Positions 1 through 64,000 of a stretch of 64,000 bases of DNA are shown piece after piece. Below the pieces are notes generated by a model, which had not been told where the DNA came from, did no database searches, and was given only the letters and a program-made list of their open reading frames with translations. The position numbers were made by a program, and so were the translations under genes. This DNA comes from Naasia sp. SYSU D00057. Its GTDB lineage: Bacteria > Actinomycetota > Actinomycetes > Actinomycetales > Microbacteriaceae. Location: NCBI RefSeq assembly GCF_017916505.1, contig NZ_JAFMSZ010000001.1:558001-622000 (forward strand), in the 5' to 3' direction. How positions within the stretch are numbered: the first letter of the stretch is position 1; each line of letters begins with the position of its first letter.

Positions 1-92
1 CCGCGGCCGTCACCGACGCCGGCGAGTCGACCGGCACCGGCGACGGCCCGCCGGTCGTGCCGACCACCATCACCGACGTCACCCTGCAGTGA
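1..92 (+). CDS. C-terminal fragment, probably a cyclophilin-type peptidyl-prolyl isomerase
   Basis: The frame from base 3 reads 29 codons to a TGA at 90-92 and ends ...PPVVPTTITDVTLQ. The gene begins outside the window. This ending, on a Gly/Thr/Pro-rich tail, resembles the last beta strand of actinobacterial secreted cyclophilins, which I recall lying upstream of DUF349 genes in this family. That identification rests on a short tail and remembered gene order. The catalytic core is not visible, so another exported protein is possible. Confidence 0.45.
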   Translation, partial: AAVTDAGESTGTGDGPPVVPTTITDVTLQ

Positions 93-236
93 GCGTCGCG
101 GTCCGAACCGTCGCCCGCACGGGCCTGGCCGCGACCATCACAGTCCGATAAAGCGGATTCCGGCCTCGCCGGGGTGCAATAGGCTGACCGGGCGCCGGAG
201 CGACCTTCGGTGTGCAGCGACTTCGAGGGAACTCCC

Positions 237-1469
237 GTGACCAGCACCGATCCCGCCCCCTGGGGGCGCGTCGACGACGAGGGCAACGTCTACGTCCGGC
301 AGGGCGACGAGGAGCGCCTCGTCGGCCAGTACCCCGGCGCGACGCCGGAGGAGGCTCTCGCCTACTACGGTCGCAAGTACGCCGACCTCGCCGGCCAGGT
401 GGGCCTGCTCGAGCAGCGCTCGCGCCGCGGCGCCCCGGCCGCCGACATCGCCAAGGCCGTGCGCAAGCTCGAGGCCTCGGTGCGCACCGCGAACGCCGTC
501 GGCGACCTCCAGAACCTGCTCGACCGGCTTGGCGCCCTCAGCGGCAACGTCGCCGAGCTGACCGAGAAGCAGTCGGCGGAGGCGAAGGCCGAGCTCGACT
601 CCGCTGTCGCCGAGCGCGAATCGATCGTGGCGGAGGCCGAGTCCATCGCGGCGAGCGACCCGGCGACGACGCAGTGGAAGCAGGCGACGGCGCGTCTCGA
701 CGACCTGTTCGCCCGCTGGCAGCGCCAGCAGCAGGAGGGTCCGCGACTCCCCAAGGACGTCGCCGACGAGCTCTGGAAGCGCTTCCGCGCCGCCCGCAGC
801 ACGGTCGAGCACCACCGCCGCGCGTTCTTCGCCGAGCTGGACGCCGCCCAGCGCGACGTGCGCCGGCACAAGCAGGAGCTCGTGGATCGGGCCGAGGCGC
901 TCGCGCCGCAGGGCGTCCAGGGCATCCCCGCCTACCGCGATCTGCTCGACGAGTGGAAGCGTGCCGGCCGCGCCGGCAAGAAGCAGGACGACGCCCTCTG
1001 GGCCCGGTTCAAGGCGGCCGGCGACGTGCTCTACTCCGCGAAGGCGGAGGTCGACGCGCGCGAGAACGAGGAGTTCAGCGTCAACCTGGAGCAGAAGCTC
1101 GCCCTCCTCGACGAGGCCGAGCCGCTCCTCAAGGAGACCGACCCCCGCGCCGCCCGCGCCCGCCTCTCGGACATCCAGCGCCGCTGGGATGCGATCGGCA
1201 AGGTGCCCCGCGACAACGTCCGTCCGCTGAGCGACCGGCTCCGCCGCATCGAGACCGCCGTGAAGGCGCTCGAGGACGAGCACTGGCGGAAGTCGAACCC
1301 CGAGACGAAGGCCCGATCTGAGGGTCTCGCCGCGCAGCTCAACTCCGCGATCGAGAAGCTCGAGTCGGAGCTCGCCGAGGCGCGCGCCGCGGGCGACGCG
1401 AAGAAGATCAAGGACGCCGAGGACGCCCTCGCCGCCCGCCGGATCTGGCTGGACGCGCTGGGCAGCTGA
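237..1469 (+). CDS. DUF349 domain protein
   Basis: A 410-aa soluble protein of unknown biochemical role. It is almost wholly helical and charged, with repeated segments of roughly 70 residues rich in W, R, K and E (such as LWKRFRAAR and LWARFKAAG), typical of DUF349 repeats. There is no signal peptide or membrane segment. I chose the GTG at 237 (reading MTSTDPAPWGRV) because GAGGGA lies 6 bases before it; the in-frame GTG at 210 has no ribosome site and adds an untypical tail. Family identity is good and function unknown. Confidence 0.85.
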   Translation: MTSTDPAPWGRVDDEGNVYVRQGDEERLVGQYPGATPEEALAYYGRKYADLAGQVGLLEQRSRRGAPAADIAKAVRKLEASVRTANAVGDLQNLLDRLGALSGNVAELTEKQSAEAKAELDSAVAERESIVAEAESIAASDPATTQWKQATARLDDLFARWQRQQQEGPRLPKDVADELWKRFRAARSTVEHHRRAFFAELDAAQRDVRRHKQELVDRAEALAPQGVQGIPAYRDLLDEWKRAGRAGKKQDDALWARFKAAGDVLYSAKAEVDARENEEFSVNLEQKLALLDEAEPLLKETDPRAARARLSDIQRRWDAIGKVPRDNVRPLSDRLRRIETAVKALEDEHWRKSNPETKARSEGLAAQLNSAIEKLESELAEARAAGDAKKIKDAEDALAARRIWLDALGS

Positions 1470-1554
1470 CCCTGCACGAGCGGCCGTCGGGACGGTTGTC
1501 CCCAGGTCACCTCGACGCCGGACGGCGCCGGATCGCCTCGGGCACCCTCGACGG

Positions 1555-2085
1555 GTGCGTCTCCCCGACCTGCTGACCGCCGACCACCTGCCCGCCGCCG
1601 AGCTCGAGGCGCTCCGCCTCGACGGCGTCCTCTATCCGCTGGCCGGATCCTGGCGTCCCGTCGACCTACCGGAGACCGGTGAGGCCCGTGCCGCGGCGGT
1701 GGCGCTCGTCCTGCGGGATCGCCTGGTCGCCGACCGCCTCACGGCGGCCTGGGTGCTCGGCGCCGCGGACTGCGCTCCGGTCCCCCTGCAGGCGTGCGCA
1801 CCGGCGGACGACCGCGGCGCGGCGGGTGCTGCCGACCTCGACGTGCGCGAGCTGCACCTGCTCGACGGCGACGTCGTCCGGGTCGGGTCGCTGCGGCTCA
1901 CGACGTCGCTTCGCACAGCGGCCGACCTGCTGCGCGGCTCCGAGTGGGGGCGGCGGGAGGCGGACGCGGTGCGCCGGCTGCTGACGCTGTGCGGACGCGA
2001 GGCGCTGGCGGCGGCGCTGGACGAGACCCGCTTCGGTGCGCACCGCAAGCGTGCAGTCGCCCGCCTCGCGGCGATCGGGCGCTGA
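1555..2085 (+). CDS. AbiEi-antitoxin-like hypothetical protein
   Basis: A 176-aa soluble protein starting at a GTG. The C-terminal half contains RVGSLRLTTSLRTAADLLRG, resembling the VTTPLRTAxDLLR stretch of the actinobacterial AbiEi-type (DUF559-associated) family, followed by a basic helical tail. The N-terminal winged-helix part of full-length AbiEi antitoxins is absent or unrecognisable, and no nucleotidyltransferase toxin lies nearby, so a toxin-antitoxin role is not supported. The gene ends 20 bases before the 94-bp repeat array. The ORF is convincing by codon use; its function is unknown. Confidence 0.65.
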   Translation: MRLPDLLTADHLPAAELEALRLDGVLYPLAGSWRPVDLPETGEARAAAVALVLRDRLVADRLTAAWVLGAADCAPVPLQACAPADDRGAAGAADLDVRELHLLDGDVVRVGSLRLTTSLRTAADLLRGSEWGRREADAVRRLLTLCGREALAAALDETRFGAHRKRAVARLAAIGR

Positions 2086-2105
2086 CGTCGCCTGGTGTCG
2101 GATGC

Positions 2106-2746
2106 TTCAGCAGGCACGGACGACGCTCAGCAGGCACAGCGGGCCCGTTTTGCCTGCTGGACGCCGCCGGTGCCTGCTGAAGGGCGCGCGGCATCCGGTT
2201 CAGCAGGCACGGACGGTGCTCAGCAGGAACGGCAGGCTCAGTTCTGCCTGCTGGACGTCTCCGGGGCCTGCTGATTAGCGCCCGGCATCCGGTTCAGCAG
2301 GCACGGACAGTGCTCAGCAGGAACGGCAGGCCCCGTTCTGCCTGCTGAACCCCCCAGTGCCTGAAGAGCACCCGACATCCGGTTCGGCAGGCACGGACGG
2401 TACTCAGCAGGAACGGCAGGCCCCGTTCTGCCTGCTGAACCCCTCCAGTGCCTGCTGAAGGGCGGCCCGTATCCGGTTCAGCAGGCACAGACGGTACTCA
2501 GCAGGAACGGCAGGCCCTGTTCTGCCTGCTGAACCCCTCCAGTGGCTGCTGAAGAGCACCCGGCATCCGGTTCAGCAGGCACGGACAGTGCTCAGCAGGA
2601 ACGGCAGGCCCTGTTCTGCCTGCTGGACGCCTCCGGTGCCTGCTGACGCGCGCCCGGCATCCGGTTCAGCAGGCACGCACGACGCTCAGCAGGAACGGCA
2701 GCCCCTGTTCTGCCTGCTGAACCCCTTCGGCGCCTGCTGAACCGCG
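2106..2746. repeat. Tandem array of seven ~94-bp palindromic units (family A, CAGCAGG/CCTGCTG)
   Basis: Units begin at 2106, 2199, 2293, 2383, 2477, 2571 and 2665 and are 90-94 bp long; the last is shortened by the next gene. Each reads CAGCAGGCAC, then CAGCAGGAAC, then TGCCTGCTG, then another (G/T)GCCTGCTG, with CCCGGCATCCGG closing most units. The outer arms TTCAGCAGGCAC and GTGCCTGCTGAA are perfect inverse complements, so a unit could fold as a nested hairpin in DNA or RNA. The array fills the gap between two convergent genes. Small differences between units (a 4-bp loss in unit 3, scattered substitutions) show that it is not a simple assembly artefact. Confidence 0.95.
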
Positions 2747-3118
2747 TCACCCCGCGGGCGACGCCATGGGGGTGAGGACGGCGATCCGGTACTCCCCCGC
2801 CTCGTCGACGAGCTGGTAGACGAACCGCTCCTTCGGGCCGCCGCCGTAGGACCAGACGACGTCCGCCCATACGCTGTGCGGCGCGTCCGCGAGCACGGTG
2901 ACATCCGGCTCCGCCTCGTCGACCCCCTCGTACTGCCCCCAGGAGGACGCGAAGAACGCCTCGGTCTGGCCCCGGTCCGTCACCGGGAGGGACTGCCCCG
3001 GGAACAGGATGAGCGCCGGCACCGCGTACAGCCGCGACAGCGCCGCCGCGTCCCTGGCCAGCAGCGCCGCCGCATACCGATCGAAGAACTCCTGCACCCG
3101 GTCCTCGACGTCCGTCAT
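2747..3118 (-). CDS. SnoaL-like / NTF2-fold hypothetical protein
   Basis: A 123-aa soluble protein with the start typical of SnoaL/DUF4440 proteins: a helix (DRVQEFFDRYAAALLARD), then LSRLYAVPALILFPGQ, then beta strands ending in YRIAVLTPM. Members of this fold are small cone-shaped enzymes or ligand-binding proteins of varied function, so no substrate can be given. ATG start at 3118. Its 3' end directly abuts the last 94-bp repeat unit and its 5' side faces a diverged repeat copy. Fold assignment is fairly good and function unknown. Confidence 0.75.
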   Translation of the reverse strand: MTDVEDRVQEFFDRYAAALLARDAAALSRLYAVPALILFPGQSLPVTDRGQTEAFFASSWGQYEGVDEAEPDVTVLADAPHSVWADVVWSYGGGPKERFVYQLVDEAGEYRIAVLTPMASPAG

Positions 3119-3147
3119 CCGGCCAGGCTAGGCACCGACCGCCCCTC

Positions 3148-3225
3148 CCTCAACAGGCAGAAAGGCGTCCAACAGGCAGAAGCGGCCCTCTCCTGCTTGT
3201 AGGAGCCGATCCTGCGTGTTGAGGG
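3148..3225. repeat. Single diverged copy of the nested palindrome (word CAACAGGCAG)
   Basis: CTCAACAGGCAG at 3149-3160 and CCAACAGGCAG at 3169-3179 are followed by inverse copies CTGCTTGT (3193-3200) and CTGCGTGTTGAG (3212-3223). The outer arms pair with one mismatch. It has the same two-forward, two-reverse plan as the 2106-2746 units but uses a different word and different spacers. It lies 35 bases downstream of the rel stop codon and just upstream of the SnoaL-like gene. Confidence 0.7.
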
Positions 3226-3260
3226 ACAGGGAGATGCCTGCTCAGGGAGAGAGGGGCGGC

Positions 3261-5522
3261 TCAGCCGGCGGAGACGCGGTAGACGTCGTAGACGGCGTCG
3301 ATGCGGCGCACCGCGTTGAGGACCCGGTCGAGGTGCGTGGTGTCGCCCATCTCGAAGACGAAGCGGCTGATGGCCAGCCGGTCGCTGGAGGTGGAGACGG
3401 TCGCCGAGAGGATGTTGACGTGGTGCTCGGAGAGCACGCGCGTCACGTCGGAGAGCAGCCCGGACCGGTCGAGCGCCTCGACCTGGATCTGCACCAGGAA
3501 GACGCTCTTCGACGACGGGGCCCACTCCACGTCGACCATCCGCTCCGGCTGCCGCTCGAGCGACGTGACGTTGTTGCAGTCGGTGCGGTGCACGGAGACG
3601 CCGCTGCCGCGGGTGATGAAGCCGACGATCGGGTCGCCCGGCACCGGGGTGCAGCACTTCGCGAGCTTGACGAGGATGTCGGGGGCACCGCGCACGAGGA
3701 CTCCGGAGTCGCTCCCCCGCAGCCGGTTGGGGCGGCGGGAGGGGGTGAAGGTGAGCTCCTCCTCCTCTTCCGTCTCCTGTGCACCCTGGACGTGGGCGAG
3801 CACCTTCTCGATGACGGACTGCGTGGAGACGTGGCCCTCGCCGAGCGCGGCGTAGAGCGCCGACACGTCGTCGTAGCGCATCTGGGAGGCCACCTCGACG
3901 AGGACGTCCTGGTTCATCAGGCGCTGCAGGGGCAGGTTCTGCTTGCGCATGGCCCGCGTGATCGCGTCCTTGCCCTGCTCGATCGCCTCGTCGCGGCGCT
4001 CCTTCGTGAACCACTGGCGGATCTTGTTCCGCGCGCGGGGGCTCTTGACGAAGCCGAGCCAGTCCTGGCTGGGCCCGGAGTCGGGGTTCTTCGACGTGAA
4101 CACCTCGACCACGTCGCCGCTCGTGAGCTCGCTGTCGAGGGGCACGAGGCGGCCGTTGACCTTCGCGCCCATCGTGCGGTGGCCGACGTCGGTGTGCACC
4201 GCGTAGGCGAAGTCGACGGGGGTCGCGCCGGCGGGCAGGCCGATGACCTTGCCCTTCGGCGTGAAGACGTAGACCTCCTTGGCGCCGATCTCGAAGCGCA
4301 GGGAGTCGAGGAATTCGGTGGGGTCGGCGGTCTCCGCCTGCCAGTCCGAGAGGTGGGCGAGCCACGCCATGTCGGTGTCGGCCGCGGAGGTCCGGTCGGG
4401 CTCGCGCCCGCCGTTCATCCGCTCCTTGTACTTCCAGTGCGCCGCGACACCGAACTCGGCGCGCTGGTGCATCTCGTGGGTGCGGATCTGGATCTCGATC
4501 GGGCGGCCGTTCGGACCCAGCACCGTCGTGTGCAGCGACTGGTACAGGTTGAACTTCGGCGTCGCGATGTAGTCCTTGAACCGCCCCGGCACCGGAGTCC
4601 AGCGCGCGTGGATGGCGCCGAGCACCGCGTAGCAGTCGCGCAGCGAGTCGACGAGCACGCGGATCCCGACGAGGTCGTAGATCTCGTCGAACTCGCGGCC
4701 GCGCACGACCATCTTCTGGTAGATCGAGTAGTACTGCTTCGGCCGGCCGACCACCCTGCCCTTGATGCGGGCGGCGCGGAGGTCCTCCTGGACGGTGTCC
4801 ATGACCTCCTGGACGAAGCCCTCGCGCTGGGGCGTCCGCTGCCGGACGAGGCTCTCGATCTCGGCGTACAGCTTCGGATACAGGACCGCGAACGAGAGGT
4901 CCTCGAGCTCGAGCTTGATCGCCTGGATGCCGAGGCGGTGCGCGAGGGGCGCGTAGATCTCGAGCGTCTCCTTCGCCTTGCGCTGTGCGCGCTCGGCGGA
5001 GACGAAGCCCCAGGTGCGGGCGTTGTGCAGGCGGTCGGCGAGCTTGATGACGAGGACGCGGATGTCCTTCGACATGGCGACGACCATCTTTCGGACGGTC
5101 TCCGCCTGTGCGCTGTCGCCGTACTTCAGCTTGTCGAGCTTGGTGACGCCGTCGACGAGCATCGCGACCTCGTCGCCGAAGTCGTGGTGCAGCTTGTCGA
5201 GCGTGTAGCCGGTGTCCTCGACGGTGTCGTGCAGCAGGGCGGCGACGATCGTTTTCGGCCCCATGCCGAGGTCGGCGAGGATCTGCGCGACCGCGACCGG
5301 ATGGGTGATGTACGGCTCGCCGCTGTCGCGCTTCTGCCCGGCGTGCGCCTTCTCGGCGGCGGCGTAGGCGCGCTCGATGACCGAGAGGTCGGCGCGCGGG
5401 TGCTGCATCCGCACGGTGCGGAGGAGCGTGTCCACGGCGCCGGACGGCTGCGCGCGCGAGAAGATGCGCGGCACCAGCCGCCGCAGCGAGGTGGTGCTCG
5501 CCGAGGTCGACGTCTCCGTCAT
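3261..5522 (-). CDS. rel: Bifunctional (p)ppGpp synthetase/hydrolase Rel
   Basis: A 753-aa protein that makes and degrades the stringent-response alarmone (p)ppGpp. Domains in order are the HD hydrolase (H74, HD at 98-99, [11 protein letters not shown]), the synthetase ([27 protein letters not shown]), TGS ([18 protein letters not shown]), a Cys-containing region ([20 protein letters not shown]) and a C-terminal ACT domain ([14 protein letters not shown]). An intact HD motif argues for a bifunctional enzyme. The ATG at 5522 is preceded by GGAGGTGATC, nearly the full complement of the 16S rRNA 3' end. It lies downstream of secDF, as in many actinobacteria. Confidence 0.97.
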
Positions 5523-5601
5523 GCGATCACCTCCGGATGGAGAAACGCTAGCACCGGCCCGAATGCTTCCCGGACCGTTCGGCCGCGGGCGAACCCCCGG
5601 C

Positions 5602-6588
5602 TCAGACGGCGCCCTTGGTCTGCAGCTCCAGGGCGCGCTTCGACTGCTTCTGGATCTCCGGCTCCCGCTCCCGCATCAGCGAGTAGAGGGGGGCCGCGAC
5701 GAAGATCGTCGAGTAGGTGCCGACCAGGATGCCGATGAACAGCGCCAGCGCGATGTCCCGCAGCGTCCCCGCTCCGAGGAGGAACGCGCCGATGAAGAGG
5801 ATCGCGGCCACCGGCAGGATCGCGACGATCGACGTGTTGATCGACCGCACAAGGGTCTGGTTGACCGCGAGGTTCACGGCCTGCGCGAACGAGCGCCCTG
5901 CGCTCGCCTCGCCGCCCAGGGTGTTCTCGCGGATCTTGTCGAAGACCACCACGGTGTCGTAGAGCGAGTAGCCGAGGATCGTGAGGAAGCCGATCACCGC
6001 AGCGGGAGTCACCTCGAAGCCGACGATGCCGTACACGCCGGCGGTGAGGATCAGGTCGTGCAGCAGGGCGACCATCGCGGCGACCGCCATCTTCCACGTG
6101 CGGAAGTAGAACGCCATGAAGACGCCCACCGCGACGAGGAAGATCAGGAGGCCGCGGAGGGCCTGTCCGGTGATGTCGGCGCCCCAGGACGGGCCGATGA
6201 ACGACTCGGTGACCTCCTCGAGCGGCACCGAGTAGGCGTCGGCCAGGGCCTGCCGCACCTCGCTGCTCTCCTCATCGGCCAGCTGGTCGGTCTGCACTCG
6301 GATCGCGTCCGTGCCGACCGCGGAGACGCGCGGCGCGATCTCCGGCACGACGCTCGTGACGGCGTCGGTGGCGAGGCTCTGATCGGTGGTCTCGACGCCG
6401 GAGATCCGGAACTCGGACCCGCCGGTGAACTCGATGCCGAACGTGTACCCGCCGCGGAGGAACGGGACGGCCAGGGCGAGCAGCAGGGCGATCGCGGAGA
6501 CGAGGAACCAGATCTTCCGGCGACCGATGAAGTCGATCGACTTCGCGCCGGTGTACAGGTCGTTGCCGAACTGCGAGAAGCTCGCCAT
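5602..6588 (-). CDS. secF: Protein translocase subunit SecF
   Basis: A 328-aa inner-membrane subunit of the SecDF complex, which uses the proton gradient to help pull proteins through SecYEG. Visible are an N-terminal membrane helix ([17 protein letters not shown]), the periplasmic start [10 protein letters not shown], and five C-terminal helices including [17 protein letters not shown] and the conserved [13 protein letters not shown]. The start is the ATG at 6588, whose A and T overlap the secD stop (ATGA), giving translational coupling; a longer open frame upstream runs out of phase through secD and was ignored. Confidence 0.96.
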
Positions 6589-8372
6589 CAGGACCGCCTT
6601 CCCTTGCTCGTGCGCTGCGTGTCGGCGGGAACGGCCCCGGCGCGGCCGGACTCCGTCTGCTCGGGCCCATCGACCGGCGGGTTCTCCGGACCCTCGAGGG
6701 TGAGCGTGCCTGCGGCCTTGCGCTCGGCGATCGTCTGCCGGCGCGCTGCCTCGCCGCGGCTCGCGGCGGCGCGTCCGCGCACCTCGACGGGGGCGCGGAA
6801 CTGCGCCCGGCCCCGGTAGACGGCGCCAAGGGCGCGCGGGTCGAGGCCGGAGAGCTTGTGGCCGTCGTTGAAGAACCGCAGGCGACCGAGCAGCTGCAGC
6901 AGCGGGTGCGTGAACAGCGCCACGACGATGATGTCGACGATCGTCGTGAGGCCGAGCGTGAGGGCGAAGCCGCGGACGTTGCCGACGGCGGCCACGAACA
7001 GGATGATCGCCGCCGCGAAGTTGACCGCGTCGGAGGCGAGCACGGTCCGCCACGCGCGCTTCCAGCCGGCCTCGACGGCTCCGTTCAGGCCGCGCCCGTC
7101 GCGCAGCTCGTCGCGGATGCGCTCGAAGTAGACGATGAAGGAGTCGGCCGTGATGCCGATCGCGACGATGAGGCCCGCGATGCCGGCGAGCGACAGGCGG
7201 TAGCCCTCGCGCCAGGACAGCAGCGTGACGATGAGGTAGGTGAGGAGCGCCGCAACGAGGAGCGACGCGACCGTGACCAGGCCGAGCGCCCGGTACTGGA
7301 CGAGCGAGTAGGCCACGACGAGCAGCAGGCCGATGATGCCGGCGATGAGGCCGCTGCGGAGCTGCTCCGAGCCGAGGGTCGCGGAGATGACGTCCGAGCT
7401 CTGCACCTGGAAGCTGATCGGCAGGGCGCCGTACTTCAGCTGGTCGGCGAGGCTCTTCGCCGTCTCCTGGGTGAACGAGCCGGTGATCTGAGCGTTGCCG
7501 TCGGTGATGACCGCCTGCGCGACCGGCGCCGAGATGACCCGCTTGTCGAGCACGATGCCGAACTGGTCCTGCGGCGAGGTGAGTCCCGTGAGGCGGGTGG
7601 TCACCTCGCCGAACGCCTCGGCGCCGCGGTCGTTGAAGTCGAGGTTGACGGCCCAGACGCCGCTGCTGGTGCCGTTCGAATTGGTGACGACGCCGCTCGT
7701 CGCGTTCGCGACGTCCTCGCCGCTCACCTCGACCGGGCCGAGCAGATATTTGACCGTGCCGTCCGGGTCGCAGGTGATGAGCGGCTCGTCGGCGGGCGCG
7801 GCGGCGCTCGGGTCGATCGTCGAGCAGTCGAAGGAGTCGTAGGCGCTCTGCAGCTCGGGCGTGATCTGCGCGAGGTCGCTCGCGTTCGTCGGCGAGGGTG
7901 CCGGCGTCGGCTCCGCGGCCGGGGTGGGCGTCGGCGTCGCGGCGTCGCCCTCCTCGCCGATGCTGTCGGTCGAGGGCACACCGGCGAGCAGCACGGGGCG
8001 GAACTCGAGCTTCGCCGACGCCTCGATGCGCTGCAGGGTCTCCTCGTCCGGCTGACCCGGGATGGAGACGACGACGTTGCGGCCGCCCTGCGTGTTGATC
8101 TCCGACTCGGAGACGCCCGCGGCGTCGATGCGCTGCCGGATGATCGACACGGCCTGGTCGATCTGCTCCTGCGAGACGTCCTCGCCGCCCTCGACGATCG
8201 GCTCCAGGATGATCTGAGTGCCGCCCTCGAGGTCGAGTGCCAGCTTCGGCGTCCAGTTGGTGCCGGCGGTGATGGCGCCGATGAGGTTCAGGCCGACGAG
8301 GACCGCGATGATCGCGCCCAGCCAGGCAAGGGAGCGCCAGGCCTTGCGGACCGGGCTCGGGGACTTCGCCAA
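6588..8372 (-). CDS. secD: Protein translocase subunit SecD
   Basis: A 594-aa membrane protein and partner of SecF. It has an N-terminal helix (LAWLGAIIAVLVGLNLIGA), the motif LALDLEGGTQIILEP at the start of the first periplasmic domain, a Pro/Thr-rich insert near residues 145-170, and five C-terminal membrane helices including GITADSFIVYFERIRDELRDG. The cytoplasmic tail after the last helix is long and charged. Organised yajC-secD-secF, with a 73-base gap to yajC and a 1-base stop/start overlap with secF. Confidence 0.96.
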   Translation of the reverse strand: MAKSPSPVRKAWRSLAWLGAIIAVLVGLNLIGAITAGTNWTPKLALDLEGGTQIILEPIVEGGEDVSQEQIDQAVSIIRQRIDAAGVSESEINTQGGRNVVVSIPGQPDEETLQRIEASAKLEFRPVLLAGVPSTDSIGEEGDAATPTPTPAAEPTPAPSPTNASDLAQITPELQSAYDSFDCSTIDPSAAAPADEPLITCDPDGTVKYLLGPVEVSGEDVANATSGVVTNSNGTSSGVWAVNLDFNDRGAEAFGEVTTRLTGLTSPQDQFGIVLDKRVISAPVAQAVITDGNAQITGSFTQETAKSLADQLKYGALPISFQVQSSDVISATLGSEQLRSGLIAGIIGLLLVVAYSLVQYRALGLVTVASLLVAALLTYLIVTLLSWREGYRLSLAGIAGLIVAIGITADSFIVYFERIRDELRDGRGLNGAVEAGWKRAWRTVLASDAVNFAAAIILFVAAVGNVRGFALTLGLTTIVDIIVVALFTHPLLQLLGRLRFFNDGHKLSGLDPRALGAVYRGRAQFRAPVEVRGRAAASRGEAARRQTIAERKAAGTLTLEGPENPPVDGPEQTESGRAGAVPADTQRTSKGRRS

Positions 8373-8445
8373 GGGCAGGACTCAGCTTTCTCGCGGGACA
8401 GGGGGAATCGAGGCCGCGGAGGCGCGGCCGGAACGACGGTTCAGA

Positions 8446-8856
8446 TTACTCGTCGATGTTCTTGCGGGCGCGCGGGGCGGCGTTCGTGTCGCCGGCCTCG
8501 TCCGCGAGCCGCTCGCCGTAGGTCGGCGCGGCGGGCTGGCCGGGGTCGACCTCGCCCTCCTCGACGGCCTCGGCCTCGTCGTCGGAGACGACCTCGCCGC
8601 CGTCGATGATCTTCGCGATCGTCTGGCGGTGCACGGTGAGCACGACGCCGGGGCTCGTCTCGAGCTGGACCTGGTTCTCCTCATCGTCGATCGAGACGAT
8701 GGTGCCGAAGAGGCCGAAGTTGGTCATCACCCGGGCGCCCGGACGGGTCTTGTCCGCCATCTCGGCGAGGTCGCGCTGCCGCTTGCGGCTGTTGCGGAAC
8801 ATGAAGAAGATCAGCAGTGCGAGCACTGCGAGCATGATGAGGGTGATCGGATCCAT
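8446..8856 (-). CDS. yajC: Sec accessory protein YajC
   Basis: A 136-aa single-pass membrane protein of the holo-translocon. Residues 3-20 (PITLIMLAVLALLIFFMF) form the membrane helix, followed by the basic stretch RNSRKRQRDL and the family core TRPGARVMTNFGLFGTIVSID. The C-terminal 45 residues are acidic and low-complexity, which is usual for actinobacterial YajC. ATG start at 8856. It is the first gene of the yajC-secD-secF set. Confidence 0.94.
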   Translation of the reverse strand: MDPITLIMLAVLALLIFFMFRNSRKRQRDLAEMADKTRPGARVMTNFGLFGTIVSIDDEENQVQLETSPGVVLTVHRQTIAKIIDGGEVVSDDEAEAVEEGEVDPGQPAAPTYGERLADEAGDTNAAPRARKNIDE

Positions 8857-8954
8857 CAGGAGGCCTTCCAGGAAGAGTCCGCGTCAGTGTAATGACGGGG
8901 ACTGGGAGCGCGGTGGCAGAGCAGCAGAGGGCCGCACGCAGCGCCGGTCCTCGA

Positions 8955-9989
8955 TCATAGCCCGTCGCCGAACAGCGCCGCCGGAACCGACGCCTGCGGG
9001 CGCGCCATGCCGAAGTGCTGCCAGGCGGCCGCGGTCGCCACGCGTCCGCGCGGCGTGCGGGTGATCAGGCCGGTGCGGACAAGGAACGGCTCGACGACCG
9101 ACTCGATCGTCTCCGCCTCCTCGCCGACCGAGACCGCGAGGGTGTTGAGGCCCACCGGTCCCCCGTCGAAGCGGGTCAGTATGCCCTGCATGACGGCCCG
9201 GTCGAGCCGGTCGAGGCCCAGCGGGTCCACGTCGTACAGCTCGAGGGCTGCGTTCACCGCATCACGACCGGCGGCGGTGCGGTGCACGAGCGCGTAGTCG
9301 CGGACCCGGCGCAGCAGCCGGTTCGCGATGCGGGGGGTGCCGCGGCTGCGCGCCGCGATCTCGCGCAGGGCGACGGGATCGATCTCGAGCTCGAGCAGTC
9401 CGGCGGCTCGGGCGAGCACGCTCTCGAGCTCGTCGGTCTCGTAGAACTCGAGGTGCGCCGTGAACCCGAAGCGGTCGCGCAGCGGGTTCGGCAGCAGGCC
9501 GGAGCGGGTGGTGGCGCCGACGAGCGTGAAGGGGGCGAGGTCGAGCGGGATGCTCGTGGCGCCCGCCCCCTTGCCCACCATGATGTCGATGCGGAAGTCC
9601 TCCATCGCGAGGTACAGCATCTCCTCGGCGGAGCGGGCCATCCGGTGGATCTCGTCGATGAAGAGGACCTCGCCCGGGACGAGCGCCGACAGCACGGCGG
9701 CGAGGTCGCCCGCGTGCTGGATGGCGGGACCGCTCGACATCCGCAGCGGCCGCCCGCTCTCGTGGGCGACGATCATCGCGAGCGTCGTCTTGCCGAGACC
9801 GGGAGGGCCGGCGAGGAGGATGTGGTCGGGCGTCCGGTTCTGGAGGTTCGCCGCCTGCAGCAGCAGCTGGAGCTGCCCGCGCACCTTGGTCTGCCCGACG
9901 AACTCGCCGAGCGACTTGGGGCGGAGTGCGCCCTCGAAGGCGAGCTCCGCCTCCGACTCGGACTCGGGCCGGATGACGTCGTCGCTCAC
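8955..9989 (-). CDS. ruvB: Holliday junction branch migration ATPase RuvB
   Basis: A 344-aa AAA+ motor that drives branch migration of Holliday junctions with RuvA. Walker A is GPPGLGKTT at residues 61-69, Walker B is FIDEIHRM (D112, E113), sensor 1 lies in [20 protein letters not shown], and the C-terminal winged helix includes [13 protein letters not shown]. The start is the GTG at 9989, which overlaps the ruvA stop by four bases (GTGA), so ruvA and ruvB are translationally coupled. Confidence 0.97.
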
Positions 9990-10594
9990 GAGTGCGAGCC
10001 GCTCAGCTGGCGGGGCCCGAGCAGGGCGAGGGCCGAGCGCAGGAGGACGGCGGTGCTCCGCTCCCCCGGCGCGTCCCGCAGCACGTCGTCCACGGTCTGC
10101 TGCGCGAGCCGCTCGGGCCAGCCGAGGCCGACGAGGGCCACGACGACCTCGTTGCCGGGGGCGGTCGTCGGCGCCACCGCGGCCACGGCGCGGGGCGCGA
10201 CCAGCTTGCCGGCGAGGGACACGACGATCAGCTTCGCGGTCTTCGGACCGATGCCCGACACCTTCCGGAACGCGGAGTCGTCCTCCGAGGACACCGCCAC
10301 CGCGACCTGGTCGGGTGTCATCGCCGCGAGGACGCCGATCGCCGACTTGGGGCCGACGCCCGTGACGCCGCGGAGCAGGTCGAAGACGCGCAGCGCGTCG
10401 AGGTCCGCGAAGCCGAACAGGGACAGGTCGTCCTCGCGCACGACGAGCGCCGTGTGCAGGAGCACCTCCTGGCCGGTGCGCAGACTGAGCGCGTGCTGGG
10501 GCGTGACGGTGACGGAGTAGCCGATGCCGCCGACCTCGACGACGACGGAGGCTCCCGACAGGGCGAGGACGGTCCCGCGCAGGGAGGAGATCAT
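9986..10594 (-). CDS. ruvA: Holliday junction DNA helicase subunit RuvA
   Basis: A 202-aa protein that binds four-way junctions and loads RuvB. The N-terminal OB fold opens [14 protein letters not shown], two helix-hairpin-helix units follow ([17 protein letters not shown] and [14 protein letters not shown]), and a C-terminal domain ([16 protein letters not shown]) contacts RuvB. ATG start at 10594 after GGGAGGA. The neighbouring ruvC is separated by 277 bases carrying a palindromic repeat, unlike the tight ruvCAB arrangement of many actinobacteria. Confidence 0.96.
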
Positions 10595-10694
10595 GCCGTC
10601 AGGCTAGGCATCGCTCCCCGCCCCGCCCGGTCACTGGGGCGGCGAGTCGAAGAAGTGTTCGACCGCGGTGGCCTCCGTCCGGTCGGAACATACT

Positions 10695-10870
10695 CCGACC
10701 TGCGCCGGTCGCGAGATCTTCCTACTCGCGCGGATCAGGAGATTTCACGAGGATCAGGCTGACCGGCGGATATTGCACGCCGTTCAGGACGACACGCCAT
10801 CTCACAGGGCGGATGTCCTGATCCGCGCAGAGGTGGCCTCCTTCTCCTGATCCGCGGAAGGAGCAGAAGC
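10695..10870. repeat. Intergenic nested palindrome, word GCGGATCAGG (family B)
   Basis: Two forward words, CGCGGATCAGGAG at 10729-10741 and GAGGATCAGG at 10749-10758, are followed by two reverse words, CCTGATCCGCG at 10817-10827 and CTCCTGATCCGCG at 10844-10856. A weaker TTCAGGAC sits between them. This is the same two-forward/two-reverse plan as the CAGCAGG units, built from an unrelated word. It fills the gap between ruvC and ruvA, and its right edge is 1-2 bases from the ruvC stop codon. Confidence 0.8.
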
Positions 10871-10871
10871 C

Positions 10872-11429
10872 TCAGCGGCGGCGGGAGGCCTTCTCCGCCT
10901 CGGCCCACGCGCGCTGGGCCGGGGTGAGGCCGCCGAGCGCGGCGGAGGGGGCCGCGGCGGGCTGGCGCCAGGCGTGGCAGATGGCCAGCGCGAGGGCGTC
11001 GGACGCGTCGGCGGGGGTCGGCGGGGAGTCGAGTCCCAGCACGCGGGCGACCATGGTGGCCACCTGCTTCTTGTCCGCCGAGCCGTAGCCGGTGACCGCC
11101 GCCTTCACCTCGGACGGGGTGTGCAGGCCCACCGACAGCCCGCGCTGCGCGGCGACGAGCATCGCGACCCCGGAGGCCTGGGCGGTGCCCATCACGGTGC
11201 GGACGTTGTGCTGAGCGAACACGCGCTCCAGCGCGACCGCCGCCGGCCGGTGCTCGTCGAGCAGGGCGGCGATGCCCTGCCCGATGCGGAGGACGCGCTC
11301 CTCGAGCGCCATCTCGGGCGGCGTGCGCACGACGCTGACGTGCACGAGAACCGCCCGCCGGTCCGGCGAGACGTCGACGACGCCGACACCGCAGCGGGTG
11401 AGGCCGGGGTCGACGCCGAGCACCCGCAC
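10872..11429 (-). CDS. ruvC: Crossover junction endodeoxyribonuclease RuvC
   Basis: A 185-aa endonuclease that resolves Holliday junctions. The metal-binding acidic residues are present: D7 in [11 protein letters not shown]68 in ALERVF, and D141 and D144 in [13 protein letters not shown]. The Ala/Pro-rich tail after residue 155 exceeds the E. coli protein and is probably disordered. It starts at a GTG (11429) only six bases after the yebC stop, so it belongs to the yebC-ruvC transcript. Confidence 0.95.
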
Positions 11430-11435
11430 GGCGGG

Positions 11436-12194
<759 letters not shown>

Positions 12195-12250
12195 GCGGAT
12201 CCGCCTCCTCGAAGTGCCCATCCAGTGTAGAGCGCCCTAGGCCCGCCTCC

Positions 12251-12324
12251 GTCGGCGCGGGCGAAACGTCGTCGCAGCGGGCGATACAACACCCGCGGGG
12301 AGGACGTTTCCGGCGCGGCGAGCC
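12251..12324. repeat. Nested palindromic element, word GCGGGCGAAACGTC (family D, copy 1)
   Basis: GCGCGGGCGAAACGTC near 12255 and GCGGGCGATACAAC near 12277 are followed by inverse partners AACACCCGCG (12288-12297) and GGACGTTTCCGGCGCGGC (12302-12319). GAAACGTC and GACGTTTC pair perfectly, as do the inner GCGGG and CCCGC arms. A second copy with the same core lies at 58311-58373. It sits between the end of the broken ATPase gene and the start of yebC. Confidence 0.75.
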
Positions 12325-12346
12325 GGATCGCGTGCCGGCGGCGGCC

Positions 12347-13066
12347 TCAGCCGCGGAGGTGGCGGAGGTAGCGCTCGGGAGCGTCGAGGAAGGAGCGCCA
12401 GCTGCGGACGAGGTCCAGGTCCTCCCAGGCGCAGCGGCGGTACCCGTCTGCGGTCAACTCGAGGATGACCGCACCGTCGATCGCGGCGAGCACCGGCGAG
12501 TGGGTCGACAGCACGACCTGGGATCCGCCCGCTGCGACAAGGTCGTTGAGCGCGACGAGCAGGGCGAGGCTGCTCGAGAAGGAGAGGGCGGCCTCGGGCT
12601 CGTCGAGCAGCCACAGGCCGCGGTCTCGGAAGCGGGTGTTCACGAGTTCGAGGAAAGACTCCCCGTGCGAGAGCGAGTGCAGCCCGGAGTCGCCGCCCTA
12701 GACTCCGTCGAGGTAGGTGTACAGCCCGTGCATGGTCTCGGCGCGGAGGAAGAAGCCCCGCCTGCTCGCCCCGGCACCGCGGACCAGCTGCAGAGACTCA
12801 TGGAGGGGCGACTCCGAGGCCCGGGTGGTGTGCCGCGCGGCGGTCGATCCGCCCTCGCCGGACAGTCCGAACGCCATGGCGATCGCCTCGACGATCGTCG
12901 ACTTGCCTGTGCCGTTCTCCCCGACGAGCACCGTGACAGGCCCCAGCTCGAGCCCCTCGTCGAGCAGCTGCCGCACGGCGGGCACGGTCGCCGGCCAGGA
13001 GCCCCGGTCGAGCGGCGCCAGCCGGTGCTCCTCGACGCGGCGCACCGGCAGCGCGGACGACATCAC
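12347..13066 (-). pseudogene. AAA/ABC-type ATPase gene interrupted by one in-frame TAG
   Basis: A 240-codon frame with one internal stop at 12698-12700 (codon 123). Before it: Walker A GENGTGKST at residues 49-57. After it, in the same phase: signature LSHGES (132-137), Walker B LWLLDEPEA (D155, E156) and the switch LSTHSP (187-191). The order matches small AAA_21/AAA_23-type ATPases, whose family proteins continue straight through HGES. All motifs are intact and there is no frameshift, so this looks like a recent nonsense mutation, a sequencing error, or less likely readthrough. A GTG at codon 142 could start the distal half, but that piece would lack Walker A. Confidence 0.8.
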
Positions 13067-13123
13067 GCGCTCAGGCTAGCGAGGGGACGCCTCCTCCCGA
13101 GTTCTGCCCGGCGGGCGTCCGAC

Positions 13124-13179
13124 GGGCCGGTTCGGCGGTTCCGGGCCTCCTAGGCGGCCCAGAAGTGCCGAACCGGCCC
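13124..13179. repeat. Palindromic element GGGCCGGTTCGGC (family C, copy 1)
   Basis: GGGCCGGTTCGGC at 13124-13136 pairs perfectly with GCCGAACCGGCCC at 13167-13179. Between them, GGGCCTCCTAGGCGGCCC forms an inner stem (GGGCC with GGCCC). A second copy with the same outer arms and the same inner TTCCGGGCCTCCTAGG lies at 56099-56154. It sits 16 bases downstream of the pdxT stop codon, so it could act as a transcript end, though no U-tract follows. Confidence 0.8.
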
Positions 13180-13195
13180 GGAACCCGCGGCGGCG

Positions 13196-13780
13196 TCAGC
13201 CCAGCTTGGACAGGAAGTAGCGGTGGAAGCGGTCGTCGCCCGTGACCTCGGGGTGGAACGAGGTGCCGAGCAGGTTGCCCTGCTCGACCGCGACGACCCG
13301 GCCGTCCTCGAGCTCGGCGAGAGCGCGCGCCTTGGCGCCGATCTCCTCGACGATGGGCGCGCGGATGAACACCGCGTGCACCGGGTCCTCCCCCAGCTCC
13401 GGGATGTCGAGGTCCGTCTCGAACGAGTCCAGCTGGGTGCCGAAGGCGTTCCGGCGGACGACCACGTCGAGGCCGCCGAAGCTCTGCTGGCCCTCGATCC
13501 GGTCGCGGACCGTGTCGGCGAGCATGATGAGGCCCGCGCACGTGCCGTAGACGGGCATGCCTTCCGCGATCGCGGCCTTCACCGGCTCGGCGACGCCGAA
13601 CGCTCGCGACAGCTTGTCCATCACCGTGGACTCGCCGCCCGGGATCACGAGACCGTCGATGTCCTGCAGCTCCTCGGCGCGCCGGACGGGGCGCGCCTCG
13701 GCGCCGAGGCCGCGGAGCACCGCGAGGTGCTCACGGAAGTCGCCCTGCAGGGCGAGGACACCGACGCGCGGCGCCGTCAC
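13196..13780 (-). CDS. pdxT: Pyridoxal 5'-phosphate synthase glutaminase subunit PdxT
   Basis: A 194-aa class I glutamine amidotransferase that releases ammonia from glutamine and channels it to PdxS. The catalytic triad is visible: C81 in YGTCAGLI, and H176 and E178 in SFHPEVT. It also has the family motifs [12 protein letters not shown] and VIPGGEST. The start is a GTG (13780) overlapping the pdxS stop by four bases, giving coupled and probably equimolar synthesis. It ends 16 bases before palindromic element C. Confidence 0.96.
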
Positions 13781-14688
13781 CAGCCCCGGGTCGCGAGGCG
13801 GTGCGGGGCGGGCACGTCGGCGACGTTGATGCCGACCATGGCCTCACCGAGTCCACGCGACGCGTCCGCGATGGCCGCCGGGTCGTCGTAGAAGGTGGTG
13901 GCGCGCACGATGGCGGCCGCCCGCTTCGCCGGGTCGCCCGACTTGAAGATGCCGGAGCCGACGAAGACGCCGTCCGCGCCGAGCTGCATCATGAGGGCCG
14001 CGTCCGCGGGGGTCGCGACACCGCCGGCCGTGAACAGCACGACGGGCAGCTTGCCGGTGCGGGCGACCTCGACGACGAGGTCGTACGGCGCCTGCAGCTC
14101 CTTTGCGGCGACGTAGAGCTCGTCGGGGCTCTTCGCGCCGAGCGCCGCGATCTCGCTGCGGATGGTGCGGATGTGCTTGGTCGCCTCGGAGACGTCACCC
14201 GTGCCGGCCTCGCCCTTGGAGCGGATCATGGCCGCGCCCTCGGTGATGCGGCGGAGGGCCTCGCCGAGGTTCGTGGCACCGCAGACGAAGGGGACCGTGA
14301 AGTCCCACTTGTCGATGTGGTTCACGTAGTCGGCGGGCGAGAGCACCTCGGACTCGTCGATGTAGTCCACCTTGAGCGCCTGCAGCACCTGCGCCTCGAC
14401 GAAGTGGCCGATGCGGGCCTTCGCCATGACGGGGATCGAGACGGAGTCGATGATCTGCTCGATGAGGTCGGGGTCGCTCATGCGCGCGACGCCGCCCTGT
14501 GCGCGGATGTCGGCCGGGACGCGCTCGAGCGCCATGACGGCGACCGCTCCCGCGTCCTCCGCGATCTTCGCCTGCTCGGCGGTGACCACGTCCATGATCA
14601 CACCGCCCTTGAGCATCTCGGCGAGGCCCCGCTTGACCCTGCTGGTGCCGAAGGAGCCGTTGCCCTGGTTCTGCGTGCTGTCCGTCAC
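13777..14688 (-). CDS. pdxS: Pyridoxal 5'-phosphate synthase subunit PdxS
   Basis: A 303-aa (beta/alpha)8 barrel that builds PLP (vitamin B6) from ribose 5-phosphate, glyceraldehyde 3-phosphate and ammonia from PdxT. Recognisable stretches are [34 protein letters not shown], and the phosphate loop [25 protein letters not shown] start at 14688. In Mycobacterium tuberculosis, genes for phosphatidylinositol synthesis lie between the HIT gene and pdxS; here HIT follows directly. Confidence 0.97.
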
Positions 14689-14764
14689 GTCCGTGTCGCC
14701 AATCCTCGAAAGTCTGCGCGCCGTCCGCGCGCGAAAGCCGGGGCGTGCGGCGCCCGGCGAACCC

Positions 14765-15330
14765 CTATTCTACGCGTGGCCAGGCGGCCGCGAGGCTGTT
14801 CCGGACTTCGCCCAGCAGCTGCGGCAGCGCCTTGGTCTTGGCGATGATCGGGAAGAAGTTCGCGTCGGTCGCCCAGCGCGGCACGACGTGCTGGTGCAGG
14901 TGGGCGGCGATGCCGGCGCCCGCGATCCGTCCCTGGTTCATGCCTATGTTGAAGCCGTCGGTGCCCGCCACCTCGCGGAGGGTGCGCATCGCCGTCTGGG
15001 TGAGCCGGGCGATCTCGTCGATCTCCTCAGCGGTCGCCTCGTCGTAGAGCGGCACGTGCCGGTAGGGGCACACGAGCAGGTGGCCGGAGTTGTACGGGAA
15101 GAGGTTGAGCAGCACATAGGCGTGGTCGCCCCGCGCGACGATGAGCGCCTCCTCGTCGGTCCTCGTGGGCGCGATGCAGAACGGGCAGTCGTCCGGCTGG
15201 CCGCCGGTCTCGATGTAGACCATCCGGTGCGGCGTCCACAGCCGCTGGTACTCGTCGGGGACGCCGACGAAATCGCGGGACGACTCGACGCCCTCCCCGG
15301 CGAACTCGCCGGGCGAGTAGGGGCCGTCCG

Positions 15331-15334
<4 letters not shown>
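14765..15334 (-). CDS. HIT-domain protein, probable diadenosine-polyphosphate phosphorylase/hydrolase
   Basis: A 189-aa histidine-triad nucleotide-binding protein. The active-site motif HLHQHVVP places histidines at 145, 147 and 149; CPFC at 50-53 and the downstream [17 protein letters not shown] fit the actinobacterial HIT group next to thrS (M. tuberculosis Rv2613c, described as an Ap4A phosphorylase). The ATG start overlaps the thrS stop (ATGA), so it is coupled to the synthetase, which can itself generate Ap4A as a side product. The link is known context, not proof of substrate. Confidence 0.88.
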
Positions 15335-17355
<2,021 letters not shown>

Positions 17356-17478
17356 GGCGTTCTTCCTGAGGGGGTCGAGGACTCCCCCACTGTACCGCCG
17401 GTGCCGATCCGGCCCCGCCGGGGTCAGCCGTGCGCGAGCGCGGCCGTGGCGCGTGCGTCCCCGCCGGAGGTCCGCGGG

Positions 17479-17733
17479 TCAGGCGTGCCGAGCGCTGTCG
17501 TGGATCTTCTGCGCGAGCTCGCTGATCGCCTCCGTCGAGAGGAGACCCGGCGTCCGGGTCGCCGAGGTCACCGCCTCGGAGAGCACCGCCTCGATCTCGT
17601 CCAGCGGGCGGCCCTTGTGGCTCGCCGAGATGTTGCCCACAGCCTCCGCCACCGCACCCTGCAGGTCGTCCCGGCCCTGGTCGGTCAGCTCGCGCGCCGC
17701 GCGGCCGCTCAGTCCTGCTCGCTCTGCTTCCAT
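17479..17733 (-). CDS. Small conserved hypothetical protein
   Basis: An 84-aa soluble, helical, acidic/basic protein (GRDDLQGAVAEAVGN, DEIEAVLSEAVTSATR). No known motif, signal or membrane segment is visible. ATG start at 17733; codon use matches the neighbours. It is divergent from the ABC exporter genes and followed by thrS on the same strand after 123 bases. Function unknown. Confidence 0.6.
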   Translation of the reverse strand: MEAERAGLSGRAARELTDQGRDDLQGAVAEAVGNISASHKGRPLDEIEAVLSEAVTSATRTPGLLSTEAISELAQKIHDSARHA

Positions 17734-17871
17734 GCCCCGACGCTAGGCCGCCCGCGACTCGACCGCCAGCCCTCGGTGGCCGGAAGGAGGATCGGCGATC
17801 ATCCGCGCGATGTACCGGATTCGCTCCTCCGCCCGATCCCCGGCATGCCGGCGATCCCTAGCGTCGAAGCC

Positions 17872-18648
17872 ATGCACAGCACACCTTCCGGCGCCTCGTC
17901 CGCCGGCTCCCCCGTCGTCGCGCGCGTCGAGGCCCTCGCCAAGGCCTACGGGTCGGGGACCGGCCGTGTCACCGCCCTCGCCGACGTCTCCATCGGCATC
18001 CGCCGCGGGCAGTTCACCGCCATCATGGGCCCCAGCGGGTCCGGCAAGTCCACGCTCATGCACATCATGGCCGGGCTCGACTCCCCGACGAGCGGCCGAG
18101 CGTGGCTCGGTGACACCGAGATCAGCGCCCTCGGCGACACGGAGCTCACGGTCCTGCGCCGCCGTCGCGTCGGCTTCGTGTTCCAGGCCTTCAACCTCGT
18201 GCCCACGCTCGACGTCTCGGGCAACATCCTGCTGCCGTTCGAGCTGGACGGCCGGCGTCCCTCAAGTGAGGAGCAGGCCTGGATCGACCGGCTCGTCGAC
18301 TCGCTGGGCCTGCGCGACCGGCTGCGCCACCGCCCGCACCAGCTCTCCGGCGGCCAGCAGCAGAGGGTGGCGATCGCCCGTGCGCTCGCGACCCGGCCGG
18401 ATCTCGTCTTCGCCGATGAGCCGACCGGCAACCTCGACTCCCGGACCGGCCGCGAGGTGCTGGCCCTGCTCTCCGCCGCCAGCCAGGACTACGGGCAGAG
18501 CATCGCGATGGTGACCCACGACCCGGTGGCGGCGAGCTACGCGGACCGGATCCTGTTCCTCGCCGACGGCCGACTGGTCGAGGACCGGGGCCGGGCGAGC
18601 GCCGAGCAGATCTCCGCCTTCATGCTCGCCATGGAGCGTGCCGCGTGA
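17872..18648 (+). CDS. ABC transporter ATP-binding protein, MacB/LolD (FtsE-like) type
   Basis: A 258-aa ATPase that powers the adjacent FtsX-type permease. Walker A is GPSGSGKST (near 54-62), the Q-loop is in [14 protein letters not shown], the signature [15 protein letters not shown], Walker [13 protein letters not shown], and the H-loop MVTHDP. The wording [18 protein letters not shown] is typical of MacB/LolD-like exporters of peptides, antibiotics or lipoproteins. I used the ATG at 17872; an in-frame ATG at 17845 is possible. The stop overlaps the permease start by four bases (GTGA). Confidence 0.93.
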
Positions 18649-20021
18649 GTCGGCTGAAGGACCACGCGCCGAGCGTGCTGGTCGCGGGGATCAGCGCCGC
18701 CTTCGGCGTCGCGCTGCTGCGGGTCACCGCGGTGATCGGCACCGCCGCCGCGGCCGACAGCGCGACCAGCGGGGAGACGGCGGGCCTGGTGCTCGGCGTC
18801 GTCGCGGCCGTGTTCATCGTCATCGCGATGTACGTCGCCGCCATCGTGACGGCCAACACGTTCTCGACGATCCTCGCGGGACGCACCCGCACCATCGCCC
18901 TGCGGCGCCTGCTCGGCTCGACGGCGTCCGCGGAGCGGCGGGCGGTCGCCGGCGAAGGTCTCGTCGTCGGGGTCGTCGGATCGCTGCTCGGGCTCGCCGT
19001 CGGGACCGCCGTCGCGGCGGGGCTCACCGCGCTCGCCGTCGCCCTCGGGCACCTTCCGGACCTCGACTACGGCGTCGTCGACGGCAGCGCCGCACTGCCG
19101 GTGATCGCGGTCGCGCTGACCACGTGGCTGGCGTCCTGGGTCGGCTCGCGGCGGGTGCTCGACGTCACGCCGATGCAGGCGCTCGGCGGCGCCCAGGAGC
19201 GGACAGGAGCGGAGGCGGCCGGGCGAGGCCGGCGGGCCACGGCGCTCGTGCTCGTGCTCGTGGGCCTCGGCCTCGTGGGGCTCGGGGTCGTCCTCGGGCT
19301 CATCAGTCCACTCGGGGTGCTCGTCGGACTGATCGGCGGGATCCTCTCCTTCACCGGCCTGGTGACGGGCTCCGCCTGGGTCATGCCGCCCGCCCTCCGG
19401 CTCGTCGGGCGCCTGTTCGGCGGGTCGGCGGCGGCGCGCCTGGCGGCGGAGAACGCCCTCCGCTACCCGGAGCGCAGCTCCCGCACCACCATCGGGCTCG
19501 TCATCGGGGTGACGCTCATCACGATGTTCGCGGTCGGCACCGAGAGCCTCGCGCAGATCATCCGGGCGATCGACGGCGGAAGCGGCGACCTCGACGCGAT
19601 GCTCACGACGACGGTGACGGTGCTCTCGGTCCTGCTGGGATTCAGCGCGCTGATCGCGGCGATCGGGATGGTGAACAACCTGTTCCTGAGCGTCCTGCAG
19701 CGCACGCGCGAACTGGGACTGCTGCGTGCGCTCGGGTTCACAGCGGCGCAGATCCGCCGGATGATCCTCGCCGAGAGCGCTCAGCTGACGCTGGCCGCGC
19801 TTCTCGTCGGCGTCGCACTCGGCACGTTCTACGGCTGGGCGGGGGCGCAGGCGCTGCTCGGCTCGGTCAACGGAGCACCCGGCCTCGTGCTGCCCGGTAT
19901 GCCGTGGCCGGTGCTCACGGCGCTCGCCGCCGGGAGCGCGCTGCTCACCTGGGTGGCCTCACTCGCCCCCTCGCGGCGCGCGACCCGCGTGAGTCCGATC
20001 GCCGCGCTCGCGGTGTCGTAG
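18645..20021 (+). CDS. FtsX-like ABC permease
   Basis: A 458-aa integral membrane protein with two FtsX-type modules, each with hydrophobic helices around an extracellular loop (first GLVLGVVAAVFIVIAMYVAA, second LLGFSALIAAIGMVNNLFLS). RTRELGLLRALGFTAAQIRRM is the classic cytoplasmic coupling segment, and the C-terminal SRRATRVSPIAAL is typical. It is shorter than most MacB-type permeases of this double type. The GTG start overlaps the ATPase stop. The transported substrate is unknown; there is no regulator or peptide gene nearby. Confidence 0.9.
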   Translation: MSRLKDHAPSVLVAGISAAFGVALLRVTAVIGTAAAADSATSGETAGLVLGVVAAVFIVIAMYVAAIVTANTFSTILAGRTRTIALRRLLGSTASAERRAVAGEGLVVGVVGSLLGLAVGTAVAAGLTALAVALGHLPDLDYGVVDGSAALPVIAVALTTWLASWVGSRRVLDVTPMQALGGAQERTGAEAAGRGRRATALVLVLVGLGLVGLGVVLGLISPLGVLVGLIGGILSFTGLVTGSAWVMPPALRLVGRLFGGSAAARLAAENALRYPERSSRTTIGLVIGVTLITMFAVGTESLAQIIRAIDGGSGDLDAMLTTTVTVLSVLLGFSALIAAIGMVNNLFLSVLQRTRELGLLRALGFTAAQIRRMILAESAQLTLAALLVGVALGTFYGWAGAQALLGSVNGAPGLVLPGMPWPVLTALAAGSALLTWVASLAPSRRATRVSPIAALAVS

Positions 20022-20035
20022 CCCGGATACGGAAA

Positions 20036-20065
20036 GAGCCGGCCGGAGAAGACTCCGGCCGGCTC
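20036..20065. terminator. Bidirectional terminator hairpin
   Basis: GAGCCGGCCGGAG (20036-20048) and CTCCGGCCGGCTC (20053-20065) form a perfect 13-bp stem with an AAGA loop. GTTTT follows on the + strand and CTTTCC on the - strand, between two convergent genes. Confidence 0.85.
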
Positions 20066-20086
20066 GAGTCGTTTTCGAGGCGGAAC

Positions 20087-20401
20087 TCAGCGCACGCGCG
20101 CGGAGTGCACGCCGACGCTGTGCCAGCGGTTGATCTGCTTGACCTGCCAGTGCATGGTCACGAGATCCCACAGGGCGCCGAGGCCGAAGACCCCGAAGGT
20201 GAGCAGCCACACGGTGCCCTTGACCGGCTTGCCGAGGTAGAAGTGCGGGATTCCGAACACGCCCACGAGCCCGAAGAGCATGAGGGCGTAGGCCCGGCCC
20301 GTCGAGACGGGCGGGAGGAAGGTGTCGAACGGGTGGTCCTGCTGGTTGGGATGGAACTTCAGCGGCGCGGGGGCATACGGCAGCGCGAGCGTCTGGGGCA
20401 T
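20087..20401 (-). CDS. TM2-domain membrane protein
   Basis: A 104-aa membrane protein. A soluble Pro-rich N-terminus precedes two helices joined by a short loop, YALMLFGLVGVFGIPHFYLG and KGTVWLLTFGVFGLGALWDL; GIPHFYLGKPVKG is the TM2 (PF05154) hallmark and WD follows in the second helix as expected. The family is widespread with no settled biochemical role. ATG start at 20401. It is convergent with the ABC permease and separated from it by the terminator. Confidence 0.9.
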   Translation of the reverse strand: MPQTLALPYAPAPLKFHPNQQDHPFDTFLPPVSTGRAYALMLFGLVGVFGIPHFYLGKPVKGTVWLLTFGVFGLGALWDLVTMHWQVKQINRWHSVGVHSARVR

Positions 20402-20636
20402 CGGGTCTCCTTCTGACAGCTCAGCCAGCGTAACCGCCGATGATCAGGCGATCCCGTTCCAGGCCTCTCCGGAGGTCCCCCATATGGCGGACTCGACTTC
20501 GCGTTGACCCTCGACACGCGCGACTCGCAACACGAAGCGGCTCCTGACCAGGGACGTTATCGAACCGAGATCAGGCTCGAGGGCCAACCTCAACCTTCAA
20601 CCTCAAGTTGAAGCGAATTGCGAAACGGAGGCGTAA

Positions 20637-20653
20637 GTCCCTTTCCAAGGGAC
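20637..20653 (-). terminator. Weak hairpin downstream of the MGKLIYG protein
   Basis: GTCCCTT (20637-20643) and AAGGGAC (20647-20653) pair around TCC, 22 bases past the stop codon at 20675. No U-tract follows on the minus strand. The surrounding 20402-20674 stretch holds no gene that I can see; it contains only CT-rich DNA with TTCAAC and GTTGAA arms near 20596-20612. Confidence 0.35.
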
Positions 20654-20674
20654 CGTCGATGCGCTTCGGCGGCG

Positions 20675-20980
20675 CTACGGGGCGGGCGCCGCCGGGGGCT
20701 CGGGAACCATCTGCAGGCCTCCGGTGCTGTTCGCCGACATCATGAGCGCCTCGACCCAGGCGCGGTTGATGACCGGCGCACGGCTGCCGTCGAACTTGAA
20801 CTGCAGCGGGATCGCGGGATGCACCCAGATCGTGCTGCGGCCGCCGTCGTTCTCGTGCGTCCACGACAGCGTGAACTTCTCGTCGCGGCGGAGCTTGGCG
20901 ACGACTGCGAGCTTGAGGTGGGCGAGCAGGCGGTCTTCGACGTCGATGGAGGCGTCATGACCGTAGATGAGTTTTCCCAT
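20675..20980 (-). CDS. Small actinobacterial protein of the MGKLIYG family (DUF7882-like)
   Basis: A 101-aa soluble protein opening MGKLIYGHDASIDVEDRLLA, then LAHLKLAVVAKLRRDEKFTLSW and a basic ...STIWVHPAIPLQFKF segment. I recognise this from many short Microbacteriaceae proteins, which I recall being sometimes mislabelled ATP-dependent DNA ligase; at 101 residues with no ligase motif that label cannot be right. ATG start at 20980. A plausible promoter lies 137 bases upstream in an unusually AT-rich stretch. Function unknown. Confidence 0.8.
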   Translation of the reverse strand: MGKLIYGHDASIDVEDRLLAHLKLAVVAKLRRDEKFTLSWTHENDGGRSTIWVHPAIPLQFKFDGSRAPVINRAWVEALMMSANSTGGLQMVPEPPAAPAP

Positions 20981-21116
20981 GAGATGTTCCCGAGGAAGAA
21001 GGACGTGGACCGAGGCCGAAAGGCGGAGCCCATGCTAGCGCGGCGCTCCCCCGCCTCAGGGACGGCGCGCGCTCCCGGAGGCAGGCGCGCTCGGGCACCG
21101 AGACACGGAAGAGAGG

Positions 21117-21146
21117 AATATATTCCCTATTGTCAGTGCCATTCAA
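21117..21146 (-). promoter_or_regulatory. Putative promoter in an AT-rich island
   Basis: On the minus strand TTGAAT (21141-21146) and TATATT (21117-21122) are 18 bases apart, pointing towards the MGKLIYG gene. The -10 lies inside the 12-bp palindrome GGAATATATTCC (21115-21126), a possible operator. The 21105-21240 stretch is far less GC-rich than the rest of the window. Confidence 0.5.
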
Positions 21147-21239
21147 GGCTTATCGTCCGGATAATCGCCGGGAATATCATCGAGGCCGATCCGGAGCGGT
21201 TTTCCGGTTCAGCGGGGAACCGCAGAAAGGAAAGCACGA

Positions 21240-21494
21240 ATGAGCCTCGGAACCGGAATCGTCCTTTTCGTCATCGGCGCGATTCTGACATTCGCCACCG
21301 ATATCCAGCTCGATTGGATCAACCTCGACGTGGTCGGCTACATCCTCATGATCGCCGGCATCGTCGGCATCATCCTGGGGCTGGTGGTGCTCCTGCGGCG
21401 CCGCGAGTCGGTCTCGACGACGAGGTCCGCAGTCGACCCCGTCAGCGGGGAGCGGATCACCCGCAGCACCTCGGACCGGGATCCCCTGGTCTGA
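21240..21494 (+). CDS. Small two-helix membrane protein (DUF6458-like)
   Basis: An 84-aa protein starting MSLGTGIVLFVIGAILTFA, with a second helix YILMIAGIVGIILGLVVLL followed by RRRES and a hydrophilic tail ending DRDPLV. This is the layout of the actinobacterial DUF6458 family: two transmembrane helices and a disordered charged C-terminus. The ATG at 21240 is preceded by AGAAAGGAAAGC. It is divergent from the MGKLIYG gene across the AT-rich island and followed by a strong terminator, so it is monocistronic. Function unknown. Confidence 0.82.
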   Translation: MSLGTGIVLFVIGAILTFATDIQLDWINLDVVGYILMIAGIVGIILGLVVLLRRRESVSTTRSAVDPVSGERITRSTSDRDPLV

Positions 21495-21506
21495 CCGCTC
21501 GAGAGG

Positions 21507-21544
21507 AAAGGCCCCGCCCGCACCCGCGGAGCGGGGCCTTTTCC
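21507..21544 (+). terminator. Rho-independent terminator
   Basis: AAAGGCCCCGC (21507-21517) pairs with GCGGGGCCTTT (21531-21541) around a 13-base loop, followed by T-rich TTTTCCCCGTTT. It lies 12 bases after the DUF6458-like gene. Confidence 0.85.
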
Positions 21545-21583
21545 CCGTTTCCCCGGAAAGCCGCCCTGACGGAATAGGAGTCG

Positions 21584-21934
21584 TCAGCGGGGGCAGACGA
21601 GCACCTGGGCGAGCTCCTCTCGCCGCGCGTCCCGATCGCGCGCGACGACGATGTCGGATCTCGGATAGGCGGTCCGCAGCGCGTTGAGCTCGGCGCCCCC
21701 GTTCCCGATCAGCTGCGCCCTGACCAGCTCGCACTCCGGCATCCCGTTCTCGATGACGTCGAGGATGCCGAGGAGCGTCACCCCCGGCCGGGCGAGCGAC
21801 GGGATGTCGACGGTCGGAAGCGGCACGGCAGCCGGCCTGCCGGGCACGATCCCGCCGAGTACGACGAGGGAGCCGAACAGGGCGGCGGCGAGGATCGGCG
21901 AGTGGTCGGCCGGATGCGTGGAGCCACGCAGCAT
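21584..21934 (-). CDS. Hypothetical protein with N-terminal membrane anchor
   Basis: A 116-aa protein. Residues 13-31 (ILAAALFGSLVVLGGIVPG) form one membrane segment or uncleaved signal; the rest is probably outside the cell and ends LAQVLVCPR. Two cysteines (in PECELV and VCPR) could form a disulfide. No domain recognised. ATG start at 21934. A weak inverted repeat, GGGCC-TTCG-GTCCC, sits 36 bases upstream (21970-21983), similar to the DosR-like sites elsewhere in the window. Confidence 0.6.
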   Translation of the reverse strand: MLRGSTHPADHSPILAAALFGSLVVLGGIVPGRPAAVPLPTVDIPSLARPGVTLLGILDVIENGMPECELVRAQLIGNGGAELNALRTAYPRSDIVVARDRDARREELAQVLVCPR

Positions 21935-21984
21935 GCTGGGAAGCTAGCGTCGACGCCGCCTCCGGTGGAGGGCCTTCGGTCCCG

Positions 21985-22131
21985 TCAGACCGACATCCGC
22001 GTCATGCCACAGCAGGGGCAGACGAGGTAGTAGAGCGACTCCCCCAGCACGTCGAGCTCGAACGGGATCGCGCAGCGGGGGCACTGCACCCACACCGCGC
22101 CGATCGTGTCGTCGTGCTCGTCCTCGCGCAC
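21985..22131 (-). CDS. 48-aa zinc-ribbon protein
   Basis: A short frame read by eye: MREDEHDDTIGAVWVQCPRC, then AIPFELDVLGESLYYLVCPC, then CGMTRMSV and TGA. Two Cys pairs (CPRC and CPCC) about 20 residues apart make a zinc-ribbon knuckle, with SLYYLVCP resembling bacterial zinc-ribbon proteins. GTG start at 22129-22131. The strand, frame and third-position GC fit a real gene. Function unknown; single-ribbon proteins often bind nucleic acid or RNA polymerase. Confidence 0.65.
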   Translation of the reverse strand: MREDEHDDTIGAVWVQCPRCAIPFELDVLGESLYYLVCPCCGMTRMSV

Positions 22132-22177
22132 GCGACCAGTGTGGTGCCCGGAGCCCGTTCCGGCTAGTGCCGTTCCG

Positions 22178-22236
22178 CCCCGAACGGCAACGGGCGCCCG
22201 TCCCGGAGGACGAGCGCCCGCTCGCGGTGTTCGGGG
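22178..22236 (-). terminator. Hairpin downstream of the 5'-nucleotidase gene
   Basis: CCCCGAAC (22178-22185) pairs with GTTCGGGG (22229-22236), and inside it CGGGCGC pairs with GCGCCCG. It lies six bases past the stop codon. No clear U-tract follows, so termination efficiency is uncertain. Confidence 0.55.
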
Positions 22237-22241
22237 AAGGA

Positions 22242-24047
22242 TCAGCCGATCGCGGCGATCCGGCCCTCTCCGGCGGCCGGGTAGTCGGCAGCGCGCACCA
22301 CGCCGCCGAGGTCGTCGACGAGGTAGGACTCGAACGCCTGCTGGTAGGTCACCGGCAGGACGGTGAACTCGACGCCCTTGAACGGGTAGCCGTCGCTGCC
22401 GCGCAGCAGGAAGTCGATCGTCGCAACCGAGATCGTGTCGAGTGCGCCGGTCGCCACCCCACCCGAGACGAGGACCGTCCCATCGTCGAGCACGAGGTCG
22501 ACGATGCGGGAGCCGGCGGGCCGCGCCGGGTCGTAGCTGACCCGGTAGCCGGCCGCCTGCGCGAACGAGCCCGCAGGCTGCAGCACGCCGCCCGTGACGG
22601 CCGCGCTGAGACCGTGCTCGACGCCCGCGATGAACGTCTCGACCGGCATGGCGGGCGCGACGCCGACGAAGTTCGCGAACGGGAGCACCGTGTAGGTGTC
22701 GAGCGCGGTGATCGGGCCGACGGGGAGCACGCTGGCGTTGCGGATGCCACCGCCGTTCTGGAGAGCCACCACCGGGGCGGTCACCCCGGCTGCCGCGGCC
22801 TCACGCTGCCCGGCCGCGAGGAGGGCGTCCGTGGCGAGGTTCCCGAGGTTGGTCTCGCGGCTGCGCACGTCGTTGCGGATGCCGTTGAGCGGCACCTCGG
22901 ACGTCGCGATCACCTGCCGGGCGAGGGAGTCCACGTAGGCCTGGACCGGCTGGACGACCTCGGCGTTCACCGCGGCGTCGGGCTCGACGGCGTCCGCGCC
23001 CTGCGCGACGACCGGCACCGGGCGGGACTGCGCGTCGTCGACGGAGAGGAGCTCGCCCTTGTCGTCGAAGTTGACGACGAGCCGTCCGACGTAGGTGTAG
23101 AGCGCGTTCGTCGTGACGACCGGAACCACGTCGCCGTCGGCGTCGGTCGGCGTCAGCGGGTAGGCGCCGTACGGCGTGACGCCGTTGGCGACGAGCGGGT
23201 CGCCCGCGCTCGCGAGCAGCTCGTGCCCCCCGCCGCCCACGATGACGTCGACCCCGCTCAGCTGCGCGGCGAGCGCCACCTCGTTGTCGATGTCCTGCAG
23301 GTGCGAGACGAGGATCACCTTGTCGACGCCCGCGTCGGCGTAGGCGGCGGCCTGGGCGTTCGCGATGGCGGCGAGGTCGGGGTCGACGGTCACCCCGCGC
23401 GAGCTCGTGAGGAGCGGCAGCTCCGGGGTGGTGAGGCCGATGATCCCGACCTTCTCGCCCTTGATCTTCTCGACGTGCGTCGTGACGATCGTGCCGTCCT
23501 CGACCTGGGCGAGCAGCCCGGGCTCGGACTCGAAGCCGAGGTTGCCGGACACGAAGGTGGTCGCGTCCCCGAGGTCGCTCAGGTAGTCGGCGAGGAAGTC
23601 CGGCGTCTGGTCGAAGTCGTGGTTGCCGAAGATCGACACGTCGAAGCCGGCCGCCGCGAACGCCGCGGCGTCGTAGGAGACCGACGAGTCGGAGTCGTCG
23701 CTGGCCGCGAGCTGCGGCCCGGGGAGGAAGTTGTCGCCGGCGGAGATGGTGATCACGCCGCGCTTGCCGGCCTGTCCGGCGCCCGGCTTGCCGGTCGTCG
23801 CCGCGGTCCGCTGCTGCTGCAGCAGCTCGACGAAGCGGTCGACGCCGCCGTAGGTCGAGCCGTCGGTCCCGGTGACCGGCAGGAGGGACGACTCGAGGTC
23901 GTTCGCGTGCAGGATCGTCAGGGTGAAGTCGGGCTTGGGCTCGCTCTTCTTGGGGGCCGCGGTGGCCGCGGCGGGCACCGAGCAGGCGACGAGGGCGGCC
24001 GTCGCGGTGACGGCGAGCGCGCCTCTGCGCAGGGAACTGGGGGACAT
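22242..24047 (-). CDS. Exported 5'-nucleotidase / metallophosphoesterase
   Basis: A 601-aa exported enzyme that should remove phosphate from extracellular nucleotides. The N-terminus has arginines, a hydrophobic stretch and a lipobox LVAC (C22), so it may be a lipoprotein; a signal peptidase I site after AAATA is the alternative. The metallophosphatase domain shows TILHANDLES, ISAGDNF, FGNHDFDQTP, SHLQDID and GGGGHELL. The C-terminal substrate domain has LQNGGGIRN and YTVLPFANFV. I chose the ATG at 24047, after GAGGAGATCC, over one 66 bases upstream. It is divergent from a secreted nuclease. Confidence 0.92.
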   Translation of the reverse strand: MSPSSLRRGALAVTATAALVACSVPAAATAAPKKSEPKPDFTLTILHANDLESSLLPVTGTDGSTYGGVDRFVELLQQQRTAATTGKPGAGQAGKRGVITISAGDNFLPGPQLAASDDSDSSVSYDAAAFAAAGFDVSIFGNHDFDQTPDFLADYLSDLGDATTFVSGNLGFESEPGLLAQVEDGTIVTTHVEKIKGEKVGIIGLTTPELPLLTSSRGVTVDPDLAAIANAQAAAYADAGVDKVILVSHLQDIDNEVALAAQLSGVDVIVGGGGHELLASAGDPLVANGVTPYGAYPLTPTDADGDVVPVVTTNALYTYVGRLVVNFDDKGELLSVDDAQSRPVPVVAQGADAVEPDAAVNAEVVQPVQAYVDSLARQVIATSEVPLNGIRNDVRSRETNLGNLATDALLAAGQREAAAAGVTAPVVALQNGGGIRNASVLPVGPITALDTYTVLPFANFVGVAPAMPVETFIAGVEHGLSAAVTGGVLQPAGSFAQAAGYRVSYDPARPAGSRIVDLVLDDGTVLVSGGVATGALDTISVATIDFLLRGSDGYPFKGVEFTVLPVTYQQAFESYLVDDLGGVVRAADYPAAGEGRIAAIG

Positions 24048-24219
24048 GGATCTCCTCGGGAGGGGTCGGACGACGGCCACTTTCGCAACCGCGGGTTTCG
24101 GGGAGGTAACCAACCGGCGACGATCCTCCGACGCGGCGCGAGAGTAGAACGACCAGTCTGCATCGCCCGCTTAGGGTACGGAAGGTCCACACGCCAACCT
24201 CCCGGAAGGACTTCCTCCC

Positions 24220-26856
24220 GTGCTTCTCTCTCCGCCGAAGGCGCGCCTGCCGCGCTGCGGCCTCGCCGCCGGGGTGACCGCCTCGCTCGCGCTCGCCGCA
24301 CTCCCGGCGCTCCCGGCCGCGGCCGCCGAACCCGCCACGCCGTTCCTCTCCGAACTGCACTACGACAACGCCGGGAGCGACTCCGGCGAGTTCGTCGAGG
24401 TGCAGCTTCCCGCCGGCACGAGCTCCGCCGGCCTCTCGGTCGTGCTCTACAACGGCAACGGCGGCGCGCCCTACCGGACTCAGTCCCTGCCCGCGCTCTC
24501 CGCGCCTGCGGACGGCGCGGCCGTCGTGGTGGTGGACGTTCCGGCCACTCCCGGCATCCAGAACGGCTCCCCCGACGGCGTGGCGCTCGTGGCCGCGGAC
24601 GGCACTGTGCTCGAGTTCCTCTCCTACGAGGGAGTGCTGACGGCCGTCGGCGGTCCCGCCAACGGCCTGACGAGCGCGGACATCGGCGTGAGCGAGACGG
24701 GCACCGAGCCGGTGGGCCTCTCGCTCTCCCGCATCCTCGACACCACGACCGGTGCACTGGCCTGGCACGGCCCGGCCGCCTCGACGAAGGGGGCGGTCAA
24801 CGCCGCCGCCGTCGCCGAGCCCGAGCCCGAGCCGGTCGCCGTGTGCGAGCTGCAGCCGACGCACGAGATCGGGGCCGTGCAGGGCACCGGCGCCGCCACG
24901 CCGCTCGCGGGGCGGCAGGTGACGCTCCGCGGCACGGTCGTCGCCGACCTGCCCGGCTACTCCGGGTTCTACCTGCAGGACACGGACGGCGACGGCGATC
25001 CCGTCACCTCCGACGGCGTCTTCGTCTACAGCGAGGTCGCGGTCGACCTCGGCGACACCGTCGCGGTGACGGGTCAGGCGCAGGAGTACAGCGGCCAGAC
25101 GCAGATCAACTCGCGTTCCGACGTCGCGGTCTGCGCGGAGGGGAGCAGCACGTCGCTGCCCGCCCCGGCGGCGCTCGACCTGCCAGCCGATGACAGCGCG
25201 CGCGAGCGGCTCGAGGGCATGCTCGTCGCGCCCGCCGGCGCCCTCACCGTCAGCGAGGTCTACAACCTGACGAGCTACGGCGAGCTGACGCTGTCGGCGG
25301 GCGGTCTGCTGGTGCAGCCGACCGAGCTGGCGCGCCCCGGCACCGCCGAGGCGGAGGCGGTCGCGGCGTCGAACCTGCTGCGCCGGATCGTCCTCGACGA
25401 CGGCGTCAGCGCCCGCGTGACGAACACGACCCGGCCCTACCTCTCCCCCGCGACGCCGGTCCGCGTCGGCGACGAGCTCGGGTTCACCGAGCCGGTCGTC
25501 CTCGGCTACGGCTTCGGCGACTGGCGCCTCCAGCCTGCGGACGGCACCGCCGCAGGGGTCTTCGCGGCGCAGAACACCCGGACCGCCACTCCGGAGAGCG
25601 TCGGCGGGGACGTGCAGGTGGGCGCGTTCAACGTGCTCAACTACTTCGTCACGCTGACCGGGCCCGACGCCCGCGGCGCGACGACCCCTGCGGAGTTCGA
25701 GGAGCAGGCGGGCAAGATCGTGCCCGCCATCGACGCCCTCGGCGCCGACGTCGTCACGCTCATGGAGATCGAGGACACCGACTCGTCCGGCTACTCCCCC
25801 GGCGACGCCGACGCAGCGCTCGCGGATCTCGTCGACCGGCTCGACGCCTACGCCGGCGCGGACGTCTGGAGCTACGTCCCGCTGCCCGACGAGCTCTACG
25901 AGGTCGACCGCGACGTGATCCGCAGCGCGATCATCTACCGGCACGATGCGGTTGTGCCGGTCGGCGACCCGGTGGGCCTCGTCGACGAGACGGTGTGGGC
26001 GAACGCCCGCGAGCCGATCGCGCAGAGCTTCACGAAGGACGGGGACCTGTTCACCGTCGTCGCCAACCACTTCAAGTCGAAGGGGTCCGCGCCGGCATCC
26101 GGCGAGAACGCCGACGCGGGCGACGGCCAGGGCGCCTGGAACGCCGACCGGGTCCGCCAGGCCCTCTCCCTCGCCGCGTTCACCGAGAACCTCCGGGAGT
26201 CGACGGGCGATGAGGACGTCCTGCTGCTCGGCGACTTCAACGCGTACACGCAGGAGGACCCGATCGAGGCGCTGCGCGAGGCGGGCTTCGTCGACCTCGG
26301 CGAGCTGCTCGACCCGGAGCGGTACAGCTACGTGTTCGACGACCTGTCCGGGTCGCTCGACCACGCGCTGGCCACCGGCGAGCTGGCCGAGAAGGTCACG
26401 GACCTCGTGCACTGGAACATCAACGCGGTCGAGTCGTTCGCGTACCAGTACACGGGCGACCCGGCGCTGTACGCGGCGAACCCCTACCGGTCGAGCGACC
26501 ACGACCCGCTCGTGCTCGGCATCGACCTCGCCGAGCGCTGCGACGGGCTCGCCCCGACGATCGTCGGCACCGCCGGGGACGACGTGCTCCGCGGCACGAA
26601 CGGCCGCGACGTCATCGTCGGCCTCGGCGGCGACGACGTCATCACGGGCGGTAACGGCGACGACGTGATCTGCGGCGGCGCCGGGAACGACCGGCTCGAC
26701 GGCGCCAACGGCGTCGATGCCCTGCTGGGCGGCTCCGGTGACGATGTGCTGAGCGGCGGGAACGGCGCCGACCGCCTCGTCGGCGGCGCCGGCACGGACG
26801 TGCTCGACCAGGGCAGCGGCAAGGGCGCTGCCGAGCAGGAGGGCAGCGACTCCTGA
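24220..26856 (+). CDS. Secreted ExeM-like nuclease with C-terminal RTX repeats
   Basis: An 878-aa exported protein. The signal peptide ends near LPALPAAAAEP. Residues about 38-190 form a lamin-tail-like domain (LSELHYDNAGSDSGEFVEV), about 205-320 an OB-like ExeM domain (VTLRGTVVADLPGYSGFYLQ), and about 460-770 an endonuclease/exonuclease/phosphatase domain with NVLNYF, TLMEIEDTDSS, VANHFKSKG, LLLGDFNAYTQEDP and YRSSDHDPLVLGI. From about 785 on there are some nine GGxGxDxUx calcium-binding repeats. GTG start after GGAAGGA. With the divergent 5'-nucleotidase it would turn extracellular DNA into nucleosides and phosphate. Confidence 0.92.
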   Translation: MLLSPPKARLPRCGLAAGVTASLALAALPALPAAAAEPATPFLSELHYDNAGSDSGEFVEVQLPAGTSSAGLSVVLYNGNGGAPYRTQSLPALSAPADGAAVVVVDVPATPGIQNGSPDGVALVAADGTVLEFLSYEGVLTAVGGPANGLTSADIGVSETGTEPVGLSLSRILDTTTGALAWHGPAASTKGAVNAAAVAEPEPEPVAVCELQPTHEIGAVQGTGAATPLAGRQVTLRGTVVADLPGYSGFYLQDTDGDGDPVTSDGVFVYSEVAVDLGDTVAVTGQAQEYSGQTQINSRSDVAVCAEGSSTSLPAPAALDLPADDSARERLEGMLVAPAGALTVSEVYNLTSYGELTLSAGGLLVQPTELARPGTAEAEAVAASNLLRRIVLDDGVSARVTNTTRPYLSPATPVRVGDELGFTEPVVLGYGFGDWRLQPADGTAAGVFAAQNTRTATPESVGGDVQVGAFNVLNYFVTLTGPDARGATTPAEFEEQAGKIVPAIDALGADVVTLMEIEDTDSSGYSPGDADAALADLVDRLDAYAGADVWSYVPLPDELYEVDRDVIRSAIIYRHDAVVPVGDPVGLVDETVWANAREPIAQSFTKDGDLFTVVANHFKSKGSAPASGENADAGDGQGAWNADRVRQALSLAAFTENLRESTGDEDVLLLGDFNAYTQEDPIEALREAGFVDLGELLDPERYSYVFDDLSGSLDHALATGELAEKVTDLVHWNINAVESFAYQYTGDPALYAANPYRSSDHDPLVLGIDLAERCDGLAPTIVGTAGDDVLRGTNGRDVIVGLGGDDVITGGNGDDVICGGAGNDRLDGANGVDALLGGSGDDVLSGGNGADRLVGGAGTDVLDQGSGKGAAEQEGSDS

Positions 26857-26861
26857 CGCAC

Positions 26862-26894
26862 GAGCCGGGGCGGACCAGCGGTCCGCCCCGGCTC
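26862..26894. terminator. Bidirectional terminator hairpin
   Basis: GAGCCGGGGCGGAC (26862-26875) and GTCCGCCCCGGCTC (26881-26894) form a perfect 14-bp stem with a 5-base loop. It lies exactly between the convergent nuclease and PfkB genes. No strong U-tract on either strand. Confidence 0.8.
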
Positions 26895-26895
26895 C

Positions 26896-27795
26896 TCACC
26901 CCGTTCGGCCGCCGAGTCCGGACAGGTCGGGCCGACCGCCGAGCCTGCCGACGGTGGACGTCGCCGCGGCCTTTCCGAGCGCGCCCGCCTCTTCCGGCCC
27001 CGCACCCTCGTCGAGGGCGGCGATGAGTCCCGCCACGAAAGCGTCCCCGGCGCCCGTCGGATCCACCACCTCGGCCGCCGAATGAGGGAAGAATCGGGAG
27101 CCGCCGCGCCACGCGACCAGGTCGCCGCGCCCGGGGACCGCGAGCGCGACGAGGTCCGGCCCTCGAGCGAGCAGCCGTCCAGCCGCCGCCTCGGCCACCT
27201 CGACCGACGTCAGCGCCGTGCCGGCCCACATCTCCGCCTCCGCCGAGTCGGCGCGCAGCACGTCGGCTCGGGCCAGCAGCTCCTCGGCCTCGCTCCCCTC
27301 CGCTCCGCCGTCGAGCACGACGCGGGCGTCCGGCGGCGCGAGCCGGACGGCAGCGAGCAGAGTGGCGAGCGGCTGCTGCAGCTGGAGGGAGAGCGTCGAC
27401 GCTGATCCGATCGCCCCGGCCGCCCGGTCGAGGTCGGCGGCCACGATGAGGGCCTCGTCCGGCACATCCTCGAGCAGCCGCCGCGAGCCGCCCGCGCCCA
27501 CGATGTCGACCATCAGGGCCGTGCGTCCCCGCAGCGTCACCCCCTCGACGTCCAAGCCGCTGGCGCGCCCGTCCGTGAGCACCATGCGCCCGGCATCGTC
27601 GTCCCCGACCACGCCGACGAGCACGACGTCCCGGCCGAGCTGGCTCAGGCCGACCGCCTGGTTGGCGCCCTTGCCGCCGAGCCGCTCGATCCGCTCGAGC
27701 ACGGGCGCGCTCGCGCCGTCCGCCGGCAGGCAGTCCACCCGGAGCACGAGATCCCGTGCCACCTGTCCCACGACCACGATCCGACCGATCCCCAT
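26896..27795 (-). CDS. PfkB-family sugar kinase (ribokinase-like)
   Basis: A 299-aa carbohydrate or nucleoside kinase. The first PfkB signature contains LGGKGANQAVGLSQLG (residues 39-54), the second EVVDPTGAGDAFVAGL holds the catalytic aspartate in GAGDAF. Substrate cannot be told from sequence; ribose, adenosine and fructose-phosphate kinases share the motifs. The ATG start at 27795 faces the flavodoxin-like gene, with a DosR-like site between them. A PfkB protein (Rv2029c) is a known DosR-regulon member in M. tuberculosis, which makes the shared site notable. Confidence 0.88.
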   Translation of the reverse strand: MGIGRIVVVGQVARDLVLRVDCLPADGASAPVLERIERLGGKGANQAVGLSQLGRDVVLVGVVGDDDAGRMVLTDGRASGLDVEGVTLRGRTALMVDIVGAGGSRRLLEDVPDEALIVAADLDRAAGAIGSASTLSLQLQQPLATLLAAVRLAPPDARVVLDGGAEGSEAEELLARADVLRADSAEAEMWAGTALTSVEVAEAAAGRLLARGPDLVALAVPGRGDLVAWRGGSRFFPHSAAEVVDPTGAGDAFVAGLIAALDEGAGPEEAGALGKAAATSTVGRLGGRPDLSGLGGRTG

Positions 27796-27863
27796 CCCGC
27801 AGGGCTATCACACGAGGGTGAGGTTGGCGCGAGAGGGGTAGGCGAGGACGACGGGCCGCGCCA

Positions 27864-27877
27864 GGGACCTTGGCCCC
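27864..27877. promoter_or_regulatory. DosR/DevR-like inverted repeat GGGACCTTGGCCCC
   Basis: GGGAC-CTTG-GCCCC matches the GGGAC-N4-GTCCC layout of the mycobacterial DosR box with one change. It lies 61 bases before the flavodoxin-like start and 68 bases before the divergent PfkB start. Confidence 0.5.
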
Positions 27878-27938
27878 TAGGGCCCTCGACGAGGCCGGCG
27901 GGAGGGTGGGCCCACCCGAAGCCGCAAGGAGCAGAACC

Positions 27939-28511
27939 GTGCTGAAGATCCTCATCGTCTACGAATCCATGTTCGGATCGACCCGTTCCGTCGCGGAAGC
28001 CGTCGAACGAGGTGCGAGATCCGTCGTCGGCAACCGCGTCGCGGTGGCGCTCCGCCGCGTCGGCGACGTGCAGCCGGAGGAGGTCTCGGACGTCGACGTG
28101 CTCGTCGTCGGAGCCCCCACGCACGCCCACTCCCTGAGCCGGCCGGAGTCGAGGGCGGAGGCCGCCAAGTGGGCGCGCGATCCGGCCCGGCAGCTGACCC
28201 TCGAGCCGGACGCACGCGAGGAGGGCATCCGGGAGTTCCTCGCGACCCTGCACCCGACGGATGCCGCGTTCGTGGCCTTCGACACCCGCGTCGACGCCCC
28301 CGAGCTGTTCACCGGATCGGCGGCGAGGGCCATCCGGAAGCGCCTGCTCAAGAAGGGGCTCGAACCCCTGCTGCCGTCGGAGTCCTTCCTCGTGACCACG
28401 GAGGGACGCCTCGTCGACGGCGAGGATACGCGCGCCGAGCACCTGGGCCGCGCGCTCGTCGAGGAGGCGCGGCAGACCTTCCCCGCGACCGGGGCGATGG
28501 CGGGCGCCTGA
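27939..28511 (+). CDS. Flavodoxin-like protein
   Basis: A 190-aa protein with the flavodoxin fold: strand and phosphate loop LKILIVYESMFGSTRSVAEA, and VDVLVVGAPTHAHSL in the position of the FMN-binding loop. This is the long variant seen in actinobacteria near stress genes; the partner reductase is unknown. The GTG at 27939 follows AAGGAG by seven bases; upstream in-frame codons were discarded. A DosR-like box lies upstream. Likely an electron carrier or a quinone/flavin oxidoreductase domain. Confidence 0.85.
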   Translation: MLKILIVYESMFGSTRSVAEAVERGARSVVGNRVAVALRRVGDVQPEEVSDVDVLVVGAPTHAHSLSRPESRAEAAKWARDPARQLTLEPDAREEGIREFLATLHPTDAAFVAFDTRVDAPELFTGSAARAIRKRLLKKGLEPLLPSESFLVTTEGRLVDGEDTRAEHLGRALVEEARQTFPATGAMAGA

Positions 28512-28547
28512 GCCGCACCGCACCCGCCCGCGACGGCCCGCCGCTCG

Positions 28548-28898
28548 TCAGCCGTGTGCTGCGCGAGCGCGCTGCGCAACCTCGCCCAGCTTCCGCTCGA
28601 GGCGCGCGAACGCGTCCCCGCGGTGGCCGGTGAGATGCTCGACGGCGCCGAGCGCCGTGATGGCGACATCGAGCAGCTCCTCGATCACCTCGTCGCGCCC
28701 GTGTGTGACGCCCTTGCGCGGGTTCTGTCCCGTCATGCCGACGAGCGCCGCGACGGCCTCCCCGTGCTCCTCCGCGATCTTCGCGACCCGCCCCCACAGC
28801 TGGGCCTCCGGGTCGCGGTGCGCGTTGCCCGCGTCGATCCACTCGGACAGGGCGACGAGGTTCTGCTGAGCGGTGGGGCGTTCGGCCGGAGGGGTCAT
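28548..28898 (-). CDS. MazG-like nucleotide pyrophosphohydrolase family protein
   Basis: A 116-aa helical protein with the all-alpha NTP-pyrophosphatase pattern: KIAEEHGEAVAALVGMTGQ (EExxE-type metal-binding helix) and RDEVIEELLDVAITALGAVE (the second, ExxD-type helix). Such enzymes remove damaged or excess nucleoside triphosphates, or (p)ppGpp in some cases. ATG start at 28898, 39 bases from a GGGGAC-CTT-GTCCCC inverted repeat shared with the divergent DUF4097 gene. Confidence 0.82.
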   Translation of the reverse strand: MTPPAERPTAQQNLVALSEWIDAGNAHRDPEAQLWGRVAKIAEEHGEAVAALVGMTGQNPRKGVTHGRDEVIEELLDVAITALGAVEHLTGHRGDAFARLERKLGEVAQRARAAHG

Positions 28899-28936
28899 CC
28901 GGCCATGGTTCCAGGTGTCGCCACCGCGCGCGCCAG

Positions 28937-28951
28937 GGGGACCTTGTCCCC
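28937..28951. promoter_or_regulatory. DosR-like inverted repeat GGGGACCTTGTCCCC
   Basis: A perfect 6-bp inverted repeat (GGGGAC/GTCCCC) around CTT. It lies 39 bases from the MazG-like start and 76 bases from the divergent DUF4097 start. Its 3-base spacer is one shorter than the classic DosR box. Confidence 0.45.
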
Positions 28952-29027
28952 TCCCTCCGGTTCCCGGCCGACGGTGTGATCGAGCGGACGCGGCGCCGCG
29001 TCGAAGGACGACAGGATCGAGGACGCC

Positions 29028-29834
29028 GTGGTCACCACCCCCACCGACCAAGGCCCGCGGCGCACCCTGCCACTGCCGGTGAAGCTCCTCCTCTTCGCCG
29101 GCCTGCCGATCCTCTTCGTCGCGATGATCGTCGCCGCGGTCGCCGCAGCGGTGCCGCTGCTGTCGGGCACCAGCGTCGACCTCGACTACCGCGCGCCGGC
29201 CGCCCCGGCCGTGCGAGTCAGCGTGCCGGACGCCCGGCTCGACTTCGTTCCCGCCGACGGGGACGAGGTCCTCGTTCGGGTGACCGGACGGCACACCGGG
29301 CCGGCGCCGGAGCTCCGAGTCGCCACCGTCGGCGACGAGACGCTGATCGAAGGCGGCTGCCCGCGGCAGTGGTTCACCATCTGCACGCTCCGGGTGAGGG
29401 TCGCGCTGCCGGCCGACGCCGACCTCAGCGTCACCGGGACCAACGGGGCCATCTCGGTCGAGGGTCACACGGGCGAGCTGGACCTCGGGACGACCAACGG
29501 CCGGATCGAGTTGGACGGCGTCTCCGGCCCGGTCACGGCGGTCACCACCAACGGGGACGTCCGGCTCGCCGACGGCGCGAGCGAGCGGGTGTCCGCACGC
29601 ACCACGAACGGCGGTGTCGAACTGCACTTCGCCGCAGCGCCGCTGGTCGTCGAGGCGCGGAGCACCAACGGCGGGATCGGCATCCGGCTGCCCGATGACG
29701 GGGAGTCCTACTTCCTCGACGCCCAGACCACGAACGGCGGCGTCGGCGGGGACGTGGAGAGCGACCGCCGCGCCGACCGGACCGTCACGGCCCGGACGAC
29801 GAACGGCGGGATCACGATCGACTGGGCCGACTGA
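29028..29834 (+). CDS. Membrane-anchored DUF4097-type beta-repeat protein
   Basis: A 268-aa protein: a short cytoplasmic start, one membrane helix (KLLLFAGLPILFVAMIVAAVAA, about residues 19-40), then an extracellular part with repeating strands marked by (T/S)TNG at about 20-residue spacing (GTNGAISVEG, TTNGRIELDG, TTNGDVRLAD, TTNGGVELHF, STNGGIGIRL, TTNGGVGGDV, TTNGGITIDW). This is the DUF4097/DUF4098 right-handed beta-helix pattern found in anti-sigma-linked and cell-envelope proteins. GTG start at 29028. Role unknown. Confidence 0.82.
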   Translation: MVTTPTDQGPRRTLPLPVKLLLFAGLPILFVAMIVAAVAAAVPLLSGTSVDLDYRAPAAPAVRVSVPDARLDFVPADGDEVLVRVTGRHTGPAPELRVATVGDETLIEGGCPRQWFTICTLRVRVALPADADLSVTGTNGAISVEGHTGELDLGTTNGRIELDGVSGPVTAVTTNGDVRLADGASERVSARTTNGGVELHFAAAPLVVEARSTNGGIGIRLPDDGESYFLDAQTTNGGVGGDVESDRRADRTVTARTTNGGITIDWAD

Positions 29835-29841
29835 GCCCGGG

Positions 29842-31524
29842 TCAGCGGCGGCGCCGGTGCCGGCCGGTCCAGGCCAGGTAGGTGCTCATCGTCGCGAGCA
29901 CGCCCATGCCCGCGCCCACCAGGGGCGCCTGCCAGGAGCCCCATCGGGTGGGGTTGGCGGCCATGATCTGACCGATCCCGCGCAGGAGCGCGCTCGCGAT
30001 CACCGCGACGACGAGGCGCTGGCCGACCCTCTCCATGCGGCTGACCAGAGGATCGAGCTCGGAGGCGCGCAGGTGCACGTCCACGCCGCCGGCCTCGAGG
30101 ATCTCGCTCACCCGGCGCAGCTGCTCCGGCAGCTCGCCGACGAGGGCGATGACGTCGGCGCGGGAGTCGGTGATGCGGTTCAGCAGTGCGCGCGTCGAGA
30201 GCCGCTGTGCGGCGAGCCGCCGCGCGTACGGGCCGAGCACGGTGCCGAGCTCGAAGTCCGGGTCGAGGCGGGTGCCGATGCCCTCGACGGTGGTCACCAT
30301 CTTGACGAGCAGGGTGATCTCTCGCGGCAGGCGGAGGCGGTGCCGCCGGAGCACCGAGAGGACCGCGAAGCTGAGCCGGCCGACCTGGACCTCGCCGAGC
30401 GACCGTCCGCGGTACAGGTCGATCACGGGCACGAGGTCCGCGGCGAGCGCCGTCGGGTCGGGACTGCGCCGCGAGGTGCCGAGGCGGAGCAGGGCGCCGG
30501 CGAGGCGGCGCGGATCCTTCTGCACGAGGGCGAGCAGCACCCGCGCGAGGCGGTCGCGCAGCTCGTCGTCGAGCTCGCCGACCATGCCGAAGTCGATGAG
30601 GCCGATCCGCCCGTCCGCCTCGATGAAGAGGTTGCCCGGATGGGGGTCGGCGTGGAAGAAGCCGTCCTCGAACACCATGCGCGCGGCGAGGTCGGCGGCC
30701 CGCTCCGCGACGCGGCGCGGCGGCAGCCCGGCCGCCTCGAGGCCGGCGAGGTCGTTGACGCTGATGCCACGGATCCGCTCGAGCGTCAGCACCTCCTTGG
30801 TGCTCGTCTCCCAGTACACCTTGGGGATGTGCAGGCTCCGGTCCGACGCGAAGTCGGCGGCGAAGCGCTCCGCGTTGCGGCCCTCCCGCTCGTAGTCGAG
30901 CTCGGCCCGCAGGCTCGACGCGAACTCCCCGGCGATGCCCTTGAGGTCGTAGTCGGCCGCGGCGCCCCACACCCGGTCGGCCCGCGCCGCCAGCGTCTGG
31001 ATGATCTGGAGGTCCTCTTCGACCTTCTCGAGCACGCCGGGACGGCGGATCTTCACGATCACCTCGGTCCCGTCCAGCAGCCGCGCGGCGTGGGCCTGCC
31101 CGATCGAGGCGCTCGCGAGGGGCGTGGCGTCGAACTCGGCGAACACCTCGGCCGCCGGGCGACCCAGCTCTCGCTCGAGGACCTCCTGAACGACGTAGTC
31201 CGGCACTCCGGGCGCCGCGTCCTGCAGCTTCCTCAGCTCGTCCATGTAGGCGGGAGGCAGCAGCTCGGGGCGGGTGGAGAGGATCTGGCCCAGCTTGATG
31301 AAGGTGGGCCCGAGCTCCTCGAGCGCCAGCCGGAGGTGCTCGGGGTCCGTGTAGGGCCGTTCCCCCGCCCGCTGGCCCTCCCAGCGGGTCAGTCGCGGGA
31401 AGCGCTGGTCGAGACCGGAGACGGCGAGCAGGAAGCCGAGGCTGTGCCGGGCGAGGACCTGGGCGATCTGCCGGTACCGGTCACCGTGCCGGGCCACGCT
31501 CTGAGCCTTCCCGCATGTCCTCAT
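29842..31524 (-). CDS. ABC1/AarF/UbiB-family atypical kinase
   Basis: A 560-aa protein of the UbiB protein-kinase-like family. KxGQ motif FIKLGQILSTR (KLGQ 77-80), the Ala-rich nucleotide loop ASIGQAHAARL, the VIVKIRRPG lysine, the catalytic FFHADPHPGNLF and the metal-binding LIDFGMVGE are all present. Two C-terminal hydrophobic helices (LVVAVIASALLRGIGQIMA, PLVGAGMGVLATMSTYLAW) anchor it in the membrane. Relatives help isoprenoid-quinone or lipid homeostasis; the actinobacterial substrate is unknown. It faces hsp20 across a shared promoter region. Confidence 0.93.
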   Translation of the reverse strand: MRTCGKAQSVARHGDRYRQIAQVLARHSLGFLLAVSGLDQRFPRLTRWEGQRAGERPYTDPEHLRLALEELGPTFIKLGQILSTRPELLPPAYMDELRKLQDAAPGVPDYVVQEVLERELGRPAAEVFAEFDATPLASASIGQAHAARLLDGTEVIVKIRRPGVLEKVEEDLQIIQTLAARADRVWGAAADYDLKGIAGEFASSLRAELDYEREGRNAERFAADFASDRSLHIPKVYWETSTKEVLTLERIRGISVNDLAGLEAAGLPPRRVAERAADLAARMVFEDGFFHADPHPGNLFIEADGRIGLIDFGMVGELDDELRDRLARVLLALVQKDPRRLAGALLRLGTSRRSPDPTALAADLVPVIDLYRGRSLGEVQVGRLSFAVLSVLRRHRLRLPREITLLVKMVTTVEGIGTRLDPDFELGTVLGPYARRLAAQRLSTRALLNRITDSRADVIALVGELPEQLRRVSEILEAGGVDVHLRASELDPLVSRMERVGQRLVVAVIASALLRGIGQIMAANPTRWGSWQAPLVGAGMGVLATMSTYLAWTGRHRRRR

Positions 31525-31587
31525 CCTGCCAGGAGGACGCCCTCCCGCGACGGGCCCTGGGGAAGAGATCGCTCGCCTCCCCTTCCC

Positions 31588-31601
31588 GTGACGAAGGTCC
31601 T
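31588..31601. promoter_or_regulatory. Degenerate DosR-like site GTGACGAAGGTCCT
   Basis: GTGAC-GAAG-GTCCT keeps the 4-base spacer of the DosR box with two changes; on the other strand it reads AGGACCTTCGTCAC, close to the GGGACCTTG sites. It lies 65 bases before hsp20 and 63 before the UbiB-like gene. Confidence 0.4.
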
Positions 31602-31666
31602 ACCCTCGGGAAGCGGCAGGCGCATACGTTCCTACCGCCGCATGGCCCCGACGAAGGAGAGACGCG

Positions 31667-32182
31667 ATGGCGCGGAATCTGGCGAAGCTGAACCCGTTCG
31701 ACGAGCTGATGGGGGTGGGACGGCAGTTCTTCGAGGACGGCATCATGGGCTCGGTCCGCGCCCTCAAGCTGCCGACCACTGACGTCTACACCGAGGACGA
31801 CAAGCGCCTCGTGGTCGAGGCGCATCTCGGCGACTTCGAGGAGCAGGACATCTCGGTCGACCTCGACAAGAACGTCCTCGTCATCCAGGCGGAGCGGCGC
31901 GAGCGCGAGGAGGACAAGTCCAAGAAGTACGTCGTCCGGGAGAGCAGCACCAGCTTCTACCGGCGGGTCGCGCTGCCCGAGCAGGCCGACGAGGCCGCGA
32001 TCGAGGCGCGCTTCGAGAACGGCATCCTCAAGGTGACGGTCCCGTTCCGCGACTCGCCCTCCCCGAAGCGGATCCCCATCGGCGGCGTCGGCTCCGCTCA
32101 GGGCGCCGGAACCGGATCAGGAGCGACCGGGGAGGCGGGCGGAGCCGACAGCGCGAGCGCCGCACCGGCGGAGCGCGACTAG
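31667..32182 (+). CDS. Small heat shock protein, Hsp20/alpha-crystallin family
   Basis: A 171-aa chaperone that holds unfolding proteins. The alpha-crystallin domain spans about residues 35-135 (LPTTDVYTEDDKRLVVEAHL, then FYRRVALPEQ and the conserved ARFENGILKVTVPF). A 35-residue Gly/Ala/Ser-rich tail follows the C-terminal KRIPIG motif, longer than in most bacterial Hsp20. ATG start after GAAGGAGAG. HspX, a member of this family, is the best-known DosR target in mycobacteria; here a weak DosR-like site lies upstream. Confidence 0.95.
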   Translation: MARNLAKLNPFDELMGVGRQFFEDGIMGSVRALKLPTTDVYTEDDKRLVVEAHLGDFEEQDISVDLDKNVLVIQAERREREEDKSKKYVVRESSTSFYRRVALPEQADEAAIEARFENGILKVTVPFRDSPSPKRIPIGGVGSAQGAGTGSGATGEAGGADSASAAPAERD

Positions 32183-32274
32183 GCGGACAGCCGGCGGCCG
32201 GCGCCGCCCGCCGCAACCGGCAGGGGTCCACGGCCTCCCACCTGCCGCCGATCGGCCGCGCCTAGGATCGGGCC

Positions 32275-33696
32275 GTGGAGCTGCTGCTGGGCATAGTGGG
32301 AGCGGGGGTCCTGCTCGTCGGACTGGGGGTCGCCGGCGCGGTCGCGCTCCGCTCACGCGGTCGGAGAGCCCCCGTCCGAGCTGCGGCGCCCGCGCAGAGC
32401 AGGGGCGTCCCCGCGACGCCGGACGCGGCCGGCGAGCTGGAGCGCGCCGCCGGCTCCGCGCTCGTCCGCACCGACGAGCGGATCCGCCTCGCCGAGGACG
32501 AGCTCGGGTTCGCGATCGCCGAACTGGGTGAGTCGGCTGCCGCAGACCTCCGGACCGCGCTGAAGCGGGCGAAGCAGCGGCTGAGCGACGCCTTCCACCT
32601 CAACCAGCTGCTCAGCGACGCCGTCCCCGACACGGAGACGCAGCGCGCCGAATGGAACGAACGCATCGTGTCGCTCTGCCGCTCCGCGGACTCGGCCCTC
32701 CAGGAGCAGCACCGGGCGCTGACCGAGCGACGCGACACGATGCGCCGCGTCCCCGCCGAGATCGAGCGGGTGCGCGGCGAGCTCGCGCGGGTGCGCGGGC
32801 TGCTCCCCGGCGCGGCCGCGACGCTCCCCCGCCTCGCCGCAACCTACTCCGAACAGGCCCTCGCCCCGATCGCCGCCAATCCCGAGCAGGCCGAGCAGCT
32901 GATCAGGTTCGCCGACCGCAGCCTGGAGCTGGCGGAGTCCCGATCGGCGACCAGGCCCGGCGAGGCGGACGCCGCGGTGCGCGCCGCGGCGGAGACCGCG
33001 CAGCGGGCGGAGGCGCTCATCGCCGCGGTCGAGCGGTTCGAGGTCGAGGCGCTGCAGGCCGAGTCGACTCTCGCCGCGATGGTCGCCGAGTCGCATGCCG
33101 AGCTCGCCGAGGCCCGTCGCCTGCCGGAGGCGGAGCGCCGAGGCCGGATCGGCGCCGCCATCGCGGCGCTCGAGCAGGCCCTCGCCGCCCTGCCGCCCGC
33201 GGGCGAGCGCCGGGATCCGGTCGGTTCGCTCACCGCCATCCGCGGGGCGAACGAAGCGCTCGACGACGCGGTCGCCGAGCGGGTGGAGCGCGCCGAGCGC
33301 CGGAACCGTCTGCGCACCCAGTTCGTCACCGCGATCGACGACGCCGAGCGGCAGATCGCGACCGCCCGCCAGCTCATCACCGACTACCGCGCACCGGTCG
33401 GCCCGGATGCCCGCACCCGCCTCGCCGAGGCGGAGCGGGAGCTCGCGACGATGACGGACGAGCGCGAGCCGGAGCCCGCGCTCGCCCGCGCCCGGCGGGC
33501 GGCCTCCCTCGCCGCGGAGGCGGCGGCGCTCGCCCGCGCGGACCTCGAGGCCGGCTACGCCGGCTGGGGCTCCCCGTCCCGCGGCCGGAGCACGGCAGCG
33601 CCGCAGGTGCTCGGCGGCGTCCTCGGCGGCCTCGCCATCGGGGGCCTCCTCGACGACATCGGCGACCTGGGCGGTCTCGGCGACCTCTTCGACTGA
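32275..33696 (+). CDS. Membrane-anchored coiled-coil protein, TPM-protein C-terminal half without the TPM domain
   Basis: A 473-aa protein with one N-terminal helix (LLLGIVGAGVLLVGLGVAGAV), then about 400 residues of Ala/Glu/Arg-rich coiled coil (LARVRGLLPGAAATLPRLAA, NPEQAEQLIRFADRSLELAE), ending in a Gly-rich tail with LGGLGDLFD. It resembles the C-terminal half of actinobacterial TPM-domain (YgcG/Psb32-like) proteins, but the extracellular TPM domain is missing and the membrane anchor is at the very start. GTG start. It follows hsp20 in the same direction, suggesting an envelope-stress role, which is inference. Confidence 0.75.
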   Translation: MELLLGIVGAGVLLVGLGVAGAVALRSRGRRAPVRAAAPAQSRGVPATPDAAGELERAAGSALVRTDERIRLAEDELGFAIAELGESAAADLRTALKRAKQRLSDAFHLNQLLSDAVPDTETQRAEWNERIVSLCRSADSALQEQHRALTERRDTMRRVPAEIERVRGELARVRGLLPGAAATLPRLAATYSEQALAPIAANPEQAEQLIRFADRSLELAESRSATRPGEADAAVRAAAETAQRAEALIAAVERFEVEALQAESTLAAMVAESHAELAEARRLPEAERRGRIGAAIAALEQALAALPPAGERRDPVGSLTAIRGANEALDDAVAERVERAERRNRLRTQFVTAIDDAERQIATARQLITDYRAPVGPDARTRLAEAERELATMTDEREPEPALARARRAASLAAEAAALARADLEAGYAGWGSPSRGRSTAAPQVLGGVLGGLAIGGLLDDIGDLGGLGDLFD

Positions 33697-33702
33697 GGCC
33701 GG

Positions 33703-34620
33703 TCAGGCCGGGGAGGACGCTCCCGGAACGCGGCGCGCATGCTGTGCGGGGCGGGCGCCGAGCTCGGGCCCGTACCGCTTCAGCAGGACGAGCGCGATCG
33801 CCCACGGCAGCACCCCGTAGGCGACCTGCGCCGGGTAGCTGCCCGACGAGAGCACGAGGTAGGACTGCACCCAGTTCCCGAACCCGTGCAGCACGAGAAT
33901 CCAGAACAGGCTCTCGCCCGTCCCGTTGAAGATCCACGTGATCACGAGCGTCCAGCCGACCGCGCCGAACGTGAGGCCGAGGACGGTGGCGATCGCCATC
34001 GGCACGGTGAGCTGTCCGAGCAGCAGCGGCGGCAGCAGGTTCGACGGGAGATGCCACAGCCCCCACGCGAGGCCGAGGATCCAGCTCGCGCGCTCGGCCG
34101 TGTGGCGGCGCTGCAGCACCGGCAGTGCGTAGCCGCGCCAGCCGATCTCCTCCGCGACGGCCGTGAAGACGAGCAGGTGCAGCAGGAACGGGAGGGCGAG
34201 CGCGAACGGCACGAGCGGCGCGTAGTCGAACGGCGCGAACCCGCTCGCGACGTAGCCGAGAAGCAGGGCGGCGACCGACAGGGCGACCGGGATCAGGAGC
34301 ACGGCGACCACGAAGCGCGGAGGGACGCGCACCCTCGCGAGGCGGCGCCCGAGGTCGCGGAAGCCCTCCCGCCCCTGGGCGAGCGCGATCACGATGAGCC
34401 CGGCCACGGTCGGGCCGAACGAGAACGAGAACAGCAGGAAGATCCCGAGGAAGGCGGGATCCGCCCTCCCGAGGAACGCGTCCGTGAAGTGGACCACGTT
34501 GGCCTCGTTAGTGAGGCGCTCGCCCCGGCGATCCGCGTACACGTAGGCGGGGATCTGGATCGACCACGTGATGGCGTAGGCGAGGACGAAGAACAGCGGG
34601 ATCTGGACGCGCCGGATCAT
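33703..34620 (-). CDS. CPBP-family intramembrane glutamic protease
   Basis: A 305-aa, eight-helix membrane protein. The active-site motif EEIGWRGY has E157, E158 and R162; H190 in GLWHLPSN and the later HGFGNW complete the CPBP (CAAX/Abi) pattern. Bacterial members process or protect peptides, or bind them for immunity. I took the ATG at 34620; open frame continues upstream but has no hydrophobic start. A DosR-like box lies 36 bases upstream, shared with the divergent DUF1653 gene. Confidence 0.9.
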   Translation of the reverse strand: MIRRVQIPLFFVLAYAITWSIQIPAYVYADRRGERLTNEANVVHFTDAFLGRADPAFLGIFLLFSFSFGPTVAGLIVIALAQGREGFRDLGRRLARVRVPPRFVVAVLLIPVALSVAALLLGYVASGFAPFDYAPLVPFALALPFLLHLLVFTAVAEEIGWRGYALPVLQRRHTAERASWILGLAWGLWHLPSNLLPPLLLGQLTVPMAIATVLGLTFGAVGWTLVITWIFNGTGESLFWILVLHGFGNWVQSYLVLSSGSYPAQVAYGVLPWAIALVLLKRYGPELGARPAQHARRVPGASSPA

Positions 34621-34656
34621 GCGCGCATGGTGTCGCCCGCATCCCTCGCCCGGGTA

Positions 34657-34670
34657 GGGACGTTGGCCCC
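34657..34670. promoter_or_regulatory. DosR-like inverted repeat GGGACGTTGGCCCC
   Basis: GGGAC-GTTG-GCCCC differs from the site at 27864 by one base. It lies 36 bases from the CPBP start and 57 bases from the divergent DUF1653 start. Confidence 0.45.
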
Positions 34671-34727
34671 CCTCCGGCGGGCGGCCCTTCTCGGGCACCG
34701 GAGCGTGCCGTCGCCTAGCGTGGACGC

Positions 34728-34931
34728 ATGCAGCCGGGCACCTACCGCCACTACAAGGGGAACCTCTACGAGGTGCTGGGCGTCGCCCGCCACTCGGAGA
34801 CGGAGGAGCAGCTGGTCGTCTACCGCGCTCTCTACGGCGAGGGCGGGCTGTGGGTACGGCCGCTCGCCATGTTCCAGGAGCCGGTCCCGGTGGACGGCGG
34901 CCTGGTGCCGAGGTTCGCTCCGCTCGACTGA
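34728..34931 (+). CDS. DUF1653 protein
   Basis: A 67-aa soluble protein matching DUF1653 along its length: PGTYRHYKGNLYEVLGVARH, then TEEQLVVYRALYGEGGLWVR and RPLAMFQEPV. The family is a small beta-barrel of unknown role found in many bacteria. ATG start at 34728; monocistronic, convergent with the next gene. Confidence 0.92.
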   Translation: MQPGTYRHYKGNLYEVLGVARHSETEEQLVVYRALYGEGGLWVRPLAMFQEPVPVDGGLVPRFAPLD

Positions 34932-34954
34932 CGCGGCCCGGGCAGCCCGCGTCC

Positions 34955-35935
34955 TCAGGCGGCGGAACCGCCTCCCCGGCGGGCACGCAGCCGGTCGAGC
35001 GCCACGGCGCCGAGCGCGCCCACCGCCAGCGCGAGCAGGAGCGGCGGGAGCACCAGCTCCGGCATGCCCGACGCCATCAGGAAGACCCCTGCCGCGTAGT
35101 CGAGCATCTCGGCGGGATACGGCGCGAGCACCCGGGTTCCCGCGGCGGCGCTCACCGCAGTGATCGCGGCCGACCCCAGCCAGAGCAGCAGCAGGGCGGA
35201 GGCCGCGGCGAGGACCCGCCCGACCGAGCGGAATCCGCACCACGCGATGGCGGCGCCGACGAGGAGCGCCGGCACCCAGCGAGTTCCGGCGAGCAGCCAT
35301 GCGGAGGCCGGGCTCTGCAGCGATCCGAACGGCGCGACGAGCGAGTTCGCCCAGATGCCGGCGGCAAGTGCCGCCGTCGCGAACGCGACCGTCGCGCCGG
35401 GCCGCGCCGATCGTCCGGCCAGCAGCAGCACGACGACTCCGATCGCGATCGAGAGGATGACCACGGCGACCAGGGCGGCGAGGTAGAGGACCGCTCGGGT
35501 GCTCTGCTCCTGTCCATCGGCCACGACGAGCGCCGACTGCGTGCCGGCGCCGCCCTGCACGAGCAGAACGCCGACCGCGATCGCCGCGAGGTCGCCGCGA
35601 CCGCGCCGGGCCGCGGTGGCGCGCGCGACGAGGCCGGCGATCGCGGCACCGGTCATGAGGAGCCCGGCCAGCAGGGTGACGGCGTACTGGCTGAAGGGCA
35701 GCAGCGCGATCGGCATCTCGTCCGGCAGCGCCGCCATCGCCCAGAGGTTCTGGAGGGGCAGCCGCATCCCGGATCCGATCCACGGCAGCAGCCCGAGGAT
35801 CGCCGCCCCGGCTCCGATCCCGAAGGACGCGAGGAGCCCGAGCCGCCTCGCCGGCCGGTCCTCCGCGGACGCCTCGCGCTCCACCGCCGCCGCTGGCGTG
35901 CCCGGTGCTGCGGATCCGTAGCCTGCGTCGTCCAC
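34955..35935 (-). CDS. Multi-pass membrane protein, unknown family
   Basis: A 326-aa protein with about nine hydrophobic segments, including LLASFGIGAGAAILGLLPWI, VTLLAGLLMTGAAIAGLVAR, LYLAALVAVVILSIAIGVVV and LPPLLLALAVGALGAVALDR. The N-terminal 30 residues are charged and cytoplasmic. No transporter or enzyme motif recognised. It is divergent from the next membrane protein gene; the 145-base gap contains GC-rich inverted repeats (TCCGGGG-GTCCA-CCCCGGA near 35981-35999). Function unknown. Confidence 0.75.
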   Translation of the reverse strand: MDDAGYGSAAPGTPAAAVEREASAEDRPARRLGLLASFGIGAGAAILGLLPWIGSGMRLPLQNLWAMAALPDEMPIALLPFSQYAVTLLAGLLMTGAAIAGLVARATAARRGRGDLAAIAVGVLLVQGGAGTQSALVVADGQEQSTRAVLYLAALVAVVILSIAIGVVVLLLAGRSARPGATVAFATAALAAGIWANSLVAPFGSLQSPASAWLLAGTRWVPALLVGAAIAWCGFRSVGRVLAAASALLLLWLGSAAITAVSAAAGTRVLAPYPAEMLDYAAGVFLMASGMPELVLPPLLLALAVGALGAVALDRLRARRGGGSAA

Positions 35936-36080
35936 CCGCGTCCCCTCCCCCGAATCGGCTCATCCTGGCAGACGGGCGAGCTCCGGGGGTCCACCCCGGA
36001 GGGCCCGCGTTTCGCAGGGGACCCCGGAAGTCCGGGAGGATTGCGGTCGGGCATCCCGCCCGCCGGGAAGGACGATCAGC

Positions 36081-37223
36081 GTGACAGTGGACTCCGAGCG
36101 GGCCGACTCGACTTTCGCCGCCGATGGCGACGGCGGCAGCGAGACAGTGCTCGGCCTGATCGCCGCCCCCGGGAAGCCGGCGCAGCTGGTCGCCGCCCTG
36201 CGGGACGAGCTCCGCGCCGCCCTCGAGGCGCGCGTCCCCGGCGTCGCGTGGCGGATCGAGGTCGTCGAGGACTCGCTCGTCGATCCCCAGGCGAGCGGGA
36301 CGGAGCTCGTCGGTCGCGCCCGCGAGGAGCTGCTCGACCGCGATTGGGACATCGCGGTGTGCCTCACCGACCTGCCGCTCCGGATCGCCCGCCGGCCCGT
36401 CCTGGCGCACGCGAGCCCGGTGCACGGCGTCGGCGTCATCAGCGTGCCCGCACTCGGTGCGGTCGCCGTGCATCGGAAGGCGCAGGACCGCGTCCTCCGG
36501 CTCGTCGACGCCCTGCTGGGTGAGTCCGAGGAGGTGGGCTCCTCGGCCGGACCGGGGCGCCAGCGCCGGATGGCCCAGCGGGCGCGGGACCTCGCGCGGG
36601 ACACGGAGGACGGGGACGCCTCCGGTCTCGTGCTGACGAGTCGGGTACTCACCGGGGACCTGCGGCTGCTCGCGGGCATGGTGCGCGCGAACCGGCCGTG
36701 GCGGCTGGCGGCGCGGCTGTCCCGCGCCCTCACGGGCGCGGTCGCCACCGGCGTGCTGGCGCTCGTCACCTCGGACATCTGGCGGCTCGGCGCCTCACTC
36801 GACGGGGCCCGCCTGACGCTCGTCGCGCTCGCCGCGGTCGGGGCGATCAGCGCCACGCTGATCGTGGGTGCCGGGCTGTGGGAGCGGGCCCGCCACCGGG
36901 GCGTGCGCCACCAGGTCGTCCTCTTCAACCTCGCGACGACGATCACCGTCGCGATCGGGGTGCTCACGCTCTACGCCGCACTGCTCGTGCTCGCTCTGCT
37001 CGCCGCGTTCCTGCTGGTCACCCCGGAGGTGCTCGGCGACGTGCTGGAGCGCCCGGTCGGGACCGGCGACTACGTGCGGCTGGCCTGGCTCGCCGCCTCT
37101 CTCGCGACCCTCGGCGGCGCACTCGGCGCGGGGCTGGAGTCCGACGAGGCGGTGCACGAGGCGGCGTACACCCACCGCGCCGGCGACCGAAGCGGCTCGG
37201 GTCCGGACGTCGCGGACGACTGA
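36081..37223 (+). CDS. Conserved actinobacterial membrane protein with cytoplasmic N-domain
   Basis: A 380-aa protein. Residues 22-180 are soluble (VLGLIAAPGKPAQLVAALRD; DWDIAVCLTDLPLRI; GVGVISVPALGAV) and look like a Rossmann-type alpha/beta domain; residues about 215-370 carry four or five membrane helices (GAVATGVLALVTSDIWRLGA, TLVALAAVGAISATLIVGAG, TITVAIGVLTLYAALLVLAL). I recall this layout from actinobacterial proteins near stress genes, but no function is established. GTG start after GGGAAGGA. Confidence 0.75.
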   Translation: MTVDSERADSTFAADGDGGSETVLGLIAAPGKPAQLVAALRDELRAALEARVPGVAWRIEVVEDSLVDPQASGTELVGRAREELLDRDWDIAVCLTDLPLRIARRPVLAHASPVHGVGVISVPALGAVAVHRKAQDRVLRLVDALLGESEEVGSSAGPGRQRRMAQRARDLARDTEDGDASGLVLTSRVLTGDLRLLAGMVRANRPWRLAARLSRALTGAVATGVLALVTSDIWRLGASLDGARLTLVALAAVGAISATLIVGAGLWERARHRGVRHQVVLFNLATTITVAIGVLTLYAALLVLALLAAFLLVTPEVLGDVLERPVGTGDYVRLAWLAASLATLGGALGAGLESDEAVHEAAYTHRAGDRSGSGPDVADD

Positions 37224-37265
37224 GCCGCCCTTCCGGCGACGACGTGCGCGGAGCATGATGAGCCG

Positions 37266-37688
37266 ATGAGCGACGCAGCGGGAACGACCGGGTCGACGGG
37301 TGTCATGGAGCTGTCCGCGGACGACTGCTGGGACTTCCTGCGCAGCCAGCAGGTCGGCAGGCTCGCCGTGAGCGTCGGCGGAGTCCCCGACATCTTCCCG
37401 GTGAACTACGCCGTCGCCGACCTGACGATCCTCTTCCGAACGGCATCGGGCACGAAGCTGATGGAGCTGGCCGCCAACCGGTCCGTGGCCTTCGAGGCGG
37501 ACCGCTGGAATGTCGCGGAGGGGGTCAGCGTGGTCATCCGAGGGCGGGCGCACGTGCTGGAAGGAGCGGAGGCGGAGGACCTCTCCTACGTCGACCTCGC
37601 GACGTGGGCGCCCGGTGAGAAGCCGACGCTGGTCCAGATCCGGCCGGCCGCCGTGAGCGGGCGGCGCCTCACGCTCAAAAAGCGGTAG
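37266..37688 (+). CDS. PPOX-fold flavin-binding protein
   Basis: A 140-aa protein of the pyridoxamine 5'-phosphate oxidase-like split-barrel family: LSADDCWDFLRSQQVGRLAV, then PDIFPVNYAVADLTILFRTA, GTKLMELAANRSVAFEAD and WNVAEGVSVVIRGRAHVL. Relatives bind FMN, F420 or heme and include nitroimidazole-reductase-like proteins and Rv0080, a DosR-regulon member. Too short to be true PdxH. ATG start at 37266, 42 bases after the preceding membrane protein gene, so possibly co-transcribed. Confidence 0.88.
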   Translation: MSDAAGTTGSTGVMELSADDCWDFLRSQQVGRLAVSVGGVPDIFPVNYAVADLTILFRTASGTKLMELAANRSVAFEADRWNVAEGVSVVIRGRAHVLEGAEAEDLSYVDLATWAPGEKPTLVQIRPAAVSGRRLTLKKR

Positions 37689-37756
37689 GGGCGCCTCGGC
37701 TCGTTCGCCGGCTGGTCCGAGCCCTGCCCGGTCGAGGCGGCGGCGTCCCCGGCTCC

Positions 37757-38176
37757 CTAGCCGTCGAGCCCGAGCTGCCGGGTGAAGTCCTCGCTGTCGA
37801 AGTAGAAGTGGTGGCGCGTGATGACGCCGCCCTCGACCACCGCGATGTCGCAGCTGCGCACCCGGACCGAGCGACCGGTCGGCGGTATCGAGTCGCCGGA
37901 CGGCGTTCGGAGGGGCCCGGTGTGCACGCCGGTCAGGTAGCCCTCGTCGATCGCGACGTTCCCGTCCTCGTACTGCGCCGACGACTCGTACCCGCCGTCC
38001 GGGAACGCCTCGCCCCACACCGAGAGCCAGCGGACGACGGCGTCTCGGCCGCGGAGCTCGCCGGAATCCGGCGTCACCGCCACCGCGTCCTCGGCGTAGC
38101 AGGCGCGGACCGCCTCCAGGTCGTTCGCCTCGAGTGCGGCAGTGGCGCGGTCCGCCACCTCACGTGCGATCCCCAT
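37757..38176 (-). CDS. SnoaL-like NTF2-fold protein
   Basis: A 139-aa soluble protein with the SnoaL polyketide-cyclase-like pattern: ATAALEANDLEAVRACYAED, GRDAVVRWLSVWGEAFPDGG, and the C-terminal GGVITRHHFYFDSEDFTRQL. Function across the family ranges from isomerases to unknown. I used the ATG at 38176 because AGGAGG sits six bases before it; a GTG two codons upstream lies too close to the ribosome site. Confidence 0.85.
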   Translation of the reverse strand: MGIAREVADRATAALEANDLEAVRACYAEDAVAVTPDSGELRGRDAVVRWLSVWGEAFPDGGYESSAQYEDGNVAIDEGYLTGVHTGPLRTPSGDSIPPTGRSVRVRSCDIAVVEGGVITRHHFYFDSEDFTRQLGLDG

Positions 38177-38375
38177 GGTCACCCTCCTTCGTCCCAGGCA
38201 GCGCGCCGCCCTGAGGCAGCCGGTCCAGTGAAGCGCCGCCGTCGCAGCGGCGACACGGGCTTCGGTCCCGCAGGAGGGCAGCGGCGACGACGGGGCGGGC
38301 GTGTCAGCCCCGAGGACGCCCGGTTCCGCTCTCGGCTTCGCCCCATCAGGACCGAAAGGCGGCCATCATCGGTGC

Positions 38376-39008
38376 ATGGGTCCCCGCGTACGTTCCGCCT
38401 CGTCGCTGACGGGGATCAGCGCCGTCCTCGGCGGATCGCTCTGGGTGGGGCACACCATCCTCCTCGCCGTGCGTCCTCTGGGGTGTGTCGGTCAGGCCTG
38501 CTTCGAGGGGGCTCGACGTCACCGCGAGAGCGAGGACATCGCCGGGCTGCTCCTCGTCTCTGTTCTGCTGCTCGCGGTGAGCGTGGCGGCTGCCCTCCGC
38601 GAGGATGGCCGCCTCGGACGATTCCGGCTGGCCTCGCTGGTGCTGCTCGTGCTCGGGGCCGCGCTGCTCGCTCTCGGTATCGCCGTGAACCGCGGCTCGT
38701 CGGACGGCGCGACGCTCTGGTGGCTCCACGACTCGGACACCCTCGGGCGCATAGTGCCGGTGCTCGGAACGCTGATGGCCGGAATCGCGATGCTCCGCGA
38801 CGGCACACCGCGCTGGCTGCCGGCACTGTTCCTCCTGGCGGCGGCAGCCTCGTTCGGCGTCAACATCCAGGACGAGCGCGCACTGCTGGGCCTGCCCGTC
38901 GGTGTCGCGTGGGCGGCTCTCGGCGCGCACGTGCTCCTGGTCGGCAGGCCCTCCGCTGCCGCGCCGCCGAAGCTGCCGACCGGCGCCGGACCGGTCTCTC
39001 GTCGCTGA
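38376..39008 (+). CDS. Membrane protein, about five helices
   Basis: A 210-aa membrane protein with hydrophobic segments LTGISAVLGGSLWVGHTILL, IAGLLLVSVLLLAVSVAAAL, LASLVLLVLGAALLALGIAV and GLPVGVAWAALGAHVLLVG. No conserved active-site motif recognised. The ATG at 38376 is the first clean start; open frame extends 75 bases further up but is Pro/Gly-rich and lacks a ribosome site. Divergent from the SnoaL-like gene and convergent with the next. Function unknown. Confidence 0.65.
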   Translation: MGPRVRSASSLTGISAVLGGSLWVGHTILLAVRPLGCVGQACFEGARRHRESEDIAGLLLVSVLLLAVSVAAALREDGRLGRFRLASLVLLVLGAALLALGIAVNRGSSDGATLWWLHDSDTLGRIVPVLGTLMAGIAMLRDGTPRWLPALFLLAAAASFGVNIQDERALLGLPVGVAWAALGAHVLLVGRPSAAAPPKLPTGAGPVSRR

Positions 39009-39045
39009 TCCTCGGCTCCCGGCGCGCGCTCTTCCGGTGGCCTGT

Positions 39046-39351
39046 TCAGCCGACCTCGTCGCCCATCTTCACCTGGTCGGCGAACATCACGTCCGGCCGC
39101 CCTACTGCGAGGGTGCCGAGGATGCGCTGCACCTCCGGGTTGTTCATCCATGCCTGAAACTGCTCGGCGCTCTCCCACTCGTCGACGACGATCAGCTCGC
39201 CGTCCGAGGCGTACGTACGATGCCGAAGCACGCCTTCCGGCTGACCCGCCCGTTGCAGAGCTGCGAGCATCTCCGGGTCGTCGGCGTACCGCTGCGCGAG
39301 CTCCTCCGGGTCCCCCTCCACACGGGCCCTCATGATCACCAGCGTCGTCAT
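39046..39351 (-). CDS. Antibiotic-biosynthesis-monooxygenase-like (dimeric alpha/beta barrel) protein
   Basis: A 101-aa protein with the ferredoxin-like pattern of the ABM/EthD group: TTLVIMRARVEGDPEELAQR, EGVLRHRTYASDGELIVVDE and WESAEQFQAWMNNPEVQRIL. These form dimeric barrels and are often monooxygenases or of unknown role. The ATG at 39351 follows GAGAGGGG; the longer frame upstream is not credible. The 243-base stretch between it and the tRNA genes holds only a terminator. Confidence 0.8.
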   Translation of the reverse strand: MTTLVIMRARVEGDPEELAQRYADDPEMLAALQRAGQPEGVLRHRTYASDGELIVVDEWESAEQFQAWMNNPEVQRILGTLAVGRPDVMFADQVKMGDEVG

Positions 39352-39560
39352 CGTCGCCCCTCTCATCGCCGGACTGCCGGTCGGCACTCCGGCAGCCAAA
39401 GTAGACCTGGCGGACGACAGAGCGACCGGGGCATAGGTCCCGGGACGCTCACATCGGCGCACCCGGGCCGCGGCGCCCCGGCGCCGTTCGACGCCCTCCC
39501 CGGAGTCGCCCTACGGAGTTCGACGTGCCGGTCGGACAGGATCCGCCGAGGCGCACATAC

Positions 39561-39593
39561 AAGAAGAACCCCCTGGGGAAGCCAGGGGGTTCT
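39561..39593 (-). terminator. Terminator of the tRNA cluster
   Basis: GAACCCCCTGG and CCAGGGGGTTC (39566-39576 and 39582-39592) form an 11-bp stem with a 5-base loop; on the minus strand TTCTTCTTG follows. It lies just past tRNA-Val(GAC). Confidence 0.85.
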
Positions 39594-39598
39594 CGTGG

Positions 39599-39670
39599 TG
39601 GGCGATACTGGGATCGAACCAGTGACCTCTTCCGTGTCAGGGAAGCGCGCTACCGCTGCGCCAATCGCCC
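39599..39670 (-). tRNA. tRNA-Val(GAC)
   Basis: 72 nt on the minus strand: acceptor GGGCGAT/ATCGCCC, anticodon stem CTTCC/GGAAG around loop CTGACAC (anticodon GAC), T arm ACTGG-TTCGATC-CCAGT, discriminator A, and CCA encoded at 39596-39598. It is last of three minus-strand tRNA genes. Confidence 0.97.
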
Positions 39671-39696
39671 GCGTTCGCGGAGATGCTCCGCGGCCG

Positions 39697-39767
39697 AGGT
39701 GGAGACGGGATTCGAACCCGCGTATACGGCTTTGCAGGCCGCTGCCTCGCCTCTCGGCCACTCCACC
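39697..39767 (-). tRNA. tRNA-Cys(GCA)
   Basis: 71 nt on the minus strand: acceptor GGTGGAG/CTCCACC, anticodon loop CTGCAAA (anticodon GCA), T arm GCGGG-TTCGAAT-CCCGT, discriminator T. CCA is not encoded. Middle of the Gly-Cys-Val cluster. Confidence 0.97.
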
Positions 39768-39796
39768 GTACGTGGATCTCGAAGATGTCCCACTCG

Positions 39797-39868
39797 AGCG
39801 GATGACGAGATTCGAACTCGCGACCCTCACCTTGGCAAGGTGATGCGCTACCACTGCGCCACATCCGC
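39797..39868 (-). tRNA. tRNA-Gly(GCC)
   Basis: 72 nt on the minus strand: acceptor GCGGATG/CATCCGC, anticodon stem TCACC/GGTGA around TTGCCAA (anticodon GCC), T arm GCGAG-TTCGAAT-CTCGT, discriminator T, no encoded CCA. First gene of the cluster. Confidence 0.97.
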
Positions 39869-39900
39869 ATTTCAGTGCCGCTCTCGCGGCCGCCTCAACG

Positions 39901-39930
39901 ACTCTAACCGATTGGATACCCGGTCGCCAA
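39901..39930 (-). promoter_or_regulatory. Putative promoter of the Gly-Cys-Val tRNA cluster
   Basis: On the minus strand TTGGCG (39925-39930) and TAGAGT (39901-39906) are separated by 18 bases, placing transcription start about 25 bases before tRNA-Gly. Confidence 0.5.
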
Positions 39931-40019
39931 ACCGAGCGCGGAGTGTGACGACTCTCACCCGTTCGCGACGCGAACGTGGCGCGGAGCGGTGCCCGAGGTG
40001 TGGCAAGATTGACGGGCGC

Positions 40020-40092
40020 GGGCGATTGGCGCAGTTGGTAGCGCGCTTCCTTCACACGGAAGAGGTCATCGGTTCGAGTCCGGTATCGCCCA
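40020..40092 (+). tRNA. tRNA-Val(CAC)
   Basis: 73 nt: acceptor GGGCGAT/ATCGCCC, anticodon stem CTTCC/GGAAG around TTCACAC (anticodon CAC), T arm ATCGG-TTCGAGT-CCGGT, discriminator A, CCA encoded at 40093-40095. Closely similar to the tRNA-Val(GAC) on the opposite strand 350 bases away. Confidence 0.97.
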
Positions 40093-40096
40093 CCAG

Positions 40097-40122
40097 AACC
40101 CCCGGTCTTCCGGGGGTTTTCC
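40097..40122 (+). terminator. Terminator of tRNA-Val(CAC)
   Basis: AACCCCCGG (40097-40105) and CCGGGGGTT (40110-40118) form a 9-bp stem with a TCTT loop, followed by TTCC. It starts two bases after the encoded CCA. Confidence 0.85.
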
Positions 40123-40154
40123 TGTTCCCGGGCTGGACAGCGAGACGCGCCGGA

Positions 40155-40313
40155 TCAGGCGTGACGCCGCCCGACGCCGTGCATCGCCTTGCCGGCGAGG
40201 AAGGCGACGAACGACACGGTGCCCGCGAGCACGACCGCGCCGATGCACAGCGCGGTGGCCGTGACACCGGCCCAGAGGAGGTCGGGCAGGGCTTCGAACA
40301 GTGGGTCGCTCAT
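40155..40313 (-). CDS. Small single-helix membrane protein
   Basis: A 52-aa protein starting MSDPLFEALPDLLWAGVTAT, with one membrane helix (about residues 13-40, ALCIGAVVLAGTVSFVAFLA) and a basic end GKAMHGVGRRHA. The ATG at 40313 follows GGAGGGG by six bases, a strong ribosome site. No family recognised. A perfect DosR-like box lies 159 bases upstream. Confidence 0.6.
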   Translation of the reverse strand: MSDPLFEALPDLLWAGVTATALCIGAVVLAGTVSFVAFLAGKAMHGVGRRHA

Positions 40314-40472
40314 GGCGGCCCCTCCTCTCCGACGGGTGGTTCGGACGGCTGGGTAGACAGAGAGTTCCACCCGCGTGGTCCAGGGGCCATCCCTTGCAGG
40401 TAACGGATCGGCGTCGATTGCGCGAACAGGCTTTGCCGGACGTCGGCGACAGTCCGGAAACCGATTCCCCGA

Positions 40473-40486
40473 GGGACCTTGGTCCC
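40473..40486. promoter_or_regulatory. DosR-like inverted repeat GGGACCTTGGTCCC
   Basis: GGGAC-CTTG-GTCCC matches GGGAC-N4-GTCCC exactly, with 6-bp arms around TT. It lies in the otherwise empty 285-base gap between the divergent genes starting at 40313 and 40599. Confidence 0.5.
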
Positions 40487-40598
40487 AAGCCGCTGTCAGG
40501 GGGCGCCTGCAATGCTGGAGGACAGGGGGCGACTTCGCGGGCTCGCGAACTCGTGGGGCGTCTCCTGGTTTCGACCCCGACGAGACAGGACTTCAACG

Positions 40599-40919
40599 AT
40601 GCAGCCCGCTCCCACGCCCATCCCGTTCCGCCGCCCGCTCGCTCGCGGGCACCTCACGGCGGTGCCCCTCTCCGACACCGAGTGGCGCGTCAGCGACGAC
40701 CGCCTCGCGGCCGACGACGGCCGCTCCGTGATCGGGTTCGTGACCCGCACCCACGGGGTCTACGAGGTCGTCGAGTTCGGCGACCCCGTCCGGTTCTTCC
40801 TGGAGGCGACGCTCGAGGCGGCGCTGCGCCACCTCGCCGAGACGATGCCGACGGACCAGGAGGCCGTGGTGACCGAGCTGGCCTCCCGCCGGCCGCGCCC
40901 GATCCCCCACGCCGTCTAG
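40599..40919 (+). CDS. Conserved hypothetical protein
   Basis: A 106-aa soluble protein: RPLARGHLTAVPLSDTEWRV, SDDRLAADDGRSVIGFVTRT, HGVYEVVEFGDPVRFFLEAT and LEAALRHLAETMP. The pattern of strands then a helix looks like a small globular domain, but I do not recognise the family. The ATG at 40599 follows ACAGGA; longer in-frame starts have no ribosome site. A perfect DosR-like box is 112 bases upstream. The large CAGCAGG repeat array begins 15 bases after its stop. Confidence 0.65.
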   Translation: MQPAPTPIPFRRPLARGHLTAVPLSDTEWRVSDDRLAADDGRSVIGFVTRTHGVYEVVEFGDPVRFFLEATLEAALRHLAETMPTDQEAVVTELASRRPRPIPHAV

Positions 40920-40934
40920 GTGCCAGGCCGGTAG

Positions 40935-41640
40935 GTCGGTTCCGCCGTCAAGCTGCCGAGCGACGAGAGGCGCCAGCAGGCACGGCGCCCCCTCAGTCCC
41001 GGCGAGACCTGGGCCGACACGGCACGTCCTCAGCTGAAGGCGCTCCCCCGCCTTCAGCAGGCACTCAAGGGCCTCAGCAGGCAGAACAGCGCCGTTTATG
41101 CCTGCTGAACAGGGTCTGTTCCTGCTGGAGGCAGCGAGAGGCAGTACAACCGCGCCGTCGAGGCGGCCCAGCCAGGACGTCGGTTCCGCCGTCAAGCTGC
41201 CGAGCGACGAGAGGCGTCGGCAGACACGGCGAAGCCCTCACCAGGCACGGCGAGACGCCAGCAGGCACGGCGAAGCCCTCAACAGGCACGGCGAGACGCC
41301 AGCAGGCCGGCCCGCCATCAGCCGAAGGCGCTCCCCTGCCTTCAGCAGGCACTCAACGCCTTCAGCAGGCAGAACAGGGTCGGCTATGCCTGCTGACCCC
41401 GGTTCGTTCCTGCTGAAGCTGGCAGGGCATGACGAGCCCTCAGCAGGCCGCGCCTTCCTGGGTCCAGGAGACCCTCAAAGCCTCCAGCAGGCCCTCTTCC
41501 CCCGCCTTCGGCAGGCACCGACCGCCTCCAGCAGGCAGAACAGGGCCGCCTATGCCTGCTGAACCCGCTGTGTGCCTGCTGAACCCGGTGCGTTCCTGCT
41601 GAACCCCGTATGTTCCTGCTGAACCAACCTCGGGCGATCA
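40935..41640. repeat. Second large array of CAGCAGG/CCTGCTG elements (family A)
   Basis: A 706-base gene-free stretch between convergent genes. Forward words (CAGCAGG and variants) lie near 40974, 41054, 41074, 41264, 41303, 41343, 41362, 41441, 41486 and 41530; reverse words (CCTGCTG) near 41100, 41120, 41389, 41409, 41555, 41574, 41594 and 41614. They make three modules of two forward then two or more reverse words. A larger duplication is present: a 38-bp segment at 40935-40972 recurs at 41179-41216, each followed by CGCTCCCC-(C/T)GCCTTCAGCAGG. No coding frame is convincing. Confidence 0.9.
41221..41302. repeat. Two tandem 41-bp copies inside the array
   Basis: 41221-41261 and 41262-41302 are 41-bp copies differing at two positions; each contains CAGGCACGGCGA twice in diverged form, so the underlying period is near 20 bases. 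Confidence 0.85.
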
Positions 41641-41651
41641 CCCCCACGCCG

Positions 41652-42773
41652 TCAGGCGCCCGCGCCCGCGTCCGTCCCCGCCGTCAGCGCATCGGGCTCG
41701 GGCTCGGCCTGCGGGTCGTCCCACACCTTCACGATCGCCCAGGTGACCGCCGCGATCGGGACGGCGAGCACCGCGCCGATCACGCCGCCGAGGATGGTGC
41801 CCGCGGTCAGGGCGAGCAGGATCACGAGCGGGTGCAGCTTGAGCGACTGCCCCATCACGAGCGGCTGCAGCAGGTCGCCCTCGAGCTGGTTGACGAGCAC
41901 CACCACGCCGATGATGATCAGCGCGACCACCGGACCGTTCGCCACGAGCGCCACGAGCGCCGCGAGGACGCCGGCGAGCGTCGCGCCGACGATCGGGATG
42001 AACGCGGTCAGGAAGACGATGACGGTCAGCGGCAGCGCCAGGGGCACCTGCAGGATGAACAGGGCGGCGCCGATGCCGATGGCGTCGGCGAGGGCGACGA
42101 TCGCGGTGCCGCGCACGTAGCCGCCGAGCACCCTCACGCCGGTTCGGCCGATCCGCTCGCCGCGGGCCTGCCGAACCCGGGACAGCGGCGTCAGCAGGAA
42201 GTGCCAGATCTTGTCGCCGTCCTTGAGGAAGAAGAACAGCACCACGATGAGCAGGAACACGCCCGTCAGGACCTCGGTGACCACCGAGACGCCGGCGAGG
42301 GCGCTCGAGCCGAACTCGGCGCTCGTCAGGTAGTCGACGACCGTCTGGCGGGCGCTCTCGATCTGCTGCTCGTCGATCGGCAGGTTGAGGTCCTGCAGGA
42401 AGCCCTGGAGCTGGCCGAAGCCCTCCGACGCCGACTCCACGAGGGTCCCCCACTGGCGCTGGATCGCCCAGCCGACGAGGGTGAGCAGCCCGCCGAGGAT
42501 CAGCAGCGTGCCGACCAGCGTCAGCGCCGCGGCGAGCGAGTTCGACATCCGGCGGCGCAGCAGGGCGACGACCGGGGCGAACGCCGCGGCGAGGATCACC
42601 GCGATGAGGACCGGGATGACGACGACCTTCAGCTGGAGGAACCCCCAGATGACCGTCGAGGTCAGGATCAGGATGAGGAGGATCTGCGCGCTGCGCAGGC
42701 CGAGGCGACCGATGCGGTCGGTCAGCATGGGCAGCAGCCGAGCCGGTTCGGGGTCCTTGCGGATGGCAGACAT
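41652..42773 (-). CDS. AI-2E family transporter (TqsA/PerM-like)
   Basis: A 373-aa membrane protein of the AI-2E permease family: N-terminal helices (SAQILLILILTSTVIWGFLQ, VVVIPVLIAVILAAAFAPVV), a soluble coiled region about residues 110-160, then FLLIVVLFFFLKDGDKIWHF, GYVRGTAIVALADAIGIGAA, LTAFIPIVGATLAGVLAALV and LVNQLEGDLLQPLVMGQSL. Relatives have been described as AI-2 exporters or sodium/proton antiporters; substrate unknown. ATG start at 42773. Its 3' end abuts the CAGCAGG array. Confidence 0.93.
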   Translation of the reverse strand: MSAIRKDPEPARLLPMLTDRIGRLGLRSAQILLILILTSTVIWGFLQLKVVVIPVLIAVILAAAFAPVVALLRRRMSNSLAAALTLVGTLLILGGLLTLVGWAIQRQWGTLVESASEGFGQLQGFLQDLNLPIDEQQIESARQTVVDYLTSAEFGSSALAGVSVVTEVLTGVFLLIVVLFFFLKDGDKIWHFLLTPLSRVRQARGERIGRTGVRVLGGYVRGTAIVALADAIGIGAALFILQVPLALPLTVIVFLTAFIPIVGATLAGVLAALVALVANGPVVALIIIGVVVLVNQLEGDLLQPLVMGQSLKLHPLVILLALTAGTILGGVIGAVLAVPIAAVTWAIVKVWDDPQAEPEPDALTAGTDAGAGA

Positions 42774-42887
42774 GCGCCAACGCTAGGGGCTCGGCACGCG
42801 GAGGCGCCTCCCCGGCTGCGGGGCTTGCACCGGAGCCGCCGACCTGCAACCGAGACGCTCTCCGCACCCCGGCGGGCGCCGGGAGGG

Positions 42888-43079
42888 TCAGTCGGGTGAG
42901 CCCGGCCGCACTGCGGCGGTGTCCGCCACGTCGATGCGGGTCACGCCGTCGGCGGTCTCGGTCGCCTCGATGCGCGGGGCCGCCGACTGGTCCGCGTCGG
43001 AGCCCTGCCGGTCCGGCTTGTCGCCGGGTGCGGTCGTCAGCTGCTCGCGCCGCTTCCGCTCGAACTCGTCGTCCGTCAT
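42888..43079 (-). CDS. Small charged hypothetical protein
   Basis: A 63-aa hydrophilic protein opening MTDDEFERKRREQLTTAPGD and ending with IEATETADGVTRIDVADTAA. Probably disordered; no domain recognised. ATG start at 43079; open frame continues upstream over the end of the next gene but with implausible codon use. It lies between two membrane-transport genes on the same strand, 46 bases after the Amt-like gene stop. Confidence 0.55.
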   Translation of the reverse strand: MTDDEFERKRREQLTTAPGDKPDRQGSDADQSAAPRIEATETADGVTRIDVADTAAVRPGSPD

Positions 43080-43125
43080 GCGCACAGCCTCCTCCGCCGC
43101 CGGATCGGCCGGCCTCTTCCCGAGA

Positions 43126-44328
43126 CTATCCGGCGCTCGGCAGGGGCACGTCCTGCTGCCGGCTCCGGAAGCCGAGCGTGCGATCAAGCAGCAGCCCGAG
43201 CAGCGCGGCGACGACGAACGCGTGCAGGAGGACGGTCCCGGCACCGATGCCCTGCGCGATCAGCTGGGCGAAGCGTCCGGAGTACGCCAGGCCGGTGTCG
43301 TTCGCCAGCACGCCGAGGTAGAGCAGCCCGGCGACGCCGCCCCCGAGGTGGGCGATCACGGCCGGCATGGCCGCCGACGGGGACCGCCGGGCGGCGAGAC
43401 GCGTGAGGCCCGCGCACGCGGCCGCGGTCAGCACGCCGAGGGCGACGGCCGCGAGCGGGGTGATGGATGGTCCGGCGGACGCCGAAGCCGCCAGGCCGGC
43501 GGCCAGCCCACCGGCGGCCGCCGAGGTCGTGCTGCGGCCGTGGCCGAGCCACGCGATGACCGCGCCGGTGAGGGCGCCCGCCCCGGCCGCCGCACTGGCG
43601 TTGAGCAGCGCGAGAGCGGCGAACCCGTCCGCAGCGCCCTCCGCCCCCACGGTGGCGATGAGCGCGCCGAGGGTGACGAGGACCGCCCCGGCGAGGATCA
43701 CCGCGTCCGACGTGCGCTCCCGCGGCGCGGCCGCGGGCCGCACGACGAGGAGCAGCGCGAGCGCCGCCGCTCCCCCGGCGACATGCAGGGCGCCGCCCGC
43801 GAAGTCGAGCATCGCGGCCCCGGCCACGTCCTGCAGGCCCGCGACCAGCCAGCCGCCCGCGACGCCGTCGGCGGTGTAGCGGATGTCGAAGATCCAGCCG
43901 AGCTGCGGGAAGACGACGAGCAGCCCGAAGGCGGTCGTGAACAGCAGCCAGGAGGCGCGGCGCGCCGGCCCTGCGCCGATCGCCGCGATGGCGGCGGGAA
44001 CGAGCGCCAGGGCCCCCGCGAGCGCGATGCGCCCCAGGGCGGAGGCGGAGCCGGTGCCGGCGAGCAGGTCGGCGACGTCGCTGCCGAGCGCCAGGCGGCC
44101 GGGGTCGAGCGCGAAGACGCCGTCGACGCCGATGCCGCCGCCCGCCCCGAAGGTGATCGCGGCGCCGACGAGCACCCACAGGACGGAGAGGACCGCGGCT
44201 GCGGCGAGCAGCAGGCGGCCGAGCTCCACGGCGCGGGTGCCGGCGCCCCAGAGGAGCACCAGGCCGACGGGGAGCAGCGGCACCTGCACGGCCGCGACCA
44301 GCACGACCGAACTGTCCAGCCCGCTCAT
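43126..44328 (-). CDS. Divergent ammonium-transporter paralogue
   Basis: A 400-aa, about eleven-helix membrane protein that aligns by eye with the neighbouring AmtB. The region MLDFAGGALHVAGGAAAL matches AmtB's IDFAGGTAVHINAGAAAL, keeping D175 and the first pore histidine (H182); AVIAHLGGGVAGLLYLGVL matches IHLVGGLIGTLFLGF, keeping the second (H327). The GAIADR segment of the outer vestibule is replaced, and much of the N-terminal half is Ala-rich and unlike Amt. It may be a slow or altered channel, a regulator or a decaying copy. A terminator separates it from amtB. Confidence 0.8.
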   Translation of the reverse strand: MSGLDSSVVLVAAVQVPLLPVGLVLLWGAGTRAVELGRLLLAAAAVLSVLWVLVGAAITFGAGGGIGVDGVFALDPGRLALGSDVADLLAGTGSASALGRIALAGALALVPAAIAAIGAGPARRASWLLFTTAFGLLVVFPQLGWIFDIRYTADGVAGGWLVAGLQDVAGAAMLDFAGGALHVAGGAAALALLLVVRPAAAPRERTSDAVILAGAVLVTLGALIATVGAEGAADGFAALALLNASAAAGAGALTGAVIAWLGHGRSTTSAAAGGLAAGLAASASAGPSITPLAAVALGVLTAAACAGLTRLAARRSPSAAMPAVIAHLGGGVAGLLYLGVLANDTGLAYSGRFAQLIAQGIGAGTVLLHAFVVAALLGLLLDRTLGFRSRQQDVPLPSAG

Positions 44329-44388
44329 GCTCCCCCTTCAGTGCGCCGCCCGACAGTCTTCCCCATGGGGGTGCTTCCCGCGAAAACG

Positions 44389-44424
44389 CCGGGAGGCGGC
44401 GCCGCGAACGGCACCGCCTCCCGG
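44389..44424 (-). terminator. Rho-independent terminator of amtB
   Basis: CCGGGAGGCGG and CCGCCTCCCGG (44389-44399, 44414-44424) form an 11-bp stem; on the minus strand CGTTTTCGCG follows. It lies 15 bases past the amtB stop. Confidence 0.8.
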
Positions 44425-44438
44425 TGGATCGGTGGGAA

Positions 44439-45725
44439 CTAGATCCGGCTGGACGCCGCGACCGGCTCGCCGAAGGAGTAGCCCTCCTCGCCGTGCACCA
44501 CGGTGTCGATGCCGGCGATCTCGTCCTCGTTCTTCACGCGGAAGCCCATCGTCTTCTCGATGGCGAGGCCGATGACGAAGGCCAGCACGAAGGAGTAGAC
44601 GAGCACCGCGACGGCCGACACGGCCTGCGCGATCAGCTGCGACGGGTTGCCGCCCGACTGGAGCAGGCCCGTGTTGTTCGCGAAGAAGCCCAGGAAGAGG
44701 GTGCCGATGAGGCCGCCGACGAGGTGGATGCCCACCACGTCGAGCGAGTCGTCGAAGCCGAGCTTGAACTTCAGGTCGACGGCGACGGCGCACACCGCGC
44801 CGGCGATGATGCCGAGCAGGATCGCGAACATCGGGGTGACGGACGCGCAGGCCGGGGTGATCGCGACGAGGCCGGCGACGGCTCCCGACGCGGCGCCCAC
44901 CGACGTGGCCTTGCCGTTGCGGATCTTCTCGACGACCAGCCAGGCGAGCAGGGCCGCGGCGGGCGCTGCGATCGTGTTGACGAAGGCGATCGCCGCGGTG
45001 CCGTCGGCGGCGAGCTCGGAGCCCGCGTTGAAGCCGAACCAGCCGAACCAGAGCAGACCGGCGCCGAGCAGGACGAACGGCGGGTTGTGCGGGACGTGCG
45101 CGCCCTTCTGGAAGACGACGCGGCGGCCGAGGACCAGGGCGAGGGCGAGGGCCGCAGCACCGGCGTTGATGTGCACCGCGGTGCCACCGGCGAAGTCGAT
45201 GACGCCCGTGCCGAGCCACTCCTGCAGGCCGAAGGTGGTCCAGCCCCCGTAGGCGAAGGAGCCGTCGTCGGCGAGGCCGAAGTTGAACACCCAGCTGGCG
45301 ACCGGGAAGTAGACGACGGTCGCCCAGATGCCGGCGAAGACCATCCACGCGCCGAACTTGGCGCGGTCGGCGATGGCGCCGGAGACGAGCGCGACGGTGA
45401 GGATGGCGAAGGTGGCCTGGAACGCGACGAAGGCGAGCGGCGGGAACGCCGCGTCCTCCGGCGTCTCGAGCAGGCTCTCGAGGCCGATCGCCGTGAAGTC
45501 GATCGACCACGGCGCGACGAGACCCTCAGCGCCGGGGAAGGCGATCGCGTAGCCGTAGACGACCCAGAGGACGCCGATCAGGCCGAGCGCGCCGAAGCTC
45601 AGCATCATCATGCTGATCACGGACTTGGCCTTGACGAGGCCGCCGTAGAAGAACGCCAGTCCGGGAGTCATCAGCAGCACGAGCGCCGCCGCGATGAGCA
45701 GGAAGGCGGTGTTGCCTTGGTCCAT
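44439..45725 (-). CDS. amtB: Ammonium transporter AmtB
   Basis: A 428-aa trimeric ammonium channel subunit with about eleven helices. It has the family motifs LMTPGLAFFYGGLV, GAIADRAKFGAW, IDFAGGTAVHINAG (D177, first pore His H185) and VGIHLVGGLIG (second His H334). A hydrophilic C-terminal tail (MGFRVKNEDEIAGIDTVVHG) is the site where PII proteins dock, but no glnK lies next to it here. The ATG at 45725, after GAGAGG, replaces a longer frame with no signal. A GlnR-box-like site upstream suggests induction under nitrogen limitation. Confidence 0.96.
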   Translation of the reverse strand: MDQGNTAFLLIAAALVLLMTPGLAFFYGGLVKAKSVISMMMLSFGALGLIGVLWVVYGYAIAFPGAEGLVAPWSIDFTAIGLESLLETPEDAAFPPLAFVAFQATFAILTVALVSGAIADRAKFGAWMVFAGIWATVVYFPVASWVFNFGLADDGSFAYGGWTTFGLQEWLGTGVIDFAGGTAVHINAGAAALALALVLGRRVVFQKGAHVPHNPPFVLLGAGLLWFGWFGFNAGSELAADGTAAIAFVNTIAAPAAALLAWLVVEKIRNGKATSVGAASGAVAGLVAITPACASVTPMFAILLGIIAGAVCAVAVDLKFKLGFDDSLDVVGIHLVGGLIGTLFLGFFANNTGLLQSGGNPSQLIAQAVSAVAVLVYSFVLAFVIGLAIEKTMGFRVKNEDEIAGIDTVVHGEEGYSFGEPVAASSRI

Positions 45726-45828
45726 GGGGATACCTCTCTTGTGTAACGAAGCGCAGAGACCCTCCGCCACTCCCCGCATGCGAGCGGGTACGGCGTGCCT
45801 CGGGTACCGCCCATGGTGGCGGCCCGAC

Positions 45829-45866
45829 GTTTCGAACCGGGGCACCCCCTGTTTCGCGCCCGTTAC
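45829..45866 (-). promoter_or_regulatory. GlnR-box-like site upstream of amtB
   Basis: On the minus strand GTAAC (45862-45866), six bases, then GAAAC (45851-45855) matches the actinobacterial GlnR consensus gTnAC-n6-GaAAC exactly. A second GAAAC (45829-45833) follows 17 bases later, the spacing of a second box half, although its GTnAC part is degenerate. The site lies about 105-140 bases before the amtB start. Confidence 0.6.
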
Positions 45867-45921
45867 GCGGTAGGGGCCGATGTAAACAGTGTGTTTCGCG
45901 GCGGAGAGGGCGCCGCGGGAC

Positions 45922-46941
45922 TCAGGAGGTGAGCGCGATGAGGCGGGACATCGCCCGCAGGTACTTCTTGCGGTAGCCGCCCGCGAGCATGTCGTCGCCG
46001 AACACCTCGTCGAGCGGGGTGCCGCTCGCGACGACGCGGACCTGCGCGTCGTAGAGGCGGTCGACGAGCGCGACGAAGCGGAGGGCGTCCGTCTGCGAGG
46101 CCAGCGGCGCGACGTCCTCGAGGCCGACCGCGGACAGGTCGTCGATGAGCTTCACGTACCGCGACGGATGCACCTTGGCGAGGTGCGCGATGACGTCCGG
46201 GAAGGCGTCGAGCGTCCACTCCCCCGACCCGGCCAGCTCGGCCGCGCGCGCGGCGACCTGCCCGGCGGGCACCGCGGTCGCATGCCCCTCGATGTGCCGT
46301 CGGCGGTAGTCGAGGCCGTCGATCCGCATCACGTCGAAGTTCGCGGCCATCGAGTGGATCTCGCGGAGGAAGTCGGCGGCGGCGAAGCGCCCCTCGCCGA
46401 GGGCGTTCGGCGGCGTGTTCGACGTGGCGGCGATCCGGCTGCCGGATGCCACCAGCTCGCCGAGGAGCCGGGTCATGACCATCGTGTCGCCCGGGTCGTC
46501 GAGCTCGAACTCGTCGATCGCGATGAGACTCGCGCCGCTCAGGAGCTCGACGGTCTCGCGGTAGCCGAGCGCCCCGACGAGGGCGGTGTACTCGATGAAG
46601 GTGCCGAAGTACCGGGGTGCCGGGGCGAGATGCCAGAGCGCTGCGAGGAGGTGGGTCTTGCCGACGCCGAAGCCGCCGTCGAGGTAGACGCCCGGCTTGC
46701 CCGCGGGTGCCCGCTTGGCGCGGCGGAACCAGCCCCCGCCGGTCGGCGCCGACCACCCGCTCGCGAACCCGCGCATCGCCTCGAGCGCCTCCGCCTGGGA
46801 CGGGTAGTCGGGGTCGGGCCGGTAGTTGTCGAGCGTCGAGTCCTCGAACTGCCGCGGCGGCAGAAGGTAGGAGGCCATCTCCGTGCCGGACACGCGGGGC
46901 GCGCGGGCGACGAGGCTCCCTGGGTTCACAGCAACGGTCAC
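45922..46941 (-). CDS. zapE: ZapE/AFG1-family ATPase
   Basis: A 339-aa P-loop ATPase. Walker A is GGFGVGKTH (residues 89-97), Walker [12 protein letters not shown], then sensor [13 protein letters not shown] and the diagnostic [10 protein letters not shown]. In E. coli ZapE binds the FtsZ ring; the mitochondrial relative AFG1 helps turn over respiratory proteins; the role in actinobacteria is unproven. GTG start at 46941. Divergent from the sulfurtransferase gene. Confidence 0.9.
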
Positions 46942-47104
46942 GGCCCGTCCCGGTCGTCGGCGGATGGCGGAGTGTGTCGAAGTCTTACCCGCCCGACGAC
47001 GGCTCCCGGCCCCTGGCGTAGATTCGACTGTGCCCTCCGCCGTGGCGGACGGGCGAGTTCAGCCTAGACCCGCGCTTCCGCGGGCCCGCAGCAGAGAGGT
47101 GCTC

Positions 47105-47995
47105 ATGCCCGTCGCCGCCGACCCGGCCCCCCAGTTCCGCGACTACGCGCACCCCGAACGACTCGTCAGCACGGACTGGCTCGCCGAGAACCTGGGCACC
47201 CCCGGCCTCGTCGTCGTCGAGTCCGACGAGGACGTGCTGCTGTACGAGACGGGCCACATCCCCGGCGCGGTCAAGATCGACTGGCACACCGAGCTCAACG
47301 ACCCCGTGACGCGCGACTACGTCGACGGCGCCGGCTTCGCCGCGCTCGCCTCGTCGAAGGGCATCTCCCGCGACTCCACCGTCGTCATCTACGGCGACAA
47401 GAGCAACTGGTGGGCCGCGTACGCGCTGTGGGTGTTCACGCTCTTCGGCCACGAGGACGTCCGCCTGCTCGACGGCGGCCGCGCCAAGTGGGTCGCGGAG
47501 GGTCGCCCGATGACGACGGACGAGCCGGAGGTCCAGCCGGCCGACTATCCCGTCGTCGAGCGCGACGACAGCCGCGTCCGCGCCTTCCGCGACGACGTGC
47601 TGGCGAACCTCGGCAAGCCGCTCATCGACGTCCGCAGCCCGGAGGAGTACTCGGGCCAGCGCACCACCGCCCCCGCCTACCCGGACGAGGGCGCCCTGCG
47701 CGCCGGCCACATCCCCACCGCGCGGAACGTGCCGTGGGCGCGAGCGGCCGCGGACGACGGCACCTTCAAGGCGAAGGCCGAGCTCGAGGCGATCTACAAG
47801 CAGGAGGCGGGGCTCGCCGAGGGCGAGGCGGTCATCGCCTACTGCCGGATCGGCGAGCGGTCGAGCCACACGTGGTTCGTGCTGCAGCACCTGCTCGGCT
47901 TCGAGGACGTCAAGAACTACGACGGCTCCTGGACCGAGTGGGGCTCGCTCGTGCGCGTCCCGATCGTCAAGGGATCGGAGCCCGGCTCCCTCTGA
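47105..47995 (+). CDS. Thiosulfate/3-mercaptopyruvate sulfurtransferase (tandem rhodanese)
   Basis: A 296-aa two-domain rhodanese. The N-terminal domain ([35 protein letters not shown]) lacks a catalytic cysteine; the C-terminal domain carries CRIGERSS with C247 as the persulfide cysteine. The CRxGERSS loop is typical of actinobacterial SseA-type enzymes. The ATG at 47105 follows GAGAGG. The next gene, 47 bases on, encodes a SufE-like protein, the same pairing as M. tuberculosis Rv3283-Rv3284, which implies sulfur transfer from one to the other. Confidence 0.93.
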
Positions 47996-48042
47996 TCCCG
48001 GCTCCGATCCGGGGGTCTGCGCGGCCCGGCGATAATGGACGG

Positions 48043-48474
48043 GTGTCCGCCCTGCCGAATCCCCTGACCGAGATCCGGGACGAGTTCCTCGCCCTCGACC
48101 TCAAGGAGCGGCTCCAGCTGCTTCTGGAGTTCTCCAACGAGCTGCCGGAGTTGCCGGAGCGCCTGCAGGGACGGGACGACCTCTTCGAGCGCGTGATCGA
48201 GTGCCAGGCGCCCGTCTTCCTCGACGTCGAGGTCGAGCCGGGCGCCGTGCAGCTGCACGCGACGGCGCCGCGGGAGGCGCCCACCACGCGCGGCTTCGCG
48301 TCGATCCTCGTGCAGGGGCTCTCGGGGCTCACCCCCGCCGAGGTCCTCGCCGTGCCCGCCGACTTCCCGCAGATGCTCGGCCTCGACGCCGCCGTGTCGC
48401 CGCTGCGGCTGCGCGGGATGAGCGGCATGCTCGCGCGGACCAAGCGCCAGGTCGCCGAGAAGACGGCGGCCTGA
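48043..48474 (+). CDS. SufE-like sulfur acceptor
   Basis: A 143-aa protein of the SufE family: RLQLLLEFSNELPELPERLQ, then VIECQAPVFLDVEVEPGAV with C54 as the acceptor cysteine, and TRGFASILVQGLSGLTPAEV. It would accept persulfide sulfur, here probably from the upstream rhodanese rather than a cysteine desulfurase, since none is near. GTG start at 48043. One base separates its stop from the next start, so the three genes are likely one transcript. Confidence 0.9.
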   Translation: MSALPNPLTEIRDEFLALDLKERLQLLLEFSNELPELPERLQGRDDLFERVIECQAPVFLDVEVEPGAVQLHATAPREAPTTRGFASILVQGLSGLTPAEVLAVPADFPQMLGLDAAVSPLRLRGMSGMLARTKRQVAEKTAA

Positions 48475-48475
48475 C

Positions 48476-49198
48476 GTGCCGGCCGTGACGCTGCTGCGCC
48501 CCGGCCCTCCCGAGACGCGCGACGTCGAGGCGCCCGACACCCGCGACTGGCTCGCGGACCTCTACGCCCCGTCGTCCCCGTTCCTCGTGCGGCTCAACTT
48601 CGTCGCCTCGATCAACGGCTCGGCCGTCGGCGCCGACGGGACGTCCGAGTCGCTGACGAGCCGCACGGACCGGCGCATCCTCGGCGTCATCCGCCAGCAC
48701 GCGGATGTCGTGCTCGTCGGCGCCCGGACCGTGCGGCGTGAGGGGTACGTCGCGCCGAAGCACGCCAGGCTCGCCGTGGTGACCCGGTCCGGCGACCTCA
48801 GCGGGCACCGCCTCGGCGACTCGTTCCTCCGGCCCATCATCGTCTGCCCGCGCTCCGCGCTGCCCCGGGTCGAGCAGCAGATGCGCAGCGCGACCGTGGA
48901 GATCCTGCCGCTCGAGTCGGAGGCGCTCGACCCCGCGGAGGTGCTCGCGGGCCTGCGCGACCGGGGGCTGCCGGGCGTCGTGTGCGAGGGCGGCCCGACC
49001 CTCGCGGCCGGCCTGCTCGACGCCGGGCTCGTCGACGAGCTCTGCCTCACCACCAGCCCGCAGCTGCGGGCACCCGGCCTCCCCCTGTTCCCGCGGCTCG
49101 CGGGCACCCCGGCCGCGACGCTGCGGCATCTCCTCGCCGACGACGACGGATACCTCTACGCCCGGTGGGCGATCGGGAAGGGTCAGGCGGCCGGCTGA
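48476..49198 (+). CDS. RibD C-terminal / dihydrofolate-reductase-like protein
   Basis: A 240-aa NADPH-dependent reductase-like protein of the RibD_C family: LVRLNFVASINGSAVGADGT, ILGVIRQHADVVLVGARTVR and GLPGVVCEGGPTLAAGLLDA, with GLVDELCLTTSPQLRA near the end. The deaminase domain of full RibD is absent, so a riboflavin-pathway reductase is possible but other pteridine or pyrimidine substrates cannot be ruled out. GTG start one base after the SufE stop. Its last 16 bases overlap the convergent hydrolase gene. Confidence 0.88.
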   Translation: MPAVTLLRPGPPETRDVEAPDTRDWLADLYAPSSPFLVRLNFVASINGSAVGADGTSESLTSRTDRRILGVIRQHADVVLVGARTVRREGYVAPKHARLAVVTRSGDLSGHRLGDSFLRPIIVCPRSALPRVEQQMRSATVEILPLESEALDPAEVLAGLRDRGLPGVVCEGGPTLAAGLLDAGLVDELCLTTSPQLRAPGLPLFPRLAGTPAATLRHLLADDDGYLYARWAIGKGQAAG

Positions 49199-50397
49199 GC
49201 GTCCTCGCCGCGGTCGTCCGCCGAGCGCACGCCACCGGCCGCGCGCTCGCGGAGCCAGCGGGCGATGGCACCCTCCCACTTCCCGGCGTCGAGGTTCCAC
49301 AGCTTGGTGTGCCGGGCGATCTCGAAGCCCACGAACTCGACCAGGTCCGGCCGCGCGGCGGCGAGCTCCCGTGAGCCGTTCGACGGGACGAACCCGTCGT
49401 CGTCGCTGTGCAGCACGAGCACCGGCACGTCGAGCTCGGCGGCGCGCGCCACGAAGTCGAGGCGGGCCAGGTCGATGGGCTCCGCCTGCCCGGTGAGCGG
49501 CTTCGCCCACTTCGAGCTGATGAGCGTCAGCACACCGGACTTGACCGGACCGGGCAGGGACATCGCCTCACCCTGGTACATCAGCGTCTCCACCCAGCTG
49601 ATCACCGGCGACTCGAGCACGACGCCGGTGACGACCGAGCTGAGCCGGGACCGGGTTGCGGCCTGCAGCACCGTGGCCCCGCCCATCGACCAGCCCATCA
49701 GCACGATGTCCTCCGCGCCGCGGTCGAGCGCGAACAGGATCGCCGCCTCGACGTCGAGCCACTCGCGGTCGCCGAGGGCGTAGCGGCGGTCCTCGCTCGG
49801 CGGCGCCTCTCCGTCGTTGCGGTAGGAGATGAGGAGCGAGTTGTAGCCGGCGCGGCGGAAGACGGGCACCGCGCGCAGGGTCTCCTGCCGGAGCGTCGCG
49901 CGGCCATGGACCTGGATCACCCAGCGGGTGCTCGGCTGCTCCGCCGGCACCAGCCAGGCCGGTGCGGCACCTAGGGAGGTCTGCACCCGCACGTCCTCGT
50001 ACGGCACGCCGAGCTCTTTCGGGCTCAGGTAGAACCAGCCGCTGAACCGCCCGTGGCGGGCGACCGCGAGGTCTCCGAAGTCGACCCCGAGCACCTTCCG
50101 CGTCACCGTGCCGACGCCGCGGTCGACGATCTGGCCCAGCCGGGCGTGCCCCTTGCCCTGGTCGAACCAGAAGCTGTACTCGCCGGGCAGCAGGGAGTCG
50201 GCGTTGGCGCTGAGGACGACCGTCGCGCCGTCCTCGGCGAGCGAGAGCACGCGGGTGTCCTGCACCCGCTTCTTCGGCGGGATCACGACGGTGCGCGCAA
50301 CGCGCGTCGTCACGGCCCCCGCGAAGAGCGCCCCGGCGGTCGCGACGCTGCCCAGGGCCACCGCCACGCCCAGGAGCGCGCGTGACCTGCGTCCCAC
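49183..50397 (-). CDS. Membrane-anchored alpha/beta hydrolase
   Basis: A 404-aa protein. Residues 7-28 (LLGVAVALGSVATAGALFAG) form a signal anchor. A hydrolase domain follows an N-terminal beta region: WVIQVHGRATLRQETLR (oxyanion part), the nucleophile elbow GWSMGGATV, an acid in VLVLHSDDDGFVPS and histidine in ARHTKLWNLD. Probably an esterase or peptidase acting outside the membrane; substrate unknown. GTG or ATG start at 50397. The stop lies inside the 3' end of the convergent reductase gene. Confidence 0.87.
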   Translation of the reverse strand: MGRRSRALLGVAVALGSVATAGALFAGAVTTRVARTVVIPPKKRVQDTRVLSLAEDGATVVLSANADSLLPGEYSFWFDQGKGHARLGQIVDRGVGTVTRKVLGVDFGDLAVARHGRFSGWFYLSPKELGVPYEDVRVQTSLGAAPAWLVPAEQPSTRWVIQVHGRATLRQETLRAVPVFRRAGYNSLLISYRNDGEAPPSEDRRYALGDREWLDVEAAILFALDRGAEDIVLMGWSMGGATVLQAATRSRLSSVVTGVVLESPVISWVETLMYQGEAMSLPGPVKSGVLTLISSKWAKPLTGQAEPIDLARLDFVARAAELDVPVLVLHSDDDGFVPSNGSRELAAARPDLVEFVGFEIARHTKLWNLDAGKWEGAIARWLRERAAGGVRSADDRGEDAQPAA

Positions 50398-50524
50398 CGA
50401 CTCGCCTCCGATCGTCGGCGTTCACGGTATCAAATCGGGGCGGCGCCCCCCGCTCCGGCCCCCGTCCCGACCCACCGGGCGGGAACCGGCTCCAACCCGC
50501 GGAACGGGGCCTAGTCTTCATCGC

Positions 50525-51118
50525 GTGGCCGCACCCCGAGACACCGCTCCGCCCGCCGAGTTCAGCGCGGCGCTCGAGTCGATCGAGCGTGCGGCCGTGC
50601 GCAGCGTCGTGGTCATCGAGTCCATCCCGGCGCCCACCGGGCTCGCCCCGTGGGCGGTCGCGCTGGCCGCGGACGTGAACCCGACGCCGCACGGCGTCGA
50701 CCTCGACCTCGGCACGGGGCGGCTCGTGCTCCTCTACGATCCCGAGGAGCCGGAGGCGTGGGGCGGCCGCTTCCGCATCGTCTGCTTCGCGCAGGCACCG
50801 CTCGAGTCCGACATCGGTGTCGACCCGTTCCTCGCCGACGTGACCTGGTCGTGGCTCATCGACGCCCTCGACGCGCGCGGCGCCCGGTACACCGCCGCGT
50901 CAGGCACGGCGACCAAGATCATCTCCACCGGCTTCGGCGAGCTGGCCGCGCAGGGCGACGGCGCGAAGATCGAGCTGCGCGCATCCTGGACCCCCCTCGA
51001 AGCGGACGTCTCCGCACATGTGGAAGGGTGGAGCGAGTTGGTCTGCATGCTGGCGGGACTTCCGCCCGGGGCCGAGGGAGTGACGATGCTATCTGCGCGA
51101 CGAGCTGGACGTGGCTGA
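50525..51118 (+). CDS. DUF3000 family protein
   Basis: A 197-aa soluble protein specific to actinobacteria. Recognisable stretches are EFSAALESIERAAVRSVVVI, LAPWAVALAADVNPTPHGVD, GGRFRIVCFAQAPLESDIGV and DVTWSWLIDALDARGARYTA. Function unknown, but it is nearly always next to RNase D (M. tuberculosis Rv2680-Rv2681), so a role in RNA metabolism is inferred. GTG start at 50525; upstream frame is not coding. Its end overlaps the RNase D start by eight bases. Confidence 0.92.
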   Translation: MAAPRDTAPPAEFSAALESIERAAVRSVVVIESIPAPTGLAPWAVALAADVNPTPHGVDLDLGTGRLVLLYDPEEPEAWGGRFRIVCFAQAPLESDIGVDPFLADVTWSWLIDALDARGARYTAASGTATKIISTGFGELAAQGDGAKIELRASWTPLEADVSAHVEGWSELVCMLAGLPPGAEGVTMLSARRAGRG

Positions 51119-52391
51119 TCCCACCGCGGGATCGCCGAACGACACGACCGGGCGCTCCCCCGCCGACGCTCCGCCGCCGCTTCCCCGGGCGGCCGTCCTC
51201 GCTCCCGTCGAGGTCACCGACACTCGCGAGGACTACCTGCGCGCCGTCTCGATGATCTCCCGCGGCACAGGGCCGGTCGCCGTCGACGCCGAGCGGGCGA
51301 GCGGCTTCCGCTACTCGCAGCGCGCCTACCTGATCCAGGTGCACCGCCGCGGCGCCGGCACGTTCCTGTTCGACCCGCCCGCGATCGGCGACTTCCGCGA
51401 GCTGGAGGCCGCCATTCGGGGCGAGGAGTGGATCCTGCACGCCGCGAGCCAGGACCTGCCCTGCCTGCGCGAGGTCGGCCTCGACCCGGAGCGCATCTTC
51501 GACACCGAGCTCGCCGCGCGCCTGCTCGGCTTCAACCGGGTGGGCCTCGCGTACGTGGTCGAGGAGCTCCTCGGCCTGCACCTCGCCAAGGAGCACTCGG
51601 CTGCCGACTGGTCCACACGGCCACTGCCGCAGTCCTGGCTCGTCTACGCGGCGCTCGACGTCGAGCTGCTCGTCGACCTGCGGGACAAGATCGCGGCGCT
51701 GCTCGACGAGTCGGGCAAGGCCGGCATCGCGCGCCAGGAGTTCCAGGCCGTCCTCGACCGCGAGACCACGGTCCGGGCCGAGCCATGGCGCCGCCTGTCA
51801 GGCGTGCACACGGTGAAGGGGCTGCGCGGCCTCGCCGTCGCCCGCGAGCTGTGGCGCGCCCGCGACGACCTCGCCCGCAAGCTCGACGTCTCTCCCGGCA
51901 GGCTCATCCCGGACGCGTCGCTCGTCGCGGCCGCCCGCGCCCTGCCGAAGACCAAGCGCGACCTGGCCGCGATGAAGGACTTCTCCGGCCGCGCGAGCCG
52001 GACCGAGATCGACCGCTGGTGGGCCGCCATCGAGCTGGGCCTCAGCACCGACGACCTGCCCCAGCTGCGCGGCACCGGCGAGGCGATGCCGCCTCCGCGC
52101 GCCTGGGCCGACCGCAACCCGGACGCCGACCGCCGCCTCAAGGCCGCCCGCGAGGTCGTCACCGGCATCGCCGAGCGGATGGCCCTTCCGGTCGAGAACC
52201 TCATCACCCCGGACACGCTCCGCCGTGTCGCGTGGACGCCGCCGGAGCCCCTCGACGAGGCCGCCCTCGGTGACGCCCTCGCCGCGCTCGGCGCGCGTCC
52301 GTGGCAGGTCGAGGCGATCGCCGGACCCGTCGCGGAGGCCTTTGTCGCGGCCCGCCAATCGCCCGAGCCGACGGAGAGCGCCGCTTCGTAG
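51111..52391 (+). CDS. Ribonuclease D-like 3'-5' exonuclease with HRDC domain
   Basis: A 426-aa protein. The DEDD exonuclease domain spans about residues 35-210: VAVDAERASGFRYSQ (D59, E61), LHAASQDLPCLREVGL, FDTELAARLLGFNRVGL and SWLVYAALDVELLVDL with the Tyr-Asp pair. An HRDC domain follows (ARELWRARDDLARKLDVSPG). The Pro/Ala-rich C-terminus is not conserved. Likely trims stable RNA 3' ends. The GTG start overlaps the DUF3000 stop, so the pair is translationally coupled. Confidence 0.92.
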   Translation: MADPTAGSPNDTTGRSPADAPPPLPRAAVLAPVEVTDTREDYLRAVSMISRGTGPVAVDAERASGFRYSQRAYLIQVHRRGAGTFLFDPPAIGDFRELEAAIRGEEWILHAASQDLPCLREVGLDPERIFDTELAARLLGFNRVGLAYVVEELLGLHLAKEHSAADWSTRPLPQSWLVYAALDVELLVDLRDKIAALLDESGKAGIARQEFQAVLDRETTVRAEPWRRLSGVHTVKGLRGLAVARELWRARDDLARKLDVSPGRLIPDASLVAAARALPKTKRDLAAMKDFSGRASRTEIDRWWAAIELGLSTDDLPQLRGTGEAMPPPRAWADRNPDADRRLKAAREVVTGIAERMALPVENLITPDTLRRVAWTPPEPLDEAALGDALAALGARPWQVEAIAGPVAEAFVAARQSPEPTESAAS

Positions 52392-52561
52392 GAAGGGTCA
52401 AAGGATTTGGGCCCGCCGTCCCGATCCCTAGGCTTCTACGTGCCCGTTCCGGCACCGCGTGCCCGGTACAGCCGCAACTTCGCGCCGCAACGGGCACCCG
52501 GGCCGGTCGGAAGACCGGTCGGTCCAGAGGACTGGGCAGCCAACAGAACGAAGGAGTCAGC

Positions 52562-53821
52562 GTGGCCGAGGGAACCGAGGTCGTATTCGTCGACGGGGTG
52601 AGGACTCCGTTCGGTCGTGCCGGTGAGAAGGGCATGTACTGGAACACCCGCGCCGACGACCTGATCGTGAAGGCGATGATCGCGCTGCTCGAGCGCAACC
52701 CGTCGCTGCCGAAGGACCGGGTGGACGACGTCGCCATCGCGGCCACGACTCAGCAGGGCGACCAGGGTCTCACCCTGGGCCGCACGTCCGCGATCCTCGC
52801 CGGCCTGCCTCAGACGGTGCCCGGCTACGCCATCGACCGGATGTGCGCGGGCGCGATGACGAGCGTCACGACCGCAGCGGGCGCGATCGCCTTCGGCGCC
52901 TACGACGTCGCCATCGCCGGCGGCGTGGAGCACATGGGCCGCCACCCGATGGGCGCGGGCGTCGACCCCAACCCGCGCTTCGTGGCCGAGAAGCTCGTCG
53001 ACGAGGACGCCCTCAACATGGGCAAGACGGCGGAGCGCATCCACGACCGCTTCCCGCACCTCACCAAGGAGCGCGCGGACCGGTACGCGATGAACAGCCA
53101 GCAGAAGCTGGCCGCCGCCTACGCCGCGGGCAAGATCCAGAAGGACCTGGTGCCGGTCGCCATCCGCAGCGAGCAGGGCTGGGGTCTCGCCGCGCAGGAC
53201 GAGGGCATGCGCCCCGAGACGACCATGGAGGGGCTCGCCACCCTCAAGACGCCGTTCCGGCCCCACGGCCGCGTCACGGCGGGCAACTCGTCGCCGCTCA
53301 CCGACGGCGCCACCGTCGCGCTGCTCGCGAGCAAGGCCGCCGCGAAGCAGTACGGCCTCGCCCCGAAGATGAAGCTCGTCAGCTTCGCGTACGCGGGTGT
53401 CGAGCCGGAGATCATGGGCCTCGGCCCGATCCCCTCCACCGAGAAGGCCCTGGCGAAGGCCGGGCTCGGCATCGATGACATCGGCCTGTTCGAGCTCAAT
53501 GAGGCGTTCGCCGTCCAGGTGCTCGCCCTGCTCGACCACTTCGGGATCGACGACGAGGACCCGCGGGTCAACCGCTGGGGCGGCGCCGTCGCCGTCGGCC
53601 ACCCGCTCGCCGCTTCCGGCGTGCGCATCATGTCGCAGCTCGCCCGCCACTTCGAGGACCACCCGGAGGTCCGCTACGGCGTCACCGCGCTCTGCATCGG
53701 GCTCGGCCAGGGCGGCACCGTCATCTGGGAGAACCCGAACTGGAACGGGAAGAAGTGGGACAGCGGGAAGCTCGGCAAGGAAGCCAAGGAGCTCGCCAAG
53801 AAGCGGAAGGCCGGCAAGTGA
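52562..53821 (+). CDS. Acetyl-CoA acyltransferase (thiolase)
   Basis: A 419-aa thiolase completing fatty acid beta-oxidation by cleaving 3-ketoacyl-CoA. The acyl-enzyme cysteine is C95 in DRMCAGAMTS; the second set of residues is in LNEAFAVQVL, GHPLAASGVRI and the C-terminal CIGLGQGGTVIW. The last 25 residues are basic (KKWDSGKLGKEAKELAKKRK). The GTG at 52562 follows AAGGAG. The stop overlaps the downstream FadB-type gene by four bases (GTGA), so the two subunits are coupled as in fadAB operons. Confidence 0.94.
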   Translation: MAEGTEVVFVDGVRTPFGRAGEKGMYWNTRADDLIVKAMIALLERNPSLPKDRVDDVAIAATTQQGDQGLTLGRTSAILAGLPQTVPGYAIDRMCAGAMTSVTTAAGAIAFGAYDVAIAGGVEHMGRHPMGAGVDPNPRFVAEKLVDEDALNMGKTAERIHDRFPHLTKERADRYAMNSQQKLAAAYAAGKIQKDLVPVAIRSEQGWGLAAQDEGMRPETTMEGLATLKTPFRPHGRVTAGNSSPLTDGATVALLASKAAAKQYGLAPKMKLVSFAYAGVEPEIMGLGPIPSTEKALAKAGLGIDDIGLFELNEAFAVQVLALLDHFGIDDEDPRVNRWGGAVAVGHPLAASGVRIMSQLARHFEDHPEVRYGVTALCIGLGQGGTVIWENPNWNGKKWDSGKLGKEAKELAKKRKAGK

Positions 53822-56058
53822 CGGACTACTCGACGATCGACTTCAGCGACCTCGCGGCCCTGGCCGAGGACGAGGTGGTGACGCACGCGTACGTGCGGGA
53901 CATCCGCCTCGCGAGCGGACGCGTCCTCGCCCTCGTCACGCTCGACAACGGCCGTGACCACACCCGCCCGAACACGCTCGGACCGGCGACCATGCTGGAG
54001 CTCGGGCGCATCTTCGACGAGCTGACCGAGCGCGCGTCCCGGAGTGAGATCTCCGCCGTGGCGGTCACCGGCAAGCCGTTCATCCTCGCCGCGGGCGCCG
54101 ACCTCAGCAAGGTGAGCGAGATCCCGTCGCGGGAGGTCGCGAAGAAGATGGCGCAGCTCGGGCACCACGTGCTCGGCAAGCAGGCCACACTTGGCGTGCC
54201 GTCCTTCGTCTTCGTGAACGGTCTCGCCCTCGGCGGCGGGCTCGAGATCGCCCTCAACGCGGACTACCGCACCATCGACGCGTCCGCGCCGGCGATCGCG
54301 CTGCCCGAGGTGTTCCTCGGCATCATCCCCGGCTGGGGCGGCGCCTACCTGCTGCCGAACCTCATCGGCATCGAGAACGCCCTCAAGGTCGTGATCGAGA
54401 ACCCGCTCAAGCAGAACCGGATGCTGAAGGCGAAGGACGCGTTCGAGCTCGGCATCGCCGACGCCCTCTTCCCCTCCGCGACGTTCCTCGAGAAATCGCT
54501 CCGCTGGGCCGACGGCGTGCTCGGCGGCACGGTGACCGTGAAGCGCCCGAACAAGCCGGGCAGGCTCGAGCGGCTCGCCAAGTGGGACGTCGCGATCGGC
54601 ATCGCCCGCAAGAGCCTCGAGAGCAAGATCGGCACCGTGCCCAGGGCGCCCTACGTGGCGCTCGACCTGCTCAAGGGCGCGAAGAGCGCGAGCAGGGAGC
54701 AGGCGTTCGAGGCCGAGGACGAGGCGCTCGCCGACCTCATCGCGGGCGACCAGTTCCAGGCCAGCATCTACGCGTTCAACCTCGTGCAGAAGCGCGCCAA
54801 GCGCCCCGCCGGCGCACCGGACAAGGCGCTCGCCCGCCCCGTCACCAAGGTCGGCGTGCTCGGCGCCGGCCTCATGGCGAGCCAGTTCGCGCTGCTCTTC
54901 CTCCGTCGCCTGCAGGTGCCCGTGGTCATCACCGACCTCGACCAGGCGCGGGTCGACAAGGGCCTCGCCTACATCCGCGGGGAGATCGACACGCTGCTCG
55001 GCAAGAACCGCATCGACCAGGACGAGGCCAACCGGCTGAACGCGCTGCTCACCGGCACCACCGACCGAGCCGACTTCGCCGGCTGCGACTGGGTGATCGA
55101 GGCCGTGTTCGAGGAGCTCGGGGTGAAGCAGGAAGTGTTCGCCGACATCGAGCGGTACGTCTCCCCCGAGGCCGTGCTCGCCACCAACACCTCGTCCCTC
55201 TCGGTCGAGCGGATCGGCGAGAAGCTCCAGCACCCGGAGCGGGTCGTCGGCTTCCACTTCTTCAACCCCGTCGCGGTCATGCCGCTCGTCGAGGTGGTGC
55301 GGGCTCCGAGGACTGACGACGAGACCCTCAGCACCGCGATGGTCACCGCCGCGAAGCTCAAGAAGAACGCGGTCATCACCCGGGACACCCCCGGCTTCGT
55401 CGTCAACCGCATCCTCGCGAAGGTCCTCGGCGAGGCGATGCACGCCGTCGACACCGGCACCCCGTTCGAGACCGTGGACGCGGCGATCAAGCCGTTCGGC
55501 CTCCCGATGACGCCGTTCGTGCTGCTCGAGCTCGTCGGCCTCAAGGTGGGCGCGCACGTGCTCGACACGCACCACGCGGCCTTCCCCGAGCGCTTCTTCC
55601 GCAGCGAGAGCCTGCACCAGCTCGCCGAGCTGGGGCGGATCTACGAGAAGGACGGCAAGGGCCGCATCAAGGGCGTCGACAAGCAGGCGCTGAAGATCGT
55701 CGCCGCACAGCACCGCGGCCAGGGTCGCGCGATGACCGCCGAGGAGCTGCAGCTGCGCATCGAGGACGGCCTCGCCGACGAGGTGCACCGCATGCTCGAG
55801 GACCACGTGGTCTCCGCCCCCGAGGACATCGACCTCTGCCTCATCCTCGGCGCAGGCTACCCGTTCCACATGGGCGGGCTCACCCCGTATCTCGACCGTT
55901 CGGGCGCCTCCGAGCGCGTCTTCGGCAGCACCTTCCACACCCCGCCGCTGCGCGGGGTGGCGGAGCGCGCGGCCGTGAGCACGGCTCCTCCGAGCACGGG
56001 GTCGCAGAGCGCTGAGCCGGAGAGCGCCGAGCCGGCGAGCACGCCCGTCGCAGGCTGA
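53818..56058 (+). CDS. Multifunctional 3-hydroxyacyl-CoA dehydrogenase/enoyl-CoA hydratase (FadB/FadJ-like)
   Basis: A 746-aa bifunctional beta-oxidation enzyme. Residues about 15-230 are an enoyl-CoA hydratase (FILAAGADLSKVSEIP, FVNGLALGGGLEIALNADYR, PEVFLGIIPGWGG). About 340-640 are the NAD-binding dehydrogenase (KVGVLGAGLMASQFALLFLR; WVIEAVFEELGVKQEVF; VVGFHFFNPVAVMPLVEV; DTPGFVVNRIL). A C-terminal dehydrogenase repeat follows and an acidic low-complexity tail. The GTG start overlaps the thiolase stop, so both form one complex-like unit for fatty acid breakdown. Confidence 0.94.
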   Translation: MTDYSTIDFSDLAALAEDEVVTHAYVRDIRLASGRVLALVTLDNGRDHTRPNTLGPATMLELGRIFDELTERASRSEISAVAVTGKPFILAAGADLSKVSEIPSREVAKKMAQLGHHVLGKQATLGVPSFVFVNGLALGGGLEIALNADYRTIDASAPAIALPEVFLGIIPGWGGAYLLPNLIGIENALKVVIENPLKQNRMLKAKDAFELGIADALFPSATFLEKSLRWADGVLGGTVTVKRPNKPGRLERLAKWDVAIGIARKSLESKIGTVPRAPYVALDLLKGAKSASREQAFEAEDEALADLIAGDQFQASIYAFNLVQKRAKRPAGAPDKALARPVTKVGVLGAGLMASQFALLFLRRLQVPVVITDLDQARVDKGLAYIRGEIDTLLGKNRIDQDEANRLNALLTGTTDRADFAGCDWVIEAVFEELGVKQEVFADIERYVSPEAVLATNTSSLSVERIGEKLQHPERVVGFHFFNPVAVMPLVEVVRAPRTDDETLSTAMVTAAKLKKNAVITRDTPGFVVNRILAKVLGEAMHAVDTGTPFETVDAAIKPFGLPMTPFVLLELVGLKVGAHVLDTHHAAFPERFFRSESLHQLAELGRIYEKDGKGRIKGVDKQALKIVAAQHRGQGRAMTAEELQLRIEDGLADEVHRMLEDHVVSAPEDIDLCLILGAGYPFHMGGLTPYLDRSGASERVFGSTFHTPPLRGVAERAAVSTAPPSTGSQSAEPESAEPASTPVAG

Positions 56059-57681
<1,623 letters not shown>

Positions 57682-57750
57682 CCGGGACCCGCTCTCGCGC
57701 CGGGGCGCAAGCCCGGGGACGGTGTCGGCGCCGCCTTGTAGCGTGGCCGC

Positions 57751-58290
57751 ATGCCGGTCCAGTACTACGTCGCCTCGTCCATCGACGGCTTCATCGCCGA
57801 CTCCGACAACAAGATCGACTGGCTGCTCCAGTTCGGCATGGAGCCGTACCAGGAGCACTACGACGCCTTCATCAAGGACGTCGGCGCCGTCGTGATGGGT
57901 GCGAAGACCTACGAGTTCCTGCTCGACGCGGGCGAGGAGGCCTGGGACTTCGAGGTCCCCGCCTGGGTCGTCACGAACCGCGAGCTGCCGGCGATCGGCG
58001 GCCAGGACATCCGCTTCGCCTCCGGTGACGTCGGCCAGATCGTGCAGGACGCCCGCGAGGCGGCCGGCGATCGCAACGTCTGGATCGTCGGCGGCGGCTC
58101 GATCGCAGCGCAGGCCGCCGACCTCGAGCTCATCGACGAATTCCTCGTGACCGTCATGCCGATCTTCCTCGGCTCCGGCGCCCCCCTCCTGCCGATCTCG
58201 AAGGCGACGCGGCCGCTCGCAGTGCTGCGCAGCACCCCGTTCGAGTCGGGTGCGATCGAGCTCGTGTACTCGTACCACGCCGCCGGCTGA
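57751..58290 (+). CDS. Dihydrofolate-reductase-fold protein (RibD_C type)
   Basis: A 179-aa protein of the short DHFR/RibD_C-like group: VQYYVASSIDGFIADSDNKI, KDVGAVVMGAKTYEFLLDAG and NVWIVGGGSIAAQAADLELI, then VTVMPIFLGSGAPLLPISKA. These are NADPH-binding reductases of mostly unknown substrate; true folate reductase is unlikely given the sequence. ATG start at 57751. Monocistronic, convergent with the aldo/keto reductase gene across a palindromic element. Confidence 0.88.
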   Translation: MPVQYYVASSIDGFIADSDNKIDWLLQFGMEPYQEHYDAFIKDVGAVVMGAKTYEFLLDAGEEAWDFEVPAWVVTNRELPAIGGQDIRFASGDVGQIVQDAREAAGDRNVWIVGGGSIAAQAADLELIDEFLVTVMPIFLGSGAPLLPISKATRPLAVLRSTPFESGAIELVYSYHAAG

Positions 58291-58310
58291 CCTCGTCGGC
58301 GCCCCTCGCC

Positions 58311-58373
58311 GCGGTGGAAACGTCCTCGCCGCGGGGGAAGCTACACCCGCGACGAGGACGTTGCACCCGCGCC
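58311..58373. repeat. Nested palindromic element (family D, copy 2)
   Basis: Forward words GCGGTGGAAACGTCCTCG (58311-58328) and GCGGGGGAAGC (58331-58341) are followed by reverse words ACACCCGCG (58343-58351) and GCACCCGCG (58363-58371); GAAACGTCCTCG pairs with CGAGGACGTT. Copy 1 lies at 12251-12324. It fills the 95-base gap between two convergent genes. Confidence 0.75.
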
Positions 58374-58385
58374 GAGCGCGAAGGG

Positions 58386-59353
<968 letters not shown>

Positions 59354-59357
<4 letters not shown>

Positions 59358-59731
59358 GGCGTGTGCCCTTCGTAGAGAGTGATCTTGCGGTCGATGGCCG
59401 CGAGGCTGGCCGTCACGTCCTCGAGCTGGGCGAGCACCCGGCGCCGGTGGGCGACGAGCAGCTCCCGCCGCTCCGGCATGGTCGCGTCGCCGGCGCGGAC
59501 GAGCTCCACGTAGCGGCGGACGTCGCGGATCGGCATCCCGGTGGAGCGCAGCTTCGTCAGGAACCCGACCCAGGCCACGTCGGCCTCGGTGTAGCGGCGA
59601 TGGCTGCTCGACGCCCGGTCGACGGGCGCGAACATCAGCCCCTCCCGCTCGTAGTAGCGCAGCGTGTGGGTGCTGAGTCCGGTCGTCTCCGCCATCTGGG
59701 CGATGGTGAGCGACTCGGTGGTGACGGTCAT
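59354..59731 (-). CDS. MerR-family transcriptional regulator
   Basis: A 125-aa activator/repressor. The winged helix starts [20 protein letters not shown], followed by [13 protein letters not shown] and [20 protein letters not shown]; a coiled coil ([20 protein letters not shown]) makes the dimer. The C-terminal sensor region is very short and has no cysteine metal site, so it is of the oxidative/electrophile or unknown-ligand MerR group. It controls its own promoter, which has the MerR-type 19-base spacer, and the coupled aldo/keto reductase. Confidence 0.93.
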
Positions 59732-59737
59732 GCGCTC

Positions 59738-59768
59738 ACGCTAGGACTTCGAGCGCGCTCGAAGTCAA
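59738..59768 (-). promoter_or_regulatory. MerR-type promoter with 19-base spacer and central palindrome
   Basis: On the minus strand TTGACT (59763-59768) and TAGCGT (59738-59743) are 19 bases apart, the stretched spacing of MerR promoters. The 22-bp perfect palindrome at 59745-59766 (half-site GACTTCGAGCG) covers the spacer. The start codon (59731) lies six bases after the -10, so the mRNA is probably leaderless. Confidence 0.75.
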
Positions 59769-59802
59769 ACGGGCCGCGCACCCGCAGCCGGGAGGACGCG
59801 GG

Positions 59803-61767
59803 TCAGCGGTCCTGGCGGCGCTCGGCGCGCTCCGCGGGCTCGCCGTCGAGCTCCGGGTGGTGCTCGGCGACCGGACGCGCGACCGGGATCTTGGTGCCGA
59901 GCACCTGGGCCACGAGGTCGCGCGCGATCTGCTGCGGGGTGAGGCCGGCCTGCTCGAGGATCTCGCCGCGGGACGCGTGCTCGAGGAACTCGTCCGGCAG
60001 CCCCAGCTCGGTGAGCGCGGTGTCGACGCCCGCCTCGCGCAGGTCCTGCCGCACCCGGGTGCCGATTCCACCGACGCGGATGCCGTCCTCGAGAGTGGCG
60101 ACGATCCTGTGCTCGCGGGCGAGCTCGATGACGCTGCCCGGCACGGGGACGACCCACCGCGGGTCGACGACGGTGGCGCCGATCCCCTGGGCCTCAAGCC
60201 GCTCGGCGACCTGCAGGGCGAGCGAGGCGAGCGGGCCGACCGCCACGAGCAGGACGTCCGGCGTGCCGCCCTCGCGGAGCACGTCCACGCCGTCGGGCAG
60301 GCGGCGCAGGGCCGGGATCTCGGCCCCGACGGCCCCCTTCGGGAAGCGGAGGACGGTGGGCGCGTCCTGCACGGCGACGGCCTCGGCGAGCTCCTCCTGG
60401 AGGCGGGCGCCGTCGCGCGGGGCGGCGAGGCGGATGCCGGGCACGACCTGCAGGATGGCGAGGTCCCACATGCCGTGGTGGCTGGCGCCGTCCGGGCCGG
60501 TCACGCCCGCGCGGTCGAGCACGAAGGTGACGCCGGCCTTGTGCAGGGCGACGTCCATCAGCACCTGGTCGAAGGCGCGGTTCACGAAGGTGGCGTAGAG
60601 GGCGACGACCGGGTGCAGGCCGCCGAAGGCGAGGCCGGCGGCGCTCGTCACGGCGTGCTGCTCGGCGATGCCGACGTCGAGGACCCGGTCCGGGTGCCGC
60701 TCCGCGAGAGCGTGGAGTCCGGTGGGGCGCAGCATCGCGGCGGTGATGCCGACGATGCGCTGGTCCTCGTCAGCGAGGCGCACGAGCTCCTTGGAGAACA
60801 CGCTCGTCCAGGACGGCGAGCCGGGGGCCTCGAGGGACTCCCCCGTCTCCGGGTCGATCTGGCCGACCGCGTGGAACTGGTCCGCCACGTCCTGCAGGGC
60901 GGGCTGGTAACCCCGCCCCTTCTGCGTGATGACGTGCACGATCACCGGCAGCTCGTAGTGCTTCGCCTGCTGGAACGCCTCTTCGAGGGCGCCGATGTCG
61001 TGGCCGTGCACCGGACCGATGTACTTGATGTCGAGGTTGGAGTAGAGCCCCTGGTTGCCCGCGACCTTGCTGAGGAACCCGTGGAGCGCCCCGCGGGTGC
61101 CGCGGTAGAAGGCCCGGCCCGGCTTGCCGAGCCGGTCGAAGAACGTCTTCGACGACAGGTAGAGGTCGCGGTAGGCCCGCCGGGTCCGCACCTCGTTGAG
61201 GAAGCGGGCGAGCCCGCCGATGGTCGGCGCATAGGAGCGGCCGTTGTCGTTGACGACGATGACGAGGCGGCGGTTGTTGTCGTCGCTGATGTTGTTCAGC
61301 GCCTCCCACGTCATGCCGCCGGTCAGCGCGCCGTCGCCGACGACGGCGACCACGTGCCGGTCGGTCTGGCCGGTGACGGTGAACGCCCGCGAGATGCCGT
61401 CCGCCCACGACAGCGAGCTCGACGCGTGCGAGCTCTCGACGATGTCGTGCTCCGACTCCGCCCGCTGCGGGTACCCCGCGAGGCCGCCGCGCTGCCGCAG
61501 CCGCGAGAAGTCCTGCCGCCCGGTGAGCAGCTTGTGCACGTAGGACTGGTGCCCGGTGTCGAAGACGATCGCGTCCTTCGGCGACTGGAACACGCGGTGC
61601 ATCGCGATCGTCAGCTCGACGACGCCGAGATTCGGCCCGAGATGGCCGCCGGTCTTCGACACGTTGGCGACGAGGAACTGACGCACCTCGTCGGCCAGCC
61701 GGACGAGGTCCTCCCGGCTCAGCACGTCGAGATCACGCGGTCCGCGGATCGTCTCGAGAATCGCCAT
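59803..61767 (-). CDS. dxs: 1-deoxy-D-xylulose-5-phosphate synthase
   Basis: A 654-aa thiamine-diphosphate enzyme, first step of the MEP route to isoprenoids. Key stretches: [39 protein letters not shown], the ThDP motif [17 protein letters not shown] and the transketolase part [17 protein letters not shown] and [19 protein letters not shown] start at 61767. A C-terminal extension of about 20 charged residues is variable. It lies downstream of aconitase on the same strand but a terminator hairpin separates them. Confidence 0.97.
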
Positions 61768-61792
61768 CAGTCGAGTCTAGGCATCCCGACCT

Positions 61793-61821
61793 GGGAGGCC
61801 GCGCGGGTTGCGCGGCCTCCC
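61793..61821 (-). terminator. Terminator hairpin of aconitase
   Basis: GGGAGGCCGCGC (61793-61804) and GCGCGGCCTCCC (61810-61821) form a perfect 12-bp stem with a GGGTT loop, 11 bases past the aconitase stop. No U-tract follows. Confidence 0.75.
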
Positions 61822-61831
61822 GGATCGGATG

Positions 61832-64000
<2,169 letters not shown>

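Follow-up and report, generated by a model that had tools for sequence, protein, structure and literature searches.

The palindromic boxes of the window, by which we mean the whole 64-kb stretch of DNA analyzed here, are best read as predicted operators of a distant DevR/DosR/OsdR-type regulator. We put the probability of this reading, in which we infer phosphorylation, binding, activation, and the targets, at roughly 85% on the sequence comparisons below. With clearly less confidence, we also lean toward the genus's DosR-type regulon having kept its regulator, boxes, and targets while becoming disconnected from haem gas sensing, its GAF-A domain reading some other signal. Gene and box content, clustering, co-occurrence of boxes with the regulator, and conservation were observed directly. 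The first-pass annotation had proposed a DosR-like regulon in this region, and that proposal gains from the regulator and kinase, the co-occurrence, the clustering, and the linked homologues; its site at 28938 and hypoxia or NO as the signal gained no support, nor did a direct box at the PPOX gene.

The regulator gene (C11:734464-735120) is found on the contig of the window, ~112 kb beyond its end, beside a gene for a DevS/DosT-type kinase (C11:732773-734467; ~111 kb past the window). The annotation had reported no LuxR-type regulator in the window and suggested searching the genome for a DosR/NarL-type regulator and a GAF-domain kinase; both are present, and none of the genome's 17 GerE-domain matches falls within C11:558001-622000 (E 0.001). 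The regulator carries PF00072 and PF00196 (REC and GerE), keeps LAEKTVKNYVS-LL-KLG in its DNA-binding part, and has DevR (3c3w) as its closest solved relative at 210 bits, the next scoring 130. The kinase has the architecture GAF, GAF, HisKA_3, HATPase, and its closest solved relatives are the GAF domains of DosT (E=2e-33) and DevS (E=3e-28). Six boxes of at least 18 bits were observed near the pair, at C11:729829-735375. Four Usp genes surround it, with boxes at C11:730821, 730838, 732731, and 735375, and a phosphoketolase gene is also found in this neighborhood. Another NarL-type regulator and kinase lie ~4 kb away from the DevR-type pair.

Within the window, exact matches to GGGACSTTGKYCCC occur at 27864, 28938, 34657, and 40473, as originally annotated, and the sequences at 31588 and 21970 also match their earlier description. 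By a hand-picked gene list, all four 14-mers are intergenic, again as claimed, and 81% of 20087-42773 is coding, so that four intergenic sites would arise by chance with a post hoc probability of 0.19^4, or ~0.001. The 3.36 Mb genome holds only five exact matches, four of them inside 12.6 kb of the window and the fifth (C11:729829) adjoining the regulator. Allowing one mismatch, there are 19 matches genome-wide versus 7 for the reversed pattern; allowing two, the window has 12 (at 11 places, with 40473 matching on both strands) versus a shuffled mean of 5.8. The whole genome was searched by pattern, and a weight matrix trained on other genomes, this one excluded, was applied to the window and selected stretches. 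This check, which the annotation had suggested, places 40473, 27864, and 21970 at ranks 1 to 3: the box GGGACCTTGGTCCC at 40473..40486 scores 20.7 bits, GGGACCTTGGCCCC at 27864..27877 scores 15.5 bits (a weaker overlapping copy at 27872 scores 11.6), and GGGCCTTCGGTCCC at 21970..21983 scores 14.9 bits. The last had been called weaker, a description at odds with its third rank. The fourth-ranked match (39428..39441; 12.5 bits), upstream of an ABM-domain gene (39046-39351, minus strand; ABM E=9e-6), could be of chance origin; simulated windows hold a mean of 1.0 match of at least 12 bits. A weaker box, GGGACGTTGGCCCC at 34657..34670 (10.6 bits), ranks eighth, and a degenerate one in the hsp20-ubiB intergenic region (31588..31601; 7.5 bits) ranks 15th. 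At 10 bits or above, 9 window matches were seen versus 2.5 expected from the simulated windows.

The site at 28938..28951, at 5.05 bits and rank 24, found no support as a box. It can be read with a spacer shortened by one base (GGGAC-N3-GTCCC) or with TCCCC as its right half, and the TCCCC class does not track the regulator across genomes. Its class pattern, GGGACSTTSTCCCC, gave 15 sites in 199 genomes versus 11 for the reversed control, with 5 sites in the 73 regulator-bearing genomes (own genome included) versus 10 in the 126 others, and the site was rejected for this reason. The adjoining DUF4097 gene (29028..29834, plus strand; PF13349 E=4e-12) had been listed among the downstream genes; its membership in the regulon finds no support.

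The genes beside the remaining boxes differ in how firmly they can be called targets. The 40473 box lies 112 bp upstream of a gene for a 106-aa protein (40599..40919, plus strand), which is likely its target; this protein has no assigned family and no Pfam or NCBIfam match. Homologues of the gene occur in 7 of 199 family genomes, own included. The 14-mer of 40473 was also observed upstream of the homologue in two congeners, G068 and G199, and CGGGACCTTCGACCCT upstream of that in G114 and of one of the two copies in G022, while G089 has the regulator and the homologue and lacks the box. The 27864 box precedes a gene for a 190-aa flavodoxin-like protein (27939..28511, plus strand; Flavodoxin_1 E=3e-5, just short of the Pfam cut-off), again a likely target. 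Among 25 other genomes, 15 have a homologue of this gene no more than 12 kb from the regulator, and 11 of 19 homologues in regulator-bearing genomes (a fragment in G009 counted) have no upstream site of at least 10.5 bits, a cut-off chosen after the scores were seen. The divergent gene for a PfkB-family, ribokinase-like sugar kinase (26896..27795, minus strand; PF00294 E=1e-40; best NCBIfam match ribokinase, below cut-off) is possibly a target of the same box. Other possible targets are the gene 35 bp behind the 21970 box, for a 116-aa protein of no assigned family and no match in Pfam or NCBIfam (21584..21934, minus strand), and the two genes flanking the 34657 box, for a CPBP/Rce1-like membrane protease (33703..34620, minus strand; PF02517 E=4e-12) and a DUF1653 protein (34728..34931, plus strand; PF07866 E=1e-31).

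The degenerate site at 31588 lies between the gene for an Hsp20/alpha-crystallin protein (31667..32182, plus strand; PF00011 E=3e-19) and the divergent gene for an ABC1/UbiB-type kinase (29842..31524, minus strand; PF03109 E=4e-79). The idea that G068 conserves the hsp20 site was rejected, as the promoter there is too diverged and its site at 71 bp scores only 4.3 bits. Elsewhere, the hsp20 homologue has an 18.6-bit box 93 bp upstream in G055 (a training site of the matrix) and a 12.5-bit box 61 bp upstream in G080, outside the training set. The PPOX (pyridoxamine oxidase fold) gene (37266..37688, plus strand; PF12900 E=4e-27) was rejected as a direct target because an upstream box is absent, the best score being -0.8. 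In some relatives, the regulator is adjoined by homologues of the flavodoxin, Hsp20, and PPOX genes seen in the window: of 21 family loci, two (L116 and L114) have hsp20 and 12 have PPOX, of which 3 of the 12 scanned have an upstream site of at least 12 bits.

To relate the boxes to the regulator, 199 family genomes were compared, the own genome being left out of the main comparison. The consensus GGGACSTTSGYCCC gave 62 sites in the 72 regulator-bearing genomes versus 18 in the 126 others (72 versus 18 sites with the own genome kept), a ~6-fold excess per genome where the regulator is present (Mann-Whitney p ~1e-7, genomes treated as independent). The reversed control was flat, at 18 versus 23 sites. 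At least three sites were found in 10 of the 72 regulator-bearing genomes and in none of the 126 others; an exact site is absent from 40 of the 72, so the consensus varies. At the regulator loci of relatives (n=21), 41 boxes were observed versus 3 for a control pattern, and 80 public-record loci gave 40 sites of at least 15 bits in 29 loci versus 1 in reversed sequence. The symmetric pattern GGGMCSWWSGKCCC was tried as a genus-level discriminator and dropped, as it was not clearly above control: 29 sites versus 19 control sites in the four kinase-bearing genomes of the genus, and 8 versus 6 in five others.

These counts bear on two other explanations of the window sites. It is possible, at odds that we consider worse than even, that the real boxes are only those around the regulator and 40473, with the other window sites due to chance in 72% GC DNA. 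The scores of 28938, 31588, and 34657 all fall within the range of simulated windows, and background is higher for the GCCCC class, that of 34657, with 14 sites among the 126 genomes that lack the regulator. Yet this class, with 33 sites in the 72 genomes with the regulator, is ~4 times commoner per genome there, and 27864, at 15.5 bits, precedes a gene that is boxed and regulator-linked in other genomes. That the palindromes are instead sites of another regulator, or RNA hairpins, seems very improbable. The 17 GerE-domain matches and the second NarL-type pair would provide candidates, but box number tracks the DevR-type gene, each of the four genomes of the genus that encode the kinase has a box directly before its gene, and the pattern is similar to published OsdR sites (PMC5069765).

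The kinase itself lacks the residue by which DevS and DosT hold their haem. The proximal haem histidine of GAF-A (DevS His149, DosT His147) is Leu here and Gln in the congener G068, and the GHLPxGHGLLG loop ahead of it is altered in both and in part lost in the own kinase. Family kinases were taken from 20 regulator loci picked among the matches, for the most part top-scoring ones, and from four loci of the own genus; the 22-row alignment excludes the L114 kinase (29% identity; aligned region without the histidine stretch). The histidine is kept in 19 of these 22. A further set, the 80 top-scoring of 499 homologues, retains it in 78, with L160 uncertain in the alignment at this position. On the kinase tree (n=22), three changes of the histidine are needed, and well-supported branches make two of these unavoidable (the genus's own clade and G021). 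These two exclude a single origin of the loss; there were at least two losses in all. G068 groups with the His-bearing G199 at a support of 92/88, below the mark for well-supported, so one and two losses within the genus look alike on this tree.

Hypoxia or NO, the signal put forward in the annotation, lacks support because the haem-ligand histidine is missing, and, judging from the kinase sequence, the regulon probably no longer takes its input from oxygen sensing by haem. Of the whole reading, a hypoxia signal is what we are least sure of. We consider it unlikely that the kinase is still a haem sensor, through another iron ligand or compensation of the histidine elsewhere, within an ordinary hypoxia regulon. 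GAF-A is otherwise well conserved, retains the distal tyrosine (DevS Tyr171, by position counted from His149) in GNLYL, and has histidines at EHAHGQ, and the core kinase motifs look intact by eye. Against this, both histidine and loop are altered in the own kinase and G068, no second DevS-like kinase was found in the genome at E 1e-30, and, among the DevS GAF-A histidine mutants, H149A alone is reported to have lost the His-ligated haem spectrum (PMC4082495).

The DosR dormancy switch is best known from mycobacteria, and DosR-type regulons are regarded as oxygen, NO, and CO switches. The Mycobacterium DosR (DevR) regulon shares with the present system a homologous regulator and kinase, Hsp20, PfkB-fold, and USP genes, and, in its palindrome core, the same 4-base spacer. 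It differs in that the sensor here lacks the His149/His147 equivalent, the hsp20 box is weak, PfkB is ribokinase-like, and PPOX has no box. The OsdR/OsdK system of Streptomyces coelicolor (PMC5069765) also combines a DevR-type regulator, a GAF kinase, surrounding universal stress genes, and boxes such as CGGGACCTTCGGCCCT, a site predicted at SCO5979, where a probe of the intergenic region was bound in vitro. OsdK is reported there to keep 15 of 18 (DosT) or 12 of 18 (DevS) oxygen-sensing residues, unlike the kinase here, which lacks the haem histidine. The boxes here are of the GGGAC-S-WW-S-G(K/Y)CCC type, whereas those of OsdR are AGGGCCGATCGGCCCT, and the targets differ too. PolS-PolR of Microlunatus phosphovorus is likewise a DevS/DevR-like pair, but the promoters reported as bound there belong to phosphate and polyphosphate genes (PMC6754071).

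In the mechanism that we propose, regulator and kinase share an operon, and the phosphorylated regulator would bind GGGAC-N4-GTCCC-like palindromes ~30-120 bp before its targets and activate them. Outside the window, the putative targets are the regulator itself, universal stress proteins, probably phosphoketolase, and a phosphoribosyltransferase-hydrolase; inside it, they would include no fewer than two genes, those for the 106-aa protein (40599) and the flavodoxin (27939), the latter perhaps together with PfkB. The kinase signal is probably no longer O2, NO, or CO on a GAF haem, and our guess is a redox or small-molecule signal instead.

Full-text literature searching found no paper on a DosR regulon in Microbacteriaceae, which is weak evidence of absence given that few subscription journals were covered, and wider searching listed no title on this family. 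A narrower search that included Microbacterium and GAF histidine kinases listed one paper, with a title on membrane sensor kinases in antibiotic discovery. The family-wide box is usable for target prediction in Microbacteriaceae. Closely related species that share this regulator and its boxes, and in which the haem histidine is present or absent, form a natural comparison set, which would ask whether a non-haem signal can drive dormancy-type regulons.

Pattern searching located exact matches to GGGACSTTGKYCCC in the window at 27864, 28938, 34657 and 40473, the four positions from which the first-pass annotation had proposed a DosR/DevR-like regulon. By our gene calls all four are intergenic, as it had claimed: 27864 lies between a PfkB gene (start 27795, minus strand) and a flavodoxin-like gene (27939, plus), 28938 between a 116-aa gene (minus) and a DUF4097 gene, 34657 between a CPBP gene (start 34620, minus) and a DUF1653 gene (34728, plus), and 40473 is 112 bp upstream of a 106-aa gene (40599, plus). 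The genome (3.36 Mb, 21 contigs) holds five exact matches, the fifth at C11:729829 on the contig carrying the window (C11:558001-622000), and 19 matches with at most one mismatch, compared to 7 for the reversed pattern. A tRNA cluster occupies 39596-40095, its Val(gac), Cys and Gly genes lying on the minus strand and its Val(cac) gene on the plus. Short repeats of the CCTGCTGAA/CAGCAGGCA type were seen by eye at 40919-41640, in the stretch that separates the 106-aa gene from its neighbour at 41652-42773 (minus).

None of the genome's 17 GerE profile matches falls within the window, in agreement with the earlier statement that it holds no LuxR-type regulator. One of them, at C11:734914, lies in a 218-aa response regulator (C11:734464-735120) that aligns to M. 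tuberculosis DevR (3c3w) with E=3e-61 and 210 bits (next solved protein, 130 bits) and is identical to it in the DNA-binding stretch LAEKTVKNYVS. Directly upstream, with a 4-base overlap, lies the gene for a 564-aa kinase that combines two GAF domains with HisKA_3 and HATPase; in the solved set its nearest relatives are the DosT and DevS GAF domains. The regulator and GAF-domain kinase that the first-pass annotation suggested seeking are thus present outside the window. The phospho-acceptor motifs of both proteins appear intact by eye. Four universal stress proteins and a phosphoketolase surround the pair. The phosphoketolase gene (L037:14434-16893 in the locus around the pair, C11:736434-738893) follows a universal stress gene with a box ~60 bp before it; one guess is that an overflow of carbon into acetyl phosphate might act back on the regulator. 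Some 4 kb from the pair (L037:4031-6645, C11:726031-728645) is another NarL-type regulator, accompanied by a kinase that by eye seems to span the membrane. The family genome G034 has two DevR-type regulators (C1:98127, locus L097, and C1:724611), each only a few kb from exact boxes.

Across 21 regulator loci from other Microbacteriaceae genomes, GGG[AC]C-N4-G[GT]CCC occurred 41 times, versus 3 for the control. A matrix trained on these 41 sites, none contributed by the present genome, found six sites of at least 18 bits within C11:729829-735375, one of them 28 bp upstream of the kinase start. Further strong sites were at C11:632038, before a phosphoribosyltransferase-dienelactone hydrolase fusion, and C11:60018. 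Rv0571c of the mycobacterial regulon has the same architecture and goes without mention in one review. In the window, the matrix ranked 40473 (20.7 bits) first and 27864 (15.5 bits) second, followed by 21970 (14.9 bits), which had been called weaker and outscored both 34657 (rank 8, 10.6 bits) and 28938, and by 39428 (rank 4, 12.5 bits). The hsp20-promoter site at 31588 is present, at only 7.5 bits (rank 15). Four window matches reached at least 12 bits, compared to a mean of 1.0 in sequence simulated from the window's dinucleotide transitions. Among 80 loci with homologous kinases (titled public records), 29 held a total of 40 sites of at least 15 bits, versus 1 in reversed sequence.

Regulator orthologs (E 1e-56 or better) were found in 73 of 199 family genomes, and these contained 72 GGGACSTTSGYCCC sites, versus 18 in the remaining 126. 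Excluding the present genome, the counts were 62 in 72 and 18 in 126 (0.86 and 0.14 per genome; Mann-Whitney p ~1e-7, counting singly genomes that are not independent), while the reversed control gave 18 and 23 (0.25 and 0.18 per genome). Four genomes with fragmentary or paralogous regulator matches were scored as regulator-free; dropping them left 62 in 72 versus 15 in 122. With the present genome excluded, sites with the right half GTCCC numbered 29 with the regulator and 4 without, and those with GCCCC 33 and 14. An exact GGGACSTTSGYCCC site was absent from 40 of these 72 regulator-bearing genomes, and within the genus the symmetric GGGMCSWWSGKCCC was not clearly above control (29 vs 19 sites with the kinase, 8 vs 6 without). 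The TCCCC class to which 28938 belongs numbered 5 sites in the 73 regulator genomes and 10 in the 126 others (present genome included), and therefore does not follow the regulator; with a matrix rank of 24 (5.05 bits), 28938 was rejected as a box.

Of the likely window targets, the flavodoxin has homologues in 26 of 199 genomes, the present one included, and in 15 of the 25 others it lies within 12 kb of the regulator (only a regulator fragment in one, G009). An upstream site of at least 10.5 bits was observed for 8 of the 19 homologues whose genomes carry the regulator (G009 among them), versus 0 of 7 loci from six regulator-free genomes; at 12 bits the proportion was 6 of 19, versus 1.6% of random stretches. 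The box before the 106-aa gene is kept in the congeners G068 and G199, in G114 and in one G022 copy, and in G068 the 14-mer is unchanged inside a poorly alignable stretch; it is absent before the G089 homologue, before the other G022 copy, and in G006 and G044, two genomes that lack the regulator. Hsp20 and PPOX homologues occur at 2 and 12 of the 21 regulator loci, and hsp20 has upstream boxes in G055 (18.6 bits, a matrix training site) and G080 (12.5 bits).

The proximal haem ligands are His149 in DevS and His147 in DosT, and of the DevS GAF-A (first GAF domain) histidine mutants described, H149A was the only one in which the His-ligated spectrum disappeared (PMC4082495). In the aligned stretch, DosT reads GFPLHHPPMR and the present kinase GFPEGLTPLD. 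The histidine is kept in 19 of 22 aligned family kinases, including those of the congeners G199 and G203, and in 78 of 80 further homologues (the best 80 of 499); the present kinase has Leu at this position and that of G068 has Gln, and the histidine is also lost in G021. On the 22-row kinase tree the losses need three changes, two of them forced by well-supported branches. The GHLPxGHGLLG loop is also changed in the present kinase and G068, and both retain the distal tyrosine. The kinase is present in 4 of 9 genus genomes examined (one of the nine is 68% complete), and the present genome has no second kinase of this type at E 1e-30. Its GAF-A (L037:10773-12464) carries cysteines at ARCGALGV and LYLCDR that were seen by eye in none of the other 21 aligned kinases; a redox role for them is conceivable.

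Most likely, the kinase would phosphorylate the regulator in response to some signal, and the phosphorylated regulator would bind the palindromes and activate its own operon together with scattered stress and redox genes. OsdR~P of S. coelicolor is reported to act in much the same way (PMC5069765). The genomes themselves show that the genes and boxes are there, how they are arranged, that box and regulator occur together and that they are conserved; the phosphorylation, binding, activation and signal are inferred from this. The regulator and box are of the DevR/OsdR kind. Unlike DosT and DevS, and unlike most aligned family kinases, the present kinase lacks the defining haem ligand and is therefore not classed as a haem oxygen sensor. 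What sets it apart is a DevR/OsdR-type system whose kinase is without the haem ligand, in a family where most of the aligned kinases keep it.
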